Shown piece by piece: positions 1 to 62,269 of a stretch of 62,269 nucleotides of DNA. The stretch lies in the NCBI GenBank assembly GCA_021831685.1, contig JAKBMG010000025.1, positions 1-62,269 of the forward strand. The letters are read 5' to 3'. The stretch is from Bacteroidota bacterium (GTDB lineage Bacteria; Bacteroidota; Ignavibacteria; Ignavibacteriales; Ignavibacteriaceae). Each line of letters begins with the position of its first letter. The first letter of the stretch is position 1. The notes beneath the pieces are model-generated. The model was not told the origin of the DNA. It made no database searches and saw only the letters and a program-made list of their open reading frames with translations. Both the position numbers and the translations under genes were made by a program.

Positions 1-155
1 TGAATAATAACCCTCCTTTTCGTTTTAATAACTGGACGAAATGCCCTTTGCGTGCGATTACCAGTATTTTCCCATATAGTGCTTGTCTTTAATGCTTAGA
101 TGCTCGTTTTTATATCTTAGTTTTGAAAATCTTATCAAAAAAAGAGAGCATAATG
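1..155. other. Intergenic sequence, nothing recognised
   Basis: AT-rich sequence downstream of frr. No open frame, RNA gene or clear terminator is supported here; the upstream neighbour lies outside the window. Confidence 0.4.
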
Positions 156-710
156 TTAAACTTCCATAATTTCTTTTTCTTTATGCTTCAGGATATCATC
201 AATCTTTTGGATATGCTCGTCGGTAAGCTTTTGAACCTTATCCTCGGCTTCTTTTAATTGATCCTCAGAAATTTTTTTATTTTTCTCTTCACGTTTCAAA
301 TGTTCATTTGCATCTCTGCGAACATTTCGAATAGCAATTTTAGATTCTTCGCCAAACTTCTTAACAAGCTTAACAAAATCTCTCCTGCGCTCTTCATTTA
401 ACGGTGGAACAGGGATCTTCAAATTTGTTCCGTCATTGACAGGATTAAAACCAAGGTTAGCTTCAAGAATTGCTTTGTCAACATGGCTTACTATGGATTT
501 ATCCCATGGTGTAATTGATAAAGTATGCGCATCCAAAACGGTAACATTTGCAACCTGATTGAGGGCAGTCATATTGCCGTAATATTCAACTTTAATACCG
601 TCAAGTAGAGCAGTTGTAGCTTTCCCCGTTCTAATTTTTGCAAGTTCAGCTCTAAGAGCTTCAAGCGATTTGTCCATCCTTGCTCTTGCATCATTTATTA
701 CTTGTTCCAT
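156..710 (-). CDS. frr: Ribosome recycling factor
   Basis: 184 aa, the usual length of the RRF family, which splits post-termination 70S ribosomes together with EF-G. The N-terminal helix and the conserved 'LRTGKA'-like stretch (here IRTGKA, residues 26-31) are present, as is the charged C-terminal helical domain (about residues 105-184). It lies about 100 bp downstream of pyrH on the same strand, the common bacterial pyrH-frr pair, and is the last gene of the leftward translation cluster in the window. Nothing unusual was seen. Confidence 0.97.
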   Translation of the reverse strand: MEQVINDARARMDKSLEALRAELAKIRTGKATTALLDGIKVEYYGNMTALNQVANVTVLDAHTLSITPWDKSIVSHVDKAILEANLGFNPVNDGTNLKIPVPPLNEERRRDFVKLVKKFGEESKIAIRNVRRDANEHLKREEKNKKISEDQLKEAEDKVQKLTDEHIQKIDDILKHKEKEIMEV

Positions 711-811
711 AAATAACCTCTAATAATTAATTATTCAAAGTGCTAATTGTACAATTTGAATTTTTTCTATAATGAAAAGTAAGAAGCTAAAACTAAAAGG
801 GCAAAATATTA

Positions 812-1537
812 TTACTGCTTCGGGTCATTTATTACGGTACCAATAGCTTCGCCTTTGACCAATTTTAATAGATTATCGGGCACATCCATGTTAAAGACAA
901 CAACGGGCAGGTTGTTCTCCCGGCACAAGCTTATAGCAGTTAGATCCATAACACGAAGATTTTTTTTCAATACATCTAGGTAAGAAATATTATCAAATTT
1001 AAAAGCGTCCGGGTTTTGTTCGGGATCTGAATCAAAAACTCCGTCAACACGGGTACCTTTGATTATCACATCGGCTTCAATTTCAACTGCTCTTAAAGAT
1101 GCTGCAGTATCGGTACTGAAGTAAGGGTGTCCTGTTCCTGCCCCAAAAATTATTACTCGTCCTTTTTCAAGGTGTCTAATAGCCCGTCGTCTTATATAAG
1201 GTTCGGCAATTTGCTCCATGTGGATAGCGCTCATCAAGCGTGAATAAATTCCTTTATGTTCAATTGCATTTTGGAGCGCAAGAGAGTTAATCATTGTTGC
1301 AAGCATACCCATTTGATCACCGGTAACACGGTCAATACCTTGAGCGCTTGCGCTTAAACCGCGGTATATATTTCCGCCGCCGATAACTATTCCGAGTTGG
1401 ATTCCGATGTCGTAAACCTTTTTAACTTCAGTAGCAAAGAAATTCAAAACATTATGATCAATTCCAAATCCTTTTTCCCCCATCAAAGATTCACCGCTTA
1501 ATTTTAAGAGTACTCTTTTATATTTTAGATCGCTCAT
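812..1537 (-). CDS. pyrH: UMP kinase
   Basis: 241 aa amino-acid-kinase-fold enzyme that phosphorylates UMP to UDP in the cytoplasm. The N-terminal KLSGESL motif (residues 12-18), the [12 protein letters not shown] segment (about 49-60) and the later [13 protein letters not shown] segment are typical of the hexameric bacterial enzyme. It sits between tsf and frr, as in many bacteria, with a 120-bp gap from tsf that contains a terminator, so pyrH-frr probably has its own promoter. Confidence 0.97.
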
Positions 1538-1624
1538 AATTTTCTATAGAATTTGATAATTAGAATTTCGAGTTTATTTGACTGTTTTGTAAAACTTTTC
1601 AAAGAAAGCCAGTACAATATAAAA

Positions 1625-1654
1625 AAAAGGTCTTAATAAAAATTAAGACCTTTT
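1625..1654 (-). terminator. Rho-independent terminator after tsf
   Basis: A perfect 13-bp stem (AAAAGGTCTTAAT pairing with ATTAAGACCTTTT) closes a 4-nt loop just downstream of the tsf stop. On the minus strand it is followed by a T-rich run (positions 1624 to 1621). It should end the rplM-rpsI-rpsB-tsf transcript before pyrH. The A/T ends of the stem could make it work in both directions. Confidence 0.85.
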
Positions 1655-1660
1655 CATAAT

Positions 1661-2518
1661 TTATTTTTTCTCATCACCTAGATGAAACCGGCGGAAATGG
1701 TTTATCTTCACATCAATTCCATGTTTAGAGTTGAATTCTTTTATTAAATCAGTTACGGTTTTTGTGTTGTCTTTAATAAAAGCTTGTTCCGACAGACAAT
1801 TTTCCTGGTAAAATTTATTTAATTTTCCTTGAGCAATTTTATCAAGAATTTGTTCCGGCTTCCCTTCTTTACGGGAAATTTCTTTATAGATTTCAATTTC
1901 TTTCTCTATCAGATCCTTTTGAACTTCTTCACGATAGACGCAAATAGGCTTCATAGCCGCAACTTGCATCGCAATATCTTTACCAAGATTGAAGAATTCA
2001 TCTTTCTTGTCGCCAATATTGTCAAATTTAACAAGTACACCTAATTTTGAGCCAAGGTGAACATAATCAATAACCTCACCGTTGGGAGCCTCATCAATAG
2101 AAAGCCTGGATATTTGAATTTTCTCACCGACTTTTCCGAGAAGTTCATCAAATTGATCTCTAATAGACGGATTTTTTTCAAGTAAATCGTCAACGTTGGC
2201 GGGTTTAGATGAGCTAACAGCTTCTAGAACATTTTTAGCAAATTTTGTGAAGTCTTCGCTGTTGGCGACAAAGTCGGTTTCGCAGTTAACTTCAACAATA
2301 ACACCGGTTTGTTTATCGTCAGAAATTTTAGTTAAAACCATTCCTTCTTTCGCGGTTCTTTCTGCTCTTTTAGCAGCAACAGCCGCGCCTTTTTTACGAA
2401 GTATTTCAATAGCCTTTTCAAAATTCCCTTCGGCTTCGGTTAAAGCTTTTTTGCAGTCCATCATACCGGCGCCGGTTTTTTGTCTTAATTCATTTACTTG
2501 TGCAGCAGTAATTGCCAT
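1661..2518 (-). CDS. tsf: Elongation factor Ts
   Basis: 285 aa guanine-nucleotide exchange factor for EF-Tu. The N-terminal UBA-like module with LRQKTGAGMMDCKKAL (about residues 11-26) and the TDFVANSEDF core segment (about 81-90) are diagnostic. It lies 20 bp downstream of rpsB, the conserved rpsB-tsf pair, and is followed at once by a strong intrinsic terminator. The length matches the family. Confidence 0.97.
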   Translation of the reverse strand: MAITAAQVNELRQKTGAGMMDCKKALTEAEGNFEKAIEILRKKGAAVAAKRAERTAKEGMVLTKISDDKQTGVIVEVNCETDFVANSEDFTKFAKNVLEAVSSSKPANVDDLLEKNPSIRDQFDELLGKVGEKIQISRLSIDEAPNGEVIDYVHLGSKLGVLVKFDNIGDKKDEFFNLGKDIAMQVAAMKPICVYREEVQKDLIEKEIEIYKEISRKEGKPEQILDKIAQGKLNKFYQENCLSEQAFIKDNTKTVTDLIKEFNSKHGIDVKINHFRRFHLGDEKK

Positions 2519-2538
2519 ATCATTATCCCTTTACGTTA

Positions 2539-3324
2539 TTATGATTCTGAAGGAATGTCTTCTTCTTTACTTTTTCCTTCTTCTTCTCTTTCTTTTTTAA
2601 TTCTTTCGTTTTGTGCAGCTTCTTCAGATTTTCTTTCGGCAACCCTGGCATTACCTTCAATAACGGCTTCTGCCATAAAATTAGTAATTATTTCTATGGT
2701 TTTTACAGCGTCGTCGTTTGCGGCAATAACATAATTAACCTCATCCGGGTCGCAGTTTGTATCGACAATTGCAAAAACAGGGATGTTAAGTCTCTTAGCT
2801 TCTTTAATTGCTATGGTTTCTTTTTTAATATCCACGACAAACATTGCCCCAGGAAGTTTTGACATAGTTTCAACACCTTCCAAAACCTTTTTTAGCTTAT
2901 CTTTTTCTCTGGTTAGGAACAATCTTTCTTTCTTAGTAATCTTATCAAATGTTCCGTCAGTTTCTTGCTTTTCAATATTATTAAGTCTTTTAATGCTTTT
3001 CCTGATAGTTGAAAAGTTGGTCAACATTCCGCCGAGCCATCTTTCGCTTACCCAGTTTGCATCACATCTTCTTGCTTCGGCGTCGATAACATTTTTAGCT
3101 TGCTTTTTAGTTCCGACAAAAAGGACCCTTTTCCCTTCCGAAACTAACTTTGATAGAGCTTCCGAAGCTTCAATAATTTGAGTTTGAGTTTTCTTTAAAT
3201 CGATTATATGAATCCCATTTTTTTCCATGAAGATGTAAGGCTTCATTTTGGGATTCCAGCGACGTGTTAAGTGTCCGAAGTGCGCACCGGATTCAATAAG
3301 TTGAGTTATATTTAACTTTTTCAT
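2539..3324 (-). CDS. rpsB: 30S ribosomal protein S2
   Basis: 261 aa. The N-terminal [19 protein letters not shown] segment and the central [13 protein letters not shown] segment are S2 signatures. The last 35 or so residues form an acidic/lysine-rich tail beyond the usual core, an extension common in this phylum. It is the first gene of the rpsB-tsf pair. A 7-bp inverted repeat lies 18 bp upstream of the start and may be a leader element. Confidence 0.97.
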
Positions 3325-3341
3325 TTTTGCTCCTGTTTTTT

Positions 3342-3361
3342 CTTGTCAGATATTTGACAAG
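3342..3361 (-). promoter_or_regulatory. Inverted repeat in the rpsB leader
   Basis: CTTGTCA and TGACAAG flank a 6-nt centre between rpsI and the rpsB start. It could be an RNA hairpin in the rpsB leader (S2 autoregulation by a leader is known in other bacteria) or an operator. Only the symmetry is seen; the function is inferred. Confidence 0.35.
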
Positions 3362-3449
3362 CCTTCTACTCTCTTCATCTTTACCCACAATCCCATTTTA
3401 AGCGGGACACAGGAGGTAAATCAGAAAGTATGAATGATTGGTTAATAAA

Positions 3450-3836
3450 TTAACGTTTAGAAAATTGAAATCTTTTTCTTGCTTTAGCTTGACCGTATTT
3501 TTTACGTTCGACCATTCTTGGATCTCTTGTTAAAAATCCTTCTGCTTTAAGCGCAGGTCTATATTCGGGGTTAAGGGAGATTAAACCTCTTGCTATTCCA
3601 AGCCTAATAGCCTGAGCTTGCCCGGTCGTGCCACCGCCATTGACATTAACGAAAACGTCGAACTGTCCGGCTGTGTTTGTTACTTTGAATGGATTAGTTA
3701 TATCCTCTCTACTGAGTAATTGAGGGAATGCTTTTTCAAATTCATTTCCGTTTACGGTGATTTTACCGTTGCCACTTCTTAGAATTACTCTGGCAACAGA
3801 TGTTTTTCTTCTACCAACAAAAATTTGATCTGTCAT
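3450..3836 (-). CDS. rpsI: 30S ribosomal protein S9
   Basis: 128 aa with the [13 protein letters not shown]-terminus, the [18 protein letters not shown] centre and the basic C-terminus ending in KRFQFSKR, whose terminal arm reaches the P-site tRNA. Its start overlaps the rplM stop by one base, the universal rplM-rpsI pair. Confidence 0.97.
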
Positions 3837-4285
3837 TATTTCTCCGTTAAACTAATTACTTCGGGTTTTTGAGCTTGATGAGGATGATTTGCGTCCGAGT
3901 AAACTTTTAATTTTTTAATTAATTTGTTTCCTAATCTATTTTTGGGAAGCATACCTTTTACGGCGGATTCAATTACAAATTCAGGTTTTTTTGCCATAAG
4001 TTCTGCATAACTTCTAATTTTCAATCCGCCCGGATAACCCGAATAATGGAAGTAGTTTTTCAACATTTCCCTTTTACCGGTTACCTTAATTTGTTTTGCG
4101 TTTATTACAACGACAAAATCACCTGTGTCTGCGTTAGGAGAAAAGGTTGTTTTTTCCTTTCCGCGAATTACCCTAGCGATTTTTGTTGCCAACCTACCCA
4201 AAACTTGATCCTTGGCATCAATAATATACCATTTCCTATCAGCATCTTTGGTGGTTATAAATCTTGTTATTTTAGCTTGTTTCAT
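3836..4285 (-). CDS. rplM: 50S ribosomal protein L13
   Basis: 149 aa. [19 protein letters not shown] (about residues 16-34) and the later [12 protein letters not shown] segment are L13 hallmarks. It is the first gene of the leftward r-protein transcript; the 515-bp gap upstream must hold its promoter. It is directly coupled to rpsI. Confidence 0.97.
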
Positions 4286-4800
4286 TTCATTTCTCCGAAA
4301 TCAATAATCCATTTCAATAAAGGTTTCTAAATTAAGGTTTAACGAAAAGAAAGTCAAGGATTTAAGACATTAAAAAGCACATCAAATTTCCCCCGGCGCT
4401 ACTGTCCGTATTAAATTAGAAATAGGAATATTGCATAGCCAACAGAATTTGAAAGATAGAAGTTAATAAAGATCATTACAAGATGAGGGTATTAGAAGGA
4501 GGCTATTCATGGCGCATTCAGAGTGTATTCAGAATTTTTTGAGAAATTGTTTTTGAATTGTATTCCCTTTTTGGTTGGTTTTGGAAGAATTAGCTGGTAT
4601 CAGCTATAAAATTATAAGATTTTAGAGAAAATGAACCAATGTTTGACTATATCAAACATATTAAATTGTAATATGTGAATCAAGAAAGAACCTGAAATGT
4701 TATAGCTGTCCAAAACGAATTGTTTTTTTTGAAGGAATTAAATTATTCCGAACAGCAGTGTTTCCCAGGATTGACTATGAAGAGGCGAGATGGTTATACT
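4286..4800. other. 515-bp intergenic region, no gene seen
   Basis: AT-rich gap between rplM and the membrane-anchored gene at 4801. It must contain the promoter of the rplM operon near its left side. No RNA gene, repeat family or convincing open frame could be supported. Confidence 0.5.
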
Positions 4801-5583
4801 TTAAAAAAGACCATGCCCGAACTTAAATGACTTTACCATTCCCCAAAAAATGGGAAGAAATGAGTCAAAATAATTCTTTCCTTCTATTATTAATTTTATA
4901 CTATAATCTTCATCGGAACTAGTTCTTATATAAAGAGTTTGGGTAATTTGTCCTTCTAATTCTTCCGGAGCATTAAAATAAATTCTGTTACCGTTAATCT
5001 CGGTTGTGCTTTTGAATCGCGAAGGGTCAAACAAATCTTTGTCCTCTACTTCAAGATGAACATATGGCGGGGGCATAATGTTTGTTTGCTCAAACCAAAA
5101 TGTAACACCGTCTAACTTATGTTTTACATCCTGGTCGATGTATGTCCAACCGTTTGGATATTTTAATGTAACATTTAATGTCCTTTCATGGTAGACCTGA
5201 TCCAGTCCGGTTGTATCCAGGGGCATTTTTGAAAAGTTGTAAAAAGTGTGAGGAGGGTTCATATCCTCAGAATTATTTTTGGCAGCGATTAAGTTCTCTC
5301 TTTTTACTTTGTTTATCTTTTCAATTTTTGAATTATCTTTTTCGAAGATTTTGTTTTTTGCAGCGGGAATTTCCTCCGCAAAATTATCCGGAGCTATTTG
5401 GATATAGCCTGGGTTGACTCGTGACTTTTCTGAAATTTCATTTAATATTAATAAAATTGCAAATAAAATTATTAAATGAAAAATTATAGATGCAGAGGAG
5501 CTGAAAATTGTGTTTGTTTCCGGTGTTATTTTTAATCTCATTATCATAAGGAAGAAAATAAAGTAACGCTCAAATTTAATCAA
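4801..5583 (-). CDS. Membrane-anchored protein of unknown function, TonB-like N-terminus
   Basis: 260 aa. One hydrophobic segment (about residues 30-48) follows a short N-terminal tail, then a lysine/glutamate-rich linker and a C-terminal globular domain of about 140 residues with no recognised motif. The topology (one N-terminal membrane anchor, charged linker, periplasmic domain) resembles TonB-like energy transducers, but the C-terminus is not a recognisable TonB domain. Starts at internal methionines 13 or 15 are possible. It stands alone, divergent from the epimerase gene. Confidence 0.6.
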   Translation of the reverse strand: MIKFERYFIFFLMIMRLKITPETNTIFSSSASIIFHLIILFAILLILNEISEKSRVNPGYIQIAPDNFAEEIPAAKNKIFEKDNSKIEKINKVKRENLIAAKNNSEDMNPPHTFYNFSKMPLDTTGLDQVYHERTLNVTLKYPNGWTYIDQDVKHKLDGVTFWFEQTNIMPPPYVHLEVEDKDLFDPSRFKSTTEINGNRIYFNAPEELEGQITQTLYIRTSSDEDYSIKLIIEGKNYFDSFLPIFWGMVKSFKFGHGLF

Positions 5584-5694
5584 TAAGGTTTATCAAATTT
5601 CGTCCGATAAAAATAATTACGACATTTATTTGAAGCCATAAACAAAATCTTTAATTTTACACATTCAATTTAATAAACTGTTGGAAGGCTTGAA

Positions 5695-6732
5695 ATGAAA
5701 TTTCTTGTAACCGGGGGCGCTGGCTTTTTAGGAATTAACTTAGTAAGATATTTACAGTCCCGCGGTCATGATGTTGTTTCTTTAGATATAGTGAAATTCG
5801 ATTACCCTGATATGAACGGAAAAATTTCAATAATCACTGGAGATATTCGAAATAAAGAAACTGTTGAAGAGGCTATGAAAGGGATTGATGTTGTAGTTCA
5901 TACTGCAGCGGCTCTTCCATTGTATTCGTCCGAAGAGATCTTCTCGACAGATATTGAGGGAACAAAAAACCTATTAGAAGCAGCAGAAAGAAATAAAGTT
6001 GAAAGGTTCATACATATATCTTCAACAGCTGTTTACGGCATTCCGGATCATCACCCCTTATTTGAAGATGACAAGCTTGACGGCGTTGGACCTTATGGCA
6101 AAGCAAAAATCCAAGCTGAAAAGGAATGCGATAATTTTAGAAAGAAAGGATTGTGCGTTTCTATTATTCGTCCAAAATCATTTGTCGGACCGGAACGTCT
6201 CGGCGTGTTTGATCTTCTTTATGATTGGGCGTACGACGGTAAAGGTTTCCCGATGATAGGGAGCGGAAATAATCGTTATCAACTTCTTGATGTTGAAGAC
6301 CTTTGCGAAGCAATTTTGCTTTGCGCTACGCTTGCGAAAAATAAAGTGAATGATACTTTCAATATCGGCGCAAAAGAGTATACTACAATGAAAGAAGATT
6401 ATCAGGCTGTATTGGATTCTGCTGGTTTCGGAAAAAAAATTATTGGGCTGCCGGAAAAACCAACAATCGCACTTTTGAAAATCCTTTCGGCATTTAGACT
6501 TTCGCCTCTTTACAAATGGGTCTATGAAACTGCATCCAAAGATTCTTTTGTTTCGATTGAAAAGGCGGAAAGGATTCTAGGCTATTCTCCAAAATATTCT
6601 AATAAAGACGCATTGATTAGAAATTACAAATGGTATAAAGAGAATAAAAATAATTTTAAGAATACAAGCGGCGTTTCACACCGCGTACCGTGGAAACAAG
6701 GTCTATTAAGAGTTGCAAAAGCATTCTTTTGA
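5695..6732 (+). CDS. NAD-dependent epimerase/dehydratase (extended SDR)
   Basis: 345 aa Rossmann-fold protein. The nucleotide-binding GGAGFLG motif is at residues 7-13, and the SDR catalytic set is visible as SSTAVYG (about 109-115) and YGKAK (about 134-138). It probably acts on a nucleotide sugar or related substrate; the exact reaction cannot be read from sequence. A purine-rich ribosome-binding site precedes the ATG. It is followed at 51 bp by the deoxyhypusine-synthase-family gene, so the two may be co-transcribed. Confidence 0.85.
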
Positions 6733-6783
6733 TTTGAGGGATAAAGTTTTATAATAAAATTAAATGAAAGAAAGGAATTAGTT

Positions 6784-7827
6784 ATGGCAAGCAAAAAAGA
6801 TTTTTTGAAAGGTACTATTAAGCATATTGATATTAAAAAGTATAATGTAATTGAACTTGTAGATGCAATGCAATTCATGGCTTTTTCGGCGAGGGATTTG
6901 AACCGTGCTTCAAATATTTATGATAGAATGCTTCGCGATAAAGATTGCGGTATTATTTTAACGATTGCCGGAAGCTTGTTCAGCGCAGGATTAAAAAAGG
7001 TTGTTTATGATTTAATTATGAATAACATGATTGACGCCGTAGTTTCTACGGGAGCTCTTATGGTAGATCAAGATTTTTTTGAGGCACTTGGTTTTAAGCA
7101 TTATATCGGTACGCCGTTTAGTGATGATAACGAACTAAGAGACCTTCACATTGATAGAATTTATGACACGTACATTGATGAAGATGAATTAAGAATTTGT
7201 GATGAAACCACTGCAAAGATATTTGATTCCCTTGATCCAAGACCTTACTCTTCACGCGAATTACTTTGGGAATTTGGTAAATATCTTGATGAAAACGGCG
7301 GGCCCAAGGTTGAAGACTCTGTAATTTATGCAGCGTACAAAAAGAACGTCCCGATTTTTGTTCCAGCATTTTCCGATTGTTCGGCGGGATTTGGGTTTAT
7401 AATGCATCAAACTAAAAATCCCGATAAGCATGTTTCAATTGATTCTGCAAAAGATTTCTTAGAACTTACAAAGATTAAACTTCACAGCAATGAAACAGGC
7501 ATTTTTATGGTTGGCGGCGGCGTTCCTAAAAACTTCACACAGGATATTGTCGTTGCTGCAGACATTTTAAAAGAAAACGCACCAATGCATAAGTACGCTA
7601 TCCAGATTACTGTTGCAGATGTTCGTGATGGTGCACTCTCAAGTTCTACCTTGAAGGAAGCAAGCTCCTGGGGAAAAGTGGAAACTACTTTTGAGCAAAT
7701 GGTATATTCAGAAGCGACAATTGCTATGCCTTTAATTACCGGTTATGCATATCATAAAGCAGGATGGAAAGAAAGAAAAGCGCGCGAGTTCCAAAAAATA
7801 TTTTTAACAGCTAATGTAGCAATCTAA
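6784..7827 (+). CDS. Deoxyhypusine synthase family protein
   Basis: 347 aa, full length for the family. The N-terminal half shows the family pattern of NAD-binding segments (GIILTIAGSLFSAGL, VVSTGA), and the C-terminal half carries GALSSSTLKEASSWGKV; the lysine of the SWGK motif corresponds to the catalytic lysine of the eukaryotic enzyme. Bacteria lack eIF5A, so the homologue probably makes a polyamine derivative (homospermidine-synthase-like activity) rather than hypusine. That assignment is inference. It lies directly downstream of an SDR epimerase gene. Confidence 0.88.
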   Translation: MASKKDFLKGTIKHIDIKKYNVIELVDAMQFMAFSARDLNRASNIYDRMLRDKDCGIILTIAGSLFSAGLKKVVYDLIMNNMIDAVVSTGALMVDQDFFEALGFKHYIGTPFSDDNELRDLHIDRIYDTYIDEDELRICDETTAKIFDSLDPRPYSSRELLWEFGKYLDENGGPKVEDSVIYAAYKKNVPIFVPAFSDCSAGFGFIMHQTKNPDKHVSIDSAKDFLELTKIKLHSNETGIFMVGGGVPKNFTQDIVVAADILKENAPMHKYAIQITVADVRDGALSSSTLKEASSWGKVETTFEQMVYSEATIAMPLITGYAYHKAGWKERKAREFQKIFLTANVAI

Positions 7828-8045
7828 GTAGAGCTGTTTATTAAGAATTAGGCAATAATACGTGATTGTTTTTGGCGTAAAATAAGCACCCGAAACAATA
7901 AAGATGGAGCCTTAAAACAAAAGAGAAAGATTCGTACTGTTTTTTCCTATATTGTCGCTTGCTTATGATGGCGCATTAGGATGTTGCGCTGGTTAATTTA
8001 TGTGTATAAAAAATGGTATAATGTTTTGCAAAATTTTTAAGGTAT

Positions 8046-8594
8046 TTGATGAAAAAGACTATCTTCGTTTTGACGCTAATAATTTTAGTTTCTACAGCTT
8101 CTTTAGAATTAAAAGCACAATCGTATTTAAGCGTCGGGGGATTTTTGGGCGGTGGTTACATCAGCGGAAATTTTCCTTCGCAAGGAAGCTTTACTTCTTC
8201 AATATTTGTAGAAGCTAATACTAATAAAGCATTTGGATTTGATACGCGGTTAAGCTTCTTATACGCTGCTAATATTGATTTGCTGTTTCCCCGAAACAGT
8301 ATTAATTATTATTTGTTTGTAAAAGGGTTTTCAATAAAAGGTATCGTTCGACAGCCTATATCAACAATATTCTTCGTTGAAGAAGGAATAGGACCTTTTG
8401 CACTAAATGATAGAACATTCAGCTATATTAATTCCTGGGATTATGGAATTGTTTTTTCAATTTTGGCAGGAACAAATTTTGGAAATTCTCAGGGGAAATT
8501 TAGATTAGGCGCCGGAGTTGAATATGGACTTACCTTTACAAGTACAGACGTAGGGTATTCCTCTTTTCACGTTCAGATTCAATATATTTTATAA
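8046..8594 (+). CDS. Exported beta-barrel-like outer membrane protein, unknown role
   Basis: 182 aa with an N-terminal signal peptide (KKTIFVLTLIILVSTASLELKA) and alternating aromatic/glycine-rich strands typical of small outer-membrane barrels; the C-terminus ends in QIQYIL, an OMP-like terminal strand. No family was recognised. It converges on the propeller gene, with 3 bp between the two coding ends. Confidence 0.65.
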   Translation: MMKKTIFVLTLIILVSTASLELKAQSYLSVGGFLGGGYISGNFPSQGSFTSSIFVEANTNKAFGFDTRLSFLYAANIDLLFPRNSINYYLFVKGFSIKGIVRQPISTIFFVEEGIGPFALNDRTFSYINSWDYGIVFSILAGTNFGNSQGKFRLGAGVEYGLTFTSTDVGYSSFHVQIQYIL

Positions 8595-8597
8595 TTT

Positions 8598-9725
8598 TTA
8601 TTTATTTGTTTTAAGACTCGGTGCTTCTTGTTGTACTTCGACCTTTCTTCCGCCCCAATGCGCCATAGGATTTGCTATTAAGACTTTTGTTAAACCGTTA
8701 TCGGTTCCTATCCATAAACTATTGCCGTCAAAAAAAAGCGAGGTGATTTTTGAAGATTGAATATTAATTTCATTTAAATCAATTGGTGTAATATATCCAT
8801 TTAGTCTGTTTATCATAACCAGACCTTTACCGTAGTCTTTCTTTTCTTTTTTTTGAAATGAATAGATACCTGCGAATATCTCATTTCCGACCTTAACCAT
8901 GCAATAGACTCCATCCGCAGGAAGACCATCACTTTCGGAGAGTCTTTCCCATTTATGTTTCCTATCAAATTCATAAATTCCGCCGATGTTGAACTTTGGA
9001 TTTTCAAGAGTAATAAATTCATCTGTCCCGAACCAAACAGTTGCGGGGTCAAAAATCATGTCGGAAACAGAAACAGATTCTCCATCGCCGTTAAATCCGC
9101 CGTCTTTATTATTGATATATGTCCAAGCATCTTTATCTTCAAGCTTCATACTTTTGTGAAAAATATGCACGCCAGATTCTGAACCGAACCAAACAAGGCT
9201 ATCGCCATCGAGTCTTATTGATTTTATATTATTTGATTTGGAATCGTTATTAATCATCAAAGAAAAATCTTGATATCTTTGTTTCCCTACTTCAAGCATA
9301 GTAATGTTTTCAAATCTGCCAATCCAAAGAACATTTTCCTGGGGATCATAGCAAAGAGATCTTATCCAATTACCCATTTCCCCGCCGAGTGAAAACTTTC
9401 TTTTGTGCCATTGATTTTTTCGCTGATCTAAAATATATAAACCGTCTGTGGCGCCAGCCCAGACATAATTTTTATTTGCAGCAATACAATAGAAAAAATT
9501 ATTATCGAGATTTTTATTTGCTGTTGAGTAATTATACCATGCATTATCTTTGTACGAATATTTATAGATACCCTGACCATAAGTGGAAACCCAAAGGTTT
9601 TCCCCAACCAACGTCATGGAGGTAACCGTTGCGCCTTCAAGAAAATTTGTAGATTCAATTTTAGGGAAAATAAAATTAGGTGTTGATAGGAATAAAATGG
9701 AAAACAAAAATAGCTTACGAATCAT
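8598..9725 (-). CDS. Exported two-component-regulator-type beta-propeller protein
   Basis: About 375 aa from the internal methionine at residue 8 of the longest frame; that start leaves a clean signal peptide (MIRKLFLFSILFLSTPNF). Repeats with the pattern LWVSTYGQGIYKY, VWAGATDGLYIL, LWIGRFENI and LWIGTDNGLTKV are the 'Reg_prop' blades found in the sensor part of hybrid two-component regulators. No kinase or DNA-binding domain follows, so this is a stand-alone periplasmic or surface propeller. The longer start would overlap panB. Confidence 0.75.
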   Translation of the reverse strand: MIRKLFLFSILFLSTPNFIFPKIESTNFLEGATVTSMTLVGENLWVSTYGQGIYKYSYKDNAWYNYSTANKNLDNNFFYCIAANKNYVWAGATDGLYILDQRKNQWHKRKFSLGGEMGNWIRSLCYDPQENVLWIGRFENITMLEVGKQRYQDFSLMINNDSKSNNIKSIRLDGDSLVWFGSESGVHIFHKSMKLEDKDAWTYINNKDGGFNGDGESVSVSDMIFDPATVWFGTDEFITLENPKFNIGGIYEFDRKHKWERLSESDGLPADGVYCMVKVGNEIFAGIYSFQKKEKKDYGKGLVMINRLNGYITPIDLNEINIQSSKITSLFFDGNSLWIGTDNGLTKVLIANPMAHWGGRKVEVQQEAPSLKTNK

Positions 9726-9729
9726 TGTT

Positions 9730-10545
9730 TCAGTAACTCTCATCATCGGAAGGAAACTTTTTTTGTTTCACATCTTCAATATAATTTTTAACGGCGTTAG
9801 TAATTTCATCCGCTAACTTTGCATAATGGCGGACAAACCTAGGGTGAAAATCAACATTTAGACCCAGCATATCCGGTGTAACTAAAATTTGACCATCACA
9901 ATGAACACCTGCACCGATTCCTATCGTAGGAATTTTTAGGCTTTCTGTAATTTTCTTAGCAAGGTCGGCGGGGATTTTTTCCAGTACCAACGCGAATGCC
10001 CCTGCCTGTTCAACTGATTTTGCATCATTTAATATTTCCTCAGCTTCATCAATATCCTTCCCGCGCTCACGATAGCTTCCAAATTTATGAATGCTTTGCG
10101 GAGTTAAACCAATATGTCCCATCACAGGAATTCCGGCATCTGTAATTTTTCTAATTGTTTCGGCAAGGCGAACTCCGCCTTCAAGTTTAACGGCGCCTGC
10201 CGGAGTTTCTTTTAATATTCTTCCTGCATTTCTAAATCCCTCATCTACGCTAAGCTGATAAGACATAAATGGCATATCCACAACAATCATTGCCCGGCTG
10301 ATTGCTTTGCTGACAGCTTTGGTATGATAGATCATTTCATCCATAGTTACTGGAAGAGTAGTATCGTTGCCCTGAAATACATTGCTTAGAGAGTCGCCGA
10401 TAAGTACTATGTCTATTCCCGCTTCTTCAAGAAGTTTAGCCGTGATAAAATCATACGCCGTTAGCGCAGAAATTTTTTTCCCGTTCTTTTTAAGCCATGA
10501 TAGGGTCAAAGTTGTAACACGTTTTATTTCTTTTTCGCTACTCAT
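9730..10545 (-). CDS. panB: 3-methyl-2-oxobutanoate hydroxymethyltransferase
   Basis: 271 aa, full family length. It transfers a hydroxymethyl group from methylene-THF to alpha-ketoisovalerate, the first step of pantothenate and CoA synthesis. Segments [32 protein letters not shown] and GHIGLTPQS are PanB signatures. Its neighbours upstream are a lipoate ligase family gene and the lpx cluster; no panC or panD is nearby. Confidence 0.95.
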
Positions 10546-10568
10546 AATATTTTAGTAATTTATTTTTT

Positions 10569-11342
10569 TTATGAAAAGACAATTTCATTTATGCCTGCTG
10601 ACTGGGGTAAATTAAGCTCTTTAAACTTCGCTTGAAAATAATCTTCAAAACCTTTTACCAATCTATCTTCCAATTTTTTATAGTCAATTTCGGATTTTAA
10701 GATCGAATATAAATCCGTAGTGGTTTTATCAATTTCCTCAGCAAACGACGACATGTTTTCTACAGTAAGATTTAGGTAATCGACAATCTTTTTATGATAG
10801 TTTCCACACAAAATTGATCCATGTTGGAGAATAGTATTACCTAATTTTCTTTGAGCACTTCCGACAAGTTTTTTCCCTGAAAACTTAAGTTCGTTCTTTG
10901 CAGAAACGGCAAAGCAGATTGAGCTTATTTCTTCCTTATAAACTTTTGGAAAGTCGGGTTGAGAATTTTCCAATTCAACAAATTTTAATCTATCGTCATA
11001 AAGCGACAAACCTATTTTCAGCGCACGATTTATTTCGTAATAAATATATTTTGCAGAGGTTTGACTATCAACCGGATAAATTACGGAGTACGTAATCTCT
11101 TCGGCATGAAGAATTGCTCTTCCACCGGTTGGTCTTTTTACGATATCAATTCCATCAAACTTTGCTTTCACGGAATTTATAGAATCGACATCCTGATTTG
11201 CACCTAAAGAAATACAAAAAGGCTTCCATTGGTACAATCTAAAAATCGCTTCATCCGGTCTGGAATTTTTCGCAAGTTGAAGATCAAAATCCATATTGAA
11301 TTGTCCTGAACCGGCGCCACTATTTATAAATCGCCATTTCAT
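10569..11342 (-). CDS. Lipoate-protein ligase / lipoyltransferase family (BPL_LplA_LipB fold)
   Basis: 257 aa. The RRPTGGRAILH-like motif (here KRPTGGRAILH, about residues 69-79) and GKKLVGSAQRK (about 156-166), with the expected active-site lysine, place it in the LplA/LipM family that attaches lipoate or octanoate to E2 and GcvH proteins. Substrate and donor cannot be decided. It overlaps the lpxA stop by 4 bp (ATGA), so it is co-transcribed with the lipid A genes. Confidence 0.85.
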   Translation of the reverse strand: MKWRFINSGAGSGQFNMDFDLQLAKNSRPDEAIFRLYQWKPFCISLGANQDVDSINSVKAKFDGIDIVKRPTGGRAILHAEEITYSVIYPVDSQTSAKYIYYEINRALKIGLSLYDDRLKFVELENSQPDFPKVYKEEISSICFAVSAKNELKFSGKKLVGSAQRKLGNTILQHGSILCGNYHKKIVDYLNLTVENMSSFAEEIDKTTTDLYSILKSEIDYKKLEDRLVKGFEDYFQAKFKELNLPQSAGINEIVFS

Positions 11343-12115
11343 TTACCGATTAATCCTCGTTTGCTTTTGCCGAGAAAATCTAGGACTATTTTAATATAAT
11401 TATTATTCCCGAATTCATCAGTAATTTTTTTCTTTGCTTGAGAAACATTTAAGGAGTTATCGTACAAATAATTGAATGCTTTTTTCAGTGTTAAGATATC
11501 TTCATTTGAAAAACCACGTCTTCTGAGTCCAATCACGTTAAGTCCGTTAAATTCAAGAGGTTCACCTGCAGTCAGAATATACGGCGGTACATCTTGAGTA
11601 ACTCTAAAACCACCACCAATCATACAATGCTGTCCAACAATGCAAAACTGATGAACGGGCGTCATACCTCCAATAATTACCCAATCTTCAATTGTCACAT
11701 GACCTGCAATTTGAACTCCATTCGCGAGGATACAATTGTCGCCCACCGTTGAATCGTGAGCAACGTGTGAGTAAGCCATAAGTAAACAATTTTTCCCAAC
11801 TCTTGAGAAACCGGTTTCTTTGGTACCCCTATGAAGAGTAACAAATTCATGGATAACAGTGTCGTCATCAACAATAAAAAGAGTTTCTTCATTCCCAAAT
11901 TTTAGATCCTGCGGCGTATGTGCAATCGAGGCAGATTGATGAATCTTAACGCGATTGCCGATTCTTGCGCCGTTGTAAATAACCGCGTGAGGTCCTATTA
12001 TGCAATCGTCTCCAATTTCTACATTATCTTCTATAATTACGTAAGGGGCAACCGAAATGTTGTTTCCAAGAATTGCTTTTTTACTTACAATTGCAGTAGG
12101 ATGAATATTTGTCAT
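11339..12115 (-). CDS. lpxA: UDP-N-acetylglucosamine O-acyltransferase
   Basis: 258 aa left-handed beta-helix enzyme that starts lipid A synthesis. Hexapeptide repeats run through the first 190 residues; the catalytic histidine lies in the YSHVAHDS segment (about residues 118-125), and the helical C-terminal domain is complete. It follows lpxC/fabZ by 23 bp on the same strand. Confidence 0.95.
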   Translation of the reverse strand: MTNIHPTAIVSKKAILGNNISVAPYVIIEDNVEIGDDCIIGPHAVIYNGARIGNRVKIHQSASIAHTPQDLKFGNEETLFIVDDDTVIHEFVTLHRGTKETGFSRVGKNCLLMAYSHVAHDSTVGDNCILANGVQIAGHVTIEDWVIIGGMTPVHQFCIVGQHCMIGGGFRVTQDVPPYILTAGEPLEFNGLNVIGLRRRGFSNEDILTLKKAFNYLYDNSLNVSQAKKKITDEFGNNNYIKIVLDFLGKSKRGLIGK

Positions 12116-12138
12116 TATCTTTTTATAAATAATTTTTT

Positions 12139-13554
12139 TTAGGAATTAGTGGTACTCTGTTCGCGGTCAACAATACCAGCCATAAATTCAGCTTCTGCTA
12201 CAAGTATTTCGTTCACATAAGTTTTTCCAGCCATCATAACTACTTTGTTTTTTTTATTAGTCAAATTGATTTCCATATAAAGCTGATCACCCGGAACAAC
12301 CGGTTTTCTAAATTTTGCATTATTTATTTGCATAAACATTACGAGTTTTTTTTCTGGTTCGGGAAAAGCATTTAGCAGAAGGACTCCTCCGGTTTGCGCC
12401 ATTGCTTCTATAATTAAGACACCTGGCATTACCGGCTGTCCTGGAAAGTGTCCCTGGAAAAATGGTTCATTTATCGATACGGATTTTATTCCAATAACTT
12501 TTTTATCGACTTCAAGATGAACAATTTTATCAACAAGAAGGAATGGATAACGGTGCGGTAGAATTCTTTGAATTGCATTTACATCAAACACAACTCCTTC
12601 TTTTTTTACAAATTGATATTTTTTAACAAGCTTTTTCTGCTGATACAATTTTCTAATTTGTTTGGCGAATTCAACATTGGCTTTATGACCTGGTCTGGCA
12701 GCAAGAATTTGTGCTTTAACCGGGACACCAATCAAGGCAAGATCACCCAAAAGGTCTAACAATTTATGACGTACAGGTTCGTTTTTAAATCTTAACTGTT
12801 TGTTGTTTAAAATTCCGTTGGTGCCGATTGTAACATTTTCATATATGCCAAGTTTTTTTCTTAAACCTTCCAACTCAAGTTCATCAGAATTCCGGTCTAC
12901 AATTACCACAGCATTGTCAATGTCTCCGCCTTTAATCAATCCAGCATCAGCTAGTTGCTCAACTTCGCTAAGGAAGCAGAATGTTCTTGCCGGAGCAAAC
13001 TCTGTTATGAATTCTTTTTCCAAGTCAAATAAACCAGTATGCTGACTACCTAAGGCAGGGTTTTGGTAATCAACCATAACTGTTGCGCGATAACTATCCA
13101 ACGGAAGAGCAACTATATCAATTTGATTTTCTTCATTATGGTAGGTTACGGTTTGGTCGATTATTAAATAATCTTTAGGTGCTTCTTGCTGAACAAAATC
13201 AGCCTTTAATAGCTGTTCTACATAAGGCATGGCGCTTCCGTCTCCTACCGGAGGTTCAATCCCATCAAGTTCTATGATAATGTTGTCTATCTGAAGTCCA
13301 ACTACAGCCGCAAGAACATGTTCTACCGTATGAACTTTTGCTTCGCCTATTCCTAAAGTGGTACCGCGGGAAACGTCAACAACGTTATCGGCAATAGCAT
13401 GAATTTCAGGTGCACCGCCTAAATCTACCCTTACAAATTTAATCCCATAGTTAATCGGCGCAGGCTTAAAAGTCATAGTGCAAGAAGTGCCGGTGTGCAA
13501 ACCAATCCCAGACATTGAAACGGGCTTGGAAATAGTTCTTTGTAACTCTAACAT
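12139..13554 (-). CDS. lpxC/fabZ: Bifunctional UDP-3-O-acyl-GlcNAc deacetylase / 3-hydroxyacyl-ACP dehydratase
   Basis: 471 aa from the internal ATG at 13554; the longer frame adds 24 residues with no homology-like character. The N-terminal LpxC domain (about 1-300) has the zinc motif histidine in VEHVLAA and the HKLLDLLGD segment. The C-terminal FabZ domain (about 325-465) has LPHRYPFLLVDKI and GHFPGQPVMPGVLIIEA, with the catalytic His and Glu. It links lipid A deacetylation with fatty-acid dehydration in one polypeptide, a fusion typical of the Bacteroidota/Chlorobiota lineage. It is flanked by lpxD and lpxA. Confidence 0.95.
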   Translation of the reverse strand: MLELQRTISKPVSMSGIGLHTGTSCTMTFKPAPINYGIKFVRVDLGGAPEIHAIADNVVDVSRGTTLGIGEAKVHTVEHVLAAVVGLQIDNIIIELDGIEPPVGDGSAMPYVEQLLKADFVQQEAPKDYLIIDQTVTYHNEENQIDIVALPLDSYRATVMVDYQNPALGSQHTGLFDLEKEFITEFAPARTFCFLSEVEQLADAGLIKGGDIDNAVVIVDRNSDELELEGLRKKLGIYENVTIGTNGILNNKQLRFKNEPVRHKLLDLLGDLALIGVPVKAQILAARPGHKANVEFAKQIRKLYQQKKLVKKYQFVKKEGVVFDVNAIQRILPHRYPFLLVDKIVHLEVDKKVIGIKSVSINEPFFQGHFPGQPVMPGVLIIEAMAQTGGVLLLNAFPEPEKKLVMFMQINNAKFRKPVVPGDQLYMEINLTNKKNKVVMMAGKTYVNEILVAEAEFMAGIVDREQSTTNS

Positions 13555-13677
13555 TAATAAAATCCAATATAGTGAATAAGATATTTTAGAAATATAAGTA
13601 AATTCATTTTCAAAATAGCAAGACAAGATTTGAAATACAATAAAAATGATTTTGGCGAAGTGAGCGAAATAAAATTT

Positions 13678-14730
13678 CTAATTTTCTTTTAGTCTTTTAA
13701 TTTCTTCCGTTAAATTTTGAATTTGCATTTCAAGGTGTTTCAATTTTTCAGCATAGCCCGGAAGGTTGCGTATATGAGCTTCAAGTTTGATAGCGGTTTT
13801 AAATTCCTTCGCCGGCGTTCCATAATATTGCCCCGATTTGGTTATTGATTTTGAGATCCCAGACTTAGCCATAATTATAACGTGATCAGCAATTTCAATG
13901 TGCCCGACAATCCCAACTTGACCGGCAATGATATTGTGGCTTCCGATTTTTGTACTTCCTGAAATTCCAGTAAGTGCTGAAATAACCGTGTCTTCACCGA
14001 CAACAACGTTATGGGCAATTTGGACAAGATTGTCTATCTTAACGCCTCGCCTTATAATAGTAGCGCCAAGTTCAGCTCTATCCACCGAAACATTTGAGCC
14101 AAGTTCTACGTCATCTTCAATTATTACGATACCAATTTGAGGAATTTTTTGATAAGCTCCTTTTTCATCGGTAAAAAATCCAAAGCCATCTGAGCCAATT
14201 ACAGTGCCGGGATGAATTATTACCCGGCTTCCAATTTTACTTTTTTCACGAATACTAACATTTTGAAAGATTATTGAATCGTCGCCAATTTCAACATCCT
14301 CAAGCAAAACTGTATTATGAAAAAGCTTAGTGTTTTTTCCTATTTTGCATCCGGCGGAAACGACAACATTTTTCCCGATTGCAGAATTTTCGCCGATTTT
14401 GGCTGATGGGTGTATATAAGCCGATTCATCAATCCCTTCTAAAGAATATTTAGGTGAGAAATAATGAATTAATATTTTTGCAAAAGCTTTGTTAGGATCA
14501 TTAACTTCGATATAAGAGAGATCGGATCTTGATTTATTAAAACCGGGCTTGACAAGAATTGCTGATGCTTTTGTAGAAGGGAAATATTTTTCATAGCTTG
14601 AAAGATAAAGGAAAGTAAGATCACCTTGCTGGGCTTCTTCGATTTTCGCAAGGTTGTTAATAATTAGATTTTTATCACCGACTAAATTTCCACCGATTAT
14701 TTCTGCTACATCGGATAATTTAAAGCTCAT
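13678..14730 (-). CDS. lpxD: UDP-3-O-(3-hydroxyacyl)glucosamine N-acyltransferase
   Basis: 350 aa. It has an N-terminal uridine-binding domain (about 1-100), a hexapeptide-repeat beta-helix (about 105-310, including VQIAHNVVVGED with the catalytic histidine) and a C-terminal coiled tail. It catalyses the third step of lipid A synthesis. The gene follows ompH/skp, as in the conserved bamA-skp-lpxD arrangement. Confidence 0.95.
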   Translation of the reverse strand: MSFKLSDVAEIIGGNLVGDKNLIINNLAKIEEAQQGDLTFLYLSSYEKYFPSTKASAILVKPGFNKSRSDLSYIEVNDPNKAFAKILIHYFSPKYSLEGIDESAYIHPSAKIGENSAIGKNVVVSAGCKIGKNTKLFHNTVLLEDVEIGDDSIIFQNVSIREKSKIGSRVIIHPGTVIGSDGFGFFTDEKGAYQKIPQIGIVIIEDDVELGSNVSVDRAELGATIIRRGVKIDNLVQIAHNVVVGEDTVISALTGISGSTKIGSHNIIAGQVGIVGHIEIADHVIIMAKSGISKSITKSGQYYGTPAKEFKTAIKLEAHIRNLPGYAEKLKHLEMQIQNLTEEIKRLKEN

Positions 14731-14747
14731 TAAATTCAGCTCATATT

Positions 14748-15275
14748 TTATTGAAGTTTAAGCAAATCCATGACTTGAGGAGTAATATCGTACTTATCCT
14801 TCGCATAAAGGATGGAAATACTAGCACTCCGGTCAAAAACAAAATCAAGGTCTTCTTTTTTTGCCACTTCTTGAATAGCATTAAAAACTTTGTTCTGGAC
14901 TGGTTTCATTAGTTCTTCTTGTTTTTGAAATAGTTCGCCGTTTGTTCCAAACTTTTTATCTCGATAATCATTTATTTGCTTATCAAGATTCTTTATTGCT
15001 GTTTCCAGTTCAATCTTAGTTTGATCGGTCATAATTAATTTTCTTCTATCAAAGTCATCTTGTTTGACTTTTTTGGCTGCTTCCATTTTGCTCAGTTCGG
15101 CTTGCCAATCGCGAATTAAGCCGTCCAGCTTAAGTTTCGCATCTTGCGCATCCGGGATTTTGCTCAGAATGGTTTTGGAATCGACATAGCCGATTTTTAA
15201 CTGGCCGAAAGAAATTCCCGAGAAAAATAAGAGGGAAAAAAAGAGAAAAGAAAATACTCGCGTTTTCATTTTCAA
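14748..15275 (-). CDS. OmpH/Skp-family periplasmic chaperone (copy 1)
   Basis: 175 aa with a signal peptide (first 25 or so residues, ending near GISFG), the LKIGYVDSKTILSKIPDAQ start of the mature protein, a central lysine-rich coiled coil and the C-terminal FDRSASISILYA strand region. This is the Skp pattern of a trimeric chaperone delivering barrel proteins to BamA. It is one of two paralogs in tandem; a hairpin separates them. Confidence 0.9.
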   Translation of the reverse strand: MKMKTRVFSFLFFSLLFFSGISFGQLKIGYVDSKTILSKIPDAQDAKLKLDGLIRDWQAELSKMEAAKKVKQDDFDRRKLIMTDQTKIELETAIKNLDKQINDYRDKKFGTNGELFQKQEELMKPVQNKVFNAIQEVAKKEDLDFVFDRSASISILYAKDKYDITPQVMDLLKLQ

Positions 15276-15365
15276 CTCCGTATTTAAATTAGTTTTGGAA
15301 ATAACTTATTAAAGAGTATCAAATTTAAATAACACCCTCTCACTTTTTATAATAGCAATTTAAAA

Positions 15366-15398
15366 TATTGTCCCGATTTATTAGAAATCGAGACAATA
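15366..15398 (-). terminator. Hairpin between the two OmpH/Skp genes
   Basis: TATTGTCCCGATTT pairs with AAATCGAGACAATA (one mismatch) across a 5-nt loop. On the minus strand it is followed by TTTTAAATT. It lies downstream of the upstream paralog, so it is either a partial terminator or an mRNA-stabilising hairpin that sets the ratio of the distal lpx genes. Confidence 0.6.
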
Positions 15399-15415
15399 AA
15401 AAATAAGATAAATTT

Positions 15416-15946
15416 TTATTTAACAGATGTTTTCAGTTTATCCAGAACTTTATAAGTAATATCATAAGCTGGGTCAGCATATAGGAGAACAACGTCGCCT
15501 GCTTTATCGAAGACGAATTTCATTCCTTCTTCTTTAGCAACTTCCTGAATTGCTTTATAAATTTTGTTTTTTACAGGAGTAAAAATTTTATCCTGTTCTT
15601 TATAGATATCACCTGTACCCTGGGCAAACTTTTCTTTTTGATAATCAAGAATACCGTTTTGTTGGGCGATAAGTACTTGCTGTGCCGATTGCTTTTTACT
15701 ATCGGGCATTGTGTTTGCTTGCTTTTGGTAATTTTCAAGAGCCTGCTGGTAATCAGCTTTAAGGCTATCAAGATGTGATGACCATTTATTTGTAAGCGCA
15801 TCAAGATCACCCTGAGCTTTAATTGCTTCTGGAAGTTGATTCAGAATTAGTTGAGAATCAACATAACCAATTTTTTGAGCGGTTTGGGCAGATAAAAAAT
15901 TACTGCCGATTAAAAGAACCGTTAGGATCAAAAGAAGTTTTTTCAC
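15416..15946 (-). CDS. OmpH/Skp-family periplasmic chaperone (copy 2)
   Basis: 176 aa, similar in design to the gene downstream: signal peptide ending near residue 20 (NFLSAQ), QKIGYVDSQLILNQLPEA, a coiled-coil middle and FDKAGDVVLLYADPAYDIT. It lies 33 bp downstream of bamA. Tandem Skp paralogs next to bamA are common in the FCB group. Confidence 0.9.
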   Translation of the reverse strand: MKKLLLILTVLLIGSNFLSAQTAQKIGYVDSQLILNQLPEAIKAQGDLDALTNKWSSHLDSLKADYQQALENYQKQANTMPDSKKQSAQQVLIAQQNGILDYQKEKFAQGTGDIYKEQDKIFTPVKNKIYKAIQEVAKEEGMKFVFDKAGDVVLLYADPAYDITYKVLDKLKTSVK

Positions 15947-15979
15947 TATTCTTACCTCTGTGTTTTTGTTATAAGTTAA

Positions 15980-18508
15980 TTAAAAGCCTTTACCGAATTG
16001 AAAGTGGAAAAGCCATGCCGGATCTTTTCCGTTGACAGCTTTTCTGTCGAATCCATATCCTAAGTCAAAACCAATTAGTCCAATTGGATTTATCATTATT
16101 CTTGCACCAACACCGACGGATCTTCTTAAATTAAAAAGATCGGTCGAAAGAATATCCTGAAAAACATTTCCTGCTTCCGCAAAGGCAAGCAAGAAAATCG
16201 GAACAGGGTCCTGTGTAACGGAGAATCTAAGTTCTGTTGTAAATCTCGTCATTACATTACCGCCAAGCACATTACCGTATGCATCAACGGGACCGATAGA
16301 TCTATCGTCATACCCACGAAGAGGAGTGGTGGCAATAACCAGTCCATTTCCACCCATAAAGAATTTTTCAAATGGATTAATTTTAAAATTGGTTGCATAA
16401 TCAAGCTCATGGATATACCCCATATTGGCAACCGTATATAAAACAATTCTATTTGTGTTGAACAAACTCTTATACCATTCAGCAGTAAAAGAAAGTTTAT
16501 AGTAATTCACATCACCGGGAAGGAAAGGGCCTCCTGACAACTCTCCATCCAAGACTACCGATGAACCACGAGAAGGGAAAATCGGATTGTCAATATCTTT
16601 TCTGCTTATGGTTGCACCGAGTGTATATTGATGAGTTGTTCCTTGGGCATAAGTTCCCGCGCCATTGATAACATCGTTGTATTGATATCTAAACATGCCT
16701 TGAACATTGAAATAATCATCCGGCCATTTAAGTCTTCTACCAACTCTAACTGTTGCACCGCTCTGTTGAAGGTCATAAATATATTGTTGTCTTGTATCAA
16801 AAACTTCAAACCCAAGAAGGGTGGGCGTATCCATCAGCCAGGGTTCCGTAAAACCGAGGGAAAATGTGCGATAATAATTTCCAACGCCGAATTGCCAGTT
16901 AAAGCTTAAGATTTGTCCGCCACCAATAGAGAAAGGGTGGTCAAGAGCAAAGTTAGACAATGTAACTCCTATTGCGCCACTAAATCCAAAACTTCCACTA
17001 TAACCAACAGAAGCATTAAGATAATCACTTGATTTTTCCAGTACATTAAACGACACGTTTACAGTGCTGTCGTTTTGAAACGATGTACCAATTCCGTCAG
17101 GTCCATATAATTTTTCAGCATCAAAGTATTTTAGATTAGCAAGTTGCTGAATGCTCCGAAGGAGAAGGCCTTTGTTAAAATAGTCGCCTGGAATTGTAAA
17201 TAATTCTCTCCGAATAACTTTATCTTCTGTTTTATCATTCCCTAATATACTAACTCTTCCGACCTTAAATTGGTTTTTTTCATCTAAACGGATTGTAACA
17301 TCAATAGAATCGCCAGGAACTTTTTTCTCGTCAGTTTGCAAATTAAAAGTTAGATAACCACTATCTAAATATAAGGAAGAGACATCTGTCTGATCCTTAT
17401 TTCCTTTTAGGTTCTGTTCAAATTTTTGGTAATTAAAGATATCTCCCTTTTTGAAATTCAGTCTTGCATTTAACACATTATCGGGGAATATAGTGTTCCC
17501 TTCCCAGACAATATTTCTAATTTTGTATTGGGGACCTTCATAAAGTTTGATTAATATTTCAAGGTCTTTTTTATGATTGTAGTATATCAGCGAATCAGAA
17601 AGAATTTGAGCGTCGCGATAACCATTTTTGTTATAGAAATCTACAATCAATTTTTTATCTGCTTCAAATTTTTTGGGATCAAACTTATTGCCTTCCCAAA
17701 ATTTCCACCAAACAGCCTCCTTAGTATCATCCATTTCTCCCCTAAGTATGCTGCCTGAAAAATCTTTATTACCAACAAATTGAATTTTTCTTACAATTAC
17801 TTTTGAATTTTCTTTAATTTTGATGACGAGCAGAATTCTATCTTTAATTTTATCAATTAAATTAAGATAGGCTTGGTCGTTAAGATCATATTTTACCGTG
17901 CGCTCATCGGATAATTTTTTTTCATTTCGCCACACAACATTAATGGCTTCTTTTGTAGTATCGGCAGTATAATAAACAAAATGCTCAAGATTAACCTCAG
18001 CGTTTAGATACCCGTCTTTGTTATAAAGTGCCAAAATATTTTCTTTAATTCTTTGTTCTTCTTGTGGTTTTAAGATTTGCCCGCGAATTAAATCTATTTT
18101 AGCTTCTATATCGCTTGTACTTTCCTCATCATTTCCGACAAGAACAAGTTTTTCAAACCTAGGATATTCTTTTACCTTTATAACGAGAAAAACGCCATTT
18201 GAAATTTGTTTATCAATAAGAATTTCCACGTCGGAAAAAATATTAAGTGACCAAAGTTGTTTAATAGCATTCATTGTTTGGTCACCAGGTATTTGAATTT
18301 CGTCTCCAATCTTCAATCCGCTGTTTGCAATAATTGTCGATGCATCGGCAGATTTATTGCCCTGAACAGATATACCTAAAATCTTCAAGCTAGTACGTGT
18401 TGTTTGCGCATATAGATTTGCCTGTCCGGCAGCTATAAGTGTTGAAATAAGGAAAAAGAAAATCAGATAAAAATATTTAAGCGATTTCTTTTGGGAGGTT
18501 TGAAACAT
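15980..18508 (-). CDS. bamA: Outer membrane protein assembly factor BamA
   Basis: 842 aa Omp85 protein. After a signal peptide (about 1-35) come about five POTRA domains (about 40-430), then a 16-strand barrel; the barrel has the FPSRGS segment and ends ...FHFQFGKGF with a terminal aromatic. It is the essential catalyst of outer-membrane barrel insertion. Its start overlaps the uppS stop by about 32 bp, and the Skp genes follow directly. Confidence 0.95.
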   Translation of the reverse strand: MFQTSQKKSLKYFYLIFFFLISTLIAAGQANLYAQTTRTSLKILGISVQGNKSADASTIIANSGLKIGDEIQIPGDQTMNAIKQLWSLNIFSDVEILIDKQISNGVFLVIKVKEYPRFEKLVLVGNDEESTSDIEAKIDLIRGQILKPQEEQRIKENILALYNKDGYLNAEVNLEHFVYYTADTTKEAINVVWRNEKKLSDERTVKYDLNDQAYLNLIDKIKDRILLVIKIKENSKVIVRKIQFVGNKDFSGSILRGEMDDTKEAVWWKFWEGNKFDPKKFEADKKLIVDFYNKNGYRDAQILSDSLIYYNHKKDLEILIKLYEGPQYKIRNIVWEGNTIFPDNVLNARLNFKKGDIFNYQKFEQNLKGNKDQTDVSSLYLDSGYLTFNLQTDEKKVPGDSIDVTIRLDEKNQFKVGRVSILGNDKTEDKVIRRELFTIPGDYFNKGLLLRSIQQLANLKYFDAEKLYGPDGIGTSFQNDSTVNVSFNVLEKSSDYLNASVGYSGSFGFSGAIGVTLSNFALDHPFSIGGGQILSFNWQFGVGNYYRTFSLGFTEPWLMDTPTLLGFEVFDTRQQYIYDLQQSGATVRVGRRLKWPDDYFNVQGMFRYQYNDVINGAGTYAQGTTHQYTLGATISRKDIDNPIFPSRGSSVVLDGELSGGPFLPGDVNYYKLSFTAEWYKSLFNTNRIVLYTVANMGYIHELDYATNFKINPFEKFFMGGNGLVIATTPLRGYDDRSIGPVDAYGNVLGGNVMTRFTTELRFSVTQDPVPIFLLAFAEAGNVFQDILSTDLFNLRRSVGVGARIMINPIGLIGFDLGYGFDRKAVNGKDPAWLFHFQFGKGF

Positions 18509-19298
18509 TCTTTAAGCCTTTTTCGTTCTTGATTAGTTGTTCACTTACTCTTCCGAATCTTCTTTCTCTGGTTTGAAAGCTTTTGATGGCTTCATATAAA
18601 TGTTTACGCTTAAAATCAGGCCAATAAACATCTGAAATATAAAACTCGGTGTAGGCAATTTGCCACAATAAAAAATTACTAACTCTAAACTCACCACTTG
18701 TTCTAATCAGCAGATCAGGATCGGGAATGTTTTTAGTCGTCAATCGTTTAGAAAAATATTTTTCGTCAATATCATCTAATTTAATATCGCCGTTAGAGAC
18801 TGACCGTGAAATGTTTTTTACCGCCTCAAGCAATTCCCATCTTCCGCTGTAGCTAAGTGCCAGGTTTAGAGTCATCCGTTTATTATTTTTAGTTTTTTCA
18901 ATTGCTTCAATTAATTCTTTTTGAACTTCAACCGGCAAAGCGGTTAAAGCGCCGATAGTTGTAAGCTTAATATTGTTTTCATTTAACTCATTACACCGGT
19001 CTTTTATGCTCCGAAGAAGTAATCTCATCAATGTAGAAACTTCATCTTTTGGTCTATTCCAATTTTCAGTTGAAAAGGTAAAAAGAGTAAGATATTTTAC
19101 CCCTAATTCAGCACAAGCTTCGGTAATATCTCTAACAGTGTCAACTCCTCTTTTATGACCTGCTACCCTTGGTAATCCTCTTCTCCGTGCCCACCTTCCA
19201 TTGCCATCCATAATTATTGCTATGTGAGTAGGAATTTCACCAGAATTTTTAAGCGTATCTTGTTGTTTTGCATCAGATTCTGACTGAGTTTTACCCAA
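18477..19298 (-). CDS. uppS: Undecaprenyl diphosphate synthase (isoprenyl transferase)
   Basis: 273 aa cis-prenyltransferase that makes the C55 carrier for peptidoglycan and O-antigen. HIAIIMDGNGRWARRRGLPR (about residues 25-44) contains the catalytic Asp31, and PDLLIRTSGEFRVSNFLLWQ is the second signature. An unusually long polar N-terminus (about 24 residues) precedes the core. It leads the cell-envelope operon uppS-bamA-skp-skp-lpxD. Confidence 0.95.
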   Translation of the reverse strand: MGKTQSESDAKQQDTLKNSGEIPTHIAIIMDGNGRWARRRGLPRVAGHKRGVDTVRDITEACAELGVKYLTLFTFSTENWNRPKDEVSTLMRLLLRSIKDRCNELNENNIKLTTIGALTALPVEVQKELIEAIEKTKNNKRMTLNLALSYSGRWELLEAVKNISRSVSNGDIKLDDIDEKYFSKRLTTKNIPDPDLLIRTSGEFRVSNFLLWQIAYTEFYISDVYWPDFKRKHLYEAIKSFQTRERRFGRVSEQLIKNEKGLKNVSNLPKEIA

Positions 19299-19520
19299 AT
19301 TTATTCCTTAAAATTGAAAAAGCGTGTAAAATTAACCTTATGACAGTTTAATGTCAAGGTAAGTAAAATGATTAATTAGACTAATTTATTTTAAAAAAAT
19401 TATATAGACTTTTAAAATTATTAAGATTGTTAGTTTTTTAAAAGGTAAAAATAAGTAGGAATTTTTAGAAGGAAAAATTCTAATATAAACTTCAATAAAA
19501 ACAAATTGCTGAAAATTTTC

Positions 19521-19967
19521 TTAAGAAAAAAGGACTTTTTGATTTCTTCCGGGGACATTTGTGTTTGTTAAAGCTTTATCTTCAATCTGGAAGATTTTAA
19601 TATTTCTTCTTGCTTCGGGGGACAATAATTTTACCATCGATTTAGCTTTTTCAAAAAATTCAGTAGGAACTCCAACAAATAATTGAACGCGTTTATTTGA
19701 ATATCTTGTCTGCCTTGTTGATAAAAATGTAAGTTTTTCTATCAAGTCAGAATTTTTAAAATCCTCAGAAGTTAATGTTAACCCAATTGCATAATTTTTC
19801 CTTTGCTTGGCAATTATATCAACTTCAAAGCTGCCGATTTTATCAGGCTCAGGCAAATAAGTTCCAAACCGTCTTCTCACAGTTAAATATCCTTCTTTCC
19901 AGAATTGTTGAACCAGCAGATCAACTGTTCTTCTTTTTATTAAATTAAGCATATAGAGCCTCATCAA
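19521..19967 (-). CDS. Unknown protein with a PD-(D/E)XK-nuclease-like pattern
   Basis: 148 aa from a TTG, or 147 from the ATG at 19964. The stretch GSFEVDIIAKQRKNYAIGLT (about residues 43-62) looks like the EVD...(hydrophobic)...strand core of PD-(D/E)XK nucleases, but the catalytic lysine position is not evident, so it may be inactive or another fold. It lies 2 bp downstream of a small WYL-like gene and, with it, downstream of lexA, so the three may be one SOS-controlled operon. Function unknown. Confidence 0.6.
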   Translation of the reverse strand: MMRLYMLNLIKRRTVDLLVQQFWKEGYLTVRRRFGTYLPEPDKIGSFEVDIIAKQRKNYAIGLTLTSEDFKNSDLIEKLTFLSTRQTRYSNKRVQLFVGVPTEFFEKAKSMVKLLSPEARRNIKIFQIEDKALTNTNVPGRNQKVLFS

Positions 19968-19969
19968 TT

Positions 19970-20212
19970 TTAATTAGCAACTATTGGAATTATTGGTGAA
20001 AATTTTAGATGTCTTAATATTTTAATATTTGAAATTTTATCATACTCAAATTTTTTTATTTCACTTGAGTTAAAAGTTCTTCCATATATTACCTTTTTAC
20101 CACTGCGTTCACGCGAAATAAAATAAGGATCAAGCATAATTTCTTTCAGGCCATAAAGAAATTTAATTTTATTCCGATTACTAATTGCTGTTGAAAATAT
20201 TTCTGATTTCAT
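19970..20212 (-). CDS. Small WYL-domain-like protein
   Basis: 80 aa. The pattern NRNKIKFLYGLKEIMLDPY...SGKKVIYGRTF...FEYDKISNIKIL follows the strands of a WYL domain (ligand or nucleic-acid sensing), without any DNA-binding HTH. It lies 13 bp downstream of lexA on the same strand. It may be a truncated WYL regulator or a stand-alone sensor; the assignment rests on pattern only. Confidence 0.55.
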   Translation of the reverse strand: MKSEIFSTAISNRNKIKFLYGLKEIMLDPYFISRERSGKKVIYGRTFNSSEIKKFEYDKISNIKILRHLKFSPIIPIVAN

Positions 20213-20225
20213 TCTAATTTCCTTT

Positions 20226-20879
20226 CTATTTAAACCATCTAATTACGCCAGCAACTTTACCTATTATCGAAAATTCTTTGCTATCATTTACTTCTATAGG
20301 CTGGTATGAATTATTCTCCGGTAGTAGTCTAATTTTGTTATTTTTAAGTTCGTACCTTTTAACTGTAGCTTCGTCATCAATCATTGCAACAATAATTTCT
20401 CCATTATTGGCTTGTTTACTCTTCTGAACTATTAAAATATCTTCTTCAAAAATACCGGCATTAATCATGCTATCGCCCTTTACTTTAAGGGCAAAACAAT
20501 CGTCTGATTTTTTTAAGAAGGAAGAGTCAATAACAATGTTTCCTTCAATATTTTCCGTTGCCAGCATTGGCACGCCGGCAGCTACACGTCCTATGATAGG
20601 AATTTCTATAGATACTCTTTCGCTGCGGAATGAAAATTCCTTTCCAGTCTCTTGATTTCCATTTTGATGAAGAAGCGTTATTCCCCGGCTTGCGAATCCT
20701 TCAATTTTCAGGTATCCCTTTTTCACAAGTGCATCTAAATGTCTTTTTACTCCAAAAGTCGATGCAATTTCAAACTTTTTGCCGATTTCTCTCAAAGTCG
20801 GAGGATAACCATTAGATTCGAGAAACTGTTCTATAAAACTTAATATTTCTTCTTGACGATCTGTTAGCTGTTTTTTCAT
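20226..20879 (-). CDS. lexA: LexA repressor
   Basis: 217 aa. It has an N-terminal winged HTH (residues 1-68, with YPPTLREIGKKF), an Ala-Gly cleavage site in GRVAAGVP (A101-G102) and the catalytic dyad S137 (GDSM) and K174 (VKRYE). All autocleavage residues are present, so it should respond to RecA. A 22-bp palindrome lies 15 bp upstream of the start and is the likely autoregulatory operator. Two small genes follow in the same direction. It is the last recognisable host gene before the prophage. Confidence 0.96.
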   Translation of the reverse strand: MKKQLTDRQEEILSFIEQFLESNGYPPTLREIGKKFEIASTFGVKRHLDALVKKGYLKIEGFASRGITLLHQNGNQETGKEFSFRSERVSIEIPIIGRVAAGVPMLATENIEGNIVIDSSFLKKSDDCFALKVKGDSMINAGIFEEDILIVQKSKQANNGEIIVAMIDDEATVKRYELKNNKIRLLPENNSYQPIEVNDSKEFSIIGKVAGVIRWFK

Positions 20880-20893
20880 TATAGTACTCTTTT

Positions 20894-20915
20894 GTTCACT
20901 ACAAACATAGTAAAC
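20894..20915. promoter_or_regulatory. Probable LexA operator
   Basis: Half-sites GTTCACTA and TAGTAAAC, which are inverted repeats matching at 7 of 8 positions, flank a 6-nt centre and lie 15 bp upstream of the lexA start. Position and symmetry fit an autoregulatory SOS box; the sequence differs from the E. coli and B. subtilis boxes. Confidence 0.65.
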
Positions 20916-21123
20916 TTATGGACACTAGTCAATATCTATTTAATGTTATTGTTATAAGGAGTCAGTGTAATTGAGAAATTAATAAATCGCAAGAAATTGC
21001 TGTAACTGATTGATATAAAAAGGAATGCAGAAAAGAGGCAAAAAAAAGAGGTTTGAGAAATTTTACATTAATTACCACTAAATTGCCCATTTTTTCCAAG
21101 TAGTTTGAGAAATGCATATCGCA

Positions 21124-21193
21124 CGTTTAATAATCGTTTAATAGCGTTTAATAGCCCCTTAATAGCGTTAAAACGCAGTTTAGAACGTTTAAT
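21124..21193. repeat. Helically phased CGTTTAAT array
   Basis: Copies of CGTTTAAT or close variants start at 21124, 21135, 21145, 21156, 21166 and 21186, that is at 10-11 bp steps (one of about 20), so all face the same side of the helix. A 17-bp segment of the array (21135-21151) recurs inverted at 44850-44866. It may be a bent or protein-wrapping site near the prophage end. Confidence 0.6.
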
Positions 21194-21230
21194 AATCTTC
21201 CATAAAACACGGTTAAAGCAGCATTCCGGG

Positions 21231-21362
21231 TGTCAAAAATATGTGATAATACTCAAGAAAATCGTAAATCTGTGACAATTTATTGATCATTTTTGTGTGA
21301 CAAAATGTCCGATTCGGTTAATTTGTCACGTGAATATTTTGTTGAATCTTAGTGTGAAATTT
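21231..21362. repeat. Probable prophage left-end transposase binding sites
   Basis: Related motifs beginning TGTGAYAA occur at about 21242 (TGTGATAATAC), 21271 (TGTGACAATTTATTG) and 21296 (TGTGACAAAATG), with an inverted TTGTCAC at about 21322 and TGTGAAATTTTATG at about 21352. Spaced TGTGACAA-type repeats are what MuA/TnsB-class transposases bind at element ends, and Mu-class elements begin with TG. The exact terminus and the 5-bp target duplication cannot be fixed without the right end. Confidence 0.5.
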
Positions 21363-21446
21363 TATGTCTAGAGGGTTGGGAAAATGCGGGAATATTATCT
21401 ATAAAATTAGATAAGAAATAACTTCAATATTATAAATAAGGAGTCA

Positions 21447-21638
21447 TTAGAAGATGTCTCCACCCAGACTTCGTATCATAATAAAAAGCAACGAGAAAAT
21501 ACCCATCAAACCCGCGAATACCATTCCGGTCATACTATTCATAAAAAAACTAACCAACATTGCCATTATGCTAAGAATTAGAAAAAGGAATTCTAAAACA
21601 TCTAGGATAGTATAAGGAGATTCATTTTTTTCTTTCAT
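21447..21638 (-). CDS. Small membrane protein, last gene of the early operon
   Basis: 63 aa with two closely spaced hydrophobic segments (about residues 12-31 and 33-56), so probably an inner-membrane hairpin. No family was recognised. It is the end-proximal gene of the leftward early operon, next to the prophage terminus, a place where phages often carry accessory genes. Confidence 0.55.
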   Translation of the reverse strand: MKEKNESPYTILDVLEFLFLILSIMAMLVSFFMNSMTGMVFAGLMGIFSLLFIMIRSLGGDIF

Positions 21639-21668
21639 AAAGCACCATTTAATTTTAGTTATTAAAAT

Positions 21669-21974
21669 TTACGGAATTTTTCCGATTGCTTCCAGGGGTA
21701 TCCATGCCCCACCTTTCAAGGGAATGAGTTCTTCGGGAAGATTGGTGTAGATTCTTTTGTACTTCCCTAAGTTGTAATATTTCTGGTAATGTTCCCCTGA
21801 GCAAAATGACTCTTTCTGTGAGGATTCTGGAGCGAATTTCTCACCGCAGAATTTGCATATATATTCTTTCGTCGGTCTAAGGGAATGATGTTGGTTCTTA
21901 TTTTCGTGCATATATGCGAAAGCGAGGAGAAACGGTGTCAGAGACGATTTTTTAGGCATGTATTTATCCAGCAT
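21669..21974 (-). CDS. Small zinc-finger-like protein
   Basis: 101 aa. CKFCGEKF (about residues 40-47) followed by FCSGEHYQKYY (about 57-67) gives a CxxC...CxxxH pattern that could bind one zinc. Its start overlaps the upstream gene's stop by 11 bp. Function unknown. Confidence 0.6.
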   Translation of the reverse strand: MLDKYMPKKSSLTPFLLAFAYMHENKNQHHSLRPTKEYICKFCGEKFAPESSQKESFCSGEHYQKYYNLGKYKRIYTNLPEELIPLKGGAWIPLEAIGKIP

Positions 21975-22371
21975 AATCTTTCAAATAAGGCATTGCATCA
22001 TCAATCGTTAGAAATATATTTTTGGGTATTTCACTTTTCTCCCGGTCTAAATACCTAAGTGCATCTTCCATCGCGCGCATTGTAAAATAAGATGTCATTA
22101 TATAAATACGGGATGGATGTTCCCGAGCATCATCAATAAAATGCTCGCAAAAATGGTCGAGAAGGGAATTGCCTATGCTCATGCCACCCCAATCAAAAAA
22201 TAGAACATCAAAATTAATTTGGGAAGGAGGTAACGTGGTAATTTCTATTTCAGGAATTTTAAACTTAGGGCATGATGATTCTCTCTGTAAATCAGATAAT
22301 TCTCTTTTTATATCCTCTAACTCTACGTCGGCATCTCCCATCAGATCACAAAAATAAAGCCATTTTTTCAT
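21964..22371 (-). CDS. Hypothetical early phage protein
   Basis: 135 aa, not recognised. It begins KKWLYFCDLMGDADVELEDIK and has hydrophobic strands (NFDVLFFDWGGMS, RIYIMTSYFTM, NIFLTIDDAM) alternating with helices, an alpha/beta pattern. It overlaps the preceding 61-aa gene by 4 bp and the following gene by 11 bp, so it is translationally coupled within the early operon. Confidence 0.6.
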   Translation of the reverse strand: MKKWLYFCDLMGDADVELEDIKRELSDLQRESSCPKFKIPEIEITTLPPSQINFDVLFFDWGGMSIGNSLLDHFCEHFIDDAREHPSRIYIMTSYFTMRAMEDALRYLDREKSEIPKNIFLTIDDAMPYLKDYAG

Positions 22372-22553
22372 TTTCTTTTTGCCTTCGATAACTTTTGTTT
22401 GAAGTATTTTTCTATTTTCTCTGCGGCTTGGTCGATGTTGGTTATAACGATGTCGCCATGATATGCTGTTTTGTCCCAGTCGAGGGTTGAGGAGAGTATC
22501 TCCTCAACCCTCTTCCGGATTGATAACTTTTTCTTTTGCGCAGGAACGGGCAT
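22368..22553 (-). CDS. Hypothetical small early protein containing a perfect DNA hairpin
   Basis: 61 aa, basic, not recognised. Its ATG shares a base with the stop of the ParB-like gene (TAATG). The coding sequence contains a perfect 14-bp inverted repeat with a 3-nt loop at 22482-22512, which encodes RVEEILSSTL and is unusual for a gene body. Confidence 0.55.
   Translation of the reverse strand: MPVPAQKKKLSIRKRVEEILSSTLDWDKTAYHGDIVITNIDQAAEKIEKYFKQKLSKAKRK
22482..22512. repeat. Perfect 14-bp inverted repeat inside a coding region
   Basis: GAGGGTTGAGGAGA and TCTCCTCAACCCTC flank GTA. There is no T-run, so it is not a standard terminator. It may be an mRNA processing or stability hairpin, or a protein-binding site. 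Confidence 0.7.
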
Positions 22554-23257
22554 TATAAGAATCTCACATGTTCGACTGCGTTACTATTATATATCTCTTC
22601 GAGAACGCGGATATAGGCGTCTGCTTCGTGGCATTTTACCAGAAGTTTCCTATTTGCCTGGATTTTCTGTCCCATCCGCATTTTGTTATAGCCTTTCACT
22701 TTGATTACATGTCTTAAGGCTCTAAGGAATGGACGGGAGTTCCAGAAGTGAAATGCAAACTCAATTCCGATTGCCCGGGCGTGCGATAGAAGTTCATTCA
22801 TTTCAGCGTAATCAGAGAAAATAAAATTGCCGGTTTTTATATCACTTGTGACATTCCTTTTATCTGAGAGATTCGATATTCCGGTTACCCCAATATCGTA
22901 TTTCTTGGCTAACTTTTGGAGTGTGATGTAATCTGGTTTATTCTCTTTTACGTAATAATTAACGTAATCAGATAACTGCCAATGACTTTGAAAATTATTG
23001 CTATCAGCGACATGCTCGATGTCGTATTCCTGGTCGCTAACTACAAAGGATATTGTTACCTTCGCTCTCTTGGCGGCTTCGAACCGGTGTTGACCGTCGA
23101 GTATTTCCATCTTTGAATTAACGACAATCGGGAATAAAGGCAGGAGATTCTTTTTCTTCATTGCTTCCGCTAGCTTCTCTATCTTATTGTAGTTTAACCG
23201 GCGATTCTTTTCGTGCAAAGAAAATTTTCCGTGATCAGTTGTTTTTTGAATGTTCAT
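22553..23257 (-). CDS. ParB/Srx-like domain protein
   Basis: 234 aa from the ATG at 23257, which has a GAGGAC ribosome-binding site; the longer frame would overlap the Mor-like gene. FPIVVNSKMEILDGQHRFEAAKRAKV (about residues 42-67) is the ParB N-terminal/sulfiredoxin-like nucleotide-binding motif with the GxHR-like loop (GQHR), followed by a helical domain. Such proteins in phages act in DNA partition, nicking or regulation; which one applies here is not known. It is the gene after mor in the early operon. Confidence 0.8.
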   Translation of the reverse strand: MNIQKTTDHGKFSLHEKNRRLNYNKIEKLAEAMKKKNLLPLFPIVVNSKMEILDGQHRFEAAKRAKVTISFVVSDQEYDIEHVADSNNFQSHWQLSDYVNYYVKENKPDYITLQKLAKKYDIGVTGISNLSDKRNVTSDIKTGNFIFSDYAEMNELLSHARAIGIEFAFHFWNSRPFLRALRHVIKVKGYNKMRMGQKIQANRKLLVKCHEADAYIRVLEEIYNSNAVEHVRFL

Positions 23258-23258
23258 A

Positions 23259-23561
23259 CTATTTGTCCTCATTAAATAAGTTATAATTTGTGACGCCACT
23301 TTCGTGGCGCCAGTTGTAGATTGTTTTCGTGCTTACTTCCAGGATACGTGCAGCTTCGTTATAGTCGATGTGTCTATTCTTAATAGCCCATGCTCTTTTA
23401 AGCGCGGTAATTGAGGATGAACTGAAATAAACCCCTGTCTTCCCGAAACTCTCAAATAATTTGAGGTAATTATCCATTCCGATCAGCTCGATTATAAGCT
23501 GGTTATCTTCACTGAAGCAGTCAATATAATTGGGTATCGTTTTAATCCAATCATACTTCAT
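23259..23561 (-). CDS. mor: Mor-like transcriptional activator
   Basis: 100 aa, slightly shorter than Mu Mor. It has an N-terminal dimerisation-like part, a beta strand (TGVYFSSSS, about residues 42-50) and a C-terminal HTH in YNEAARILEVSTKTIYNW (about 68-85). This matches the Mor/C family, which turns on middle or late phage transcription. Its position after gemA at the end of the Mu-type early genes supports the call. Confidence 0.75.
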   Translation of the reverse strand: MKYDWIKTIPNYIDCFSEDNQLIIELIGMDNYLKLFESFGKTGVYFSSSSITALKRAWAIKNRHIDYNEAARILEVSTKTIYNWRHESGVTNYNLFNEDK

Positions 23562-24018
23562 TTTTCGCTCCGGGTTTAAGAGATGTGATAGCCCTAATTA
23601 TTTTGGATACGTCTTTCTTAAGTAGAAAAGATATATGGTCTATGCCGGCGATGCGCTTAATGAAGTGATTCATTGCTTCGTCGGTCTTTCCTTTTACGTT
23701 AGGATTGCTATACCATTTATAATCGATTAATTCCATCTGAGCGACGGATGCGAACTTAGAATCACGCCCGGCGTACTGCGCATATTTTGAATCTTTGTAC
23801 TTGCGTTTTTCTTTAAAGCCAAACTTATTTTTGAAAATATCGAGTAACGCATCTGCTTGTTTGGAAGTAAACTCAGAGCAGGAAGAGCAAGGTACTCCAT
23901 CTTTATTATTAAATCCGGAGAGGATTGCCCGGTAGTCTCCATCGCTTAAGCCTGCTGCGCTTTTTGCAATGTGGATTTTTGCTTTCTGATCATTCGATAT
24001 ATTAAAGTTTGGTCTCAT
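23551..24018 (-). CDS. gemA: GemA-like regulatory protein (DUF1018, gp16 family)
   Basis: 155 aa. The N-terminal QKAKIHIAKSAAGLSDGDYRAIL pattern and the C-terminal ...SVAQMELIDYKWYS... pattern are typical of the GemA/gp16 family of Mu-like phages, linked to control of host gyrase and early regulation. It overlaps the mor start by 11 bp and follows a membrane-protein gene. Confidence 0.88.
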   Translation of the reverse strand: MRPNFNISNDQKAKIHIAKSAAGLSDGDYRAILSGFNNKDGVPCSSCSEFTSKQADALLDIFKNKFGFKEKRKYKDSKYAQYAGRDSKFASVAQMELIDYKWYSNPNVKGKTDEAMNHFIKRIAGIDHISFLLKKDVSKIIRAITSLKPGAKNEV

Positions 24019-24021
24019 ATC

Positions 24022-24297
24022 CTATTCTTTTCTACTCAGAGCTTTTTTATGCTTTTCGATCTCCTCTCTTAACCTCTCTGTTTCATCCAAATTGGCCTTT
24101 ATTGATACGTTAATTGCTGCAAGGAAAAGTGTCCCTATTACAAGGAAAATGCCCGCTCCAAGAGTGATCCATATTGGCGAAAATACCCACCACCAGCTCC
24201 AGTCAATTTTACCCAATAATTTTAAGGTGATAAAAGCTATTATAAGTAACCCGCTAAACCCTATCCCATTATTCTGCGTTGAACTTGTCTTTGACAT
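24022..24297 (-). CDS. Small inner-membrane protein
   Basis: 91 aa with two transmembrane segments (about residues 13-29 and 42-64) around a tryptophan-rich turn (DWSWWWVFSPIW), then a charged helix. This pattern recurs in a family of small phage membrane proteins ('transmembrane Fragile-X-F-like'). The role is unknown. It lies between gam and gemA. Confidence 0.65.
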   Translation of the reverse strand: MSKTSSTQNNGIGFSGLLIIAFITLKLLGKIDWSWWWVFSPIWITLGAGIFLVIGTLFLAAINVSIKANLDETERLREEIEKHKKALSRKE

Positions 24298-24302
24298 TTT
24301 TA

Positions 24303-24815
24303 TTACCCTACTTTTGTTTCGTTAAGTTTTTCCCATTTAACATCTATAGAGAAGGACTCGTCCTGATCTATCTTTAGACCGACTCCGGCAAGCTGTCCAT
24401 CGGTTATTTTTTTTTGGGAATAATCGGCGAGTATGGTCTCTTTGTCTATCTCTTCTTTGACCCTTAAATATGACTTGGGGAAAATTCTTTTTACTAATTC
24501 AAGAGCGGTTTTAAGATTGTACTTCCGGTTTAGCAAAGCCACTTTCGGCGGGTTAGTCCTAAAGCCAACGGATCCGATTGTAAAATCGATAGTACGCTGC
24601 TTTTCAAACTCATATTTATTTTTGATGCAATAAGCTTCGATGTCGCTTCGGAGCAAGTCCGCCTCGGCTCTAAGGGTGTGGGTTTGTTCGTCAAAGTTTT
24701 CTTTGATGCCCTGAATTTTAAGATTCATGATGGCTTCTTTCTTGGCTATCTCTGCTTCACGTTTAGCGACTTCATATAAGCCGTTTTCGATGTCTGAGAT
24801 TGATGAGAATTTCAT
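24303..24815 (-). CDS. gam: Mu Gam-like DNA-end protection protein
   Basis: 170 aa. It has a long N-terminal coiled coil (about 10-75), then GSVGFRTNPPKVALLN (about residues 87-102), the signature of the Gam/Ku-like family that binds double-strand ends and blocks host exonucleases. Position and size match Mu Gam. A ribosome-binding site (AAGGAAC) precedes the ATG. Confidence 0.9.
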   Translation of the reverse strand: MKFSSISDIENGLYEVAKREAEIAKKEAIMNLKIQGIKENFDEQTHTLRAEADLLRSDIEAYCIKNKYEFEKQRTIDFTIGSVGFRTNPPKVALLNRKYNLKTALELVKRIFPKSYLRVKEEIDKETILADYSQKKITDGQLAGVGLKIDQDESFSIDVKWEKLNETKVG

Positions 24816-24842
24816 TTTAGTTCCTTTCTTATATTTTAGGTT

Positions 24843-25127
24843 TTAATCAGTTAAACTTTTCTTAGCTGCAATACGCGAGTACATCTCATTATTCATTACG
24901 CGGATTACATCACCCGAGCCTGGCGTGTATTCTACGTTCCTTTTCGTTTGCCTGCTTATTTCTTTGCTGCCGTCGCCGAAATTCATTCGGGCACAAAAAT
25001 TAAAAGCATATTCTGTACTCACGTGTTTGTCTATAAGCTTATCTTTCCTGTCTTCCGGTTTTTGAGAATAATAATATTCCCCTGCTTCAGATTGGTATAT
25101 ATTGGGAAGCCGGTCTTTTGTTTTCAT
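24843..25127 (-). CDS. Hypothetical early phage protein
   Basis: 94 aa, basic and not recognised; it includes NIYQSEAGEYYYSQKPEDRKDKL near the N-terminus. Its ATG overlaps the previous gene's stop (ATGA), so it is coupled to the coiled-coil gene upstream. Confidence 0.55.
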   Translation of the reverse strand: MKTKDRLPNIYQSEAGEYYYSQKPEDRKDKLIDKHVSTEYAFNFCARMNFGDGSKEISRQTKRNVEYTPGSGDVIRVMNNEMYSRIAAKKSLTD

Positions 25128-25396
25128 GAATTATCTCCCTGGTTAAACAGCGGAAACATTCCATCCGGGAAGGAACCGGTTGCTTGCTCGAAGAAAGATT
25201 TTTTAATCTCAAACGTTCTTAGTTTTAGGTGACGGAGTTTCTTGAGATCCTTCTCGATGTGTTTAAGCTCGTTATATCTTATAACGGTATCCTTCAGCTC
25301 TTCGGTTGATGATTTGACGGATTTAATGCGGGCGTCAAGCTCATCCAGCTCTTCTTTCTCTTTTAAAAGTAATGTCTCAAATTTTTGTGAGTCCAT
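25124..25396 (-). CDS. Hypothetical coiled-coil protein
   Basis: 90 aa. Residues 5-70 are almost entirely heptad-like and charged (KEKEELDELDARIKSV...), consistent with a coiled coil. No further family was recognised. It is part of the early operon. Confidence 0.55.
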   Translation of the reverse strand: MDSQKFETLLLKEKEELDELDARIKSVKSSTEELKDTVIRYNELKHIEKDLKKLRHLKLRTFEIKKSFFEQATGSFPDGMFPLFNQGDNS

Positions 25397-25405
25397 TGTA
25401 TCTCC

Positions 25406-25711
25406 TTAACTAAATAATGATAATTGTTTTCCGTCCGGATTTATCTTCCAGAGTGAAATCTTTCTATTGCTAATGCTTGATACGGAATCACCGGCAAATT
25501 CGACTAATCCCAATTCACGAAGTTCTAAGGTACGCGGTGTTACCTGGTGAGGATATACTCCCAAATGTTCTGCAATGCGTTCGTTCGAAATGGGCTGCCA
25601 TTTCGCGATTATATCGTAAACAGCTTTTTGTCTTTCTCCAAGTGTGTCAAGAATGCTTTGCAGAGCCTCGTCTCTTATCTGCTCACTATAATATCCTTCT
25701 CGCACTTCCAT
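25406..25711 (-). CDS. Winged-helix DNA-binding protein
   Basis: 101 aa. The segment ERQKAVYDIIAKWQPISNERIAEHLGVYPHQVTPRTLELRELGLVEF (about residues 26-72) is a MarR-like winged helix. It is probably an early-phase regulator; the target is unknown. Confidence 0.65.
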   Translation of the reverse strand: MEVREGYYSEQIRDEALQSILDTLGERQKAVYDIIAKWQPISNERIAEHLGVYPHQVTPRTLELRELGLVEFAGDSVSSISNRKISLWKINPDGKQLSLFS

Positions 25712-25721
25712 ATTCTACTCC

Positions 25722-25982
25722 CTAAAATATTTTATTGCCGGACTCGACGTCCATTTTAATAAAATTGCTGTCTGCTGTCATCTTATAATATTCATGATTG
25801 TAAGCCGCACGGACACGGAAATATTTTTCGCGAAGAACCGAATATTGTTTGCTTCTTAGGTCCTGGCAAGAAGTAAGTTCTTCAAAAATTACAATCGATA
25901 ATTTGCCAAGCGCTGAGGTGATGTTATCAGCATCTGGAAATTTTTGCTTTGCTTCGACAATCAATTCTTCATGCTTGCTCAT
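25722..25982 (-). CDS. Hypothetical helical early protein
   Basis: 86 aa, mainly helical, not recognised. It overlaps the start of the upstream gene's tail by 14 bp and precedes the winged-helix gene. Confidence 0.55.
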   Translation of the reverse strand: MSKHEELIVEAKQKFPDADNITSALGKLSIVIFEELTSCQDLRSKQYSVLREKYFRVRAAYNHEYYKMTADSNFIKMDVESGNKIF

Positions 25983-26163
25983 TGCTTCCTCCTTGGTTTA
26001 AGCTGCTATAAATTTCCTCCTTCATTTCCGGCCAGTTCCACCAGTAGTTATTACTTATGATTTTTGCAAGAAGAAGGAGCACTAATTCTTTGCCGAATTG
26101 TTCCTGCATCTCTTTAAGATCGTTGGTTATTGATTCCTCAGACACGTAGATGATCTTATTCAT
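25969..26163 (-). CDS. Hypothetical small early protein
   Basis: 64 aa from the ATG at 26163, which has GGAAGG about 10 nt upstream; an ATG at 26169 is also possible. It is rich in hydrophobic and tryptophan residues (FGKELVLLLLAKIISNNYWWNW). No family was recognised. Confidence 0.5.
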   Translation of the reverse strand: MNKIIYVSEESITNDLKEMQEQFGKELVLLLLAKIISNNYWWNWPEMKEEIYSSLNQGGSNEQA

Positions 26164-26434
26164 TCCCATGCATCCTTCCGCGCCTTTTTGCTTTTTCATC
26201 GCGCGGGTAAAGCGTAATAAGTCTTTTCTTCTTTATTATTAGATAGCAATTGTGGACTTCGGAAAACATCAGTATGCCTTTATCGTCGTCAGACAGGTAA
26301 CGAGCCTCGCTTAATATGGACTTAACAGCCATTTTAGCGCGATTCATACGCTCGTTATAATCCTCTATAGTGTTTAACTGAGGGTTAAAACGCTCGATAA
26401 ATCTTAGGCAAATATGTTCTGTTATCTCAATCAT
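26156..26434 (-). CDS. Hypothetical early protein
   Basis: 92 aa. It begins IEITEHICLRFIERFNP and has a strand-rich C-terminal half (KGILMFSEVHNCYLIIKKKRLITLYP), reminiscent of small toxin- or RNase-like folds but not assignable. Its ATG overlaps the MuB-like stop (ATGA). Confidence 0.55.
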   Translation of the reverse strand: MIEITEHICLRFIERFNPQLNTIEDYNERMNRAKMAVKSILSEARYLSDDDKGILMFSEVHNCYLIIKKKRLITLYPRDEKAKRRGRMHGNE

Positions 26435-27387
26435 GTTAGTAATGATCCCGCTGCTTCATCGATCAAATCGTCTGATAGCGCTTCGCCGGTATCAATGACG
26501 GTTCTTTTCGTCAAAGTGATTAGGTGCTGAAGCAACCTGCCGTTATGTTTTGAGAGCTGAAGGAATGTGTTTGCAAATTTCATAGCATCCGGGAAATTAA
26601 CTTGCAAGATTGCTTTAACGTCACCGATCTGGAGAAGATTTATTTCTTTCCAAATTCCTACCCGGCTGAATAATTGTTGAAGTTCTTTGCGTGGTCCTCT
26701 GAGTCTATCTAATAGTTTCGGAGTACCTGATAAGAGCAATCCGATGCCTGTGAAGTCCTGAATTCTTCTTACTACTTCTATACATTGTACCGTGAGATTT
26801 TCGCCTTCGTCAAGGATTAAAATCCTTTTTGTTCCGGAGAGTTGCTTTACTATCTCTTTAAAGAGGACGTAATTTGAAATCGGTCTTGGCGTGTCTGAAT
26901 GTTTAGAATACGCGAAGACCGGGATCTTCAGCTCTAAGCAAATGTCTTGTATTAAACTTCGCTGGCTGACAAGCGGAGTTACCTGTATTAATATTGTAGT
27001 GCGATTCCTCTGTTTGTATTCCTGCACCGCAATTGTTTTACCGCATCCCGGAACGCCGGCTACTACTCCGATTGTGTTTTCTGTAAGCGCGTAATTCGTA
27101 ACTTTGAATATATCCTGCGCTGCAGTGGTAAGCGCAAACTTCAAGACTCCCTTGCTTACCGATTCGTTAAGTGAAGACTGCTCGTTGTTAAGGTAGCCTT
27201 CTATTCTTTCGGCAAGCTCTGCATTATTGCCGTTGTATTTGTTATTCCGGAACAGACTTATTGTCCCGGCGGACAGACCGATATTATTTGCAATCGATCT
27301 GTTGGATACTGCCGGATTCTCTAAGCAAAATTGATTTAATCTTTTGCGAATTTCGAGAACCCTTTCATCACTGAGTGTGTCTTGCAT
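26431..27387 (-). CDS. MuB-like AAA+ ATPase, transposition target selector
   Basis: 318 aa. An N-terminal HTH (SNRSIANNIGLSAGTISLF, about residues 23-41) is followed by an AAA+ domain with Walker A GVPGCGKT (about 112-119) and Walker B ILILDEGE (about 193-200). This is the MuB/TnsC-class plan: ATP-dependent DNA binding, target immunity and activation of the transposase. It lies 12 bp downstream of a degenerate relative and is in the transposase operon. Confidence 0.9.
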   Translation of the reverse strand: MQDTLSDERVLEIRKRLNQFCLENPAVSNRSIANNIGLSAGTISLFRNNKYNGNNAELAERIEGYLNNEQSSLNESVSKGVLKFALTTAAQDIFKVTNYALTENTIGVVAGVPGCGKTIAVQEYKQRNRTTILIQVTPLVSQRSLIQDICLELKIPVFAYSKHSDTPRPISNYVLFKEIVKQLSGTKRILILDEGENLTVQCIEVVRRIQDFTGIGLLLSGTPKLLDRLRGPRKELQQLFSRVGIWKEINLLQIGDVKAILQVNFPDAMKFANTFLQLSKHNGRLLQHLITLTKRTVIDTGEALSDDLIDEAAGSLLT

Positions 27388-27398
27388 ACTGTGCTCCT

Positions 27399-27824
27399 TT
27401 ATAAGGTTTTGTAATTTTGTTCAATTGTGAAAACTCTTTGATATGCCGCGAACTTGCGGAAGTCCTTCATTGCGGTTTCATTATTCATAATAATTAAAAG
27501 CGGAATTTTGTATTTGTATGATTCGTCAAGAATCCGGTTGTAACTATTCTTGATCATATCCGCCCCGGTTATCATTATTATTTTGTCATCAATTAAGGCG
27601 GGAATCATACTGAACTGTATATGCTTAATTTTAAGCTTGCTTGAAAGCCTGTGTAAAAGCATCGAATGCGTATATGCATCGCGTCCCTTTATAGGCAATA
27701 CTTTGTGCTCGTCTAAGAGCCGGTTCTGCAATAGCGCTTCGTCAATCTTTGGTACATTGTAAATGATGCCAACTGCTTTTCTCTTTATCACTCTATCAAC
27801 TATCCCAAAAATTTTCTTTGTCAT
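27399..27824 (-). CDS. Degenerate MuB-like (AAA+) protein without nucleotide-binding motifs
   Basis: 141 aa from the ATG at 27824, one base after the transposase stop codon. By eye it aligns with the core of the MuB-like neighbour: GIIYNVPKID replaces the Walker A strand-loop, a helix HSMLLHRLSSKLKI matches QRSLIQDICLELKI, and KIIMITGADMI and LLIIMNN replace the Walker B and sensor 1 strands. The lysine and acidic catalytic residues are missing. It is probably a non-hydrolysing partner of MuB or a specificity factor. The homology is inferred, not computed. Confidence 0.6.
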   Translation of the reverse strand: MTKKIFGIVDRVIKRKAVGIIYNVPKIDEALLQNRLLDEHKVLPIKGRDAYTHSMLLHRLSSKLKIKHIQFSMIPALIDDKIIMITGADMIKNSYNRILDESYKYKIPLLIIMNNETAMKDFRKFAAYQRVFTIEQNYKTL

Positions 27825-27825
27825 T

Positions 27826-29595
27826 TTAGAATCCCTCAGCTTTTGGTGTTGTGTCAATGTTTTTTGCTTTTACTTCGCCGGGCATAGACCAGCGGTCCGT
27901 AATGCTCCGTTTTTTCTTCCTGGTAACTTTTGTCTCTGATTCTTCAATCTCCGGTTTAGCCTCTTCATTAAGCCCTAGTATGTTGGCCTCTTTAAGTGTG
28001 CGCTGAATTTCCGGATAGATTTCGTCTTGTAGGAATTGCCTTGCTTCCCCGACTATGGTTGACTTCAATCTTTCTTTGAGGGCTAATTGTTCGTGCAAAG
28101 CTTTAACGTCAGCTTCAGTTCCAAGTATGCCGGCTGCCGGGTGTATCTTCGCGACGTCCATAGCTTCGCAGATAAATGATCCGTCTTTATCGTAAATGAA
28201 AATGGAGTCATGGTCAAGTATATCGTAGCGGATAAGCACTTCGTCACCTGGCCCCAGCTTTTTACCAAAGATCGCTTCATTCCAGAACCAGGTTCCGAAC
28301 ATATGTATGCCTTTACGATAGATCGTGTTGATGCTCATTTGCATCATAAGGAAGATCAATTCTCTTTTATCTATACCGGGACCTTTGCCGGCATTGAACA
28401 ACTCAGCAGGAGTTGTACCTTTCAGATGTCCGTCCATCTTTTCACGATGGTGATATTGATCTAACCACCAAGCCATTGCTTTGTGAGCTGTCCAAATATC
28501 TATAGTGGTATTAAGCATTGCTTTTTCGTACAGCTTCATATGGAGCTTCTCACCCCGGTTCATGCGCGGCGGTTTGGTTGCTATTGAGGTCCCCACATAA
28601 GTAGGCAGCGCACGTTCCATCTCTGCCATCCAGCCCCAGAAACTTTCAATCGGTTTACTTTGAGCGTGATATGCTTTAGCGAAAATTGTCCTGATTCCAA
28701 GACGTGAAAACAAAGGCTCAAGGTTCTCTATTTCACTTTTATGAAAATATTTTGAGCCGAAAGCTTTTCCGTTATCTATATATACTATCTTCGGAAGTTT
28801 GCCGAGCGTAAGTATCGCTCTCCGGAGAGCTGAAGCAATTGAGAGAGTATTCTCAGTCAGTGCGATTTCGTAACCTGCCAGATATTGGCTCTTAAATTCA
28901 AGCGCCCCGACTGTGATCATTCTTTTTGGCTGACCGGTTAGCGGATTGATGATCTCATAATTATTTACGTGACCGTCCATAACGATAATATCTCCCACCT
29001 CTATCTTATCATAATCACGTTCGAGATATGGAAGGACTTTGTCGTCAAGTCCTTTTTCTCCTTCTCGGTAGAAAACATAATCGGCATAGTTTTCTTTTGT
29101 CCAGTCATCTAAGAATCTTTTGTAGGTTGAATAACTGCGGATGTTCGGAAATCTTTTAGCTTCGAAAATATTTGTTGCTTCGCGGATTACTTCTGCGGTC
29201 AAGGGTTGCTTTGGATTGAGGTATAGTCTGATTAATATCTTTGATTCTTCGGGAGTTATGCAGCTTGGCTTTTTACTTTTGTATTGCGGTGCAAGAGCAC
29301 GGTAGTCATTGTTTGCCTCTGCATATTTTGTCTGCCATGCTCTTAGCGTTTTGACTGATCGCTCTCCGATAATCTCAAAGATCTCCGGGAAGGATCCGTT
29401 GATATATGCGCTAACAAATTTATTTTGCGCTTCGTCTTTTCTGCCTTTGAATTCAATACGGTTTGCGAAGTCTGTAAACTTCTCAACAAGCCTGCTAGCG
29501 GCAAGTGCGAATTCTAATTGCTTGGGACTCAGTTCGTTCTCAGATGTATTATCCGGAGAGTTCACTTGAATATCTGTTAAATTTTTTGTTTCCAT
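27826..29595 (-). CDS. MuA-like DDE transposase
   Basis: 589 aa. The catalytic core has D207 (IIVMDGH), D274 (VYIDNGKAF) and E317 (SKPIESFW), the DDE triad of the rve/Mu transposase fold, followed by a beta-barrel and a helical C-terminal region that should contact MuB/ClpX. The N-terminal 180 residues include helical DNA-binding parts. It carries out integration and replicative transposition of the phage. No frameshift or truncation was seen, so the element is probably active. Confidence 0.95.
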   Translation of the reverse strand: METKNLTDIQVNSPDNTSENELSPKQLEFALAASRLVEKFTDFANRIEFKGRKDEAQNKFVSAYINGSFPEIFEIIGERSVKTLRAWQTKYAEANNDYRALAPQYKSKKPSCITPEESKILIRLYLNPKQPLTAEVIREATNIFEAKRFPNIRSYSTYKRFLDDWTKENYADYVFYREGEKGLDDKVLPYLERDYDKIEVGDIIVMDGHVNNYEIINPLTGQPKRMITVGALEFKSQYLAGYEIALTENTLSIASALRRAILTLGKLPKIVYIDNGKAFGSKYFHKSEIENLEPLFSRLGIRTIFAKAYHAQSKPIESFWGWMAEMERALPTYVGTSIATKPPRMNRGEKLHMKLYEKAMLNTTIDIWTAHKAMAWWLDQYHHREKMDGHLKGTTPAELFNAGKGPGIDKRELIFLMMQMSINTIYRKGIHMFGTWFWNEAIFGKKLGPGDEVLIRYDILDHDSIFIYDKDGSFICEAMDVAKIHPAAGILGTEADVKALHEQLALKERLKSTIVGEARQFLQDEIYPEIQRTLKEANILGLNEEAKPEIEESETKVTRKKKRSITDRWSMPGEVKAKNIDTTPKAEGF

Positions 29596-29596
29596 A

Positions 29597-30313
29597 TTAT
29601 TTCCTTCCCGGGTTAGATGAATTAAAATATCTCTCTAACCAAAGGTCAATTTCTTTTAGAGGGCGTTCGATCTGTTCTCTCTCTGCGCCCTGGATATAAG
29701 CGTCCGAAATTTCTTTGTGTATCATTTTCATAAGTTTCATAGCCGTCTGTCTGATCTTGTATCGTCTCTCGATCCATGGCTTTGGCATATTTAATTTTAT
29801 TGCTTTTTTCTCGGAGCTGATTATCTCAGCAAGATCGGTGCGGCTCATTTCCTTGATCTTGTCGTAAGTGATAATCTTACCGTTTACCTTGATAAACGAA
29901 TCACTGACTAAATTCTCAATTTGTTTTTCTGGCAGGCGGGATAACTGGTAAAGTTTGTGGAATGGCAGAGCCGAAACTTCCCGTGGGAAGTTTTGTAAGT
30001 TATTATTATCTAAAGGGTTGGAATTTTGCGTTTCTGACTTTTCGGGGAGTAAAAACTTGCCAAACTTATCTACAATCTGCATGTATCTGAGCATCGAATC
30101 AGCTGTAAAATTTAGCCTTTGACTGCAATAAGCTTGCATTGAAGAGAAGCCAAGTTCAACATATAATTCGTTTTCGCTTATCTCTTTTAGTGCATAGATC
30201 AATTGATAGATACCCCCGGTAGCTTTTCTGTCAAGCTCCTTTGCTTTCTCAATTCTTTCCTCGGCAGTCGAGGATAAACTATCCGCTGGGATTATCAATT
30301 CGTTAGTTTTCAT
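29597..30313 (-). CDS. Hypothetical early protein upstream of the transposase
   Basis: 238 aa from the ATG at 30313, which has GGAAGG upstream; the longer frame runs back through the previous gene. Helical N-terminus with EKAKELDRKATGGIYQLIYALKEI (about residues 20-43) and an element resembling the 'ELGFSSMQAYCSQRL' segment found in DUF3102/ParB-like phage proteins. It is probably DNA-linked, but no function is assigned. It lies 1 bp upstream of the transposase. Confidence 0.6.
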   Translation of the reverse strand: MKTNELIIPADSLSSTAEERIEKAKELDRKATGGIYQLIYALKEISENELYVELGFSSMQAYCSQRLNFTADSMLRYMQIVDKFGKFLLPEKSETQNSNPLDNNNLQNFPREVSALPFHKLYQLSRLPEKQIENLVSDSFIKVNGKIITYDKIKEMSRTDLAEIISSEKKAIKLNMPKPWIERRYKIRQTAMKLMKMIHKEISDAYIQGAEREQIERPLKEIDLWLERYFNSSNPGRK

Positions 30314-30491
30314 TTGTTGGTCCTTCCACAAGCGACTTCGCATATTCTTCGGCTTCTTCTTTTGAAGTGAATACTTTGCCCCGGTAATGGAAACCCTCTT
30401 CGTCTTCATATCCCAGTGCTGTCTTTTCAAGATAATAACCGAGAGCGGATGATATTATAGCGGCTATTATATAGATGATTAAAAGGTTCAT
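30303..30491 (-). CDS. Small single-pass membrane protein
   Basis: 62 aa from the ATG at 30491, chosen for its strong GGAGGAG ribosome-binding site. One transmembrane helix (residues 2-20) and a short soluble tail (EDEEGFHYRGKVFTSKEEAEEYA). It overlaps the next gene by 11 bp. Function unknown. Confidence 0.6.
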   Translation of the reverse strand: MNLLIIYIIAAIISSALGYYLEKTALGYEDEEGFHYRGKVFTSKEEAEEYAKSLVEGPTNEN

Positions 30492-30519
30492 AATTGCTCC
30501 TCCCGCAAACGGGATAAAT

Positions 30520-30744
30520 TTAATTTCTTCGGGAATAAAATATTTCAAAAAGCTCTGCGGCTTTTACTGATTTTTCTGCGGCGTCGATTCTACGCTGCCT
30601 GTCCGTTGCGTAACGCGAAACAGCATAGAGGTGATTATGATAAAAATGCAATGCTTGAAAATCGCTTGAGCCGGGACTGAGTTTCTTTGCTTCTTCTATT
30701 ATATAAGAGAAAGAAATTTCTTTGCTTTTAGTTTTCGAATCCAT
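30520..30744 (-). CDS. Hypothetical small early protein
   Basis: 74 aa from the ATG at 30744 just after the CII-like stop (AGATG ribosome-binding sequence); the longer frame overlaps that gene. Helical, not recognised. Confidence 0.5.
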   Translation of the reverse strand: MDSKTKSKEISFSYIIEEAKKLSPGSSDFQALHFYHNHLYAVSRYATDRQRRIDAAEKSVKAAELFEIFYSRRN

Positions 30745-30745
30745 T

Positions 30746-31213
30746 TCACATCTCCATTTCGAGCTGACCAAGCAAACGCTTTTCGCAATATTTCTGAGCG
30801 GATGAAGATTTTTCCATTACGTCTAATAGCGCCTGGTCAACCAAATTATAGTTGATGCTTGTTGGCTCGTTAAAGAATGTTTTAAGAGCCTTTAATACCT
30901 TGACGGTCGCGTCCTGATATTCGTCAACAATCTCTAACTCATCTTTTTTGTTTGCCGTCATTAACGGCATCTTAACGGTTAGAAATCCGGAAACCTTTGC
31001 AATGTGCCTGAGCAAAGAGTAATTGTTTGTGGACTTCATGAGCGGAATTAAAAATTGGATTGGGAATTTCACTCCGGATTCATCGTCCGGGAGTGCAGCG
31101 CGGTAAAGGTAATTTGATGAGATGCCGATTTCGTCGGCAATAACCTTTACGGGTTTTACGTTCTCGTGGACTGTGGAATGAAGAACGTCTTTAATATCCT
31201 GCGTTTGATTCAT
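30746..31213 (-). CDS. CII/CP76-like phage regulatory protein
   Basis: 155 aa. VKVIADEIGISSNYLYRAALP (about residues 22-42) is an HTH-like segment, followed by a pattern of MKSTNNYSLLRHIAKVSGFL resembling the CII (CP76) regulator family of P2-like and Mu-like phages. It is the early-operon gene after the Ner-like pair and could set the lysis-lysogeny choice. Confidence 0.65.
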   Translation of the reverse strand: MNQTQDIKDVLHSTVHENVKPVKVIADEIGISSNYLYRAALPDDESGVKFPIQFLIPLMKSTNNYSLLRHIAKVSGFLTVKMPLMTANKKDELEIVDEYQDATVKVLKALKTFFNEPTSINYNLVDQALLDVMEKSSSAQKYCEKRLLGQLEMEM

Positions 31214-31307
31214 TAAAAAGTCTCCTTAAAATTTTAATAGTTTATTAGTTATTGAATTATTATTTTTATATAGAATATCTGGTAACATTTTAATCGCTTA
31301 TCTTATA

Positions 31308-31622
31308 ATGAATGAAGAATTGCAAAACCTTATCAAGCAAAAAGAAACTCTTGAAGCGGAGCTTAAGAAAGAATATGAAGACCGGGATATAAGGCTTGAT
31401 AATCTACGCATGACGGTAGGCCCCGCAATTAACTATGATGTTATTACCCGGATAGGGCTCTTCATTCAGTTTAGAAAAGGCATAAGGAACAGCTTTACTG
31501 AAAAAGCTAACAAGATAGAAGAGCTCTCTTATCAAATTGATCTCCTTACAAATAACGTTGAAAGCAGGCAAGCGTTAGTTAATGCCATCATTTTCCTCTT
31601 TCCTAACGTAAGTATCAAATAG
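31308..31622 (+). CDS. Hypothetical coiled-coil protein encoded against the early operon
   Basis: 104 aa. It has heptad-rich N- and C-terminal segments around a short core. It is encoded on the plus strand between two leftward early genes and overlaps the 92-aa gene tail-to-tail by 48 bp. No clear ribosome-binding site; a TATAAT-like hexamer overlaps the ATG. Reality moderately supported. Confidence 0.45.
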   Translation: MNEELQNLIKQKETLEAELKKEYEDRDIRLDNLRMTVGPAINYDVITRIGLFIQFRKGIRNSFTEKANKIEELSYQIDLLTNNVESRQALVNAIIFLFPNVSIK

Positions 31623-31853
31623 AGTCTGAAGGGTGAGCATGCCTCTTCCTTCATTTTCGCGCTTTCGCTGTATATCGCCGATGGCGCAAGAGACTTTGTA
31701 AATTTTGTATTTAGTGATTTCTTGGAGAAAAATTTTGCCGAACCAATTAAGTTCAGATAGTTTTGTTTCCAGCTTGAACAGCTTTTGCAAAAGTTTGATC
31801 TGCTGCTTTACGTCCGGTAAAAGTTCGCTGTTAAAATTGAAATGATTTTCCAT
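31575..31853 (-). CDS. Hypothetical early protein coupled to the Ner-like gene
   Basis: 92 aa, helical, not recognised. Its ATG shares a base with the stop codon of the Ner-like gene (TAATG), so translation is coupled. It overlaps a plus-strand gene at its 3' end. Confidence 0.55.
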   Translation of the reverse strand: MENHFNFNSELLPDVKQQIKLLQKLFKLETKLSELNWFGKIFLQEITKYKIYKVSCAIGDIQRKRENEGRGMLTLQTLFDTYVRKEENDGIN

Positions 31854-32020
31854 TATGCAGCCTTTAGCTCTCTTATTATTTTGTAAATTTTATCAAGTGC
31901 CTTTTGGTTTTTGCGCTTGCCGTTTAACAACATATTAACATAAGATTGGGAAAGCCCTATGCGCCTTGAAATTTCTGTTTGGTTGACTAAACGTTTGTCT
32001 AATTTTAATGGTTTGTTCAT
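31853..32020 (-). CDS. Ner/Cro-like small HTH repressor
   Basis: 55 aa. VNQTEISRRIGLSQSYVNMLLNGKR (about residues 12-36) is a clean helix-turn-helix. It is the first gene of the leftward early operon, right after the shared operator region, exactly where Mu keeps ner. It should bind the operators at 32067-32113 and shut down the repressor promoter. Confidence 0.8.
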   Translation of the reverse strand: MNKPLKLDKRLVNQTEISRRIGLSQSYVNMLLNGKRKNQKALDKIYKIIRELKAA

Positions 32021-32064
32021 CTGATTATTTTTTCATTAAAAAAGTGATTGAATAATTACAGTCA

Positions 32065-32093
32065 AACATAATATTTTATGTATTCATTGTCAA
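32065..32093 (-). promoter_or_regulatory. Leftward early promoter
   Basis: Reading the minus strand, a perfect -35 TTGACA (32088-32093) is followed by 17 nt and TATGTT (32065-32070). The upstream palindromic operator O1 overlaps the spacer and the -10. It should drive the ner-transposase operon. Confidence 0.75.
32067..32080. promoter_or_regulatory. Operator O1
   Basis: CATAATATTTTATG, an inverted repeat CATAA/TTATG with a 4-bp centre, overlaps the early promoter. An identical copy lies 33 bp away, about three helical turns. Confidence 0.7.
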
Positions 32094-32099
32094 GCATCT

Positions 32100-32113
32100 C
32101 ATAATATTTTATG
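32100..32113. promoter_or_regulatory. Operator O2 overlapping the repressor start codon
   Basis: A second identical CATAATATTTTATG; its last three bases are the ATG of the divergent repressor gene. Binding here would block the repressor's own expression. No ribosome-binding site precedes that ATG, so the repressor mRNA may be leaderless. Confidence 0.7.
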
Positions 32114-32437
32114 GAATTAAAAGAAAAATTAGGAATTTGGTTAGTAAAAAGATTTGGTAATATTAACAAAGCTTCTGTCGAGCTTGATATACAATCAATA
32201 CGTCTCTATCAATATATCAAAGGCGAGAATGCACCAGGAGCCCCACTTTTGATAAAGCTATGTGAATTTGGTTGCGACATGAATTGGCTGCTGAGTGATA
32301 AAGATGAGCTACCGAATGAAAAACTTCTTGCTGAAATCGAGGCTTTGAGAAAAGAGAATGGTGAATTGAAGAAAGAGCTAAAAAATAGAGAAAAGAAAAT
32401 AGTTGATGCAGTACGAGAAGTAATGAAAAAAAGGTAA
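32111..32437 (+). CDS. Phage repressor (HTH plus coiled coil)
   Basis: 108 aa. The N-terminal HTH (NINKASVELDIQSIRLYQYIKGENAP, about residues 17-42) is followed by a C-terminal coiled coil (about 73-105) for oligomerisation. No S24 peptidase domain, so it is not cleaved by RecA; induction must use another route, as with Mu c. It faces the Ner-like gene across two operators. Confidence 0.8.
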   Translation: MELKEKLGIWLVKRFGNINKASVELDIQSIRLYQYIKGENAPGAPLLIKLCEFGCDMNWLLSDKDELPNEKLLAEIEALRKENGELKKELKNREKKIVDAVREVMKKR

Positions 32438-32471
32438 GGACAAATCCGCTTTGTCCCCTATAGAAAGGATG

Positions 32472-32660
32472 TTAGGACAAAATATTCAAAATATTATGGA
32501 GCATATTCTCCAGGTCTTCAATGCTCATGGAAAGAAGATGGCCTGATTGCCCATATTCTTTTTCTGAGTCTATAACGGCGGCTTGGATAAGTTTGGTGAG
32601 CCTTATTACCCGCTCTAACTGATCGACAATTGCATTAATATGCGCCGGAAGAATAGACAT
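32472..32660 (-). CDS. Hypothetical small protein with an upstream attenuator-like leader
   Basis: 62 aa, helical, not recognised. The start is fixed by a strong TAGGAGG ribosome-binding site 6 nt upstream. It lies downstream of a possible minus-strand attenuator (32767-32880), which could control it. It converges on the repressor gene, with a 34-bp gap. Confidence 0.6.
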   Translation of the reverse strand: MSILPAHINAIVDQLERVIRLTKLIQAAVIDSEKEYGQSGHLLSMSIEDLENMLHNILNILS

Positions 32661-32766
32661 TAGTACCTCCTAACTATTTTTGTGAATAATAAAATTGTTT
32701 ATTGAAATGCTGGCCCTTGATTTCCCTAAAATTGACCCCGAAAAAAAAGAACGAGGAGTGTAAAAA

Positions 32767-32875
32767 GAAAAACGGAACCGACTTTGCCATGCCTCCAACA
32801 GAAAGCACCCGGGTCCTCACGGAATCCCGGAAGTCGGTTCCGCAATAAAAATTATGGAACCGAATATCTGTTGGA
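32767..32875 (-). ncRNA. Attenuator-like structured RNA (candidate riboswitch or small RNA)
   Basis: On the minus strand CGGAACCGACTT (32831-32842) pairs with AAGTCGGTTCCG (32773-32784), a perfect 12-bp stem followed by TTTTTCTTTTT: an intrinsic terminator. Inside are two more helices (CCGGG-TCC/GGA-CCCGG and TGCTTTC/GGAGGCA), giving a three-way junction. An upstream TCGGTTCC (32856-32863) can pair with the same GGAACCGA, so an antiterminator alternative exists. A 9-nt upstream segment TCCAACAGA (32867-32875) can pair with the inner loop at 32794-32802 as a pseudoknot. Confidence 0.6.
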
Positions 32876-32951
32876 AGTTTTGGCAATTGAAAATTAATCA
32901 ATTAATTTTAAATGAACAAAAACAAAAAATAATTTAAAAGGAGATAAGGAA

Positions 32952-33545
32952 ATGGGAAAATTACTTGCAGCTTTGTCCTTGGCCATATTTTTAGCACCTA
33001 ATATATTCTCGGACAACGTTCACCTTAAAAATGGGAACACATACCTGAACGTAAAAATAATTGAAGAAAAAGAAGACTATATCGTTATCCAGTTCAACAA
33101 AGAACAAGGCACTATCCAGCGCGTAAGTATATTAAAAATTGAAAAGGCAGACTACAACCCGGATATGCCTTCAAGGCTTACGGGGCCTGGTATAATAGAG
33201 CCTGCGCCAGATCAACCAGAGATTAAACAGCCCGAAATAAAACAATCACTAATACCGGAGCGACAAATCCAAACAGTAAGACCATATAAAAATCTTTTGT
33301 TTGTAGGCATCTTAGGCGTGGTTTTAGCCTGGGACAATTTCAGCGATGCGTCTGATATTGGAAGCATGATCAACTCTTATAAGAACTTGGGGCTAGACGC
33401 GAATACATTAGAATCTCAGCAAACAAGAAAATCTATTGTCGGTGCGGTTGCGGCAATCATTGGCTTAGCAGCAATAGCAATAAGCATGAAAGAAGTAGAA
33501 GTAAAAGCAAATGGTAACACTTTGACGGTGAGTTATGGATTCTAA
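32952..33545 (+). CDS. Exported membrane protein, prophage accessory gene
   Basis: 197 aa with a signal peptide (about 1-20), a beta-rich domain resembling a small Sm/SH3-like fold (VHLKNGNTYLNVKIIEEKEDYIVIQF), a proline-rich linker with repeated QPEIKQ, and two hydrophobic segments (about 115-128 and 163-180). An AAGGAGATAAGGAA ribosome-binding site precedes the ATG. It is outside the early and late operons, so it may be expressed in the lysogen. Function unknown. Confidence 0.7.
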   Translation: MGKLLAALSLAIFLAPNIFSDNVHLKNGNTYLNVKIIEEKEDYIVIQFNKEQGTIQRVSILKIEKADYNPDMPSRLTGPGIIEPAPDQPEIKQPEIKQSLIPERQIQTVRPYKNLLFVGILGVVLAWDNFSDASDIGSMINSYKNLGLDANTLESQQTRKSIVGAVAAIIGLAAIAISMKEVEVKANGNTLTVSYGF

Positions 33546-34062
33546 AAATGAATATCCCTGCCAAATTTGCGGAGAGCCTACTGAATATAATTACGGTACC
33601 AAATACGAAATAGTCTGCCGCGAATGTGCAAAGAAGGAGCCAACCGGTCAAGCATCAGCAAAACAAAAAACAAATAAAAATGGAGTTCTTATGAAATGGA
33701 GCTTTACGAAAATAATTATAATATTAACAGGTCTTTTCCTATTTTACCTAATATTTATTGTCGCGCCAAAGAGCAAACAGGAAGATAGGGATGCCTATGA
33801 GCCAAGGGTTGAAAACGCAATCCCCGGCTATGAGAGAATCGGTTTGATAAAAGAACTTAGTCCCAAATTGCATGAAGCATATCTTGATAAAGATTCATGG
33901 GAGTTATTGAACCATGATCTAAAAGAACTAGTCGCTCATGATATTGCAATGTACGTAGGCCATGGTAATGGTGACTATTTTTACTGGGTGAAAATTTACG
34001 ATTATCAATCGGGTAAAAAATTGGGAGAATACCATCCATCATCCGGACTTGAATTTGAATAA
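33535..34062 (+). CDS. Zinc-ribbon membrane protein, prophage accessory gene
   Basis: 175 aa. CQICGEPTEY...CRECAKK (about residues 9-33) is a two-CxxC zinc ribbon, followed by a basic linker, one transmembrane helix (about 58-77) and a C-terminal soluble domain. Its start overlaps the previous gene by 11 bp, so the two form a small operon. A role in lysogenic conversion or superinfection exclusion is possible but not shown. Confidence 0.7.
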   Translation: MDSKNEYPCQICGEPTEYNYGTKYEIVCRECAKKEPTGQASAKQKTNKNGVLMKWSFTKIIIILTGLFLFYLIFIVAPKSKQEDRDAYEPRVENAIPGYERIGLIKELSPKLHEAYLDKDSWELLNHDLKELVAHDIAMYVGHGNGDYFYWVKIYDYQSGKKLGEYHPSSGLEFE

Positions 34063-34172
34063 TGAAAAATTATTTTATAATATGATTTGTGATCTCTTCA
34101 ACAATATAGAAGTGCTTGCTATTTATGTAAAATATATAAAACTATGACAAGTAAGAAACACCAAATACCAAA

Positions 34173-34412
34173 GTGAAGAGCCAATATTGCCTGAAGCAAT
34201 CCGTTTCCCTTGGATTTAATAATCCATTTATTGAAATCGGTAATGAAAAAATAATCGCAGCGAATATACAAAAGAAAGACGCGTACGGAGGGCATTTAAG
34301 CGGTTATATTTTAGATAGAGCAAACCATCTAAGATTATCAGAGACAATAAGTACGGAAGCGGATTACGGCGTGATAACCCTTAGCGCTGTTAATGGCTTG
34401 TATGATGAATAA
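34173..34412 (+). CDS. Hypothetical small protein (GTG start)
   Basis: 79 aa, not recognised. GTG start without a clear ribosome-binding site. It has a strand-rich composition. It converges on the leftward pair at 34.4 kb. Low certainty that it is translated. Confidence 0.35.
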   Translation: MKSQYCLKQSVSLGFNNPFIEIGNEKIIAANIQKKDAYGGHLSGYILDRANHLRLSETISTEADYGVITLSAVNGLYDE

Positions 34413-34419
34413 AGTTTGA

Positions 34420-34797
34420 TTAGGATGATGAGTCGGAGTTATTAATTTCGCGGACAATAGTATATTTTTTCAATTTGCCTTTTTCAAGTAAACCGGTCTT
34501 GAATTTATCATAGACAGTCTGACGCGAATATCCAGTCCGCTCCATATATTCGTCTATGAATTCCCATTCCGCATCGATTGGGGCATTGAGCATCAGGCAC
34601 TCTTTTTCCAACTGTTCAAAATTAAAATCTTGTGGGTTGATCAAAAGAGCTAGGGCTTCGTAGTAGCTGTCAGCGCTGGTTTCCCAAGCTGAGATCACTT
34701 CACCCTCGTCATCTTTGACGGGTCTTATGTAATCAGAAGAGACGAGAAATTTTTTCCCGTCTCTTCTTATAGAAACTGATTTGATATTCTTTTCCAT
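34420..34797 (-). CDS. Hypothetical protein with a possible HTH
   Basis: 125 aa. ERTGYSRQTVYDKFKTGLLEKG (about residues 86-107) resembles a small winged or excisionase-like HTH. It follows the 316-aa gene directly, so both share the promoter at 35.95 kb. Function unknown. Confidence 0.6.
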   Translation of the reverse strand: MEKNIKSVSIRRDGKKFLVSSDYIRPVKDDEGEVISAWETSADSYYEALALLINPQDFNFEQLEKECLMLNAPIDAEWEFIDEYMERTGYSRQTVYDKFKTGLLEKGKLKKYTIVREINNSDSSS

Positions 34798-35748
34798 TTA
34801 CCCTATAAGCTTTGAAAATGTTTCCGAAGTGCCGTCGATACTCCTGAGAGTAAGATCAATAAAATAATCACGTATCTTATCGCTCTCCTCTTCCTCTTCG
34901 CCTTCCTCGTCGCTTCGTTTTCCCTGCCTGATAACCAGTTCTGCAGAGACGAATGCCGGATTGTCTTTGTAATGTGCCCGCACTTTTCTTACTTCCTCTA
35001 TTGCCTCAAGCGAAGCATTATCCCAATCACGGTAGTAATCTAATTCGATTTCTCTGTCAAAATCAGGAAGCAAAATCGAATCAAAATATTCTTCACTTGC
35101 AAGTGAGATCCAGTTCAAATTCTCTTCAATTCGCGCTTTCAATAAATCGCTGCCGTTATCTTTTGCCCAATTAAGTAGTTTCTTGCGATCTTCTATCGCT
35201 TTCTGTTCCGCTGCTTTGTGCACTTTCTCTATTCGCTCTCGTTCTTCTTTTCCTCTCTGCAGTTCACGCGCGTTATACTCTTTTATTTCGTCGTAATCCT
35301 CAACACGCAGACTTACCCAGCCCAATTTTTCATGGTAAAAGTCAATTTTATTATTTGCATGCCATTCGATATTCTTTGCTTCGCCTGCTTTGAAATATCT
35401 TAGCGCTTCAGCTTGCCTCTCTTCGAAGAGGGCGCGATCTTTTTTCTTTTTTTCTTCAGCTAACTCGTTAGCTTTCTTAATTCTTTCTCTTTCTTTTCTC
35501 AAATATTCGAATAAAGATTCTTTCGTCTGAATATCGTCGAACTTTAGCGTGGCATGGATATAATTGTTATTTCCGGGTTGGCATTCGACAAAGATTGTTG
35601 CATTCCCGTTGTAGTCAATATCGGCAAAATCAATCTCATCCCCGGTTATTTCGGTGGTTATTTTTTGCCATTCGGTTGCAGGCAAATTGTTCTTTGCTGC
35701 TGCTTTTCTTCCCTGAGCTGAGAGTGCGTAGTTTAAAATAGCTTTCAT
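34798..35748 (-). CDS. Hypothetical charged coiled-coil-rich protein
   Basis: 316 aa. The centre (about 75-200) is lysine/glutamate-rich and helical, and the end is acidic (GEEEEESDKIR). The N-terminal 70 residues form strands. No family was recognised. It is transcribed from a strong promoter at 35947-35975 with a leader of about 190 nt containing a perfect GC-rich hairpin, so it is probably expressed apart from the head operon. Confidence 0.6.
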   Translation of the reverse strand: MKAILNYALSAQGRKAAAKNNLPATEWQKITTEITGDEIDFADIDYNGNATIFVECQPGNNNYIHATLKFDDIQTKESLFEYLRKERERIKKANELAEEKKKKDRALFEERQAEALRYFKAGEAKNIEWHANNKIDFYHEKLGWVSLRVEDYDEIKEYNARELQRGKEERERIEKVHKAAEQKAIEDRKKLLNWAKDNGSDLLKARIEENLNWISLASEEYFDSILLPDFDREIELDYYRDWDNASLEAIEEVRKVRAHYKDNPAFVSAELVIRQGKRSDEEGEEEEESDKIRDYFIDLTLRSIDGTSETFSKLIG

Positions 35749-35766
35749 GATAGATCCTTTCGTTTT

Positions 35767-35784
35767 TCTGGCGCCCGCGCCAGA
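35767..35784. repeat. GC-rich hairpin in the leader of the 316-aa gene
   Basis: TCTGGCGC and GCGCCAGA flank 2 nt, directly before the ribosome-binding site of the gene at 34798-35748. There is no T-run on either strand, so it is more likely to control translation or stability than termination. A second small hairpin TTCAC-ACAC-GTGAA lies nearby at 35801. Confidence 0.55.
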
Positions 35785-35946
35785 GCAGGCCTATAAAACT
35801 TTCACACACGTGAAATTAAATTTGGCCTTGTTGTTTCATCAGCCTTTTTTGCGGAATGGCTTACCAAACCGATAGAACCGTTAGAATCACCCACGATTCG
35901 TATTCTATGATAGTTCGATTAAATAATAGTAAAAAGAATTGCTATA

Positions 35947-35975
35947 AATATAATTACTTTACAGATGTTTGTCAA
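35947..35975 (-). promoter_or_regulatory. Strong sigma-70-like promoter, leftward
   Basis: On the minus strand TTGACA (35970-35975), a 17-nt spacer and TATATT (35947-35952) form a near-consensus promoter in the gap between csf3 and the 316-aa gene. It gives a leader of about 190 nt. No palindromic operator overlaps it, so the downstream pair may be on in the prophage. Confidence 0.7.
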
Positions 35976-36007
35976 GTAAAAAAAATAAAAATAAATAAAA
36001 TATTTTT

Positions 36008-36661
36008 TTAAGGCATTTTACATGGAAATTGATGCTTCGGGTTCCAATAACTTGGGCGCACTCCATATAGGAACCCATCCCCTTTAACCGGCACTGCGCG
36101 CAGTAATCTTCTCTCTTCAAACCCTCTTACGCTCCAATCTGCCTCCCAGTTTTTAATTTCCCATCGTAAAACTGCTCCCCATCCTTGAGAGGTTTTCTTG
36201 CCTAGATGTGTCGCGAATTTTAGCAGATGTTCTATCTGATCTCTCCAGCCATGGGCGTACCATTCAACGTATGTCGCGGTGCGGTAGTATACTTTTATAT
36301 GGTAATTCTTAAACCTACCTCGCGCAGTTTCTACCTTGCCCAGCTTCTTCCCGAAGTCTATCATGTCGGAATATTTTAAGTCAAATCTCTTAGAATATGT
36401 CTGCTGATCCTCAACCATATCAGGAGACCAAACTGCAAACGAGCAACTATAAAAATGAGCTTCGGTATCCGCAAGCTTGCGAGTGAAGGGAAGGTTTATA
36501 TGCCCGAATTCCCTGGTAGAGCTTTCGAGTGGCTTGGCAAAAATTTGCTCTCCGAATTTTTCTCTGACAGCATGATAGTATAATATCCCATCAAGCGGGA
36601 GAAACTGATCTGAGATTATCCCGGTTTGCAGGTAGGCTCTTATTCTTAATGATTCATACAT
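36008..36661 (-). CDS. csf3: Csf3, Cas5-like subunit of type IV-B CRISPR-Cas
   Basis: 217 aa from the ATG at 36661, 10 nt after the cysH stop; the longer frame overlaps cysH. RAMP fold: QFLPLDGILYYHAV (about residues 19-32) is the segment typical of Csf3, and the glycine-rich loop HLGKKTSQGWGAV (about 152-164) is the RAMP G-loop. In IV-B complexes Csf3 caps the filament at the crRNA 5'-handle end. It is the last gene of the csf module and of the leftward head operon. Confidence 0.85.
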   Translation of the reverse strand: MYESLRIRAYLQTGIISDQFLPLDGILYYHAVREKFGEQIFAKPLESSTREFGHINLPFTRKLADTEAHFYSCSFAVWSPDMVEDQQTYSKRFDLKYSDMIDFGKKLGKVETARGRFKNYHIKVYYRTATYVEWYAHGWRDQIEHLLKFATHLGKKTSQGWGAVLRWEIKNWEADWSVRGFEERRLLRAVPVKGDGFLYGVRPSYWNPKHQFPCKMP

Positions 36662-36671
36662 ATTAAAAATC

Positions 36672-37352
36672 CTATGTAAAATATTTAGCGTCTGGAAACG
36701 TACTAACCAGTTTATTATATGCAGAAACATCGGCGTCTTTTAGCCTTGAGATAGCTTCGTGAGGAAACTTGCTCGGGATGCTCGTCGTTGTCCGGGCTTC
36801 AAATCCTTCACGCTGATATGCGCGTAAAATAGGAAGCTCCCTCGAAACCAAATAAGCGGCAATATCATCGACCGACCATATTGACAGTGGGGCTATTCTT
36901 ACCTTCCCGTCTTTCATCCTATAAAATTTCCCAAATTTACTTAGAGTAATTCTGCGCGCAACACTTTCTTCTCGTCTTATCCCGACGAAGAAAGCATCGT
37001 TATCGTCTGCTTTCATATTATTTGCAATGCCTTTCTTCGTTCCGCCTTCCATCCAACCTTTGTAGGTTATCCTTTCAACTTCGCAGCTAAATTTTGTCTC
37101 CCACCATTTAATCACATCGTCGTAATCGTCGATTAAATGAGTCTCCGCTTTCGCCAGCATTTTTATTTGTATATTCGGTTTTGCTTCTAATACTAAATGG
37201 AGCATCACCGAGCTATCTTTCCCAAAGCTGCAGGCAACGTAAGGTCTATCCACTTGCTGAAGACTCCATCTAATAAAACTCTTAGTCTTAGAGACAAGTG
37301 AATTGAACGAATTTAACTTTGCATAAAGCAAAGCAGATCTTTCATCCATCAT
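36672..37352 (-). CDS. cysH: CysH-like PP-loop protein of the type IV-B module
   Basis: 226 aa. It has a PP-loop ATPase motif (CSFGKDS, residues 41-47), GIRREES (124-130) and APLSIWSVDDIAAYL (154-168), as in the PAPS reductase/CysH family. It lacks the C-terminal ECGLH motif needed for sulfonucleotide reduction, so it is unlikely to be a true PAPS reductase and more likely adenylates or thiolates another target. CysH-like genes are the known companion of type IV-B systems, with unknown function. Here it lies between csf2 and csf3, with an ATGA overlap to csf2. Confidence 0.87.
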   Translation of the reverse strand: MMDERSALLYAKLNSFNSLVSKTKSFIRWSLQQVDRPYVACSFGKDSSVMLHLVLEAKPNIQIKMLAKAETHLIDDYDDVIKWWETKFSCEVERITYKGWMEGGTKKGIANNMKADDNDAFFVGIRREESVARRITLSKFGKFYRMKDGKVRIAPLSIWSVDDIAAYLVSRELPILRAYQREGFEARTTTSIPSKFPHEAISRLKDADVSAYNKLVSTFPDAKYFT

Positions 37353-38296
37353 TTTATTTCAGCTAAAAAGTTCTTAATCTCATTGGCTTTTTCTTTCAGA
37401 TGATTCTCATATTTTTGCCCGATTACAAAATCGACTTCCTTGCCTTCTAGATGTGCGCGGCTATCTATCTCAATCCATTTATCCATCTTGATAGCGATCT
37501 CGCCAAAGCCAACTCCGGACTTTCCACCTACGCGCGGGAATTTACTGAACTGAATTATGGTTGTCAGGAATGCCTCAAACTCAACATCTGTTACGTCTTC
37601 CAAAACTATCTTCCAATAAAATTTAGTTCCGGCGGAAAGGGTTTCGAGATAGTACATCATCTGTTGTGGCCCGGCTTTAGTAATACTAGCCTTCGCGCCA
37701 GGCTGCTCTAAAAGTTTTCTAGTCTCCCCGTCGATCATCTTGCGTAGATTCTCATTCTTCTCGTCGTCTTTGCGTGTGTACATCTCTAGTTGGCAATAAT
37801 CCCAAATGCTTTTAACAAACTCAGGTTTTAGTTTCTCCGGCATCAGATGTAAAGTCTCCTCGCAGATTGGTATCATCTTCCCAATTTTTATTTTGCCAGG
37901 CATTATAGAGTTGCCGATAGCCCCGCCAAACAGCCCGATAAGCGGGATCGTCTCTTTCATTCTCCGGAAATAATCAACGTTCAGAGCGGACTCCCCATTG
38001 CTAGTTAACGCTCCACCGCTAAACAAAAAATAAAATGCCGGGAGGGTCAACCCGCCGACTGATCCGCTCTCCATATCCACACCATAACCAAGCCTCTGGA
38101 GCATATGATACATTCCAATGTCTCGTAGCGCCCCGCGTATGCTGTTCCCGCTGATAACAGGGACATCCTCAACATCGCCATCCGGCTGTACAAATTTCTC
38201 TCTTCGCAATTGAGTCGTAATTCCATTTTGCTCTCCGCCATTATGAGAAATGCTGCTCAATGCTGTTACGATACCTTCCATTATATAAGTTTTCAT
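37349..38296 (-). CDS. csf2: Csf2, Cas7-like backbone subunit of type IV-B CRISPR-Cas
   Basis: 315 aa. SSISHNGGEQNG (about residues 14-25), VPVISGNSIRGALRDIG (about 45-61) and the RVGGKSGVGFGEI glycine loop (about 255-267) are Cas7-group RAMP features characteristic of Csf2. Several copies would polymerise along the guide RNA. It has an ATGA overlap with cas11 upstream and cysH downstream. Confidence 0.9.
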   Translation of the reverse strand: MKTYIMEGIVTALSSISHNGGEQNGITTQLRREKFVQPDGDVEDVPVISGNSIRGALRDIGMYHMLQRLGYGVDMESGSVGGLTLPAFYFLFSGGALTSNGESALNVDYFRRMKETIPLIGLFGGAIGNSIMPGKIKIGKMIPICEETLHLMPEKLKPEFVKSIWDYCQLEMYTRKDDEKNENLRKMIDGETRKLLEQPGAKASITKAGPQQMMYYLETLSAGTKFYWKIVLEDVTDVEFEAFLTTIIQFSKFPRVGGKSGVGFGEIAIKMDKWIEIDSRAHLEGKEVDFVIGQKYENHLKEKANEIKNFLAEIK

Positions 38297-38658
38297 TTTT
38301 CTTCCTCGAACATTTTATATGAATCGTTAATTTCTTGTCTTAGAACTCTTACCTGCAATACTAAGTAAGTGGTCTCCGAGCGCAGCCATTTCAATATTCT
38401 TTTATCTTCGCCGCTATTCATTACCTCGTTAACGTTTGCCAAGAACTTTGCCATTAAGTCTATCGGCATAAGCTTCAATATCTTAGACAAGAAGTGGTTA
38501 AGCTTAGAGGTATAGGCAGCAACACGAATATTATTTTCAAAATGCCGCCATACATCCGTTTTGTACTTTTGCTTATAATCCGGATCAATGCATTCCCAAA
38601 GAGGGAAAAGCAATTTCATTGCGACATCCTCTTGTGTGACTTCTTTTTTCTTATTCAT
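38293..38658 (-). CDS. cas11: Cas11-like small subunit of the type IV-B complex
   Basis: 121 aa, all helical, basic, with no motif beyond its position and size. Small subunits diverge fast; the call relies on its place between csf1 and csf2, where IV-B loci keep cas11, and on the 8-bp and 4-bp overlaps with both neighbours. Confidence 0.7.
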   Translation of the reverse strand: MNKKKEVTQEDVAMKLLFPLWECIDPDYKQKYKTDVWRHFENNIRVAAYTSKLNHFLSKILKLMPIDLMAKFLANVNEVMNSGEDKRILKWLRSETTYLVLQVRVLRQEINDSYKMFEEEK

Positions 38659-39313
38659 CTGTTTCGCCTTCTTTTTGTGATAACCAAATTGCTAAATCAA
38701 AAATTGCGGAACCACGATATTGTTTTAAAACATCTTCCGCTGTTCTCCAATCTTTAACCCCATATTTTAGTACTCGATGCTGTATGTAATTGCCGGAGAG
38801 CATTTCAGCTTTTGAAAAATTATTATCGAGCAGAGTGTCGCCTACTTTTTTAATTTTAGATAAGACTTCTTTATCCCTATGAATGAATTGATCCTCGAAT
38901 TGCCATGTCCCAACTTTATGCTTAAACAATAAATGCCGTTGCCCGCTGTCTGAAATGACGCAAACGTTAGGGTCGTTATTAATTATCAGCTCGTATATCT
39001 CTTTCTTCTGAGCTTTAGTTAGGACATACCAGCTATCATTAACGACTATATGCGTGTAAGTTCTAAATCGCTGCGGTTTTACTTTTTTAACTTTTTGAGC
39101 TATTAGCGGCGATGACTCTTCGAAACAAAATAACGCCTCATTGCTGATTATCGTCCCCGGAAAGAGAGAAGCGTAGTCTGTAAAAGTGTCTTTTACCCAG
39201 TCGTCAAATTTTAACCCGGTTAGTTCTTTCCCGATGATTCTACAGGTGCCTTTTTCTGTGCCATAGACTTTGCCAGAAGAAAACTGATATAATATCTCAC
39301 ATGGATGTTTCAT
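38651..39313 (-). CDS. csf1: Csf1, large-subunit-like protein of type IV-B CRISPR-Cas
   Basis: 220 aa. The C-terminal two thirds match Csf1: RTYTHIVVNDSWYVLTKAQK, then DSGQRHLLFKHKV (about residues 122-134), NNFSKAEMLSG and QYRGSAIFDLAIWLSQ. The N-terminal zinc-finger CxxC pairs seen in many Csf1 proteins are not intact here (lone Cys at 5, 24 and 63). It would recognise the PAM-side of target DNA. Its ATG overlaps the stop of the phage gpG-like gene (ATGA), tying it to the head operon. Confidence 0.83.
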   Translation of the reverse strand: MKHPCEILYQFSSGKVYGTEKGTCRIIGKELTGLKFDDWVKDTFTDYASLFPGTIISNEALFCFEESSPLIAQKVKKVKPQRFRTYTHIVVNDSWYVLTKAQKKEIYELIINNDPNVCVISDSGQRHLLFKHKVGTWQFEDQFIHRDKEVLSKIKKVGDTLLDNNFSKAEMLSGNYIQHRVLKYGVKDWRTAEDVLKQYRGSAIFDLAIWLSQKEGETDE

Positions 39314-39888
39314 CTTGTTATGTGATTTTTTATTTCGTCAATAATTTTATTCTTGAATGAATCCGTAAGTACCATAAACGGACGCGCTGGGATGTCCACC
39401 GTATATGATTGCTGCGAGATAGTATAGCGCAGTGCGTTCTTGTGAGTCTTCTTTGCGAACATTACAAGATTGGGATGCCCTTCCTGCTTAAGCAAACCGC
39501 CCTTTTTATCGGTTCGAAAAGCCATATTGCGCGTGCGCGGGTGATGGAATATTTGCGCTCCGAATTGATGTACTTTTGCGTATATCAAATTTGTTGAGAC
39601 GATAGATTCATTTTCCGTTGCGCTTGCCTGTATAGAACGTTCAAGGTTTCCGCGGGCTTCTAAAATTCTGGATGATAATCCTTTCCGTCTTTTTTGCCTA
39701 AGCGTAGAGGCTTTAAGAGGCGCCCACCCACCTGGTACCTCTGCTCCCTGAGTCCTGAAATTATTTTCAACTGAGGCTTGCAGATGCCCTGCAATTGCGG
39801 TCATAAGTATCTTATCCGGGATGACTTTTGCTTTAAGGTCTCCGATTACTTTGTTGATCTGGTCAACATTACTTTGGTTGCTATCCAT
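39310..39888 (-). CDS. Phage virion morphogenesis protein (Mu gpG-like)
   Basis: 192 aa. VENNFRTQGAEVPGGWAPLKASTLRQKRRKG (about residues 35-65) and the C-terminal DIPARPFMVLTDSFKN are typical of the PF05069 virion morphogenesis family, which acts in head/tail joining. It overlaps the gpF-like gene by 8 bp, and its stop overlaps the csf1 start. Confidence 0.88.
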   Translation of the reverse strand: MDSNQSNVDQINKVIGDLKAKVIPDKILMTAIAGHLQASVENNFRTQGAEVPGGWAPLKASTLRQKRRKGLSSRILEARGNLERSIQASATENESIVSTNLIYAKVHQFGAQIFHHPRTRNMAFRTDKKGGLLKQEGHPNLVMFAKKTHKNALRYTISQQSYTVDIPARPFMVLTDSFKNKIIDEIKNHITR

Positions 39889-40639
39889 TATTAGCCTTAT
39901 AAGCGGCGCTTAAATCAGCGTCATACTGCGCTAAATCGGGCGTGAATAATTCTTTCCCGGGATTGTAGCCCCATCCTTCGCCTACCTTAACTTTTACGTT
40001 TGCGCCATTCTGCACCGTAAGCCCTCTTGAAGCGACTTCGTCGGCTGTTAATGCAGTTACAAAGCATCCGCAGTTAAATCCGTTCGGCGGGTATATCTTA
40101 TCCCAAATAGGATCATCCGCCGCAAACACTTTTCCTGCGTAGCGTGCATGCGCTTTACGTTTAGTTGGACGGTCGATTTGATTATAAAGCCAATATGGGC
40201 GGCTTGCAGCGTTTTGTGTTTGGAATTTATAGCGAGCTGCATTGTAGGCTACATTTGCATTTGTCTGGTAGATGGTGGCTAATCTGCGCGGACTTCCGAG
40301 CTGAACGATTTTCCCCGGGTCAACTCCTGATTTCGGATCGTAGCCGGGTACCTGGTCGGCTCTTACCTTATCCCACCATCCAAGGTCTTTTAATTCGGGT
40401 TCGAGATTTTTTACAAACTCGTCGTACGTAATCCCTTCCTTGAAAATTTTATCGACTTCATCTTTTAACGACTGGAGTATATCAAGCTTCATCACCTTTG
40501 CAACTGTGAAAGACCGTACGTGAGCATCCTGCCAAACGTCCCGCCAGTTCCATGAAAAGGTATAGCCTTTGCTTGAATACCATTTCACAATTTCCTCCGG
40601 AGGAAGCGTCAATAAATATTTAAGATCATTCTCGTTCAT
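39881..40639 (-). CDS. Mu gpF-like head morphogenesis protein
   Basis: 252 aa. ATIYQTNANVAYNAARYKFQ (about residues 126-145), then RPYWLYNQ...TKRKAHARYAGKVFAADDPIWDKIYPPNGFNCGC, is the PF04233 minor head protein signature with the conserved cysteines of the C-terminal part. It is a minor capsid component needed for head assembly. Confidence 0.92.
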   Translation of the reverse strand: MNENDLKYLLTLPPEEIVKWYSSKGYTFSWNWRDVWQDAHVRSFTVAKVMKLDILQSLKDEVDKIFKEGITYDEFVKNLEPELKDLGWWDKVRADQVPGYDPKSGVDPGKIVQLGSPRRLATIYQTNANVAYNAARYKFQTQNAASRPYWLYNQIDRPTKRKAHARYAGKVFAADDPIWDKIYPPNGFNCGCFVTALTADEVASRGLTVQNGANVKVKVGEGWGYNPGKELFTPDLAQYDADLSAAYKANNG

Positions 40640-40640
40640 A

Positions 40641-40835
40641 TTATCTTCCGAAATACCATTCAGGTTTCTCCTGCAAATTTTCCTCTTTAACTTTTTCCAC
40701 TTCCTTCAAACAATGGATGCAATAAAAACGTGTTATCCTTTTAAAAGTATCTCTTCTATACCCGCATTCTCTTTTAGTGAAGATAGTGTCAAGAAGTTTA
40801 TATTCGTGGATACATTCTTTATCATCTTCTGGCAT
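40641..40835 (-). CDS. Small cysteine-rich protein
   Basis: 64 aa. Cysteines and histidines (ECIHEYK, ECGYRR, FYCIHCL) suggest one zinc site. It stands between the Com-like and gpF genes in the head operon. Not recognised further. Confidence 0.5.
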   Translation of the reverse strand: MPEDDKECIHEYKLLDTIFTKRECGYRRDTFKRITRFYCIHCLKEVEKVKEENLQEKPEWYFGR

Positions 40836-40847
40836 ATATTCCTCAGA

Positions 40848-41120
40848 CTATCTGGTTCGTTCTTCCAATGTTACCGGGGCAAATGCGGCAAGCGCATTTC
40901 TTTCATATATAAATCTCATTTTCTTCTTTGACCATTCAGACTGCAGCCCGGAACAATTCTTAAGATGGCTTTTATGAATCTTGCCATCGAATATTTCATC
41001 TGCGGTGTAGATTAAATCGCCTTCGGGAATTTCAATAGGCAGAACGCTATCATTCATAGTATCCATGACAACTATCCTTGCCTTACAATGGCTGCATCTA
41101 AAGGGCTTTAGATTTGCCAT
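40848..41120 (-). CDS. Com-like zinc-finger protein
   Basis: 90 aa. CSHCKARIVVMDTMN near the N-terminus and a distal HLKNC form a C-X2-C...H/C pattern similar to the Mu Com translational regulator. It lies 2 bp downstream of the portal gene. The Com function is suggested by pattern only. Confidence 0.55.
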   Translation of the reverse strand: MANLKPFRCSHCKARIVVMDTMNDSVLPIEIPEGDLIYTADEIFDGKIHKSHLKNCSGLQSEWSKKKMRFIYERNALAAFAPVTLEERTR

Positions 41121-41122
41121 AC

Positions 41123-42799
41123 TTATTTATCCGCTTCAGCTTTCACGTTGCCTTCCAGCTCGGTGATGAGCAAAACCTTTGTCATCATGTCTTCAATCTG
41201 ATTTGTATCCATCTTTGGGAAGAGCGCTGCAAGGTTATTTTTAAACCCATCATAGCTGCTTGATTTCTTCGCAAGCTCGATAACCGGCTTTAATGTTTGC
41301 TCGATTGAAAATTGCAGCAGCTTATCAGGAAGCGCACCGGTAACGAGATCAGCTATGCTATTATTACTTGCGGCTGCATCTGATAGTTCGATGCGCTTAC
41401 CTATGAATTTATTTAATAAATTTTTGAAAGATGAAAAAGAATTCGGAGTCTTTTCGACAGGAACAGGATGCAGAGCATCCGGCACCGGCGGAACCGGTTC
41501 TTTAAGAGGATTGACATCCGGCTGAGGATTCAAGGGCGGCAATCCATCTGCCGGTAATGCCGGCTGGCTGCTAAGATCAAACTCATCGTCTTCAAGATTA
41601 TATTTACGTTTGAAATAATCCGGCGTGAAGTTTACGCCGATTCCTTTCAGGTTCACGTCTCTTTCTGAAAGGTCTTTATTTATATCCTCAATTTCCTTCA
41701 CTTCAAGCGTGGGATACTTCCCGCTTCCGATATTAAGATCGACAACTCTTTTGAATAGAATGTTGAAAAATGTTGTGGGAAAATCCCGGTCAGTTCCTTT
41801 GATGTCGCCTTCTATTATCACAGCCCCGGTGTCTGCGGATGCTCTTCCGCCTACCCTTTGAATGTCGGTAGACAGCGCATTTAATAGCAGTGCTTTTGTG
41901 ATTGCATTGTCGCATCGCTGTAAATATTTCTCGTGAAGATCTCCGGAGGCGCTGCCCTTCATCTCGATAAGATCAATTGACGAATCATCAGGACCCGTCG
42001 CAACTGCATCCTGTACCATATTCGATAGCTTCGACAATAGATCGTTATGGTCTTCTTGTTTAGCTCCTCTTGGCAACTTCCCGAATATAAAAGGCATCCC
42101 GTATTTTTCAAGGAAGGTAGTAAAGAAACGCATTCCGCCGCGCTTAAATGTAACAGGCCAGAAGCATCTTGATAGTGCTTTATCGCCATAAGGATTTTTG
42201 AAAGATGGATCATTCCGCAGCAAAATAAACTTTGCCGCTATCTTCGGATCGGCATCTTTGCCCCTGATAATCATTCCTTCATAATTATCGATAGTCCTAA
42301 ATCTTAAGCGGTTCAGCGAATCAAAGACGAACCATTCGCGCGGCTTCTCCCAAATCTCTACCGGCAAATATTTGCCGTCAACCATTCCCCAAATAATCTC
42401 GAAAGTAGAATAGCCATAGAATACCGGGTTGAGTGTTTGAGATATAATGTCCTTTGTTGCGCATCCGTTCTCTTCAAGTATCCTAAGAGTCTTTTTGCAA
42501 AGCTCCACTTCTGCATCTCCTGCATCGTTGGGCTCTACATCCCAGTCGAGACTCTTCGTCAAATTCTTCCTGCGGTTTAGTAGCGGGCCTACCTGATCAT
42601 CGCTTAATAAATCTTCGTAGACAGATTGATCCATCCCAAGTCTTCGGAGTACCGGATCAGGATCCGGGAGATAATTGAAGAACCCCGTATATGCTCCAGC
42701 TGCGAATTGACGTGTCGCAAGCTCTGTGGTTAGGCCTTCGCTCACCTTGTTAAGAGGTACGAACGTAGTCGGATTTATATAGATTCCTTTTGCTGCCAT
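41123..42799 (-). CDS. Portal protein (DUF935, Mu gp29-like)
   Basis: 558 aa. The N-terminal half follows the DUF935 pattern (DQVGPLLNRRKNLTKSLDWDVEPND, then WEKPREWFVFDSLNRLRFR and KFILLRNDPSFKNPYGDKALSRCFWP). The C-terminal 140 residues have a proline-rich linker and a helical tail. It forms the dodecameric DNA channel at the head vertex. Confidence 0.93.
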   Translation of the reverse strand: MAAKGIYINPTTFVPLNKVSEGLTTELATRQFAAGAYTGFFNYLPDPDPVLRRLGMDQSVYEDLLSDDQVGPLLNRRKNLTKSLDWDVEPNDAGDAEVELCKKTLRILEENGCATKDIISQTLNPVFYGYSTFEIIWGMVDGKYLPVEIWEKPREWFVFDSLNRLRFRTIDNYEGMIIRGKDADPKIAAKFILLRNDPSFKNPYGDKALSRCFWPVTFKRGGMRFFTTFLEKYGMPFIFGKLPRGAKQEDHNDLLSKLSNMVQDAVATGPDDSSIDLIEMKGSASGDLHEKYLQRCDNAITKALLLNALSTDIQRVGGRASADTGAVIIEGDIKGTDRDFPTTFFNILFKRVVDLNIGSGKYPTLEVKEIEDINKDLSERDVNLKGIGVNFTPDYFKRKYNLEDDEFDLSSQPALPADGLPPLNPQPDVNPLKEPVPPVPDALHPVPVEKTPNSFSSFKNLLNKFIGKRIELSDAAASNNSIADLVTGALPDKLLQFSIEQTLKPVIELAKKSSSYDGFKNNLAALFPKMDTNQIEDMMTKVLLITELEGNVKAEADK

Positions 42800-42809
42800 A
42801 ATAAAACCT

Positions 42810-43211
42810 TTAAAATATAAAGTTCGAAACCAAAATGATTATTAGAACCGGTATCTTGTAATACCATGCCGCAAACGGTTCTGTCAATGCCGTTGTCGTC
42901 GTTGATACGTGAAAGAAACTTTGACCCTTAAGTAAATTCTGGACACCGTCGTTCACTATAAAAAATATAATTGCCGCTAAGGCAACCCGGTCGATTAAGA
43001 GCCAGTTAAGGCCTGTTTCAAAGGCGATTATCATACCAGTTAAAAGGATGAAGCATCTTTCCATAAATTGAGTATTGTGCCAAATACTATTTATGGTTTT
43101 CTCTACTGCTTGCGACTGGACCCTACCGCTCCATTTTTCCCGCCATTGCTCTCCGTCGGTTATGCCTGCGAATATTGCTGCAATAATAATTGTAAGAATA
43201 ATTAGTATCAT
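42810..43211 (-). CDS. Membrane protein, possibly holin-like
   Basis: 133 aa with about four hydrophobic segments (about residues 1-17, 52-72, 73-93 and 115-133). It lies between terminase and portal genes. Size and topology allow a holin or an injection-related membrane protein; no family was recognised. Confidence 0.6.
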   Translation of the reverse strand: MILIILTIIIAAIFAGITDGEQWREKWSGRVQSQAVEKTINSIWHNTQFMERCFILLTGMIIAFETGLNWLLIDRVALAAIIFFIVNDGVQNLLKGQSFFHVSTTTTALTEPFAAWYYKIPVLIIILVSNFIF

Positions 43212-43223
43212 TTTTATCTTCCT

Positions 43224-44585
43224 TTAATATTTACTTAAGACAGATTCCATTTTCCTTCTGCCGCCGGATGTAATAATAAGCGGTCCGGTATTCGTCTTAG
43301 CCGCATAATTAGCTAGTGCGAAAGCCCAGAAGTGATCTGCATGCGCTCCGTCTTTTTCTTGATCCGCTTCATAGCGTACGTTACCGGCGGATGTAGTCAC
43401 AGCTTTAACCGAATAAAGATCATCCCTAACTACTTTGTCGCGCGGTATTAATACTTTTCTTCCTTCGACCATTATATAAGTCGTCGATGCGAGATCTTCT
43501 TTTACCTTCGAGGTGAACATAACCGGCTCGACTCTCAATGCTCCATAAGCCTTCTGCGCTTCTTCGGCAAGCTGGTTACCTATGCCGGTAGCATCAATAC
43601 AAGCGCGTCTAAAATTTTTATGAGAAAGAACTCCGTATAGAATTTCTCTTTGATCGCTGTAAGGCATATTCTTTAATCTCGCGACTCGTCTCGCATATAG
43701 CATCTCTCCGAGCTTCTCATTAACCCAAATAACAGAAGGGTTGTTCTTCCTGCCTATATCCATCCCGACGAATAAATCACCGGTTATATTTAACAGCAGC
43801 TCATCAAGTATATTATCGCGTTCAATTGGGTTTATTAACTCATAAGAAAGCAGATGCGAATTTGAACTTGAACGCGGTATGCAGTAGAACTCTTCGTCAA
43901 TTGCTTCTTGAGTCATTCCGGAGAAAGCATCCTCTAAGAAATTAGCGACTTCTTCTTTAGTTGCTTTATGACCTAGTATAGTATCGACCAATCCTTGCTT
44001 AATAGCGTCGTCGATTGTAATCTTGAAGAGCTTCCAGTTCTTCATCGTACCTTCGGCGCCTTTTTTAATTTCTGTAATTAAAAAATTATAATAAGAGGCA
44101 TCGCTATTATGCGTCGATATAATGCGGACATGATTGCCCCACATAATCGAGGGCTTAGCTGCGGTGTACATCTTCTCTTGCTCTTGATGATGCGCGAATT
44201 CATCAAGCGTAATGTCGCCGCCCTTTGATCTGAATCTTCTTGGATTAGATGATATTGCGTTTGCTTCATTGCCGTTTGCAAAGCGTACTCTATGAGCAGT
44301 TACGTCATCATCTTTGTCAATGACGACCTCGCCAACATACTTAGCGCCTATATTCAGCACCTTTGAGAAATACTCGACATAATCAATGTATTCTTCACCT
44401 GCCGAAATATCCGCGCTGGAGAACCAGCTCTTCTTCCCTTTGACCAGACCTGCAGCATGGCGTCTTGTCATGCGGTACGCTTCAGCGTAAGTAATACCGG
44501 TACGTCTGCTCTTTTCACTCAAGGCAAAACGCCCATCAAAATTTATCCATTCCTTCTGATATGGTAAAAATTTCAGTTTTGGCAT
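43224..44585 (-). CDS. Terminase large subunit (Mu gp28-like)
   Basis: 453 aa. The N-terminal ATPase has SEKSRRTGITYAEAY (a Walker A-like loop, about residues 23-37) and DEFAHHQEQ (Walker B, about 130-138). The C-terminal nuclease part includes VGMDIGRKNNPSVIWV and ACIDATGIGNQLAEEA. It packages DNA into the head. Its start lies beyond a 364-bp gap from the small subunit gene. Confidence 0.93.
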   Translation of the reverse strand: MPKLKFLPYQKEWINFDGRFALSEKSRRTGITYAEAYRMTRRHAAGLVKGKKSWFSSADISAGEEYIDYVEYFSKVLNIGAKYVGEVVIDKDDDVTAHRVRFANGNEANAISSNPRRFRSKGGDITLDEFAHHQEQEKMYTAAKPSIMWGNHVRIISTHNSDASYYNFLITEIKKGAEGTMKNWKLFKITIDDAIKQGLVDTILGHKATKEEVANFLEDAFSGMTQEAIDEEFYCIPRSSSNSHLLSYELINPIERDNILDELLLNITGDLFVGMDIGRKNNPSVIWVNEKLGEMLYARRVARLKNMPYSDQREILYGVLSHKNFRRACIDATGIGNQLAEEAQKAYGALRVEPVMFTSKVKEDLASTTYIMVEGRKVLIPRDKVVRDDLYSVKAVTTSAGNVRYEADQEKDGAHADHFWAFALANYAAKTNTGPLIITSGGRRKMESVLSKY

Positions 44586-44949
44586 ATTACCTCAAAAAGC
44601 GATAATTCCGCTTTTGCGGAAATGTAATTCGTTAAAACTGCCATACCCCGTTTAATAACGTTTAATCCCCGTTTAATTTTAACGATCTCTTGCGCACCCT
44701 TGTCATTATGCTCCGAAATCAACCTGGCGCATCTGTGTGCGTTTGGGGGCAAAATCGGGGTAAAAACGGCATGTAAAATGGTATGAGGAACATGGAAAAG
44801 TGGGATAAAAAACGGCCTAAAATGCCGTAACTCTATCATTAAATAGGGTTTAAACGCTATTAAACGGAGTGGTGGAAAAGTGGGATAATGGAATTTTGCA
44901 TGCATTACTCCAATATTCCAATACTCCAACGTTCCATTTCCAAAATTCA
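44586..44949. other. Gene-free gap between terminase subunits with repeats
   Basis: It contains CGTTTAAT-type motifs at 44649, 44659 and 44670 plus a related CGTTAAAA at 44630 (10-11 or 19 bp steps), the 17-bp segment shared with the prophage left end (inverted at 44850-44866), a 15-bp direct repeat (44793-44807 and 44873-44887), and hairpin TTCCGC-TTTT-GCGGAA (44606-44621) just before the terminase start. An open frame here has no coding character. Confidence 0.6.
44793..44887. repeat. 15-bp direct repeat pair in the terminase gap
   Basis: TGGAAAAGTGGGATA occurs at 44793-44807 and again at 44873-44887, exactly 80 bp apart. The shared phased-array 17-mer lies between them. Confidence 0.75.
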
Positions 44950-45351
44950 TTATAAATCCAGTATCTTTTTTTCAATCTCACGAAGATTCTCCTCGGAGAA
45001 CCCTTGCTTCTTATTATCTTCTTTATCTTTTTTCTCTTCTGTGAATTCAAAGGTAGAAGATGATTTAAGAGCCGCTACTAATTTCCCGATGCTAAAGACT
45101 AGCTTCGGATCAAATACTGTCTCGAGTTCGTCGAGCGCACGGTCAAGAGCTGCTTCAAGTCTTTCGCGTCTGCCTTCGGTTCTTATAGCGCGCTGCCGTC
45201 TAAGGTTTTCCCAGTTATCTTGCTTTCGCCAATTGTAGAGAGTCTTGCGGGATACTTCGCCGTCCATCATTGTCTCGATGGTGTCCATGCTGAATCCGTT
45301 TATGACGAACATATTTTTTGCTTTTTCTTTTAACGCAGGATCAGGCATCAT
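44950..45351 (-). CDS. Terminase small subunit-like protein (Mu gp27 / DUF1804)
   Basis: 133 aa. An N-terminal HTH (FSMDTIETMMDGEVSRKTLYNWRKQDNW, about residues 20-47) and a helical middle match the DUF1804 family, which sits upstream of gp28 in Mu-like phages and likely recognises packaging DNA. Confidence 0.85.
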   Translation of the reverse strand: MMPDPALKEKAKNMFVINGFSMDTIETMMDGEVSRKTLYNWRKQDNWENLRRQRAIRTEGRRERLEAALDRALDELETVFDPKLVFSIGKLVAALKSSSTFEFTEEKKDKEDNKKQGFSEENLREIEKKILDL

Positions 45352-45376
45352 GCCTCCAATTAAAAATTAAAAATGA

Positions 45377-45390
45377 TCCGCCTCTGCGGA
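45377..45390. repeat. Small hairpin before the terminase small-subunit gene
   Basis: TCCGC-CTCT-GCGGA lies in the short gap before the small-subunit start, similar to the TTCCGC hairpin before the large-subunit start at 44606-44621. Both may be mRNA processing or stability signals. Confidence 0.45.
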
Positions 45391-45391
45391 A

Positions 45392-45643
45392 TTAAAAATT
45401 GAAGGTGTCCTTGAGCTGATTCATCTTTTCAATTTTATCTTTGTAATCAGCCTGCAGCAACTGAAGCTCTTTTGAGAGCGCTTCAACTTTCTTAAAATCC
45501 ATTTCGGAAAAATCTTTATCGGAAAGGAATGACTCAGTCTCTTGCTGGATGTCCCTTGTCATTGACTGAGCTTTAACGCCAAGCTCATATACTTGCTTCT
45601 TTAAGATAGTAAAGCGTCCGAGCGCTAATTCTCTCTCATTCAT
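45392..45643 (-). CDS. Small coiled-coil head-region protein (gp26 position)
   Basis: 83 aa, helical and charged. It is placed where Mu-like phages encode gp26 (unknown function) upstream of the terminase. Its ATG overlaps the stop of the upstream gene. Confidence 0.6.
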   Translation of the reverse strand: MNERELALGRFTILKKQVYELGVKAQSMTRDIQQETESFLSDKDFSEMDFKKVEALSKELQLLQADYKDKIEKMNQLKDTFNF

Positions 45644-46023
45644 TAGTGACTCCTGTTTATATGGTTGATGAGCTGGCTTTTCATTTCGGTGAGGACGCCG
45701 GTTAAAACTTCTTTATACTCGGCGTCTTTGCGGATGACTTCAAATAGTTTGTCATTCATTCGCCTGCTTTCCTCGAGGTTTTCTTTGTGCTGCTTCTCGA
45801 TTTGTGATAATGCTTGTGCAAACTGGTCTTGATTTTGTTTCAGCGCAAATGAGAATTGTCGCTGTGTATGCTTAAATGTCAGAAGCCAGATCGCAAAAAG
45901 TACCGCCCCTATTCCTCCGTTTGCAATCATCGTTTCAAACAGATAGCCTGTATCGGCTCTCTGCAGGGACGTTTGTATCAATTGCATTATCACGGCTAAG
46001 TCGAACGCAATAAAATGTAGCAT
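45643..46023 (-). CDS. Membrane protein with a long coiled coil (lysis or BhlA-like candidate)
   Basis: 126 aa, or 114 aa from the ATG at 45987. One transmembrane helix (about residues 36-50) and then an extended charged helix (about 55-120). This shape fits BhlA-type holins or inner-membrane spanin-like components. It is the first gene of the leftward head operon, divergent from the protease gene across a palindrome. Confidence 0.55.
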   Translation of the reverse strand: MLHFIAFDLAVIMQLIQTSLQRADTGYLFETMIANGGIGAVLFAIWLLTFKHTQRQFSFALKQNQDQFAQALSQIEKQHKENLEESRRMNDKLFEVIRKDAEYKEVLTGVLTEMKSQLINHINRSH

Positions 46024-46086
46024 TGTCTATCCTCGGTTATGACTTAATAATTCTGTCAGCAAAAGTAACCACTGGTATGCCTAAAA

Positions 46087-46107
46087 TATTTTGAAACATT
46101 CAAAATA
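46087..46107. promoter_or_regulatory. Palindrome in the divergent late control region
   Basis: TATTTTGA and TCAAAATA flank AACAT in the 86-bp region between the leftward head operon and the rightward capsid-tail operon. It is a candidate binding site for the Mor-like activator or another late regulator, able to serve both directions. Confidence 0.55.
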
Positions 46108-46166
46108 CTTTGATAGACCTGATTTATAAGTTTGCGTCAAGTAAAAAATGGAACGGGAATTTCGAG

Positions 46167-47345
46167 ATGAGCAAATTTAGTTGGATGCCTATTTTAAGAG
46201 TCGGAAAGTTCACCGATAAAAACAAGCAGGTCGTAGAGATAGACAATTCTACCCTTGATAAAATTATCTCAGCAACGGACCTCAGCAAGGAACCTCAATT
46301 CGTAATTGAGCATCCGAAAGAAGACTCAATCGGCTTCGGAACTATCAGCGCGCTGAAGAGAGCCGGCGATTATCTATTTGCAATGCCAAAGGAAGTAAAT
46401 GAAAAATTTAAGAACGCTGTCAATTCAGGGAAGCTTCCCGGACGCAGCGTTACTCTTGACAAAAATACTTTTTCGCTGAATAACATTTCTTTTTTACCTC
46501 CGGAGATTGAGCCAGCAGTTAGCGGACTCGGCAACTATTCATTTTCGCAAAACGAAGGTCCTGATGCTGCGGATCTGAATCTTCAATTATATCTTTCCGG
46601 AATAGACTCTCACTTTGCGGATGTTGTCGCTGATAAAATCGAATTTCAAAACTTTGAAGTCTCAAGCTATCCCTTTAGATCAATCCAAACATTGTTCAGA
46701 AATGTTAAAAATTTTTTAATTGAGAATTTCTCTTTAGATGATGCCGAGAAAGTTCTCCCGGAATATTCGTTGAGCGATATAGGCAATCCGCCTTCGATTT
46801 TCGAGACTCCGGATAATGAACCGGCCACAAATGTAAATCCAAGTTTTTCAACCAATAAAAATGGAGATAAAATGCCACCGATTGAATTATCAAAATTCGA
46901 CTTATCAAAAGTCGATGCGAATCTAAGAACAGCAATTCAAGAGCTGATGGGCGAGAATCAAACTCTTACCGCAAACCTTGATGCAAAAAATATTGAACTT
47001 CAAGCTGCTTCCTCAAAACTTACGGCAGTAGAATCCGCAAAACTTAGAAATGAAGTTCTGCAGTTCTGCGAAAGCGATGAAGTGAAGTTAAAAATTAAAC
47101 CTGCCGACAAAGAGAAAACAGTTCAGTTCCTCATGGCACAGAAAGAAAAAGGAGTAATCGAGTTTTCCGCTCCGGATAATACGAAAATACAGCTTGACGC
47201 TTTCGAGTTTGCAAAAGAGCAAATTAAAAATTCTCCAGATGTTATCGAGCTTAGTGAGCTGGCGACAAATGCGAGCGCAGGCAAAGCAGGAACTCCGGAT
47301 TATCTATCTACCGCAAAGCAAATGGCTGACGCTGTAAACAGATAA
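46167..47345 (+). CDS. Head maturation protease with embedded scaffold (Mu I/Z-like)
   Basis: 392 aa from the ATG at 46167; a TTG at 46110 would add 19 residues and lacks a ribosome-binding site. The N-terminal half (to about 170) shows the Mu I protein pattern, including KLPGRSVTLDKNTFSLNNISFL and PAVSGLGNY. The C-terminal part is helical, scaffold-like. An in-frame ATG at 46872 with GGAG 5 nt upstream could give a separate 157-aa scaffold (Z), as in Mu. Confidence 0.88.
   Translation: MSKFSWMPILRVGKFTDKNKQVVEIDNSTLDKIISATDLSKEPQFVIEHPKEDSIGFGTISALKRAGDYLFAMPKEVNEKFKNAVNSGKLPGRSVTLDKNTFSLNNISFLPPEIEPAVSGLGNYSFSQNEGPDAADLNLQLYLSGIDSHFADVVADKIEFQNFEVSSYPFRSIQTLFRNVKNFLIENFSLDDAEKVLPEYSLSDIGNPPSIFETPDNEPATNVNPSFSTNKNGDKMPPIELSKFDLSKVDANLRTAIQELMGENQTLTANLDAKNIELQAASSKLTAVESAKLRNEVLQFCESDEVKLKIKPADKEKTVQFLMAQKEKGVIEFSAPDNTKIQLDAFEFAKEQIKNSPDVIELSELATNASAGKAGTPDYLSTAKQMADAVNR
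46863..46874 (+). promoter_or_regulatory. Internal ribosome-binding site and start for the scaffold form
   Basis: GGAG at 46863-46866 is followed by ATAAA and an in-frame ATG at 46872. Translation from here gives only the C-terminal scaffold of the protease gene, the Mu I/Z arrangement. Confidence 0.65.
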
Positions 47346-47420
47346 AAGGCTTAAGAATTCTGATTGTTAAAAAATATTTATAAATCAAGATCCAAAAATT
47401 AAATAGAAGGAAAAAGAAAA

Positions 47421-47774
47421 ATGGATTTAGCAATGACTCAAGACAATAGTATTGTCCAGCTATTTGCGGGAGATTTCCCGCGAGTGGTAAAGCCTGTTGT
47501 CATAGCATCCGGAAGCGGATTATTAGTGAAAGGAACTGTGCTTGGTAAGGTTACTGCAAGCGGCAAATATGCGCCTTACGATGACACGAAAGTTGATGGT
47601 ACCGAAGTCGCAAAATTGGTTTTAAGTGAAGACGCTGACGATGCAACCTTGGCTGACGTTAACTCTATTGCTTACGCAAGCGGTCATTTTAATTCTGCCG
47701 CTTTAACCGGTTATGACGCTGCTGCCGGTGTTGATTTTGAAGGCTCTCCGATATTTATCGGGACCGATTTATAG
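47421..47774 (+). CDS. Head decoration-like protein
   Basis: 117 aa. The pattern VKPVVIASGSGLLVKGTVLGKVTASGKYAPYD... resembles the lambda gpD / HDPD head-stabilisation family, which trimers on the capsid surface. It precedes the major capsid gene by 135 bp containing a strong hairpin. Confidence 0.75.
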   Translation: MDLAMTQDNSIVQLFAGDFPRVVKPVVIASGSGLLVKGTVLGKVTASGKYAPYDDTKVDGTEVAKLVLSEDADDATLADVNSIAYASGHFNSAALTGYDAAAGVDFEGSPIFIGTDL

Positions 47775-47795
47775 TTTGTTCATCACCTCACCAGA

Positions 47796-47837
47796 GGCGG
47801 AGTAAGAACGTTTATTAAGTTTCGTTTTTGCTCCGCC
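47796..47837. repeat. Long hairpin before the major capsid gene
   Basis: GGCGGAG (47796-47802) pairs with CTCCGCC (47831-47837), and the stem continues inward as AAGAACG/CGTTTTT with one G-T pair. The total is about 15 bp over a 12-nt loop. It may act as a partial terminator or an mRNA stabiliser for differential expression of decoration and capsid proteins. Confidence 0.65.
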
Positions 47838-47908
47838 GGGGTTATCGAAAATTTGAGTTTGAGAAATTTAGTTTTAGTAAAGTATAAGATTAATTAACGG
47901 AGAAAAAA

Positions 47909-48949
47909 ATGATTACCATAAATCCCTTTGGCTTTCAGACATTGACCACAGCGGTCAACCAGATGAAACCAGTACCTCAGTTTGTTAAGAATCTTCTTTT
48001 CGGACGAGTGGAAACGAATGCAACGAAAACCGTAATGGTTGACGTAATAGTCGGCGGGCAGAAAGTTGCTCCTTTTGTTAAACGCGGAAATCCCGCGAGA
48101 GTAATCGGCAATTTAGGGCAGAAAGCTAATATTGTCGAACCTCCCCAAATAAGATTAAAGAAATTTCTACGACCTTCCGATCTGTTCTATACACGCGGAG
48201 CTGATGCTCAAATGTTTGTTCCCGGAGGTATTGCCGGAAATGATCCAATCCAGCAAGCAAGGCAGGATCGCATGGCTAGAGAGCAAAAAGATTTAAAGGA
48301 CATTATCGACAGAACGGTTGAGTTCCTCTGTTGCAAAGGCCTCAGCGGCGCTTATTCAATCGCCCAGGACGATGGAACATTCTCAATTGATTTTTCGATG
48401 CCTTCAGCAAATAAACCTACTGCTGCTGTCCTGTGGTCAACTTCGGCTACTGCGAAACCTACTAAGGATATGAGATCCTGGAAAACAATTGCGCAAAAGG
48501 CAAGCGGGAAAATCCCCACTGTCGCAATAATGAACTCTACAACTTACGAAGCATGGATCGCAACAACCGACGTCCAGACATTTTTGGATAAATGGAAAAT
48601 AAATATTGGACAAATAAACACCGAACAATCTAACATCAACGCCGGAGCTGAAAAAAGAGCTACTGTTGACGGAGTCGATTACTACGTATATGACGGCATC
48701 TATATTGACAAAGACGGAAATCAGCAATCACTAATACCTGACGGCTATGTCTCTTTAGTCTCTCCAAACGCAGATCATAGACTACAGTTTGCAGGCGTAG
48801 AAGATCTTGAAGCCGGTACCGTCGTGGCTCAATACTTCAGTAAAGACTGGATTGAGAAAGATCCCTCAGGGCTTTGGCTCTTGGTCGAGTCTCATCCTCT
48901 TCCGACCTTCAACGAGCCTGCTGCTAATATTTATGCGAAGGTGCTTTAG
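47909..48949 (+). CDS. Major capsid protein (Phage_cap_E family)
   Basis: 346 aa. TNATKTVMVDVIVGGQKVAPFV and RGNPARVIGNLGQKANIVEPPQIRLKK (about residues 32-90) match the lambda gpE-type family (PF03864), and RPSDLFYTRGADAQMFVPGG follows. This is the shell protein of the head. Confidence 0.92.
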   Translation: MITINPFGFQTLTTAVNQMKPVPQFVKNLLFGRVETNATKTVMVDVIVGGQKVAPFVKRGNPARVIGNLGQKANIVEPPQIRLKKFLRPSDLFYTRGADAQMFVPGGIAGNDPIQQARQDRMAREQKDLKDIIDRTVEFLCCKGLSGAYSIAQDDGTFSIDFSMPSANKPTAAVLWSTSATAKPTKDMRSWKTIAQKASGKIPTVAIMNSTTYEAWIATTDVQTFLDKWKINIGQINTEQSNINAGAEKRATVDGVDYYVYDGIYIDKDGNQQSLIPDGYVSLVSPNADHRLQFAGVEDLEAGTVVAQYFSKDWIEKDPSGLWLLVESHPLPTFNEPAANIYAKVL

Positions 48950-48968
48950 TCAGTTGGTTGATAAATTA

Positions 48969-48992
48969 TTTGGCGGGGTAATGCCCGCCAAA
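48969..48992 (+). terminator. Hairpin after the major capsid gene
   Basis: TTTGGCGGG and CCCGCCAAA form a perfect 9-bp stem over a 6-nt loop, 20 bp after the capsid stop, followed by TGTTCTT. It may be a terminator or processing site that separates the capsid mRNA from the tRNA and the downstream genes. Confidence 0.6.
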
Positions 48993-49013
48993 TGTTCTTA
49001 GAAAATTTGACAT

Positions 49014-49085
49014 CGCGGAGTGGAGGAGTGGCACCTCGTCTGGCCCATACCCAGAAGATTGCAAGTTCGAGTCTTGTCTCCGCTA
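49014..49085 (+). tRNA. tRNA-Met (CAT), initiator-type features
   Basis: A complete 72-nt cloverleaf can be drawn: acceptor GCGGAG/CTCCGC, D stem GAGG-type 10-25 with an A11-T24 pair, anticodon stem TCTGG/CCAGA with loop CCCATAC (anticodon CAT), and T arm GCAAG-TTCGAGT-CTTGT. Position 1 (C) does not pair with position 72 (T), and A11:T24 is present; both are hallmarks of bacterial initiator tRNA. Position 33 is C instead of the near-universal T. CCA is not encoded (ACAA follows). It lies inside the phage late operon. Confidence 0.85.
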
Positions 49086-49114
49086 CAAACCCTATATAAA
49101 TCAAATAGTCCGCA

Positions 49115-49236
49115 GGGTAGTTTCTTACGTTTCGCCGAGCGGTTAGGTTTTTAAGGCCGATGACATCATGGAAAGAATAGTGATACCACATGAGGGACGG
49201 GTTTAAAGTAAACTAAACGGAAGCTACCCATTTTTT
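49115..49236 (+). ncRNA. Candidate structured RNA with terminator-like end
   Basis: GGGTAGTTTC (49115-49124) pairs with GAAGCTACCC (49220-49229), and after a 3-nt bulge CGTTT (49128-49132) pairs with AAACG (49215-49219), making about 15 bp with one G-T. Inside are smaller helices such as GTTTA-AAG-TAAAC. Six Ts follow the closing stem. It lies directly after the tRNA, and no coding frame fits. Function unknown; it might be a phage small RNA. Confidence 0.55.
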
Positions 49237-49257
49237 AAAGTAAATAATTAAATTCAA

Positions 49258-49719
49258 ATGCCATACTCAACGATCGATAGTGTTAGCAGAAAGATGAATC
49301 AGACTACTCTCATTCAGCTGCTTAATGACGAAGTCAGAGCTGATGAAGAAATTGACTTAACGGATCCAAATGATCTGATAGTCGTCAGGTTCAATCAAGC
49401 TGCTGACGAAGCGCAGCAGGAGATTGATCCGTCGTTGAGATTCAGATATACTCTCCCCTTTGTCACTGTTCCGGGGATTATAACCAATCTTTCGGACAAC
49501 TTTACTATCTACTATATATATATGCGCCGCAACCGGGAGATAATGCCCGATTCAATAATGTCGATAAGAAAAGAAGGACTAAATACTCTCGACGATATAA
49601 GCAAAGGCTTAATCGATCTCGGTATTGCCCTGGAGCCTCAGAATATATCAAACGAAATCAGAACGAATAAAACTGCTAAAGATAGAATTTTCGATAAAAA
49701 TTTATGGACAAAATTTTAA
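49258..49719 (+). CDS. Mu gp36-like connector protein (DUF1320)
   Basis: 153 aa. It begins PYSTIDSVSRKMNQTTLIQLLND and has ...EEIDLTDPNDLIVVRFNQAADEAQQEIDPSLRFRYTLP, the DUF1320 pattern of Mu-like phages (head completion or connector). It is the first protein after the tRNA/RNA gap. Confidence 0.88.
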   Translation: MPYSTIDSVSRKMNQTTLIQLLNDEVRADEEIDLTDPNDLIVVRFNQAADEAQQEIDPSLRFRYTLPFVTVPGIITNLSDNFTIYYIYMRRNREIMPDSIMSIRKEGLNTLDDISKGLIDLGIALEPQNISNEIRTNKTAKDRIFDKNLWTKF

Positions 49720-49730
49720 GGAGATAAGAA

Positions 49731-49982
49731 ATGGTAAGAGCAAAATTTGTAGTGATTTCTGTAACAGATTCGGAATATGATAATCAGCCGGCTAAGAGTA
49801 TCCATCTGGCTGGAGTCTTCGACGGGCAGATAGGCAAAGATGGGAATCAATGCGAAGAGAATGCAATTTTCGGAAAATATACTCCGGCTGCAGAGATCCG
49901 AATGGTGATTGTCAATCCGGCAGCGCATGAAGAGTTTAAGGTGGGAGGCTTTAAGTACGTTGATTTTACTTATGCGGAATAA
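49731..49982 (+). CDS. Hypothetical late protein
   Basis: 83 aa, mostly beta (MVRAKFVVISVTD, FKVGGFKYVDFTYAE). Not recognised. A GGAGATAAG ribosome-binding site precedes the ATG. Confidence 0.6.
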   Translation: MVRAKFVVISVTDSEYDNQPAKSIHLAGVFDGQIGKDGNQCEENAIFGKYTPAAEIRMVIVNPAAHEEFKVGGFKYVDFTYAE

Positions 49983-49987
49983 AAGAT

Positions 49988-50158
49988 ATGAACAGGAGAT
50001 ACGCAAAGAAAATTCATAAGGAAATTAGCAGGCAGGTTAAATGCGAAGCTAAAGATGTGCTTAACTCAATACTTACCGAAAAATTATTTGTAAGAATTAA
50101 ATATGCTTTCAAAATAGTGTTCAAATATAAACTTGGTGAAAAATTAGGAGTAAAATAA
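49988..50158 (+). CDS. Hypothetical small basic protein
   Basis: 56 aa, strongly basic and helical (NRRYAKKIHKEISRQVK...). It fits in the 177-bp space between two genes in the late operon, 5 bp after the previous stop. Not recognised. Confidence 0.5.
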   Translation: MNRRYAKKIHKEISRQVKCEAKDVLNSILTEKLFVRIKYAFKIVFKYKLGEKLGVK

Positions 50159-50159
50159 A

Positions 50160-50606
50160 ATGACAGAATTCTTGAACAACGTAAAACAGTATGCAAAGAT
50201 TCACTTAGTAACAGTGATATTAGCTTTCTTCGCTTTGGTCGTTATAACAACATGGCTGTTCCCTTCGGAGAATGAAACCAACAGCAAAATCGATGCTATC
50301 TATAATCAGATAGCCCTCAATTATGATACAGCAAACGGAAGCTACGCAAACATGACTCACATAAGCTGGCTGCAGGCTGATGTAAATAATCTTAAAACAA
50401 CAAGCGAATTTGCCAAGATAATAAAAGTAGCTCTATACTCATTGCTGCTAACTATTATAATAGCGCTGCTAGGGTCGTTTATGCAATTCGCATACACGAA
50501 GATAAAATTTACAGACTCCTCACCCGGTAACGTCTACGTACTGGCGGCGGTCATTCTAAGCACTACAATAATTGTTATGATAACCTTTTATTCATTCTTC
50601 AGATAA
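50160..50606 (+). CDS. Membrane protein upstream of the endolysin (holin candidate)
   Basis: 148 aa with three hydrophobic segments (about residues 13-33, 86-107 and 125-146). It lies directly before the endolysin, with its stop overlapping the next ATG, the usual place for a holin. It is larger than most holins, so the function is provisional. Confidence 0.6.
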   Translation: MTEFLNNVKQYAKIHLVTVILAFFALVVITTWLFPSENETNSKIDAIYNQIALNYDTANGSYANMTHISWLQADVNNLKTTSEFAKIIKVALYSLLLTIIIALLGSFMQFAYTKIKFTDSSPGNVYVLAAVILSTTIIVMITFYSFFR

Positions 50607-51085
50607 TGAAAATAGTATTATTCCTCATATTGCTTTGTCCTTTACTGTTGGCGCAGACAACTACTGCTATTGGCGTTGAATTGATAAAGCATTATGAGGG
50701 GTTTAGAGGCAAAGCATATCTGTGTCCAGCCTCTGTGCAAACGGTTGGTTACGGTCATCTTACATCAAAGCCGATGGTAATAACCGAATATGAAGCTGAG
50801 CAGCTGCTTATGCAGGATTTACCACGGTATGAAAAGTATGTGAGTAAATCTTCACTCAGATACTTAAGGTGGTATGAGTTTGACGCACTTGTGAGTTTCA
50901 CATTTAATGTCGGATATAGGTTTGATCAAAGCTTCAGATATGGCATAGACAATAGCAATACAGCTATGGTAATTGCGCGAATGTCAAAATACATCTACGG
51001 CGGCGGCAGAATATTGCCGGGTTTAGTTAGCCGCAGGAAATCGGAAACAAAACTTTATAAATATGCGATACTCATTTATTATTAA
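50606..51085 (+). CDS. Endolysin (GH24 lysozyme) with N-terminal signal
   Basis: 159 aa. The first 16 residues (MKIVLFLILLCPLLLA) form a signal or signal-arrest helix. The catalytic set E31-8 aa-C40-5 aa-T46 (EGFRGKAYLCPASVQTVGYGH) matches the E-D/C-T triad of T4-type lysozymes, with Cys in place of Asp. It cuts peptidoglycan glycan chains. It overlaps the spanin gene by 23 bp. Confidence 0.9.
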   Translation: MKIVLFLILLCPLLLAQTTTAIGVELIKHYEGFRGKAYLCPASVQTVGYGHLTSKPMVITEYEAEQLLMQDLPRYEKYVSKSSLRYLRWYEFDALVSFTFNVGYRFDQSFRYGIDNSNTAMVIARMSKYIYGGGRILPGLVSRRKSETKLYKYAILIYY

Positions 51086-51521
51086 AATATTTTTGACGAT
51101 TCTTGTCGGACTATTATTTGTAGGATGTAGTCCTACGAAGGAGATCACCGAGATAAAGCCGATTGTCATTCGTCCGCCGGTCATACAGGACTCCCTGCCT
51201 GCGAATTTCTTTAATAATATTTTCCAAGCAAATAAAATTATCGGCAAAGATACCGTTCAGTCTATAAAATTTATTCCGGATTCGGCATTGCTCCAAAAGG
51301 TAAAGGAGCTATATGCGCAGAATAAAAAATTAGGAATAAAGCTGAAGGCAGGCGAGTTTAATTTCAAGATCAAACCAGATTCGGTTGTTTACTGGGACAC
51401 CGTTAAAACAGTACAAACAATCGAGAAAATCATTGAAACTCCGTTGCTTTCAAAGATCGGATTGATATTCATCGGCATAGTCTTGGCAATTGCTGGCGGG
51501 ATAATCGCAGGTAAAAAATAA
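51063..51521 (+). CDS. Unimolecular spanin
   Basis: 152 aa. An N-terminal lipobox (LLFVGC, Cys22) sends the N-terminus to the outer membrane, and a C-terminal transmembrane helix (about 128-149) anchors in the inner membrane. That bipartite topology is diagnostic of u-spanins (T1 gp11 type), which fuse the two membranes at the end of lysis. It overlaps the endolysin gene, as spanins often do. Confidence 0.82.
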   Translation: MRYSFIIKIFLTILVGLLFVGCSPTKEITEIKPIVIRPPVIQDSLPANFFNNIFQANKIIGKDTVQSIKFIPDSALLQKVKELYAQNKKLGIKLKAGEFNFKIKPDSVVYWDTVKTVQTIEKIIETPLLSKIGLIFIGIVLAIAGGIIAGKK

Positions 51522-52024
51522 TGTCAGAAGTAATAATAAATAAAGTAAGTGATGCAATCAAAGTTATCGAGGACACACTGAAAGTTGCTGTAAAAGATTT
51601 GGACCAGACAGACCAGGTATCTGTCGAAAGGCTAGCAACGCTTGACGGCTATTTGCTAAAGCATCCGCGCGGCACTATCGGGTTGCTTTACAACGGTTCG
51701 GGCTATGAAAAGCGGGACGATTCTAGGGGCAATGTTATTTTCATGAAGCGGAACATTCTAATCGGTGTTGTTGCTATCATAAGGTTTTTTGACAATCCGC
51801 AGGCAGGCGCAGACAGATATAAGATGATGCCTTCGGATTACGTAGATACAATTACTGATGCTATCGCTGGCATCGAAGTGCAAAATAACCGGCCGGAATA
51901 TGAAAGAAAAATGTTCCCGGTTCGTGACGAACTGGTGGATGAAGAAAACGGCGTGTGGAAATATTTAACAACGTTTTCAGTGCCGATAGATTATATCGAA
52001 AAGAATTTTAGAGAATCATTTTAA
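51521..52024 (+). CDS. Mu gp37-like protein (DUF1834)
   Basis: 167 aa. KVSDAIKVIEDTLKVAV and LKHPRGTIGLLYNGSGY match the DUF1834 family of tail/connector proteins of Mu-like phages. It likely acts in tail completion. Its ATG overlaps the spanin stop. Confidence 0.82.
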   Translation: MSEVIINKVSDAIKVIEDTLKVAVKDLDQTDQVSVERLATLDGYLLKHPRGTIGLLYNGSGYEKRDDSRGNVIFMKRNILIGVVAIIRFFDNPQAGADRYKMMPSDYVDTITDAIAGIEVQNNRPEYERKMFPVRDELVDEENGVWKYLTTFSVPIDYIEKNFRESF

Positions 52025-52044
52025 ATAAAATAAGGAACTAAGAA

Positions 52045-53001
52045 ATGCCAACATCAAGAGCAGGCTTAAGACAATTAGGTTTTTGCGATTCCGGAACGCT
52101 GCTAACAGCTCCGGTAAATCCGATAGTAATGGGATTGCGCGATAAAGCAACTATGGTAACCGATATGAAATTCAAACAGAACAAAGATTACCGAAATAGA
52201 GTTCTGCCGAACATGATCGGGTTTAAGCTTGACTGCGAATCGCTGCAGCCGTCAATGGCAATGCTAAAGGCGCTGATAGGATGGCTAAACTCAAATTGCG
52301 ATATACAAGCAATTACTTTCCCGCAATCTCCCGGAGCGGCAAATGGTGATGTCTACCAGTTCGCTGGCGCGAACCAAGCAGGTTTGGATTTTGAATATCT
52401 GATCACTCAAGACAAGCGAAGCCTCAAAGCTACGATTGAGATAGCGATGGAATATGCCAGAGCACAGGCATTCATCGACGCCGCTGACAGCGCTTCACCA
52501 GTTGTTTTCGCGGGCATAGTTGGAAGCGGTGCGGACTTCACGAAATACCGTGCTCCTTACTTCATTTCTTTTGAAGCTCCGAAAGCAACGGCGCTTTTCG
52601 GCGGAGCTGATTTAGTCGCAAGAAGCTATTCAATCAAAACGAAAAATAAAAAATCGATCTACAATGCGTCGATTGTGGACTATCTAACTTTTAATTTCAT
52701 GATTCAAGCACGCGACGCATCCGTCGCTACGCAGATAGCAAAGCTGGCAACAGTTCTAAGCCCCTCTGTTTATGTCAAAGAACAAAACGGCACAGGACTT
52801 TTCGACGCTTTTGATTTTAATGCAGGCGTTCTAACCTTAGACAGCGCTTACAATGATAGCGATGACGAGAGATCGCTTACTCTAACCTTCTCTGCAGATG
52901 TTTCCCTGTCCGATATTGCTTTCCAATTTGGAGCAACATACGGCGGAGACGTTGCGGATACTACCGGCGTTAAGGGTGGTACAATGAAGGTCGGATACTA
53001 A
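52045..53001 (+). CDS. Probable major tail protein
   Basis: 318 aa with a mixed alpha/beta, tube-like composition and no sheath features. It lies between gp37 and the fibre genes, where non-contractile transposable phages encode the tail tube subunit. Assigned by position and size rather than a clear motif. Confidence 0.6.
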   Translation: MPTSRAGLRQLGFCDSGTLLTAPVNPIVMGLRDKATMVTDMKFKQNKDYRNRVLPNMIGFKLDCESLQPSMAMLKALIGWLNSNCDIQAITFPQSPGAANGDVYQFAGANQAGLDFEYLITQDKRSLKATIEIAMEYARAQAFIDAADSASPVVFAGIVGSGADFTKYRAPYFISFEAPKATALFGGADLVARSYSIKTKNKKSIYNASIVDYLTFNFMIQARDASVATQIAKLATVLSPSVYVKEQNGTGLFDAFDFNAGVLTLDSAYNDSDDERSLTLTFSADVSLSDIAFQFGATYGGDVADTTGVKGGTMKVGY

Positions 53002-53047
53002 GATATTTTGAATTGTAAATTTTTAATTTTGAATTGGAGTCTTTGAA

Positions 53048-53413
53048 ATGGCAAAAATTATGAACGAAGATTCGTCAGTAAATATCTTTATTGAAAACGA
53101 ATTAGACGGTAAAAAACAGGTAATTAAAAGCTCATTAAACATCCCTTATGCGGTTGACGGGAAAGATAAATCACTACGCATATTCAATGGCGACAATAGT
53201 CATGCGCTATACGCCTCGAACCGGTTAGGCACTCTGAAAGCAAACGACTCCGGGTATGAAGTTGATGTTACCGACGAAGATAATCTAATCGGAAAGAGAT
53301 TTGAGCTTACCGATGTGTCTTCTAAGCAAGTAGTATTAAAGGGCAAAGTAGCAACTAAAAAATCAGAAGCGCAGATAATCGATTTACCTAAAATGGCTAG
53401 CGCAGGAAAATAA
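53048..53413 (+). CDS. Hypothetical tail-region protein
   Basis: 121 aa, beta-rich, not recognised. It follows the probable tail tube gene with a gap of 46 bp. Confidence 0.55.
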   Translation: MAKIMNEDSSVNIFIENELDGKKQVIKSSLNIPYAVDGKDKSLRIFNGDNSHALYASNRLGTLKANDSGYEVDVTDEDNLIGKRFELTDVSSKQVVLKGKVATKKSEAQIIDLPKMASAGK

Positions 53414-53441
53414 ATTTTGAAAGTCCAAATTTAAGATCGAA

Positions 53442-54560
53442 ATGGAAAAGAGAAAAAGGTTAGACATAGATTGGTATGCCGGAGTTGAGGATGTTATTGT
53501 GTATAACCTTCCGGGGGACCATTCGCGGCGGGACCACAGTTTTGTTATCAAGGCCGATAAGGCAGAAACGTCTACCCGTTTGGTTGAGAAGACTAGCGCC
53601 GCAAGTCAAATATCTGCTTCTTACGACACTTCAACCCTCCAGACTACAATTACTATAACGCTCTTAAAAGAAGATACCTTTGATTTAGGCGGCGGAACGT
53701 ATTACTGGGATCATAGAAGTGTCTCCGCTTCTGACGTAAACGATACCAAAGTCCCAATCCGGGGAAATTTTAATATCGAAGCAGCGATTCAGACGCCTTA
53801 CGACGGCACAAATTTGCCAAGTTCCGCAACTCGTTATATCCCCATTCCGGAAGCTATCATTGATGGAGCAGTTCCGCGCCGTAATTTTTCAAACCCAAAT
53901 TTGTATGACTCTATTTTCGTCTATGAAAAAAACGAGATAGATTCACTGCAGACGACGTTGCAGAGCAACATCAACGCGGAAGCAACTACTCGTGAAAGTG
54001 CCGACACTTCGTTAAACACTAATAAAGTCGATAAGGCAGTTGGTAAAGGATTATCAACAGAAGATTATTCCACCGCTGAAAAAACAAAGCTTAGTGGAAT
54101 CGAAGCTTCTGCAGTTGCTTTAAGCACTGTAAAAGCAGACTCACAGATTGCCTCTGCAATTACAGACGATCATACGCACGCTAATAAAGCAGCTCTTGAT
54201 TTAGTCAGTGGTACAAATACAGGTGATCAGGATTTGTCCGGGAAGGTCGATAAAATAGTTGGCAAAGGATTATCAACAGAAGATTATTCCACCGCTGAAA
54301 AAACAAAGCTTAGTGGAATCGAAGCTTCTGCAGTCGCTTTAAGCACTGTAAAAGCAGACTCACAGATTGCCTCTGCAATCATAGACGATCATACGCATGT
54401 TAACAAGTTATTGATAGACAATATTACGCAGAATGATTTAACGAGTATTATAAAATTTAATGCTCTTCTCGATCTTATCCTTAATGGAAATTATAATTGT
54501 GAAGTAGCGCCGTTTGCTATCGACGCTGCGAAATTAACAGTAGATATTAATTTGAGGTAA
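53442..54560 (+). CDS. Tail fibre-like protein with 73-aa tandem repeat
   Basis: 372 aa. After an N-terminal domain resembling baseplate-attached upper proteins (about 1-135), the sequence contains two copies of a unit starting KVDK.VGKGLSTEDYS (about residues 196-250 and 269-323), the repeat common in phage fibres. The DNA copies (from 54027 and 54246) are offset by 219 bp. It is followed 2 bp later by the DGR target gene, so both may be parts of one adhesion device. Confidence 0.75.
   Translation: MEKRKRLDIDWYAGVEDVIVYNLPGDHSRRDHSFVIKADKAETSTRLVEKTSAASQISASYDTSTLQTTITITLLKEDTFDLGGGTYYWDHRSVSASDVNDTKVPIRGNFNIEAAIQTPYDGTNLPSSATRYIPIPEAIIDGAVPRRNFSNPNLYDSIFVYEKNEIDSLQTTLQSNINAEATTRESADTSLNTNKVDKAVGKGLSTEDYSTAEKTKLSGIEASAVALSTVKADSQIASAITDDHTHANKAALDLVSGTNTGDQDLSGKVDKIVGKGLSTEDYSTAEKTKLSGIEASAVALSTVKADSQIASAIIDDHTHVNKLLIDNITQNDLTSIIKFNALLDLILNGNYNCEVAPFAIDAAKLTVDINLR
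54027..54409 (+). repeat. Direct repeat of about 160 bp in the fibre gene
   Basis: Copies start at 54027 and 54246 (219-bp offset) and share long identical stretches up to about 54188 and 54407, with scattered substitutions. It is a possible site of recombination that changes fibre length. Confidence 0.75.
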
Positions 54561-54562
54561 TC

Positions 54563-56173
54563 ATGGCATTTACATTTAGAAAAGGACCAGCAGCAAATAA
54601 GGGAGTATTAGAGCCGGGCGAAGTATATATCGCTGATGAAGGCAAATTATATTTGAAAAACTCTATCGGGGTGGAACAAATATATGACATGACCCCGACG
54701 GTTATTGCCTATGTCGATAATGCAATTGCAAGCTTAGTTTCGGCGGCTCCAGTAACACTTGACACGCTTAACGAACTTGCCACTGCACTCGGGAATGATC
54801 CTAATTTTGCTACGACAATTACAAATCTAATTGCAACAAAGGTACCGAACACGCGCACCGTTGCGGGTAAGGCGTTAAGTTCGGACATAACGCTTGCCGG
54901 TGCTGATGTTGGACTTGGCAATGTTGATAATACAAGCGACATGGGAAAGCCGGTTTCAGCGGCACAACAAACCGCACTGAATTCAAAAGTAGACACAGGC
55001 GACGTAAGATTGAGTGACCAGCGTATGCCATTGGATGCGTCTGTAAATTTTTTGAAATTGACGGGAGATATGAAACAATGGAGAATTGCAAACGGATTTG
55101 GCACGGCAGACCAGCAAATAGTACCTCACATAGTTTTACCTAACAATTTCGCAATAGCCAACGGCGCAGGAATTTACTCCTGGTTCCATAAGATTAATAG
55201 ATTTAATTGGGATCCGGCGAGCTTATTCAATTCGTCGGCACCCCACCCAGCATTTACTGTCAATGGTGCAGAAAGAGAAATATATGTTGGCAAGCATACC
55301 GCTTGCCTGCTTGACGCAACTGGCAATGTAAATAATGCAAGTGGAATATTTGCCGGTTCTCGGCCATTCGTGCAGCAATATTCATACGTAAATTTTGACC
55401 AAGCGCGCGCACTCTGTGCGGCAAATAATACAAACGGAGTTACAGGATACCACCTAATGACTGCGGCAGAATGGGCTGCTCTTCAAATCAGATCGATAGC
55501 CGGGAACACTCAGCCTTATGGTAATACTAATTGGGGCAGAGATGACCGTGATCCTTCCATCGTCGGAAGATGCTACACTCTGTCTGCCTTTGGCACTTCG
55601 AGCGATCAAGCACGCTGGTTAACTGGTTCTGGGGGAGTAAAAACTTCTCACAACTGGGATACGTCCGGAGTATATGATCTCTCGGGCAACGTATGGAAGT
55701 GGCTTGCTGGATTGCGCATAATGGATGGCGAATTTCAAATACTTGCCAACAATGATGCAGCGGACTATACTAAAGATTTAAGTTCAGGCTCAACTATTTG
55801 GCTTGCGATACTGGATGACGGTACCTTAGTCGCTCCCGGTACAGCAGGCACTTTAAGAATATCCGCAGCTGGTAATATAACTAAGGCAGTGCAAACAGGC
55901 AGCGGATATAAAACATTCGAATCAATCACTTGCGAATCGGACGTGCTTACGACTTGCGCCGGTGTTGCTTTGTTAAAACAACTAGGACTATATCCATATA
56001 CAACCGGGTTAAACGGCGATGGATTCTGGTGGAATTTGATCGGGGAATTCCTGCCGTTTCGCGGTGGCTCTTGCGGCGATGGCGGCGATGCGGGTGTGTC
56101 CGCGTTGAACGTGGACAATGGTCGCGGTTATTCGTATTGGAATGTTGGGTTCCCGCTCGCTTTTGTTCAGTAA
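54563..56173 (+). CDS. DGR target: tail protein with C-type-lectin (FGE-like) variable domain
   Basis: 536 aa. The N-terminal part (to about 165) is fibre-like; the rest resembles formylglycine-generating-enzyme/C-type lectin folds (HLMTAAEWAAL, YDLSGNVWKWLAG). The last 40 residues are the variable repeat, which ends GFPLAFVQ. Variable codons compared with the template are at F499, S503, G505, D506, D509, D518, Y523, Y525 and V528. It should be the receptor-binding tip of the phage tail, diversified by the DGR. Confidence 0.9.
   Translation: MAFTFRKGPAANKGVLEPGEVYIADEGKLYLKNSIGVEQIYDMTPTVIAYVDNAIASLVSAAPVTLDTLNELATALGNDPNFATTITNLIATKVPNTRTVAGKALSSDITLAGADVGLGNVDNTSDMGKPVSAAQQTALNSKVDTGDVRLSDQRMPLDASVNFLKLTGDMKQWRIANGFGTADQQIVPHIVLPNNFAIANGAGIYSWFHKINRFNWDPASLFNSSAPHPAFTVNGAEREIYVGKHTACLLDATGNVNNASGIFAGSRPFVQQYSYVNFDQARALCAANNTNGVTGYHLMTAAEWAALQIRSIAGNTQPYGNTNWGRDDRDPSIVGRCYTLSAFGTSSDQARWLTGSGGVKTSHNWDTSGVYDLSGNVWKWLAGLRIMDGEFQILANNDAADYTKDLSSGSTIWLAILDDGTLVAPGTAGTLRISAAGNITKAVQTGSGYKTFESITCESDVLTTCAGVALLKQLGLYPYTTGLNGDGFWWNLIGEFLPFRGGSCGDGGDAGVSALNVDNGRGYSYWNVGFPLAFVQ
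56052..56161 (+). repeat. DGR variable repeat (VR)
   Basis: 110 bp at the end of the target gene, matching the template repeat at 56573-56682 with an offset of 521 bp. Of the 22 adenines in the template, 11 are replaced here, and there is not one mismatch at the 88 non-A positions. The first difference after the repeat is a C/T at 56683/56162, the likely initiation-of-mutagenic-homing border, next to the GC-rich CCGCTCGCT. Confidence 0.96.
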
Positions 56174-56200
56174 TCTGTAATCTGTTCTTTGTAAATCTGT
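56172..56200 (+). repeat. Three AATCTGT copies after the variable repeat
   Basis: AATCTGT occurs at 56172, 56179 and 56194 just downstream of the target gene stop. Downstream signals can help homing in DGRs; whether these do is not known. Confidence 0.35.
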
Positions 56201-56224
56201 TTTAATTATTAGGAAGGGTCGATC

Positions 56225-56557
56225 TTGGAAAGTCTAGTAATCTTTCAGAAGGCGTACGATTGTTTTCTGTACCTTCATATTGCGCTAAAGAATTTTCCAA
56301 AGTCGGAGAAATTTGTTTTAGCAGCGGATATAAAAAATTCGTTCTTTGAAATGATGACGCTTTTTATAACAGCTAATAAGCTGCAATATAAGAAGAAAAC
56401 TCTCTATGAGGCGGACGTAAAATTAGAGATTATAAGATTTCAGTTAAGGGCTGCAAAGGATTTGCAGTTTCTCAAGCTGAAACAATATGAAATTTTAGCG
56501 GCTCAATTATCCGAGGTCGGGAAAATGCTCGGCGGCTGGATAAAAGTTGCTAAATAG
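56225..56557 (+). CDS. avd: DGR accessory variability determinant (Avd)
   Basis: 110 aa from a TTG with GGAAGGG upstream. It is a four-helix-bundle protein of the Avd/IVP type (KAYDCFLYLHIALKNFPKSEKFVLAADIKNSFF near the N-terminus), basic, between the target gene and the template repeat. It partners the reverse transcriptase in templated mutagenesis. Confidence 0.85.
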   Translation: MESLVIFQKAYDCFLYLHIALKNFPKSEKFVLAADIKNSFFEMMTLFITANKLQYKKKTLYEADVKLEIIRFQLRAAKDLQFLKLKQYEILAAQLSEVGKMLGGWIKVAK

Positions 56558-56572
56558 GATAAAGTCTGTTAG

Positions 56573-56682
56573 TGCCGATTCGCGGTGGCAATTGCAACAA
56601 TGGCGGCAATGCGGGTGTGTCCGCGTTGAACGTGAACAATGGTCGCGGTAATTCGAATTGGAATATTGGGTTCCCGCTCGCT
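56573..56682 (+). repeat. DGR template repeat (TR)
   Basis: 110 bp between avd and the reverse transcriptase. Its adenines form AAT/AAC asparagine codons when read in the target frame (…GGNCNNGGNAG…NVNNGRGNSNWNIG…), the standard DGR design that lets A-to-N changes give many residues without stop codons. A stop codon also follows in frame. Confidence 0.96.
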
Positions 56683-56833
56683 CTTGATTAAAGCTCGATT
56701 CTTATTTTTACGAGAATAAGACTATGCGACAAACAAAAGGAGACTTGTCCTTCGCGATAAATTAACGCGAAAAATAAATTCACTCAAATACGGTTAGTAA
56801 CTGCAAAGATAATTCTGTATAGGAGATACTGTT

Positions 56834-57853
56834 TTGAAATCTTTTAATAATCTTTATGAACAAATTTATAATTTTGACAATCTGCATCTTGCTTACCTTA
56901 AAGCAAGAAAAAATAAGCGATATAAAAAAGAAGTTTTGGAATTTTCCTCTAATTTAGAGGAGCGATTGATAGGGTTGCAAAACGAATTAATTTGGCAAAC
57001 ATATAAACCCGGACGGTACCGGGAATTTTACGTGCATGACCCAAAAACAAGATTGATCCTATCTCTGCCATTCCGAGATAGGGTAATTCACCAAGCTCTG
57101 TATAATGTCGTTGAGCCGATCTTTGAAAGCACTTTTATCAGCGATTCCTTCGCCTGCAGAAAAAATAAAGGTACCCTTGCTGGTGTTAAGAGGAATGAGA
57201 AATTTTTGCTGAAAGAGTTGAACAAAAATAAAGAAGTCTTCTGTCTAAAAATGGACATTCGAAAATATTTTTACAACATCGATCATGAAGTCTTGAAAAA
57301 TCTTATAAGGAAGAAAATACGGTGCAAGAGGACGCTTGGTTTAATTGATGTAATTATCGATTCAACCGAAAATCCCGGAATTCCGGTAGGTAACTTAACC
57401 TCGCAATTATTCGCAAATATTTACCTGAATGAAGTCGACCATTTCATAAAAGAAAAACTAAGGGCAAAATATTTTGTCCGATATATGGATGATATGATTA
57501 TCCTGCATAATGACAAATATCAACTCTGGAAATGGTTAAGCGAAATTAGAGGGTTTTTGAAAACATTGCGTCTTGAGCTTAACGAAAAAACGTCTGTCTT
57601 TAATTCGAGGAAAGGAATAGATTTTCTTGGTTATAGGCAGTTTTCTAATTATAGAATTTTACGAAAAAGAATAATAAAAAAGAATTACAGAAAATTTAAT
57701 AAATTTATAAAAAGTGAAGCGAGTATAGTTCAAATAAATAATTCATTGCAGAGTCTATTCGGGCAATGCAAACATTGTAATTCAAAACAAGTTTTATCAA
57801 ATGTTGAAAATATCTTAGGAGAAAAGTTATGGGCACAAATATTTTTAAGTTGA
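56834..57853 (+). CDS. DGR reverse transcriptase
   Basis: 339 aa from a TTG with AGGAG upstream. RT motifs: LKMDIRKYFYNID (D141), GIPVGNLTSQLFANIYL (182-198; the SQ form is typical of DGR RTs) and YMDD (217-220). No other domains. It copies the template RNA with adenine errors and supports retrohoming into the VR. Confidence 0.95.
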   Translation: MKSFNNLYEQIYNFDNLHLAYLKARKNKRYKKEVLEFSSNLEERLIGLQNELIWQTYKPGRYREFYVHDPKTRLILSLPFRDRVIHQALYNVVEPIFESTFISDSFACRKNKGTLAGVKRNEKFLLKELNKNKEVFCLKMDIRKYFYNIDHEVLKNLIRKKIRCKRTLGLIDVIIDSTENPGIPVGNLTSQLFANIYLNEVDHFIKEKLRAKYFVRYMDDMIILHNDKYQLWKWLSEIRGFLKTLRLELNEKTSVFNSRKGIDFLGYRQFSNYRILRKRIIKKNYRKFNKFIKSEASIVQINNSLQSLFGQCKHCNSKQVLSNVENILGEKLWAQIFLS

Positions 57854-58164
57854 ATTCAGGGGGCAATTATCAAATTGTTGACTATATCAAGAGCGATGAT
57901 GAAGTGGACAAAGAGACGTTCGCAAGGGTCAAGGCAGCTTACCCGGACGAACCTGGCAGCGGTCTGCCGCTCGAAATGAAGATGTTACGAATAGGGATAA
58001 CGAATCCTCAAGACACTTCGTTTATTGCATATAACAACTTTGTGAACCAATGCAGGGCTGATGGCGCGACGGCAAAGGCCGCTAATGCGGCTAAGTTGGC
58101 TTTGCTGAAACAAGTCTCTCTACCTGATGGGATGATGAGAACAGTAATATATGTACGGGAATAA
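57829..58164 (+). CDS. Hypothetical tail-region protein
   Basis: 111 aa, not recognised. It overlaps the RT end by 25 bp, and its ribosome-binding site lies inside the RT gene. It carries an alanine/lysine-rich helix (ADGATAKAANAAKLALLKQ). Confidence 0.6.
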   Translation: MGTNIFKLNSGGNYQIVDYIKSDDEVDKETFARVKAAYPDEPGSGLPLEMKMLRIGITNPQDTSFIAYNNFVNQCRADGATAKAANAAKLALLKQVSLPDGMMRTVIYVRE

Positions 58165-58180
58165 ACAAGGAAAATTCTAA

Positions 58181-58516
58181 ATGGAAAAAAATAAAATTTA
58201 TAAAGTTGCCGGCATGGACTTCATCCTAAATACCGACTTAGATCTCGATGAAGCCGAAGAAGTGCAAAACTTCTTTAGCAATGCTACTTCTGTCGAAGGA
58301 TCTGTCAATCTCGGCAACTTCAAAAAAGAAGAAGTAATGAAACTTTACTCTATAATACTGAAGCCGGTGGGCGGCAAAGAATTACCAAAAGATTTTTCCT
58401 TCAGTAAGATAAAAGAGTCCGTTCAGATCGAAGCTATCAGAGATTTTTTTTTATCACGAATAAAGAAAATAAGCGGTTTGCAAAGTTCTTTAAGCGGCTC
58501 GACAGAGCAACCATAA
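58181..58516 (+). CDS. Tail assembly chaperone, short form (gpG-like)
   Basis: 111 aa, helical, between the DGR and the tape measure. It carries the slippery run of Ts at 58444-58452. Ribosomes that slip back there read on in the -1 frame and make the long form. The gene order matches lambda G/GT and related phages. Confidence 0.75.
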   Translation: MEKNKIYKVAGMDFILNTDLDLDEAEEVQNFFSNATSVEGSVNLGNFKKEEVMKLYSIILKPVGGKELPKDFSFSKIKESVQIEAIRDFFLSRIKKISGLQSSLSGSTEQP

Positions 58517-58767
58517 AAGCAATAAGGGAGCTTAAGCCCTTACGAAGCTATTCCGCCAAAAGATTCAATCCGAAAATAGATCACAGCTTCACTGATAACA
58601 TACTCTATTATCTAAGCTCTGGAGATCCGGGAAGAATCAAAGACTTAAGGAAAACAAAATTAAAAGATATTTATAATTATTACTATTTGAACCGCGTGAA
58701 AGACTTGGATGAACTACTTGACCATATCGCATATTTGAAGCACATGAAAGAACTTGAGAAAAAATAA
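58181..58767 (+). CDS. Tail assembly chaperone, frameshifted long form (gpGT-like)
   Basis: Reading T-TTT-TTT or T-TTT-TTA at 58444-58453 with a -1 shift opens a second frame of 105 codons (58450-58764) that ends with TAA sharing its last base with the tape measure ATG. The fusion is about 195 aa. The -1 frame has no start codon near its beginning and would otherwise leave 250 bp without a gene; it encodes a clearly protein-like helical sequence (FKRLDRATIKAIRELKPL...). Confidence 0.75.
58444..58453 (+). promoter_or_regulatory. Programmed -1 frameshift site
   Basis: Nine Ts and an A in the frame GAT-TTT-TTT-TTA form overlapping slippery heptamers (T TTT TTT, T TTT TTA). A downstream structure was not examined in detail. 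Confidence 0.65.
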
Positions 58768-61328
58768 TGAGTACCAATAACACAATTACCTTTAAGCTTA
58801 TTATTGACGGCAAGGAAGCTACTGCCACCCTTGATACTACGGACCAAGACTTGAAGAAAATAGTCGGGTCATCCAAAGACGTCACCGATTCGATGGCTAA
58901 ATGGGGCATGATCATAACCGGGTTTAACCAATCACTTCAGCTTGCCCAGCAGGCAGTCCAAGTTTTCAAAGAAGCAGTTATGGACGCTGCGACTGAGCAG
59001 GCGATGAGAGATAATTTTAAGGGCAGCGCAGAGGATATTGAGTTGTTCCGCCAGGCTACTGCTAAAACCGTCACGGAAGGTGACCTGCTAAGATTATCAA
59101 ACCAAGCTACCGAGCTAGGTCTATCTGTTAAGGACCAAGCGTTACTCTTTTCGTTGTCCGAACAAGCTGCTAACAAAATGGGAGTTGCTATTCCTGAAGC
59201 ATTTGAAAGAATAGTTTACGCTTCAGAAGGAAATACAAGAGGCCTTAGAACAATCGGCATACAGGTTTCTGTCTATAATAAGATAGTTAATGATATGCTG
59301 AAAGCTCAGGGCGAAACAATCACATCAATTGACCCGGAGATATTAAAACGAATTCGACTTGATGCTGTCATTAAGGCAAGCGGAGTTACACTCGACGATG
59401 TCAAGAATAAAGTTCAAAACGATAAGGAAGTACTCCAAGAACTTGGTGTAACTGTAGAAGAAAGCAAGGAAGCTTTTGGCTCTTTTGTAAATAAAGGACT
59501 TGTGCCTGTAATCCGCGCACTGACGGACTCCGGTGATGCTTCCAAAATCATGGTAGGTGGATTAGTAAGTATAACTGAGTTCGTCGTCCCGATGATCCCA
59601 ATTTTAGTACAGTTCAAAACTGCGCAAAAATTATTGGCATTACAGTCTATAAAGACTGCAGAGGCTATAGACATTGAAGCTTTGTCTGTAAAGGGACTTT
59701 TCCTTTCATTTGGCCTTGTCGCTGGCGCAGCTGTAATCGCGGGAACATTAGCCTTTGACACATATAACAATATAAAAACTCCCGAAAAATCCTTATCTGC
59801 TAAGATAACTAGCCTTGGCACTGGCTCTTGGATGGCTGACCTGTTTGCAAAGGCTAACAAACCCGAAAAAGATTTTTATTTACCTCCAGATAAAACAACA
59901 GGTTCGGCGGCGCCAAAAAATACCGTTGACGACATCGAGAAAAAAATTATAGCATTGCAGAACCAGCGCAAAGAAATGGTCGCCGGCTCCAAGGAACTAC
60001 TTAGTCTCGACAAGGAAATTGCAAAGTTACAAAATTCAATCAAACCTCCAGATCAGAATGCGCAAAGCAACTTAGGACAGGAAGTAGTTAAAACAGAGGA
60101 GCTGAAAGGCAGACTTGAACAGCTCAAGACCCTTAGAGATACAAGCATCTCTCAATATGAAAAAGATAAGGAAGTTGCCTTAGAGGATTATCAGGCAAAA
60201 ATCAAAGCTGCAGATGCTGAAATCGAAGCAATTAAAAAAGTCGCAGCAGAAAAGAGTAAGAGCCTAACCAAAGATGAGCTCCAAAAAATCAATAATGACG
60301 GCATCCAGAAGCAAGTTGCATTAGAGGAATATGATCAGAAGATTATTGATTTATCGAGAAAGCATAATGAGGAACAGCTTACTCTGCAGAATGATTATGA
60401 CCAGAAGCGAATGCAGCTCGAAGGAAAATCCGATCTTGAAATGCTAACGAATAAAAAGGAGTATTACCAGACATTATTGAAGGTAGAAGACGACCCGGAT
60501 AAGAAAAAAGAAATACAAAATAAGATCAACCTACTTGATGCCGAAACGAATAAAAAGCAGCTAGAGCAAACTAAGACAATTAACCTAGCCAAAATTGATG
60601 CACTAGAGGAAGTCACAGCTATTCAAAAAGGTATTAAAGACAAAGCATCGAATGAAGAATGGTATAGAGAACAAAAGGAACTCGCCCTATATAAAGAAAA
60701 CGCCGATTTCAAATCTTCGGTAGACAAAAAATATGCTGATACAAAGAAAAAAATTGACAGAGACACATTTGAAGCTGAAGTTCAGCTAGTTGCCAATTCT
60801 ATAAAAACTATCGGAAGCATATTCGCGACTCATACGGTAGCTTATAAGGCTATGGCATCCACTTTAGCTTTAATTGACACATATCATGCAGCTATCGCCG
60901 CTTATAAATCGGCTGCAGATATTCCGGTGGTTGGTTTTGTCTTGGCTCCGGTTGCAGCAGCAGCGGCAACTATATTCGGTCTGCAGCAAGTTGCTGCGAT
61001 AAATTCCGAGAAGGTCACTGGCTATGCAAGAGGTGGAATTGTGGTCGGTGAAAACGGACCGGAAATAATTGCGCCTATGGATTCTTACGCGCAAGGACAA
61101 ACACAGCTCATTCTCTCCACAATGGCAACCTTAAAAAACGAAATGCGCGGTGGTAATTATACAAGTAATTATACAACCGATAATACGTCGTTAATAGCTG
61201 AAATAAGGAGTATGAATAGCAAGCTGGAAAATATTGCTTCACGCCCTTCTATAGCATATCTAAATGACCGCGAAGCCAGTAAGATATACAACAAAGGCAA
61301 CGGTATAAATAGAAGATCGAAACTATGA
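58767..61328 (+). CDS. Tape measure protein
   Basis: 853 aa. It has an N-terminal helical start, hydrophobic segments (about residues 310-330 and 690-740), long coiled-coil parts (about 390-660) and a C-terminal GIVVGENGPEIIAPMDSYAQGQ, the ending common to many tape measure proteins. It sets tail length. Its ATG overlaps the frameshift product's stop. Confidence 0.88.
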   Translation: MSTNNTITFKLIIDGKEATATLDTTDQDLKKIVGSSKDVTDSMAKWGMIITGFNQSLQLAQQAVQVFKEAVMDAATEQAMRDNFKGSAEDIELFRQATAKTVTEGDLLRLSNQATELGLSVKDQALLFSLSEQAANKMGVAIPEAFERIVYASEGNTRGLRTIGIQVSVYNKIVNDMLKAQGETITSIDPEILKRIRLDAVIKASGVTLDDVKNKVQNDKEVLQELGVTVEESKEAFGSFVNKGLVPVIRALTDSGDASKIMVGGLVSITEFVVPMIPILVQFKTAQKLLALQSIKTAEAIDIEALSVKGLFLSFGLVAGAAVIAGTLAFDTYNNIKTPEKSLSAKITSLGTGSWMADLFAKANKPEKDFYLPPDKTTGSAAPKNTVDDIEKKIIALQNQRKEMVAGSKELLSLDKEIAKLQNSIKPPDQNAQSNLGQEVVKTEELKGRLEQLKTLRDTSISQYEKDKEVALEDYQAKIKAADAEIEAIKKVAAEKSKSLTKDELQKINNDGIQKQVALEEYDQKIIDLSRKHNEEQLTLQNDYDQKRMQLEGKSDLEMLTNKKEYYQTLLKVEDDPDKKKEIQNKINLLDAETNKKQLEQTKTINLAKIDALEEVTAIQKGIKDKASNEEWYREQKELALYKENADFKSSVDKKYADTKKKIDRDTFEAEVQLVANSIKTIGSIFATHTVAYKAMASTLALIDTYHAAIAAYKSAADIPVVGFVLAPVAAAAATIFGLQQVAAINSEKVTGYARGGIVVGENGPEIIAPMDSYAQGQTQLILSTMATLKNEMRGGNYTSNYTTDNTSLIAEIRSMNSKLENIASRPSIAYLNDREASKIYNKGNGINRRSKL

Positions 61329-62269
61329 TTTACCCGGTTAAAATAGAATTTAGGGAATATCCATCCGGCAGCTATGTCGATTGGAGTGATTATTTAGTCA
61401 CTGATCCAGCTATAAGCAAGAAGGTAGAGAGCGACAATGAAGGCGAGGCTGGCGTTATTACGTTTGACAAAGCCTCTGTCGTACTACGCTATGAACCGGG
61501 CAATGCTGTTTATAATGCTTTCTCAGTTGACCTTTCTGCTAAGCAAAGATATTTATTCCGAATATCCGCGCCGAAGAGCAATGGGACTTATGTCCAGATG
61601 TTCGAAGGTATGGCTGATTTTTCAACAATAGAATGGCCGGAATTATCAAATGAAATTAGTTTTGATATAATAGACAAGCTTAGCGCTCTCTCCATCCTGC
61701 CAATTGATCTGCAAAGACCAACCTCTATAGAATGTATAGCGCTCCGTGGAGATCCAACGGCTACGCTAGCTCAGATATTCAGCGGAACGGGGAGCAACGG
61801 CATATATTCTGCAACCGGTCATGATTGGGGGACGTTTGGAAATAATGGCGATGAGGCTATAATTGTTACCTTCCAGGGTGATACCTCGCAATTTTGGGGC
61901 GGCTACCCGACTAATGCTCTTGGCTCAACTCCGCTCGTTAATAGAGGTGAGACCTTATTTACTCTTAATGGGCAGAACTATATTGTCAAAGATTCATGGG
62001 TAGACAATGTTCCCAGTACGCTTGCGACAGCTTTGGGCTTCACAGTCACAGCAACCTGGGTTAGACTTACTCCCACAATTATTGCAGGCACTTCAGCCGC
62101 AACCAATAGTCTTGCACTGGGCATCCCCAATGTCGCGCTCTCAACATATTATGACGAAGCCGCAGAATATATCGACATTTTAAGCGCTACTGCAGATGCA
62201 AATGGGCATTATAATTGTCTAATCGGTTTTGATGTTTTGAAAATTATTCAAGCATTGGTCAACCATCTT
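61325..62269 (+). CDS. Distal tail protein, truncated by the window end
   Basis: Open from the ATG at 61325 (ATGA overlap with the tape measure stop) to the window edge, at least 315 codons. It begins IYPVKIEFREYPSGSYVDWSDY and is beta-rich. By position it should be a distal tail or baseplate hub protein. Incomplete here. Confidence 0.7.
   Translation, partial: MIYPVKIEFREYPSGSYVDWSDYLVTDPAISKKVESDNEGEAGVITFDKASVVLRYEPGNAVYNAFSVDLSAKQRYLFRISAPKSNGTYVQMFEGMADFSTIEWPELSNEISFDIIDKLSALSILPIDLQRPTSIECIALRGDPTATLAQIFSGTGSNGIYSATGHDWGTFGNNGDEAIIVTFQGDTSQFWGGYPTNALGSTPLVNRGETLFTLNGQNYIVKDSWVDNVPSTLATALGFTVTATWVRLTPTIIAGTSAATNSLALGIPNVALSTYYDEAAEYIDILSATADANGHYNCLIGFDVLKIIQALVNHL

Follow-up and report, generated by a model that had tools for sequence, protein, structure and literature searches.

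A complete type IV-B CRISPR-Cas operon in a Mu-like prophage of Ignavibacteriaceae, and exchange of the CysH-type gene for other enzymes in related phage cassettes

We analysed a 62,269 nt stretch of DNA (hereafter the window) from Bacteroidota bacterium, family Ignavibacteriaceae (assembly GCA_021831685.1, contig JAKBMG010000025.1, positions 1–62,269). Five minus-strand genes lie at 36008–39313, and open reading frames together with PADLOC and Pfam profiles identify them as csf1 (Cas8-like; 38651–39313, 220 aa; Csf1_0_IV, 3.4e-15), cas11 (small subunit; 38293–38658, 121 aa; Cas11_1_IV, 7.6e-21), csf2 (Cas7; 37349–38296, 315 aa; Csf2_0_IV, 1.9e-78; Pfam RAMPs, 8.3e-7), a gene for a CysH-like PP-loop protein with an SFGKDS motif (36672–37352, 226 aa; Pfam PAPS_reduct, 3.5e-13) and csf3 (Cas5; 36008–36661; Csf3_0_IV, 6.7e-47). 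A preliminary description of this DNA had proposed such a profile search and had read five tightly overlapping genes; their identities and order stand, and overlaps were found for csf1/cas11 (8 nt), cas11/csf2 (4 nt) and csf2/cysH (4 nt), but csf3 probably does not overlap. The longest mechanical reading frame of csf3 runs from 36730, but the true start is probably the ATG at 36661, where its relatives begin, so that csf3 would follow cysH by 10 nt.

The PADLOC E-values, from 1.9e-78 to 3.4e-15, are far beyond chance, and Csf2_0_IV matched far better than the best Csm3 model (4.3e-9). The NCBIfam models cas7_csf2 (1.2e-20) and cas5_csf3 (3e-13) also matched, both under their curated cut-offs. 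The motifs first quoted for these proteins recur in relatives: Csf2 residues S49, G50, N51, R54, G55 and R58, and G257, G258, G263 and G265, are invariant in a 15-row alignment including the window, and loci L002 and L003 likewise have the LPLD segment and SQGWG loop in Csf3 and the SGQ(R/K)H segment in Csf1. Csf2, the type IV Cas7, is the signature protein of type IV, and csf1, cas11, csf2 and csf3 stand together with a CysH-like companion, with no array, adaptation genes, Cas6 or DinG found at the locus, as in type IV-B. DinG helicase, Cas6 and array, which define type IV-A, were all not found there, and in place of the Cas10-like large subunit with an HD domain of type IV-C stands the 220-aa Csf1, which has no Pfam match. 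The type IV-B assignment is thus confirmed, and the cassette is a complete operon, csf1-cas11-csf2-cysH-like-csf3.

This operon lies in an element with MuA, MuB and Mu-type head genes on one contig, which supports the earlier reading of a Mu-like prophage; the phage lies dormant in the chromosome of a bacterium. On the minus strand are Gam-like end protection (24303–24815; phrog_491, 5.8e-29), a MuB-type transposition protein (26431–27387; phrog_296, 3e-63), a MuA-type transposase (27826–29595; phrog_310, 1.6e-75), a Mu G-like gene for virion morphogenesis that immediately precedes csf1 (39310–39888; Pfam Phage_tail_S, 1.7e-21), a Mu F-like minor head gene (39881–40639; Pfam Phage_Mu_F, 2.9e-18), a Mu-type portal (41123–42799; phrog_113, 1.8e-94) and the terminase large subunit (43224–44585; phrog_2, 4.9e-26); on the plus strand are the head maturation protease (46110–47345; phrog_976, 3.9e-40) and the major head protein (47909–48949; phrog_29, 1e-60). 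The low end of the contig carries bacterial genes (Omp85, LpxD-like); the contig stops inside the phage at 62269, and the left phage end, placed by gene content and G+C only, is at about 21 kb. The Mu G-like gene ends within the start of csf1, the two overlapping by 4 nt (ATGA, 39310–39313). There were 31 promoter-like sites in the window, where shuffling gave a mean of 26, and 17 terminator-like sites, where it gave 10; nothing is built on either. One promoter-like site (11/12; minus strand, 35975–35947) is located past csf3, from where it would drive the gene that follows.

A search for related Mu-like prophages with the same insertion was also proposed in the preliminary description; two close relatives (L117 and L156) share the flanking genes at 26–74% identity, but neither has a csf match at that place. 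Since both possess the head genes, the cassette is an inserted accessory, that is, cargo as had been suggested. A class 1 effector and MuA/MuB on one element recall the Mu-like CRISPR-associated transposons of types I-A and V-F described in PMC11656645, in which CRISPR effector genes likewise lie within a Mu-type element, and a nuclease-less Csf complex could in principle steer Mu transposition to RNA-chosen sites. We consider this very improbable: the cassette closes the run of head genes, with the csf3 end 6.4 kb and several genes away from MuA, the array-encoded guides of such transposons were not found, the phage relatives live without csf, and none of the 49 further phage records with csf genes, many of which are fragments, matched MuA (0 of 48 IMG/VR contigs).

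Related Csf2 proteins are carried by 48 IMG/VR contigs, and a larger Csf2 alignment retrieved only contigs found previously. Among 395 genomes of the phylum, four had a Csf2 match: the genome of the window itself, G477 (3e-141) and two others with E-values of 1.7e-12 and 3.3e-5; none of 96 relatives besides the window's genome had one. The position of csf2 near packaging genes was considered as a general trait and set aside as too weak to claim: 16 of 26 phrog_2-matching records had csf2 no more than 8 kb from terminase (11.8 expected, p 0.04; the other 23 of 49 phage records had no such match), as did 10 of 19 records of at least 30 kb (5.9 expected, p 0.04).

The preliminary description took type IV systems to be known mainly from plasmids; phage-borne type IV-B, however, had been published already (PMC10848311, PMC11656645), and with the 48 IMG/VR contigs it is not rare among viral contigs from metagenomes either. 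The Bathyarchaeia Fuxivirus likewise combines type IV-B with a CysH-like gene, but it is an archaeal virus with a two-repeat mini-array and is not described as Mu-like in the matched text of PMC10848311. Skermania phage SPI1 (KR011061) carries csf1-cas11-csf2-csf3-cysH, annotated as hypothetical; unlike the window, it has no MuA match, its Csf2 is 32% identical and its CysH lies behind csf3. In plasmid type IV-B systems, exemplified in the literature by the actinobacterial Mycobacterium sp. JS623 (PMC7937560), csf2 has small neighbour genes in csf positions and, in all seven examined, an annotated PAPS-reductase-family gene within 6 kb, as in the window. In contrast, window Csf2 is only 29–35% identical to the plasmid rows listed, and its cassette is on an integrated Mu-like phage. 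CysH is behind or divergent in the actinobacterial plasmids examined (csf3 judged by position only) and lies between csf2 and csf3 in the window. The Thermococcus nautili plasmid THER333_p resembles the window in having the CysH-type gene between csf2 and the last cluster gene, but has an annotated cas6 between csf2 and cysH, and its Csf2 is 31% identical. Among the literature matches listed, as far as their text extended, no paper described type IV-B in a Mu-like phage or CysH replaced by enzymes of the kinds reported below, which is a weak absence.

To compare the cassettes, we judged the 50 loci with both csf2 and csf3 out of a total of 54; the remaining four could not be judged. A CysH-type gene was present in 43 (22 between csf2 and csf3, 21 behind csf3), and in all seven others a different enzyme gene occupied the CysH position, so that a CysH-type or replacement gene accompanied 50 of 50. 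The replacements were a class I methyltransferase in four loci (L002, L041, L042, L053), a radical-SAM protein in two (L013, L049) and, by weak matches (phrog_887, 7e-4; phrog_7922, 5e-5), a TGT-like and glucosyltransferase-like pair in L051, whose TGT-like protein had no Pfam match and gave only matches at E about 1 in a PDB sequence search. PF01507 was matched in none of seven records (five with a replacement enzyme, two with truncated csf2) versus both of two controls; for L051 and L053, the absence of CysH was judged only by a CysH profile built here, in the sequence stretch around the locus. The replacement genes of L002, L041, L053 and L051 overlap csf2 and csf3 by 1–26 nt, and a 16-nt gap separates the L042 methyltransferase gene from csf3.

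In a Csf2 tree without plasmid rows, a single clade of methyltransferase loci was rejected (AU p 1.4e-7). Three changes, in either direction, between methyltransferase and CysH were counted, and six between any other enzyme and CysH; the three may include reversions to CysH, and the count for methyltransferase rows falls to one if CysH rows are left unlabelled. A tree with seven plasmid rows had long plasmid branches, with plasmids in three places and L002 weakly beside Thermococcus, and was not used. When IMG/VR was scanned with the methyltransferase, limited by pattern, three contigs were confirmed, all of them csf loci found before. The methyltransferase of L002 matched RrnaAD (3.1e-6, over the cut-off), TRM5-TYW2 (2.6e-4) and TRM (0.005), that of L053 had a best family match of 0.012, and that of L042 had no Pfam match; the best PDB match of their alignment was PH0793 (1.9e-4). 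Models from the four-row alignment (pLDDT of five models, 60–83) predict a fold that resembles enzymes acting on RNA, on proteins and on small molecules to a similar degree (Z about 13–15), and radical-SAM proteins of the L013/L049 type have substrates of many kinds. Modification-type enzymes are frequent in phages, and we chose the label 'modification enzymes' after the replacement genes had been seen. As type IV-B on phages was known, what is new is this comparative point: judged by gene sequence, the CysH-type gene has been exchanged for other modification-type enzymes in sister cassettes.

An AlphaFold2 model of the CysH-like protein of the window (pLDDT 93) retains, as predicted, the ATP-binding PP-loop fold of PAPS/APS reductases, with Z 17.9 both to the PAPS domain of human FAD synthase and to an APS reductase; by modelled fold, the protein appears as near to enzymes that transfer AMP (FAD synthase and CysD) as to reductases. 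PHROGs labels the gene PAPS reductase, moron/auxiliary metabolic, and the best Foldseek match by E-value is a true PAPS reductase, as would be expected of an ordinary auxiliary gene for sulfur assimilation that lies here by chance. We give that reading very little credence. The C-terminal cysteine that is catalytic in PAPS/APS reductases (PMC8175902) is lacking: downstream of W159 the window protein contains no cysteine, and a 26-row alignment shows no conserved cysteine column in that part, although single rows do have cysteines. Moreover, the gene lies inside the operon with a 4-nt overlap, and CysH-type genes stand beside csf genes in the 43 loci and seven plasmids noted above. These observations suggest that some viral genes labelled 'CysH' and assigned to sulfur metabolism may be partners of Csf proteins. 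The CysH of L032, counted among the 43, is a longer, different PAPS-reductase-like gene.

The absence of array, Cas6 and DinG from the module, as first described, was borne out: no array of at least three exact 22-nt repeats was detected in the whole window, nor any two-copy repeat with array spacing around its module, and no helicase, nuclease, adaptation or Cas6 family was among the profile matches of nine ORFs at 34.4–40.6 kb. Type IV-B is as a rule without an array (PMC8175902). A direct-repeat scan of about 5–6 kb around each csf2 gave hits in L008, L016, L026 and L033, none accepted as a CRISPR array, as three look low-complexity and the palindrome of L026 has irregular spacing. If the cassette repressed rival elements by RNA guidance, as in type IV-A, it would borrow its guides from another array or have them processed by a cassette Cas6; type IV is usually proposed to serve in competition between elements (PMC11656645), and Cas6-like genes do occur in two phage cassettes (L016 and L046; Pfam 7.9e-15 and 1.4e-13) and in the Thermococcus plasmid. 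With no array recognized in the window or around the modules scanned, and neither a helicase nor a nuclease in the cassette of the window, we regard such repression as distinctly unlikely here. tRNAs, considered as possible substrates, were found in three of 53 loci besides the window.

The same assembly encodes a type I-B set (Cas3b, Cas5b, Cas7b, Cas8b, Cas6b and Cas1), accompanied by 34 repeat copies, and a type III-D-like set that includes RT-Cas1 and has 60 repeat copies; its Cas1 and PF10040 matches sit on contigs other than the window's. One of its 92 spacers, from the I-B array (L160), matches the prophage at 31 of 35 positions (55142–55176, plus strand, inside a tail-fibre-like gene at 54563–56173); the best of 460 shuffled spacers reached 71%. 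Both systems and this spacer fit a guide-RNA sponge, an idea already published (PMC8175902), in which an array-less Csf filament would absorb host small RNAs, including crRNAs of the CRISPR systems of the host itself, and shield the phage, the CysH-like protein being a helper or secondary. However, mature crRNAs were not enriched in the published type IV-B complex (about 0.12% of reads), and a negative association between type IV-B and other CRISPR systems has been reported (PMC7937560). A sponge also needs no enzyme, yet an enzyme gene accompanies every judged locus; and mutation by itself could account for the phage's survival, as there are four mismatches to the spacer, including one at position 3 from the presumed PAM. 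We hold the sponge to be possible but rather unlikely.

The explanation that we tentatively prefer, at somewhat less than even confidence, is that the Csf ribonucleoprotein (RNP) is a platform presenting nucleic acid to an exchangeable modifying enzyme, in an accessory type IV-B cassette of a Mu-like prophage. The ATGA overlap with the Mu G-like gene suggests that the cassette is probably co-transcribed with the head genes and hence expressed late. The type IV-B proteins of JS623 form a Cas7–Cas11 filament on RNA, and the RNP was purified with heterogeneous RNA of about 55–60 nt (PMC7937560). By analogy with that structure, Csf2, Cas11, Csf1 and Csf3 may form a Cas7-type filament, on RNA that in the absence of an array would have to come in trans. 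We infer that the RNP is physically associated with the enzyme at the exchangeable position and would present to it the bound RNA, or nucleic acid paired to that RNA. In the window, this enzyme would be the CysH-like protein without the reductase cysteine, and the purpose would probably be phage counter-defence or take-over. We weight this explanation lower because the three changes may run in either direction, the L032 CysH is of another type, and type IV-B-related variants with a RecD-like helicase have been published (PMC11656645, PMC12669027). Those variants are a precedent for a varying accessory gene, but they carry a helicase, of which none was seen among the nine window ORFs scanned, and not a modification-type enzyme; the accessory gene may therefore also be something that modifies nothing.

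A bolder form of the platform explanation, which we consider conceivable though improbable, is that type IV-B works as a machine that modifies nucleic acid under the direction of an RNP, with phages plugging different chemistries into one gene position: AMP transfer (CysH-like), methylation, radical-SAM chemistry, and base exchange with glycosylation. Box C/D and H/ACA RNPs, which serve RNA-guided modification, offer an analogy for such a role of the Csf filament. If true, class 1 effectors would have another use in addition to cleavage and repression.

The accounts cited (PMC8175902, PMC7937560, PMC11656645) describe as unknown what type IV-B does and what its constant CysH-like companion does. 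The exchanged enzymes hint at the function of type IV-B, and cassettes in which CysH is swapped for small enzymes of recognizable chemistry make this function directly testable. A Mu-like phage whose own assembly holds types I-B and III-D and a near-matching spacer is, in addition, a natural case for the question of counter-defence by type IV-B.

We analysed the five-gene cassette at 36008-39313 of the window, which the preliminary description had read as a type IV-B module of csf1, cas11, csf2, a cysH-like gene and csf3. All five genes were present on the minus strand in the ORF list, forming an operon, and PADLOC named Csf1 (3.4e-15), Cas11 (7.6e-21), Csf2 (1.9e-78) and Csf3 (6.7e-47), while the fifth gene matched Pfam PAPS_reduct (3.5e-13). 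The NCBIfam models cas7_csf2 (1.2e-20) and cas5_csf3 (3e-13) also matched, each below its curated cut-off. These profile matches bear out the assignment, and the cassette has the tested features of type IV-B. The tight overlap described earlier was found for csf1/cas11 (8 nt), cas11/csf2 (4 nt) and csf2/cysH (4 nt), but probably not for csf3, whose ORF opens at 36730 and for which the ATG at 36661 is favoured by relatives. The stop of the Mu G-like gene and the start codon of csf1 overlap, sharing the sequence ATGA (4 nt).

The Mu-like prophage proposed around the cassette was also recovered on this contig, which belongs to an assembly of 4.5 Mb (221 contigs, 99.8% complete). The low end of the contig carries bacterial genes (Omp85, LpxD-like). 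Phage content begins at approximately 21 kb (Gam, MuB, MuA, a Cox-like gene, terminase and a Mu-type portal), includes Mu F, Mu G, protease, head decoration protein, major head protein, tail genes and tape measure, and continues to the contig end at 62269; the G+C content is 0.30-0.40 at 14-22 kb and mostly 0.38-0.45 beyond. Within the late region, a tRNA-Met (CAT) gene (49014-49086) directly follows the gene for the major head protein, and a 164-nt repeat occurs twice (93%, 219-nt spacing) at 54024-54406, within the gene at 53442-54560. The prophage also carries a diversity-generating retroelement at 56052-57853, composed of a variable repeat at the end of a tail-fibre-like gene (56052-56165), Avd (56225-56557; Pfam bAvd, 5.1e-31), a template repeat (56573-56686), an RT-14 RNA (56681-56826) and a reverse transcriptase (56834-57853; 7.3e-24); 11 of the 12 differences between template and variable repeat are at a template A.

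The cassette is an insertion in a Mu-like phage, as its description as cargo had implied: two close Mu-like relatives, the viral contig L117 and the locus L156 of genome G063, carry flanking genes, and neither gave a BLASTP match to the csf genes at E 1e-4. Portal identity was 61% in genomes G063 and G076, and Mu F identity was 62% in L117 and 61% in a second viral contig, L118. In L117, a single short gene on the opposite strand separates MuG (53%) from a homologue (36%) of the gene at 32111-32437, with a CII-like gene (74%), MuA (68%) and MuB (62%) further on. In L156, two short genes on the opposite strand come after MuG (56%), and the second of them shows weak similarity (26%) to 32111-32437. 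No csf match was detected in any of the eight relatives compared gene by gene (L156, L117, L118, which stops 381 bases past MuG, L120, L124, L125, L132 and L129), drawn from the 19 viral contigs and the genome loci found.

Negative co-occurrence of type IV-B with other CRISPR systems is described in PMC7937560. In the window's own assembly, Cas1 was detected on three contigs, the third being C16; one locus (L160) carries a type I-B set (Cas3b, 8e-230; Cas5b; Cas7b; Cas8b, 6e-90; Cas6b) with 34 repeat copies, and another (L158) a type III set, III-D by best PADLOC matches (Cas10d, 2e-102; Cas7 III-D, 9e-159; RT-Cas1), with 60 repeat copies. One of the 92 spacers, from the I-B array, matched the prophage at 55142-55176 with 31/35 identities, an imperfect self-match; the next best real spacer reached 25/35, and 460 shuffled spacers gave at most 71%. 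Its mismatches are at positions 3, 9, 15 and 30, counted from what we presume to be the PAM side (5' flank ...ACCT); both this side and the spacer orientation follow repeat and PAM conventions.

Relatives of Csf2 were found in 1 of 50,697 phage records, 69 of 72,556 plasmid records, at least 48 IMG/VR contigs and at least four GTDB contigs, the last two counts being lower bounds because the scans were pattern-limited; the window's genome aside, none of 96 relatives gave a Csf2 match. Identity to the window protein was 35-67% for the IMG/VR copies, which are from predicted viruses, and 29-35% for plasmid copies among the matches listed. Among the 49 csf-bearing records (48 IMG/VR and SPI1), some possibly fragments, 26 matched the terminase profile phrog_2 and none matched MuA. 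The window is the only demonstrated Mu-like carrier among the loci compared here; a second is possible, since csf3 of the 6-kb fragment L041 neighbours genes of the Mu F and G types (Pfam 1.3e-12 and 1.9e-6). Type IV-B is already known from prophages, lytic phages and one archaeal virus (PMC11656645, PMC10848311). Our literature search showed no report of type IV-B in a Mu-like prophage among the matches listed.

The Ignavibacteria genome G477, of the same class as the window's assembly, carries on its contig C26 (L162) a second, diverged csf1-cas11-csf2-csf3-cysH cassette in addition to L052. Small proteins that look DNA-binding by eye lie directly beside csf3 or csf1 in several close relatives, namely L005 (8274-8561), L006 (12276-12620; matched weakly, at 0.0012, by a transcriptional regulator of PHROGs), L051 (11722-11976) and L054 (3231-3581), with no counterpart in the window. 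At about 5752-5900 of L026, a palindromic word of ~25 nt forms irregularly spaced repeats upstream of csf1, possibly an operator.

Gene calling with iterated profiles covered the window and L002-L054, 54 loci in all. In the 50 loci with both csf2 and csf3, the CysH-type gene was located between them in 22 and downstream of csf3 in 21, at most 3.5 kb away and in some loci separated from it by one or two genes; it was lacking in 7. Excluded from the 50 were L038, L047 and L048 (csf3 not found) and L054 (cut inside csf2); the locus set includes the near-copies L036/L037, L038/L040, L027/L028 and L029/L045. The csf2 reading frame of L047 and L048 extends over no more than 182 aa, with other genes behind it inside the contig; these cassettes are apparently decayed. 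The sole CysH-type gene of L032 is a longer PAPS-reductase-like gene (437 aa; phrog_2302, 1.2e-86); one is also at this position in L035 (423 aa), alongside a second, short CysH. Together with a neighbour that looks ParB-like by eye, the longer gene occupies 10879-12746 in L032 and 10900-12680 in L035.

The loci without CysH carry other enzymes at this position, which we grouped as modification enzymes after the genes were seen. In L002, L041, L042 and L053 it is occupied by members of one protein family, 154-160 aa long and 35-78% identical to the L053 copy, whose genes overlap or lie within 16 nt of both neighbours. AlphaFold2 predicted a fold of the class I methyltransferases (pLDDT 60-83 over five models, 82.8 for the best), with VIA Z of about 13-15 to many structures; the L002 protein matched RrnaAD (3.1e-6, over cut-off) and TRM5-TYW2 (2.6e-4), and the L042 protein had no Pfam match. 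In a pattern-limited scan of IMG/VR, the methyltransferase profile confirmed three contigs, each a csf locus within the compared set. In L013 and L049, a 513-aa radical-SAM protein is encoded directly behind csf3 (Pfam 6.3e-8 and 2.7e-7; NCBIfam B12-binding radical-SAM models 2.5e-7 and 1.6e-20, below cut-off), the two sharing 23% identity over 348 columns. The pair of genes in L051 consists of one that is weakly TGT-like (phrog_887, 7e-4) and was not matched by Pfam, and one that resembles glucosyltransferase genes (phrog_7922, 5e-5). PF01507 matched none of seven records searched (L002, L013, L041, L042, L049, and L047 and L048 with truncated csf2) and both controls. Cas6-like genes in L016 and L046, a cas6 in a Thermococcus plasmid cassette, and SpoU-family methyltransferase genes in L003 (overlapping CysH, 2.2e-11) and L010 (with an intervening gene, 1.4e-8) are present in addition to CysH, not in its place. 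IV-B-like variants with RecD have been published (PMC11656645, PMC12669027), and a varying accessory gene in type IV-B is therefore not new as such.

On the Csf2 tree, built from 49 rows after omission of L032 and of the short sequences L044, L047 and L048, several loci with a replacement paired with CysH-bearing loci: L002 with L007 (100/99), L042 with L039 (100/98), L041 and L053 with L035 (96/88), and L051 with L006 (100/99). A single group of the four methyltransferase loci was rejected (AU p 1.4e-7), and parsimony gave three changes for methyltransferase versus CysH and six for any other enzyme versus CysH (41 CysH rows, 7 other), some of which may be returns to CysH. Exchange occurs at one gene position. 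A Csf complex acting as a sponge or as a repressor would not predict such enzymes replacing one another at a constant position, nor would a CysH-like gene serving sulfur metabolism; the argument against all three is comparative only.

In a 26-row alignment of the CysH-like protein, the S-x-G-K-x-S residues and G124, E129, R133, P155, W159, Y179 and R187 are invariant. Beyond W159 the alignment has no conserved column of cysteine, single rows having cysteines there; many rows have a cysteine two positions ahead of P155, at which the window protein has alanine. The absence of the cysteine speaks against a reductase. An earlier proposal was that CasCysH is without this cysteine and may work through ATP alpha-hydrolysis (PMC8175902). 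The predicted structure (pLDDT 93) matched the PAPS domain of human FAD synthase (Z 17.9, 163 aligned, 2.4 A), moss APS reductase (Z 17.9, 173 aligned, 2.5 A) and CysD (Z 17.5, 162 aligned, 2.6 A); Foldseek E-values placed Vibrio PAPS reductase first and FAD synthase third. As rows within 1 Z are tied, the fold alone does not choose the enzyme class.

In type IV-B, Csf2 and Cas11 assemble into a filament on RNA that is heterogeneous, ~55-60 nt long and not enriched in crRNAs (PMC7937560). We propose that the Csf ribonucleoprotein may offer nucleic acid to an exchangeable modifying enzyme. The cassette would be expressed late, together with the head genes, its complex would take RNA in trans, and the enzyme would act on the Csf-held RNA or on the target of that RNA, possibly for counter-defence or take-over. 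The Mu-like prophage is a setting of type IV-B for which the literature matches listed gave no report, and the replacement cassettes would, if confirmed, be a new variant.
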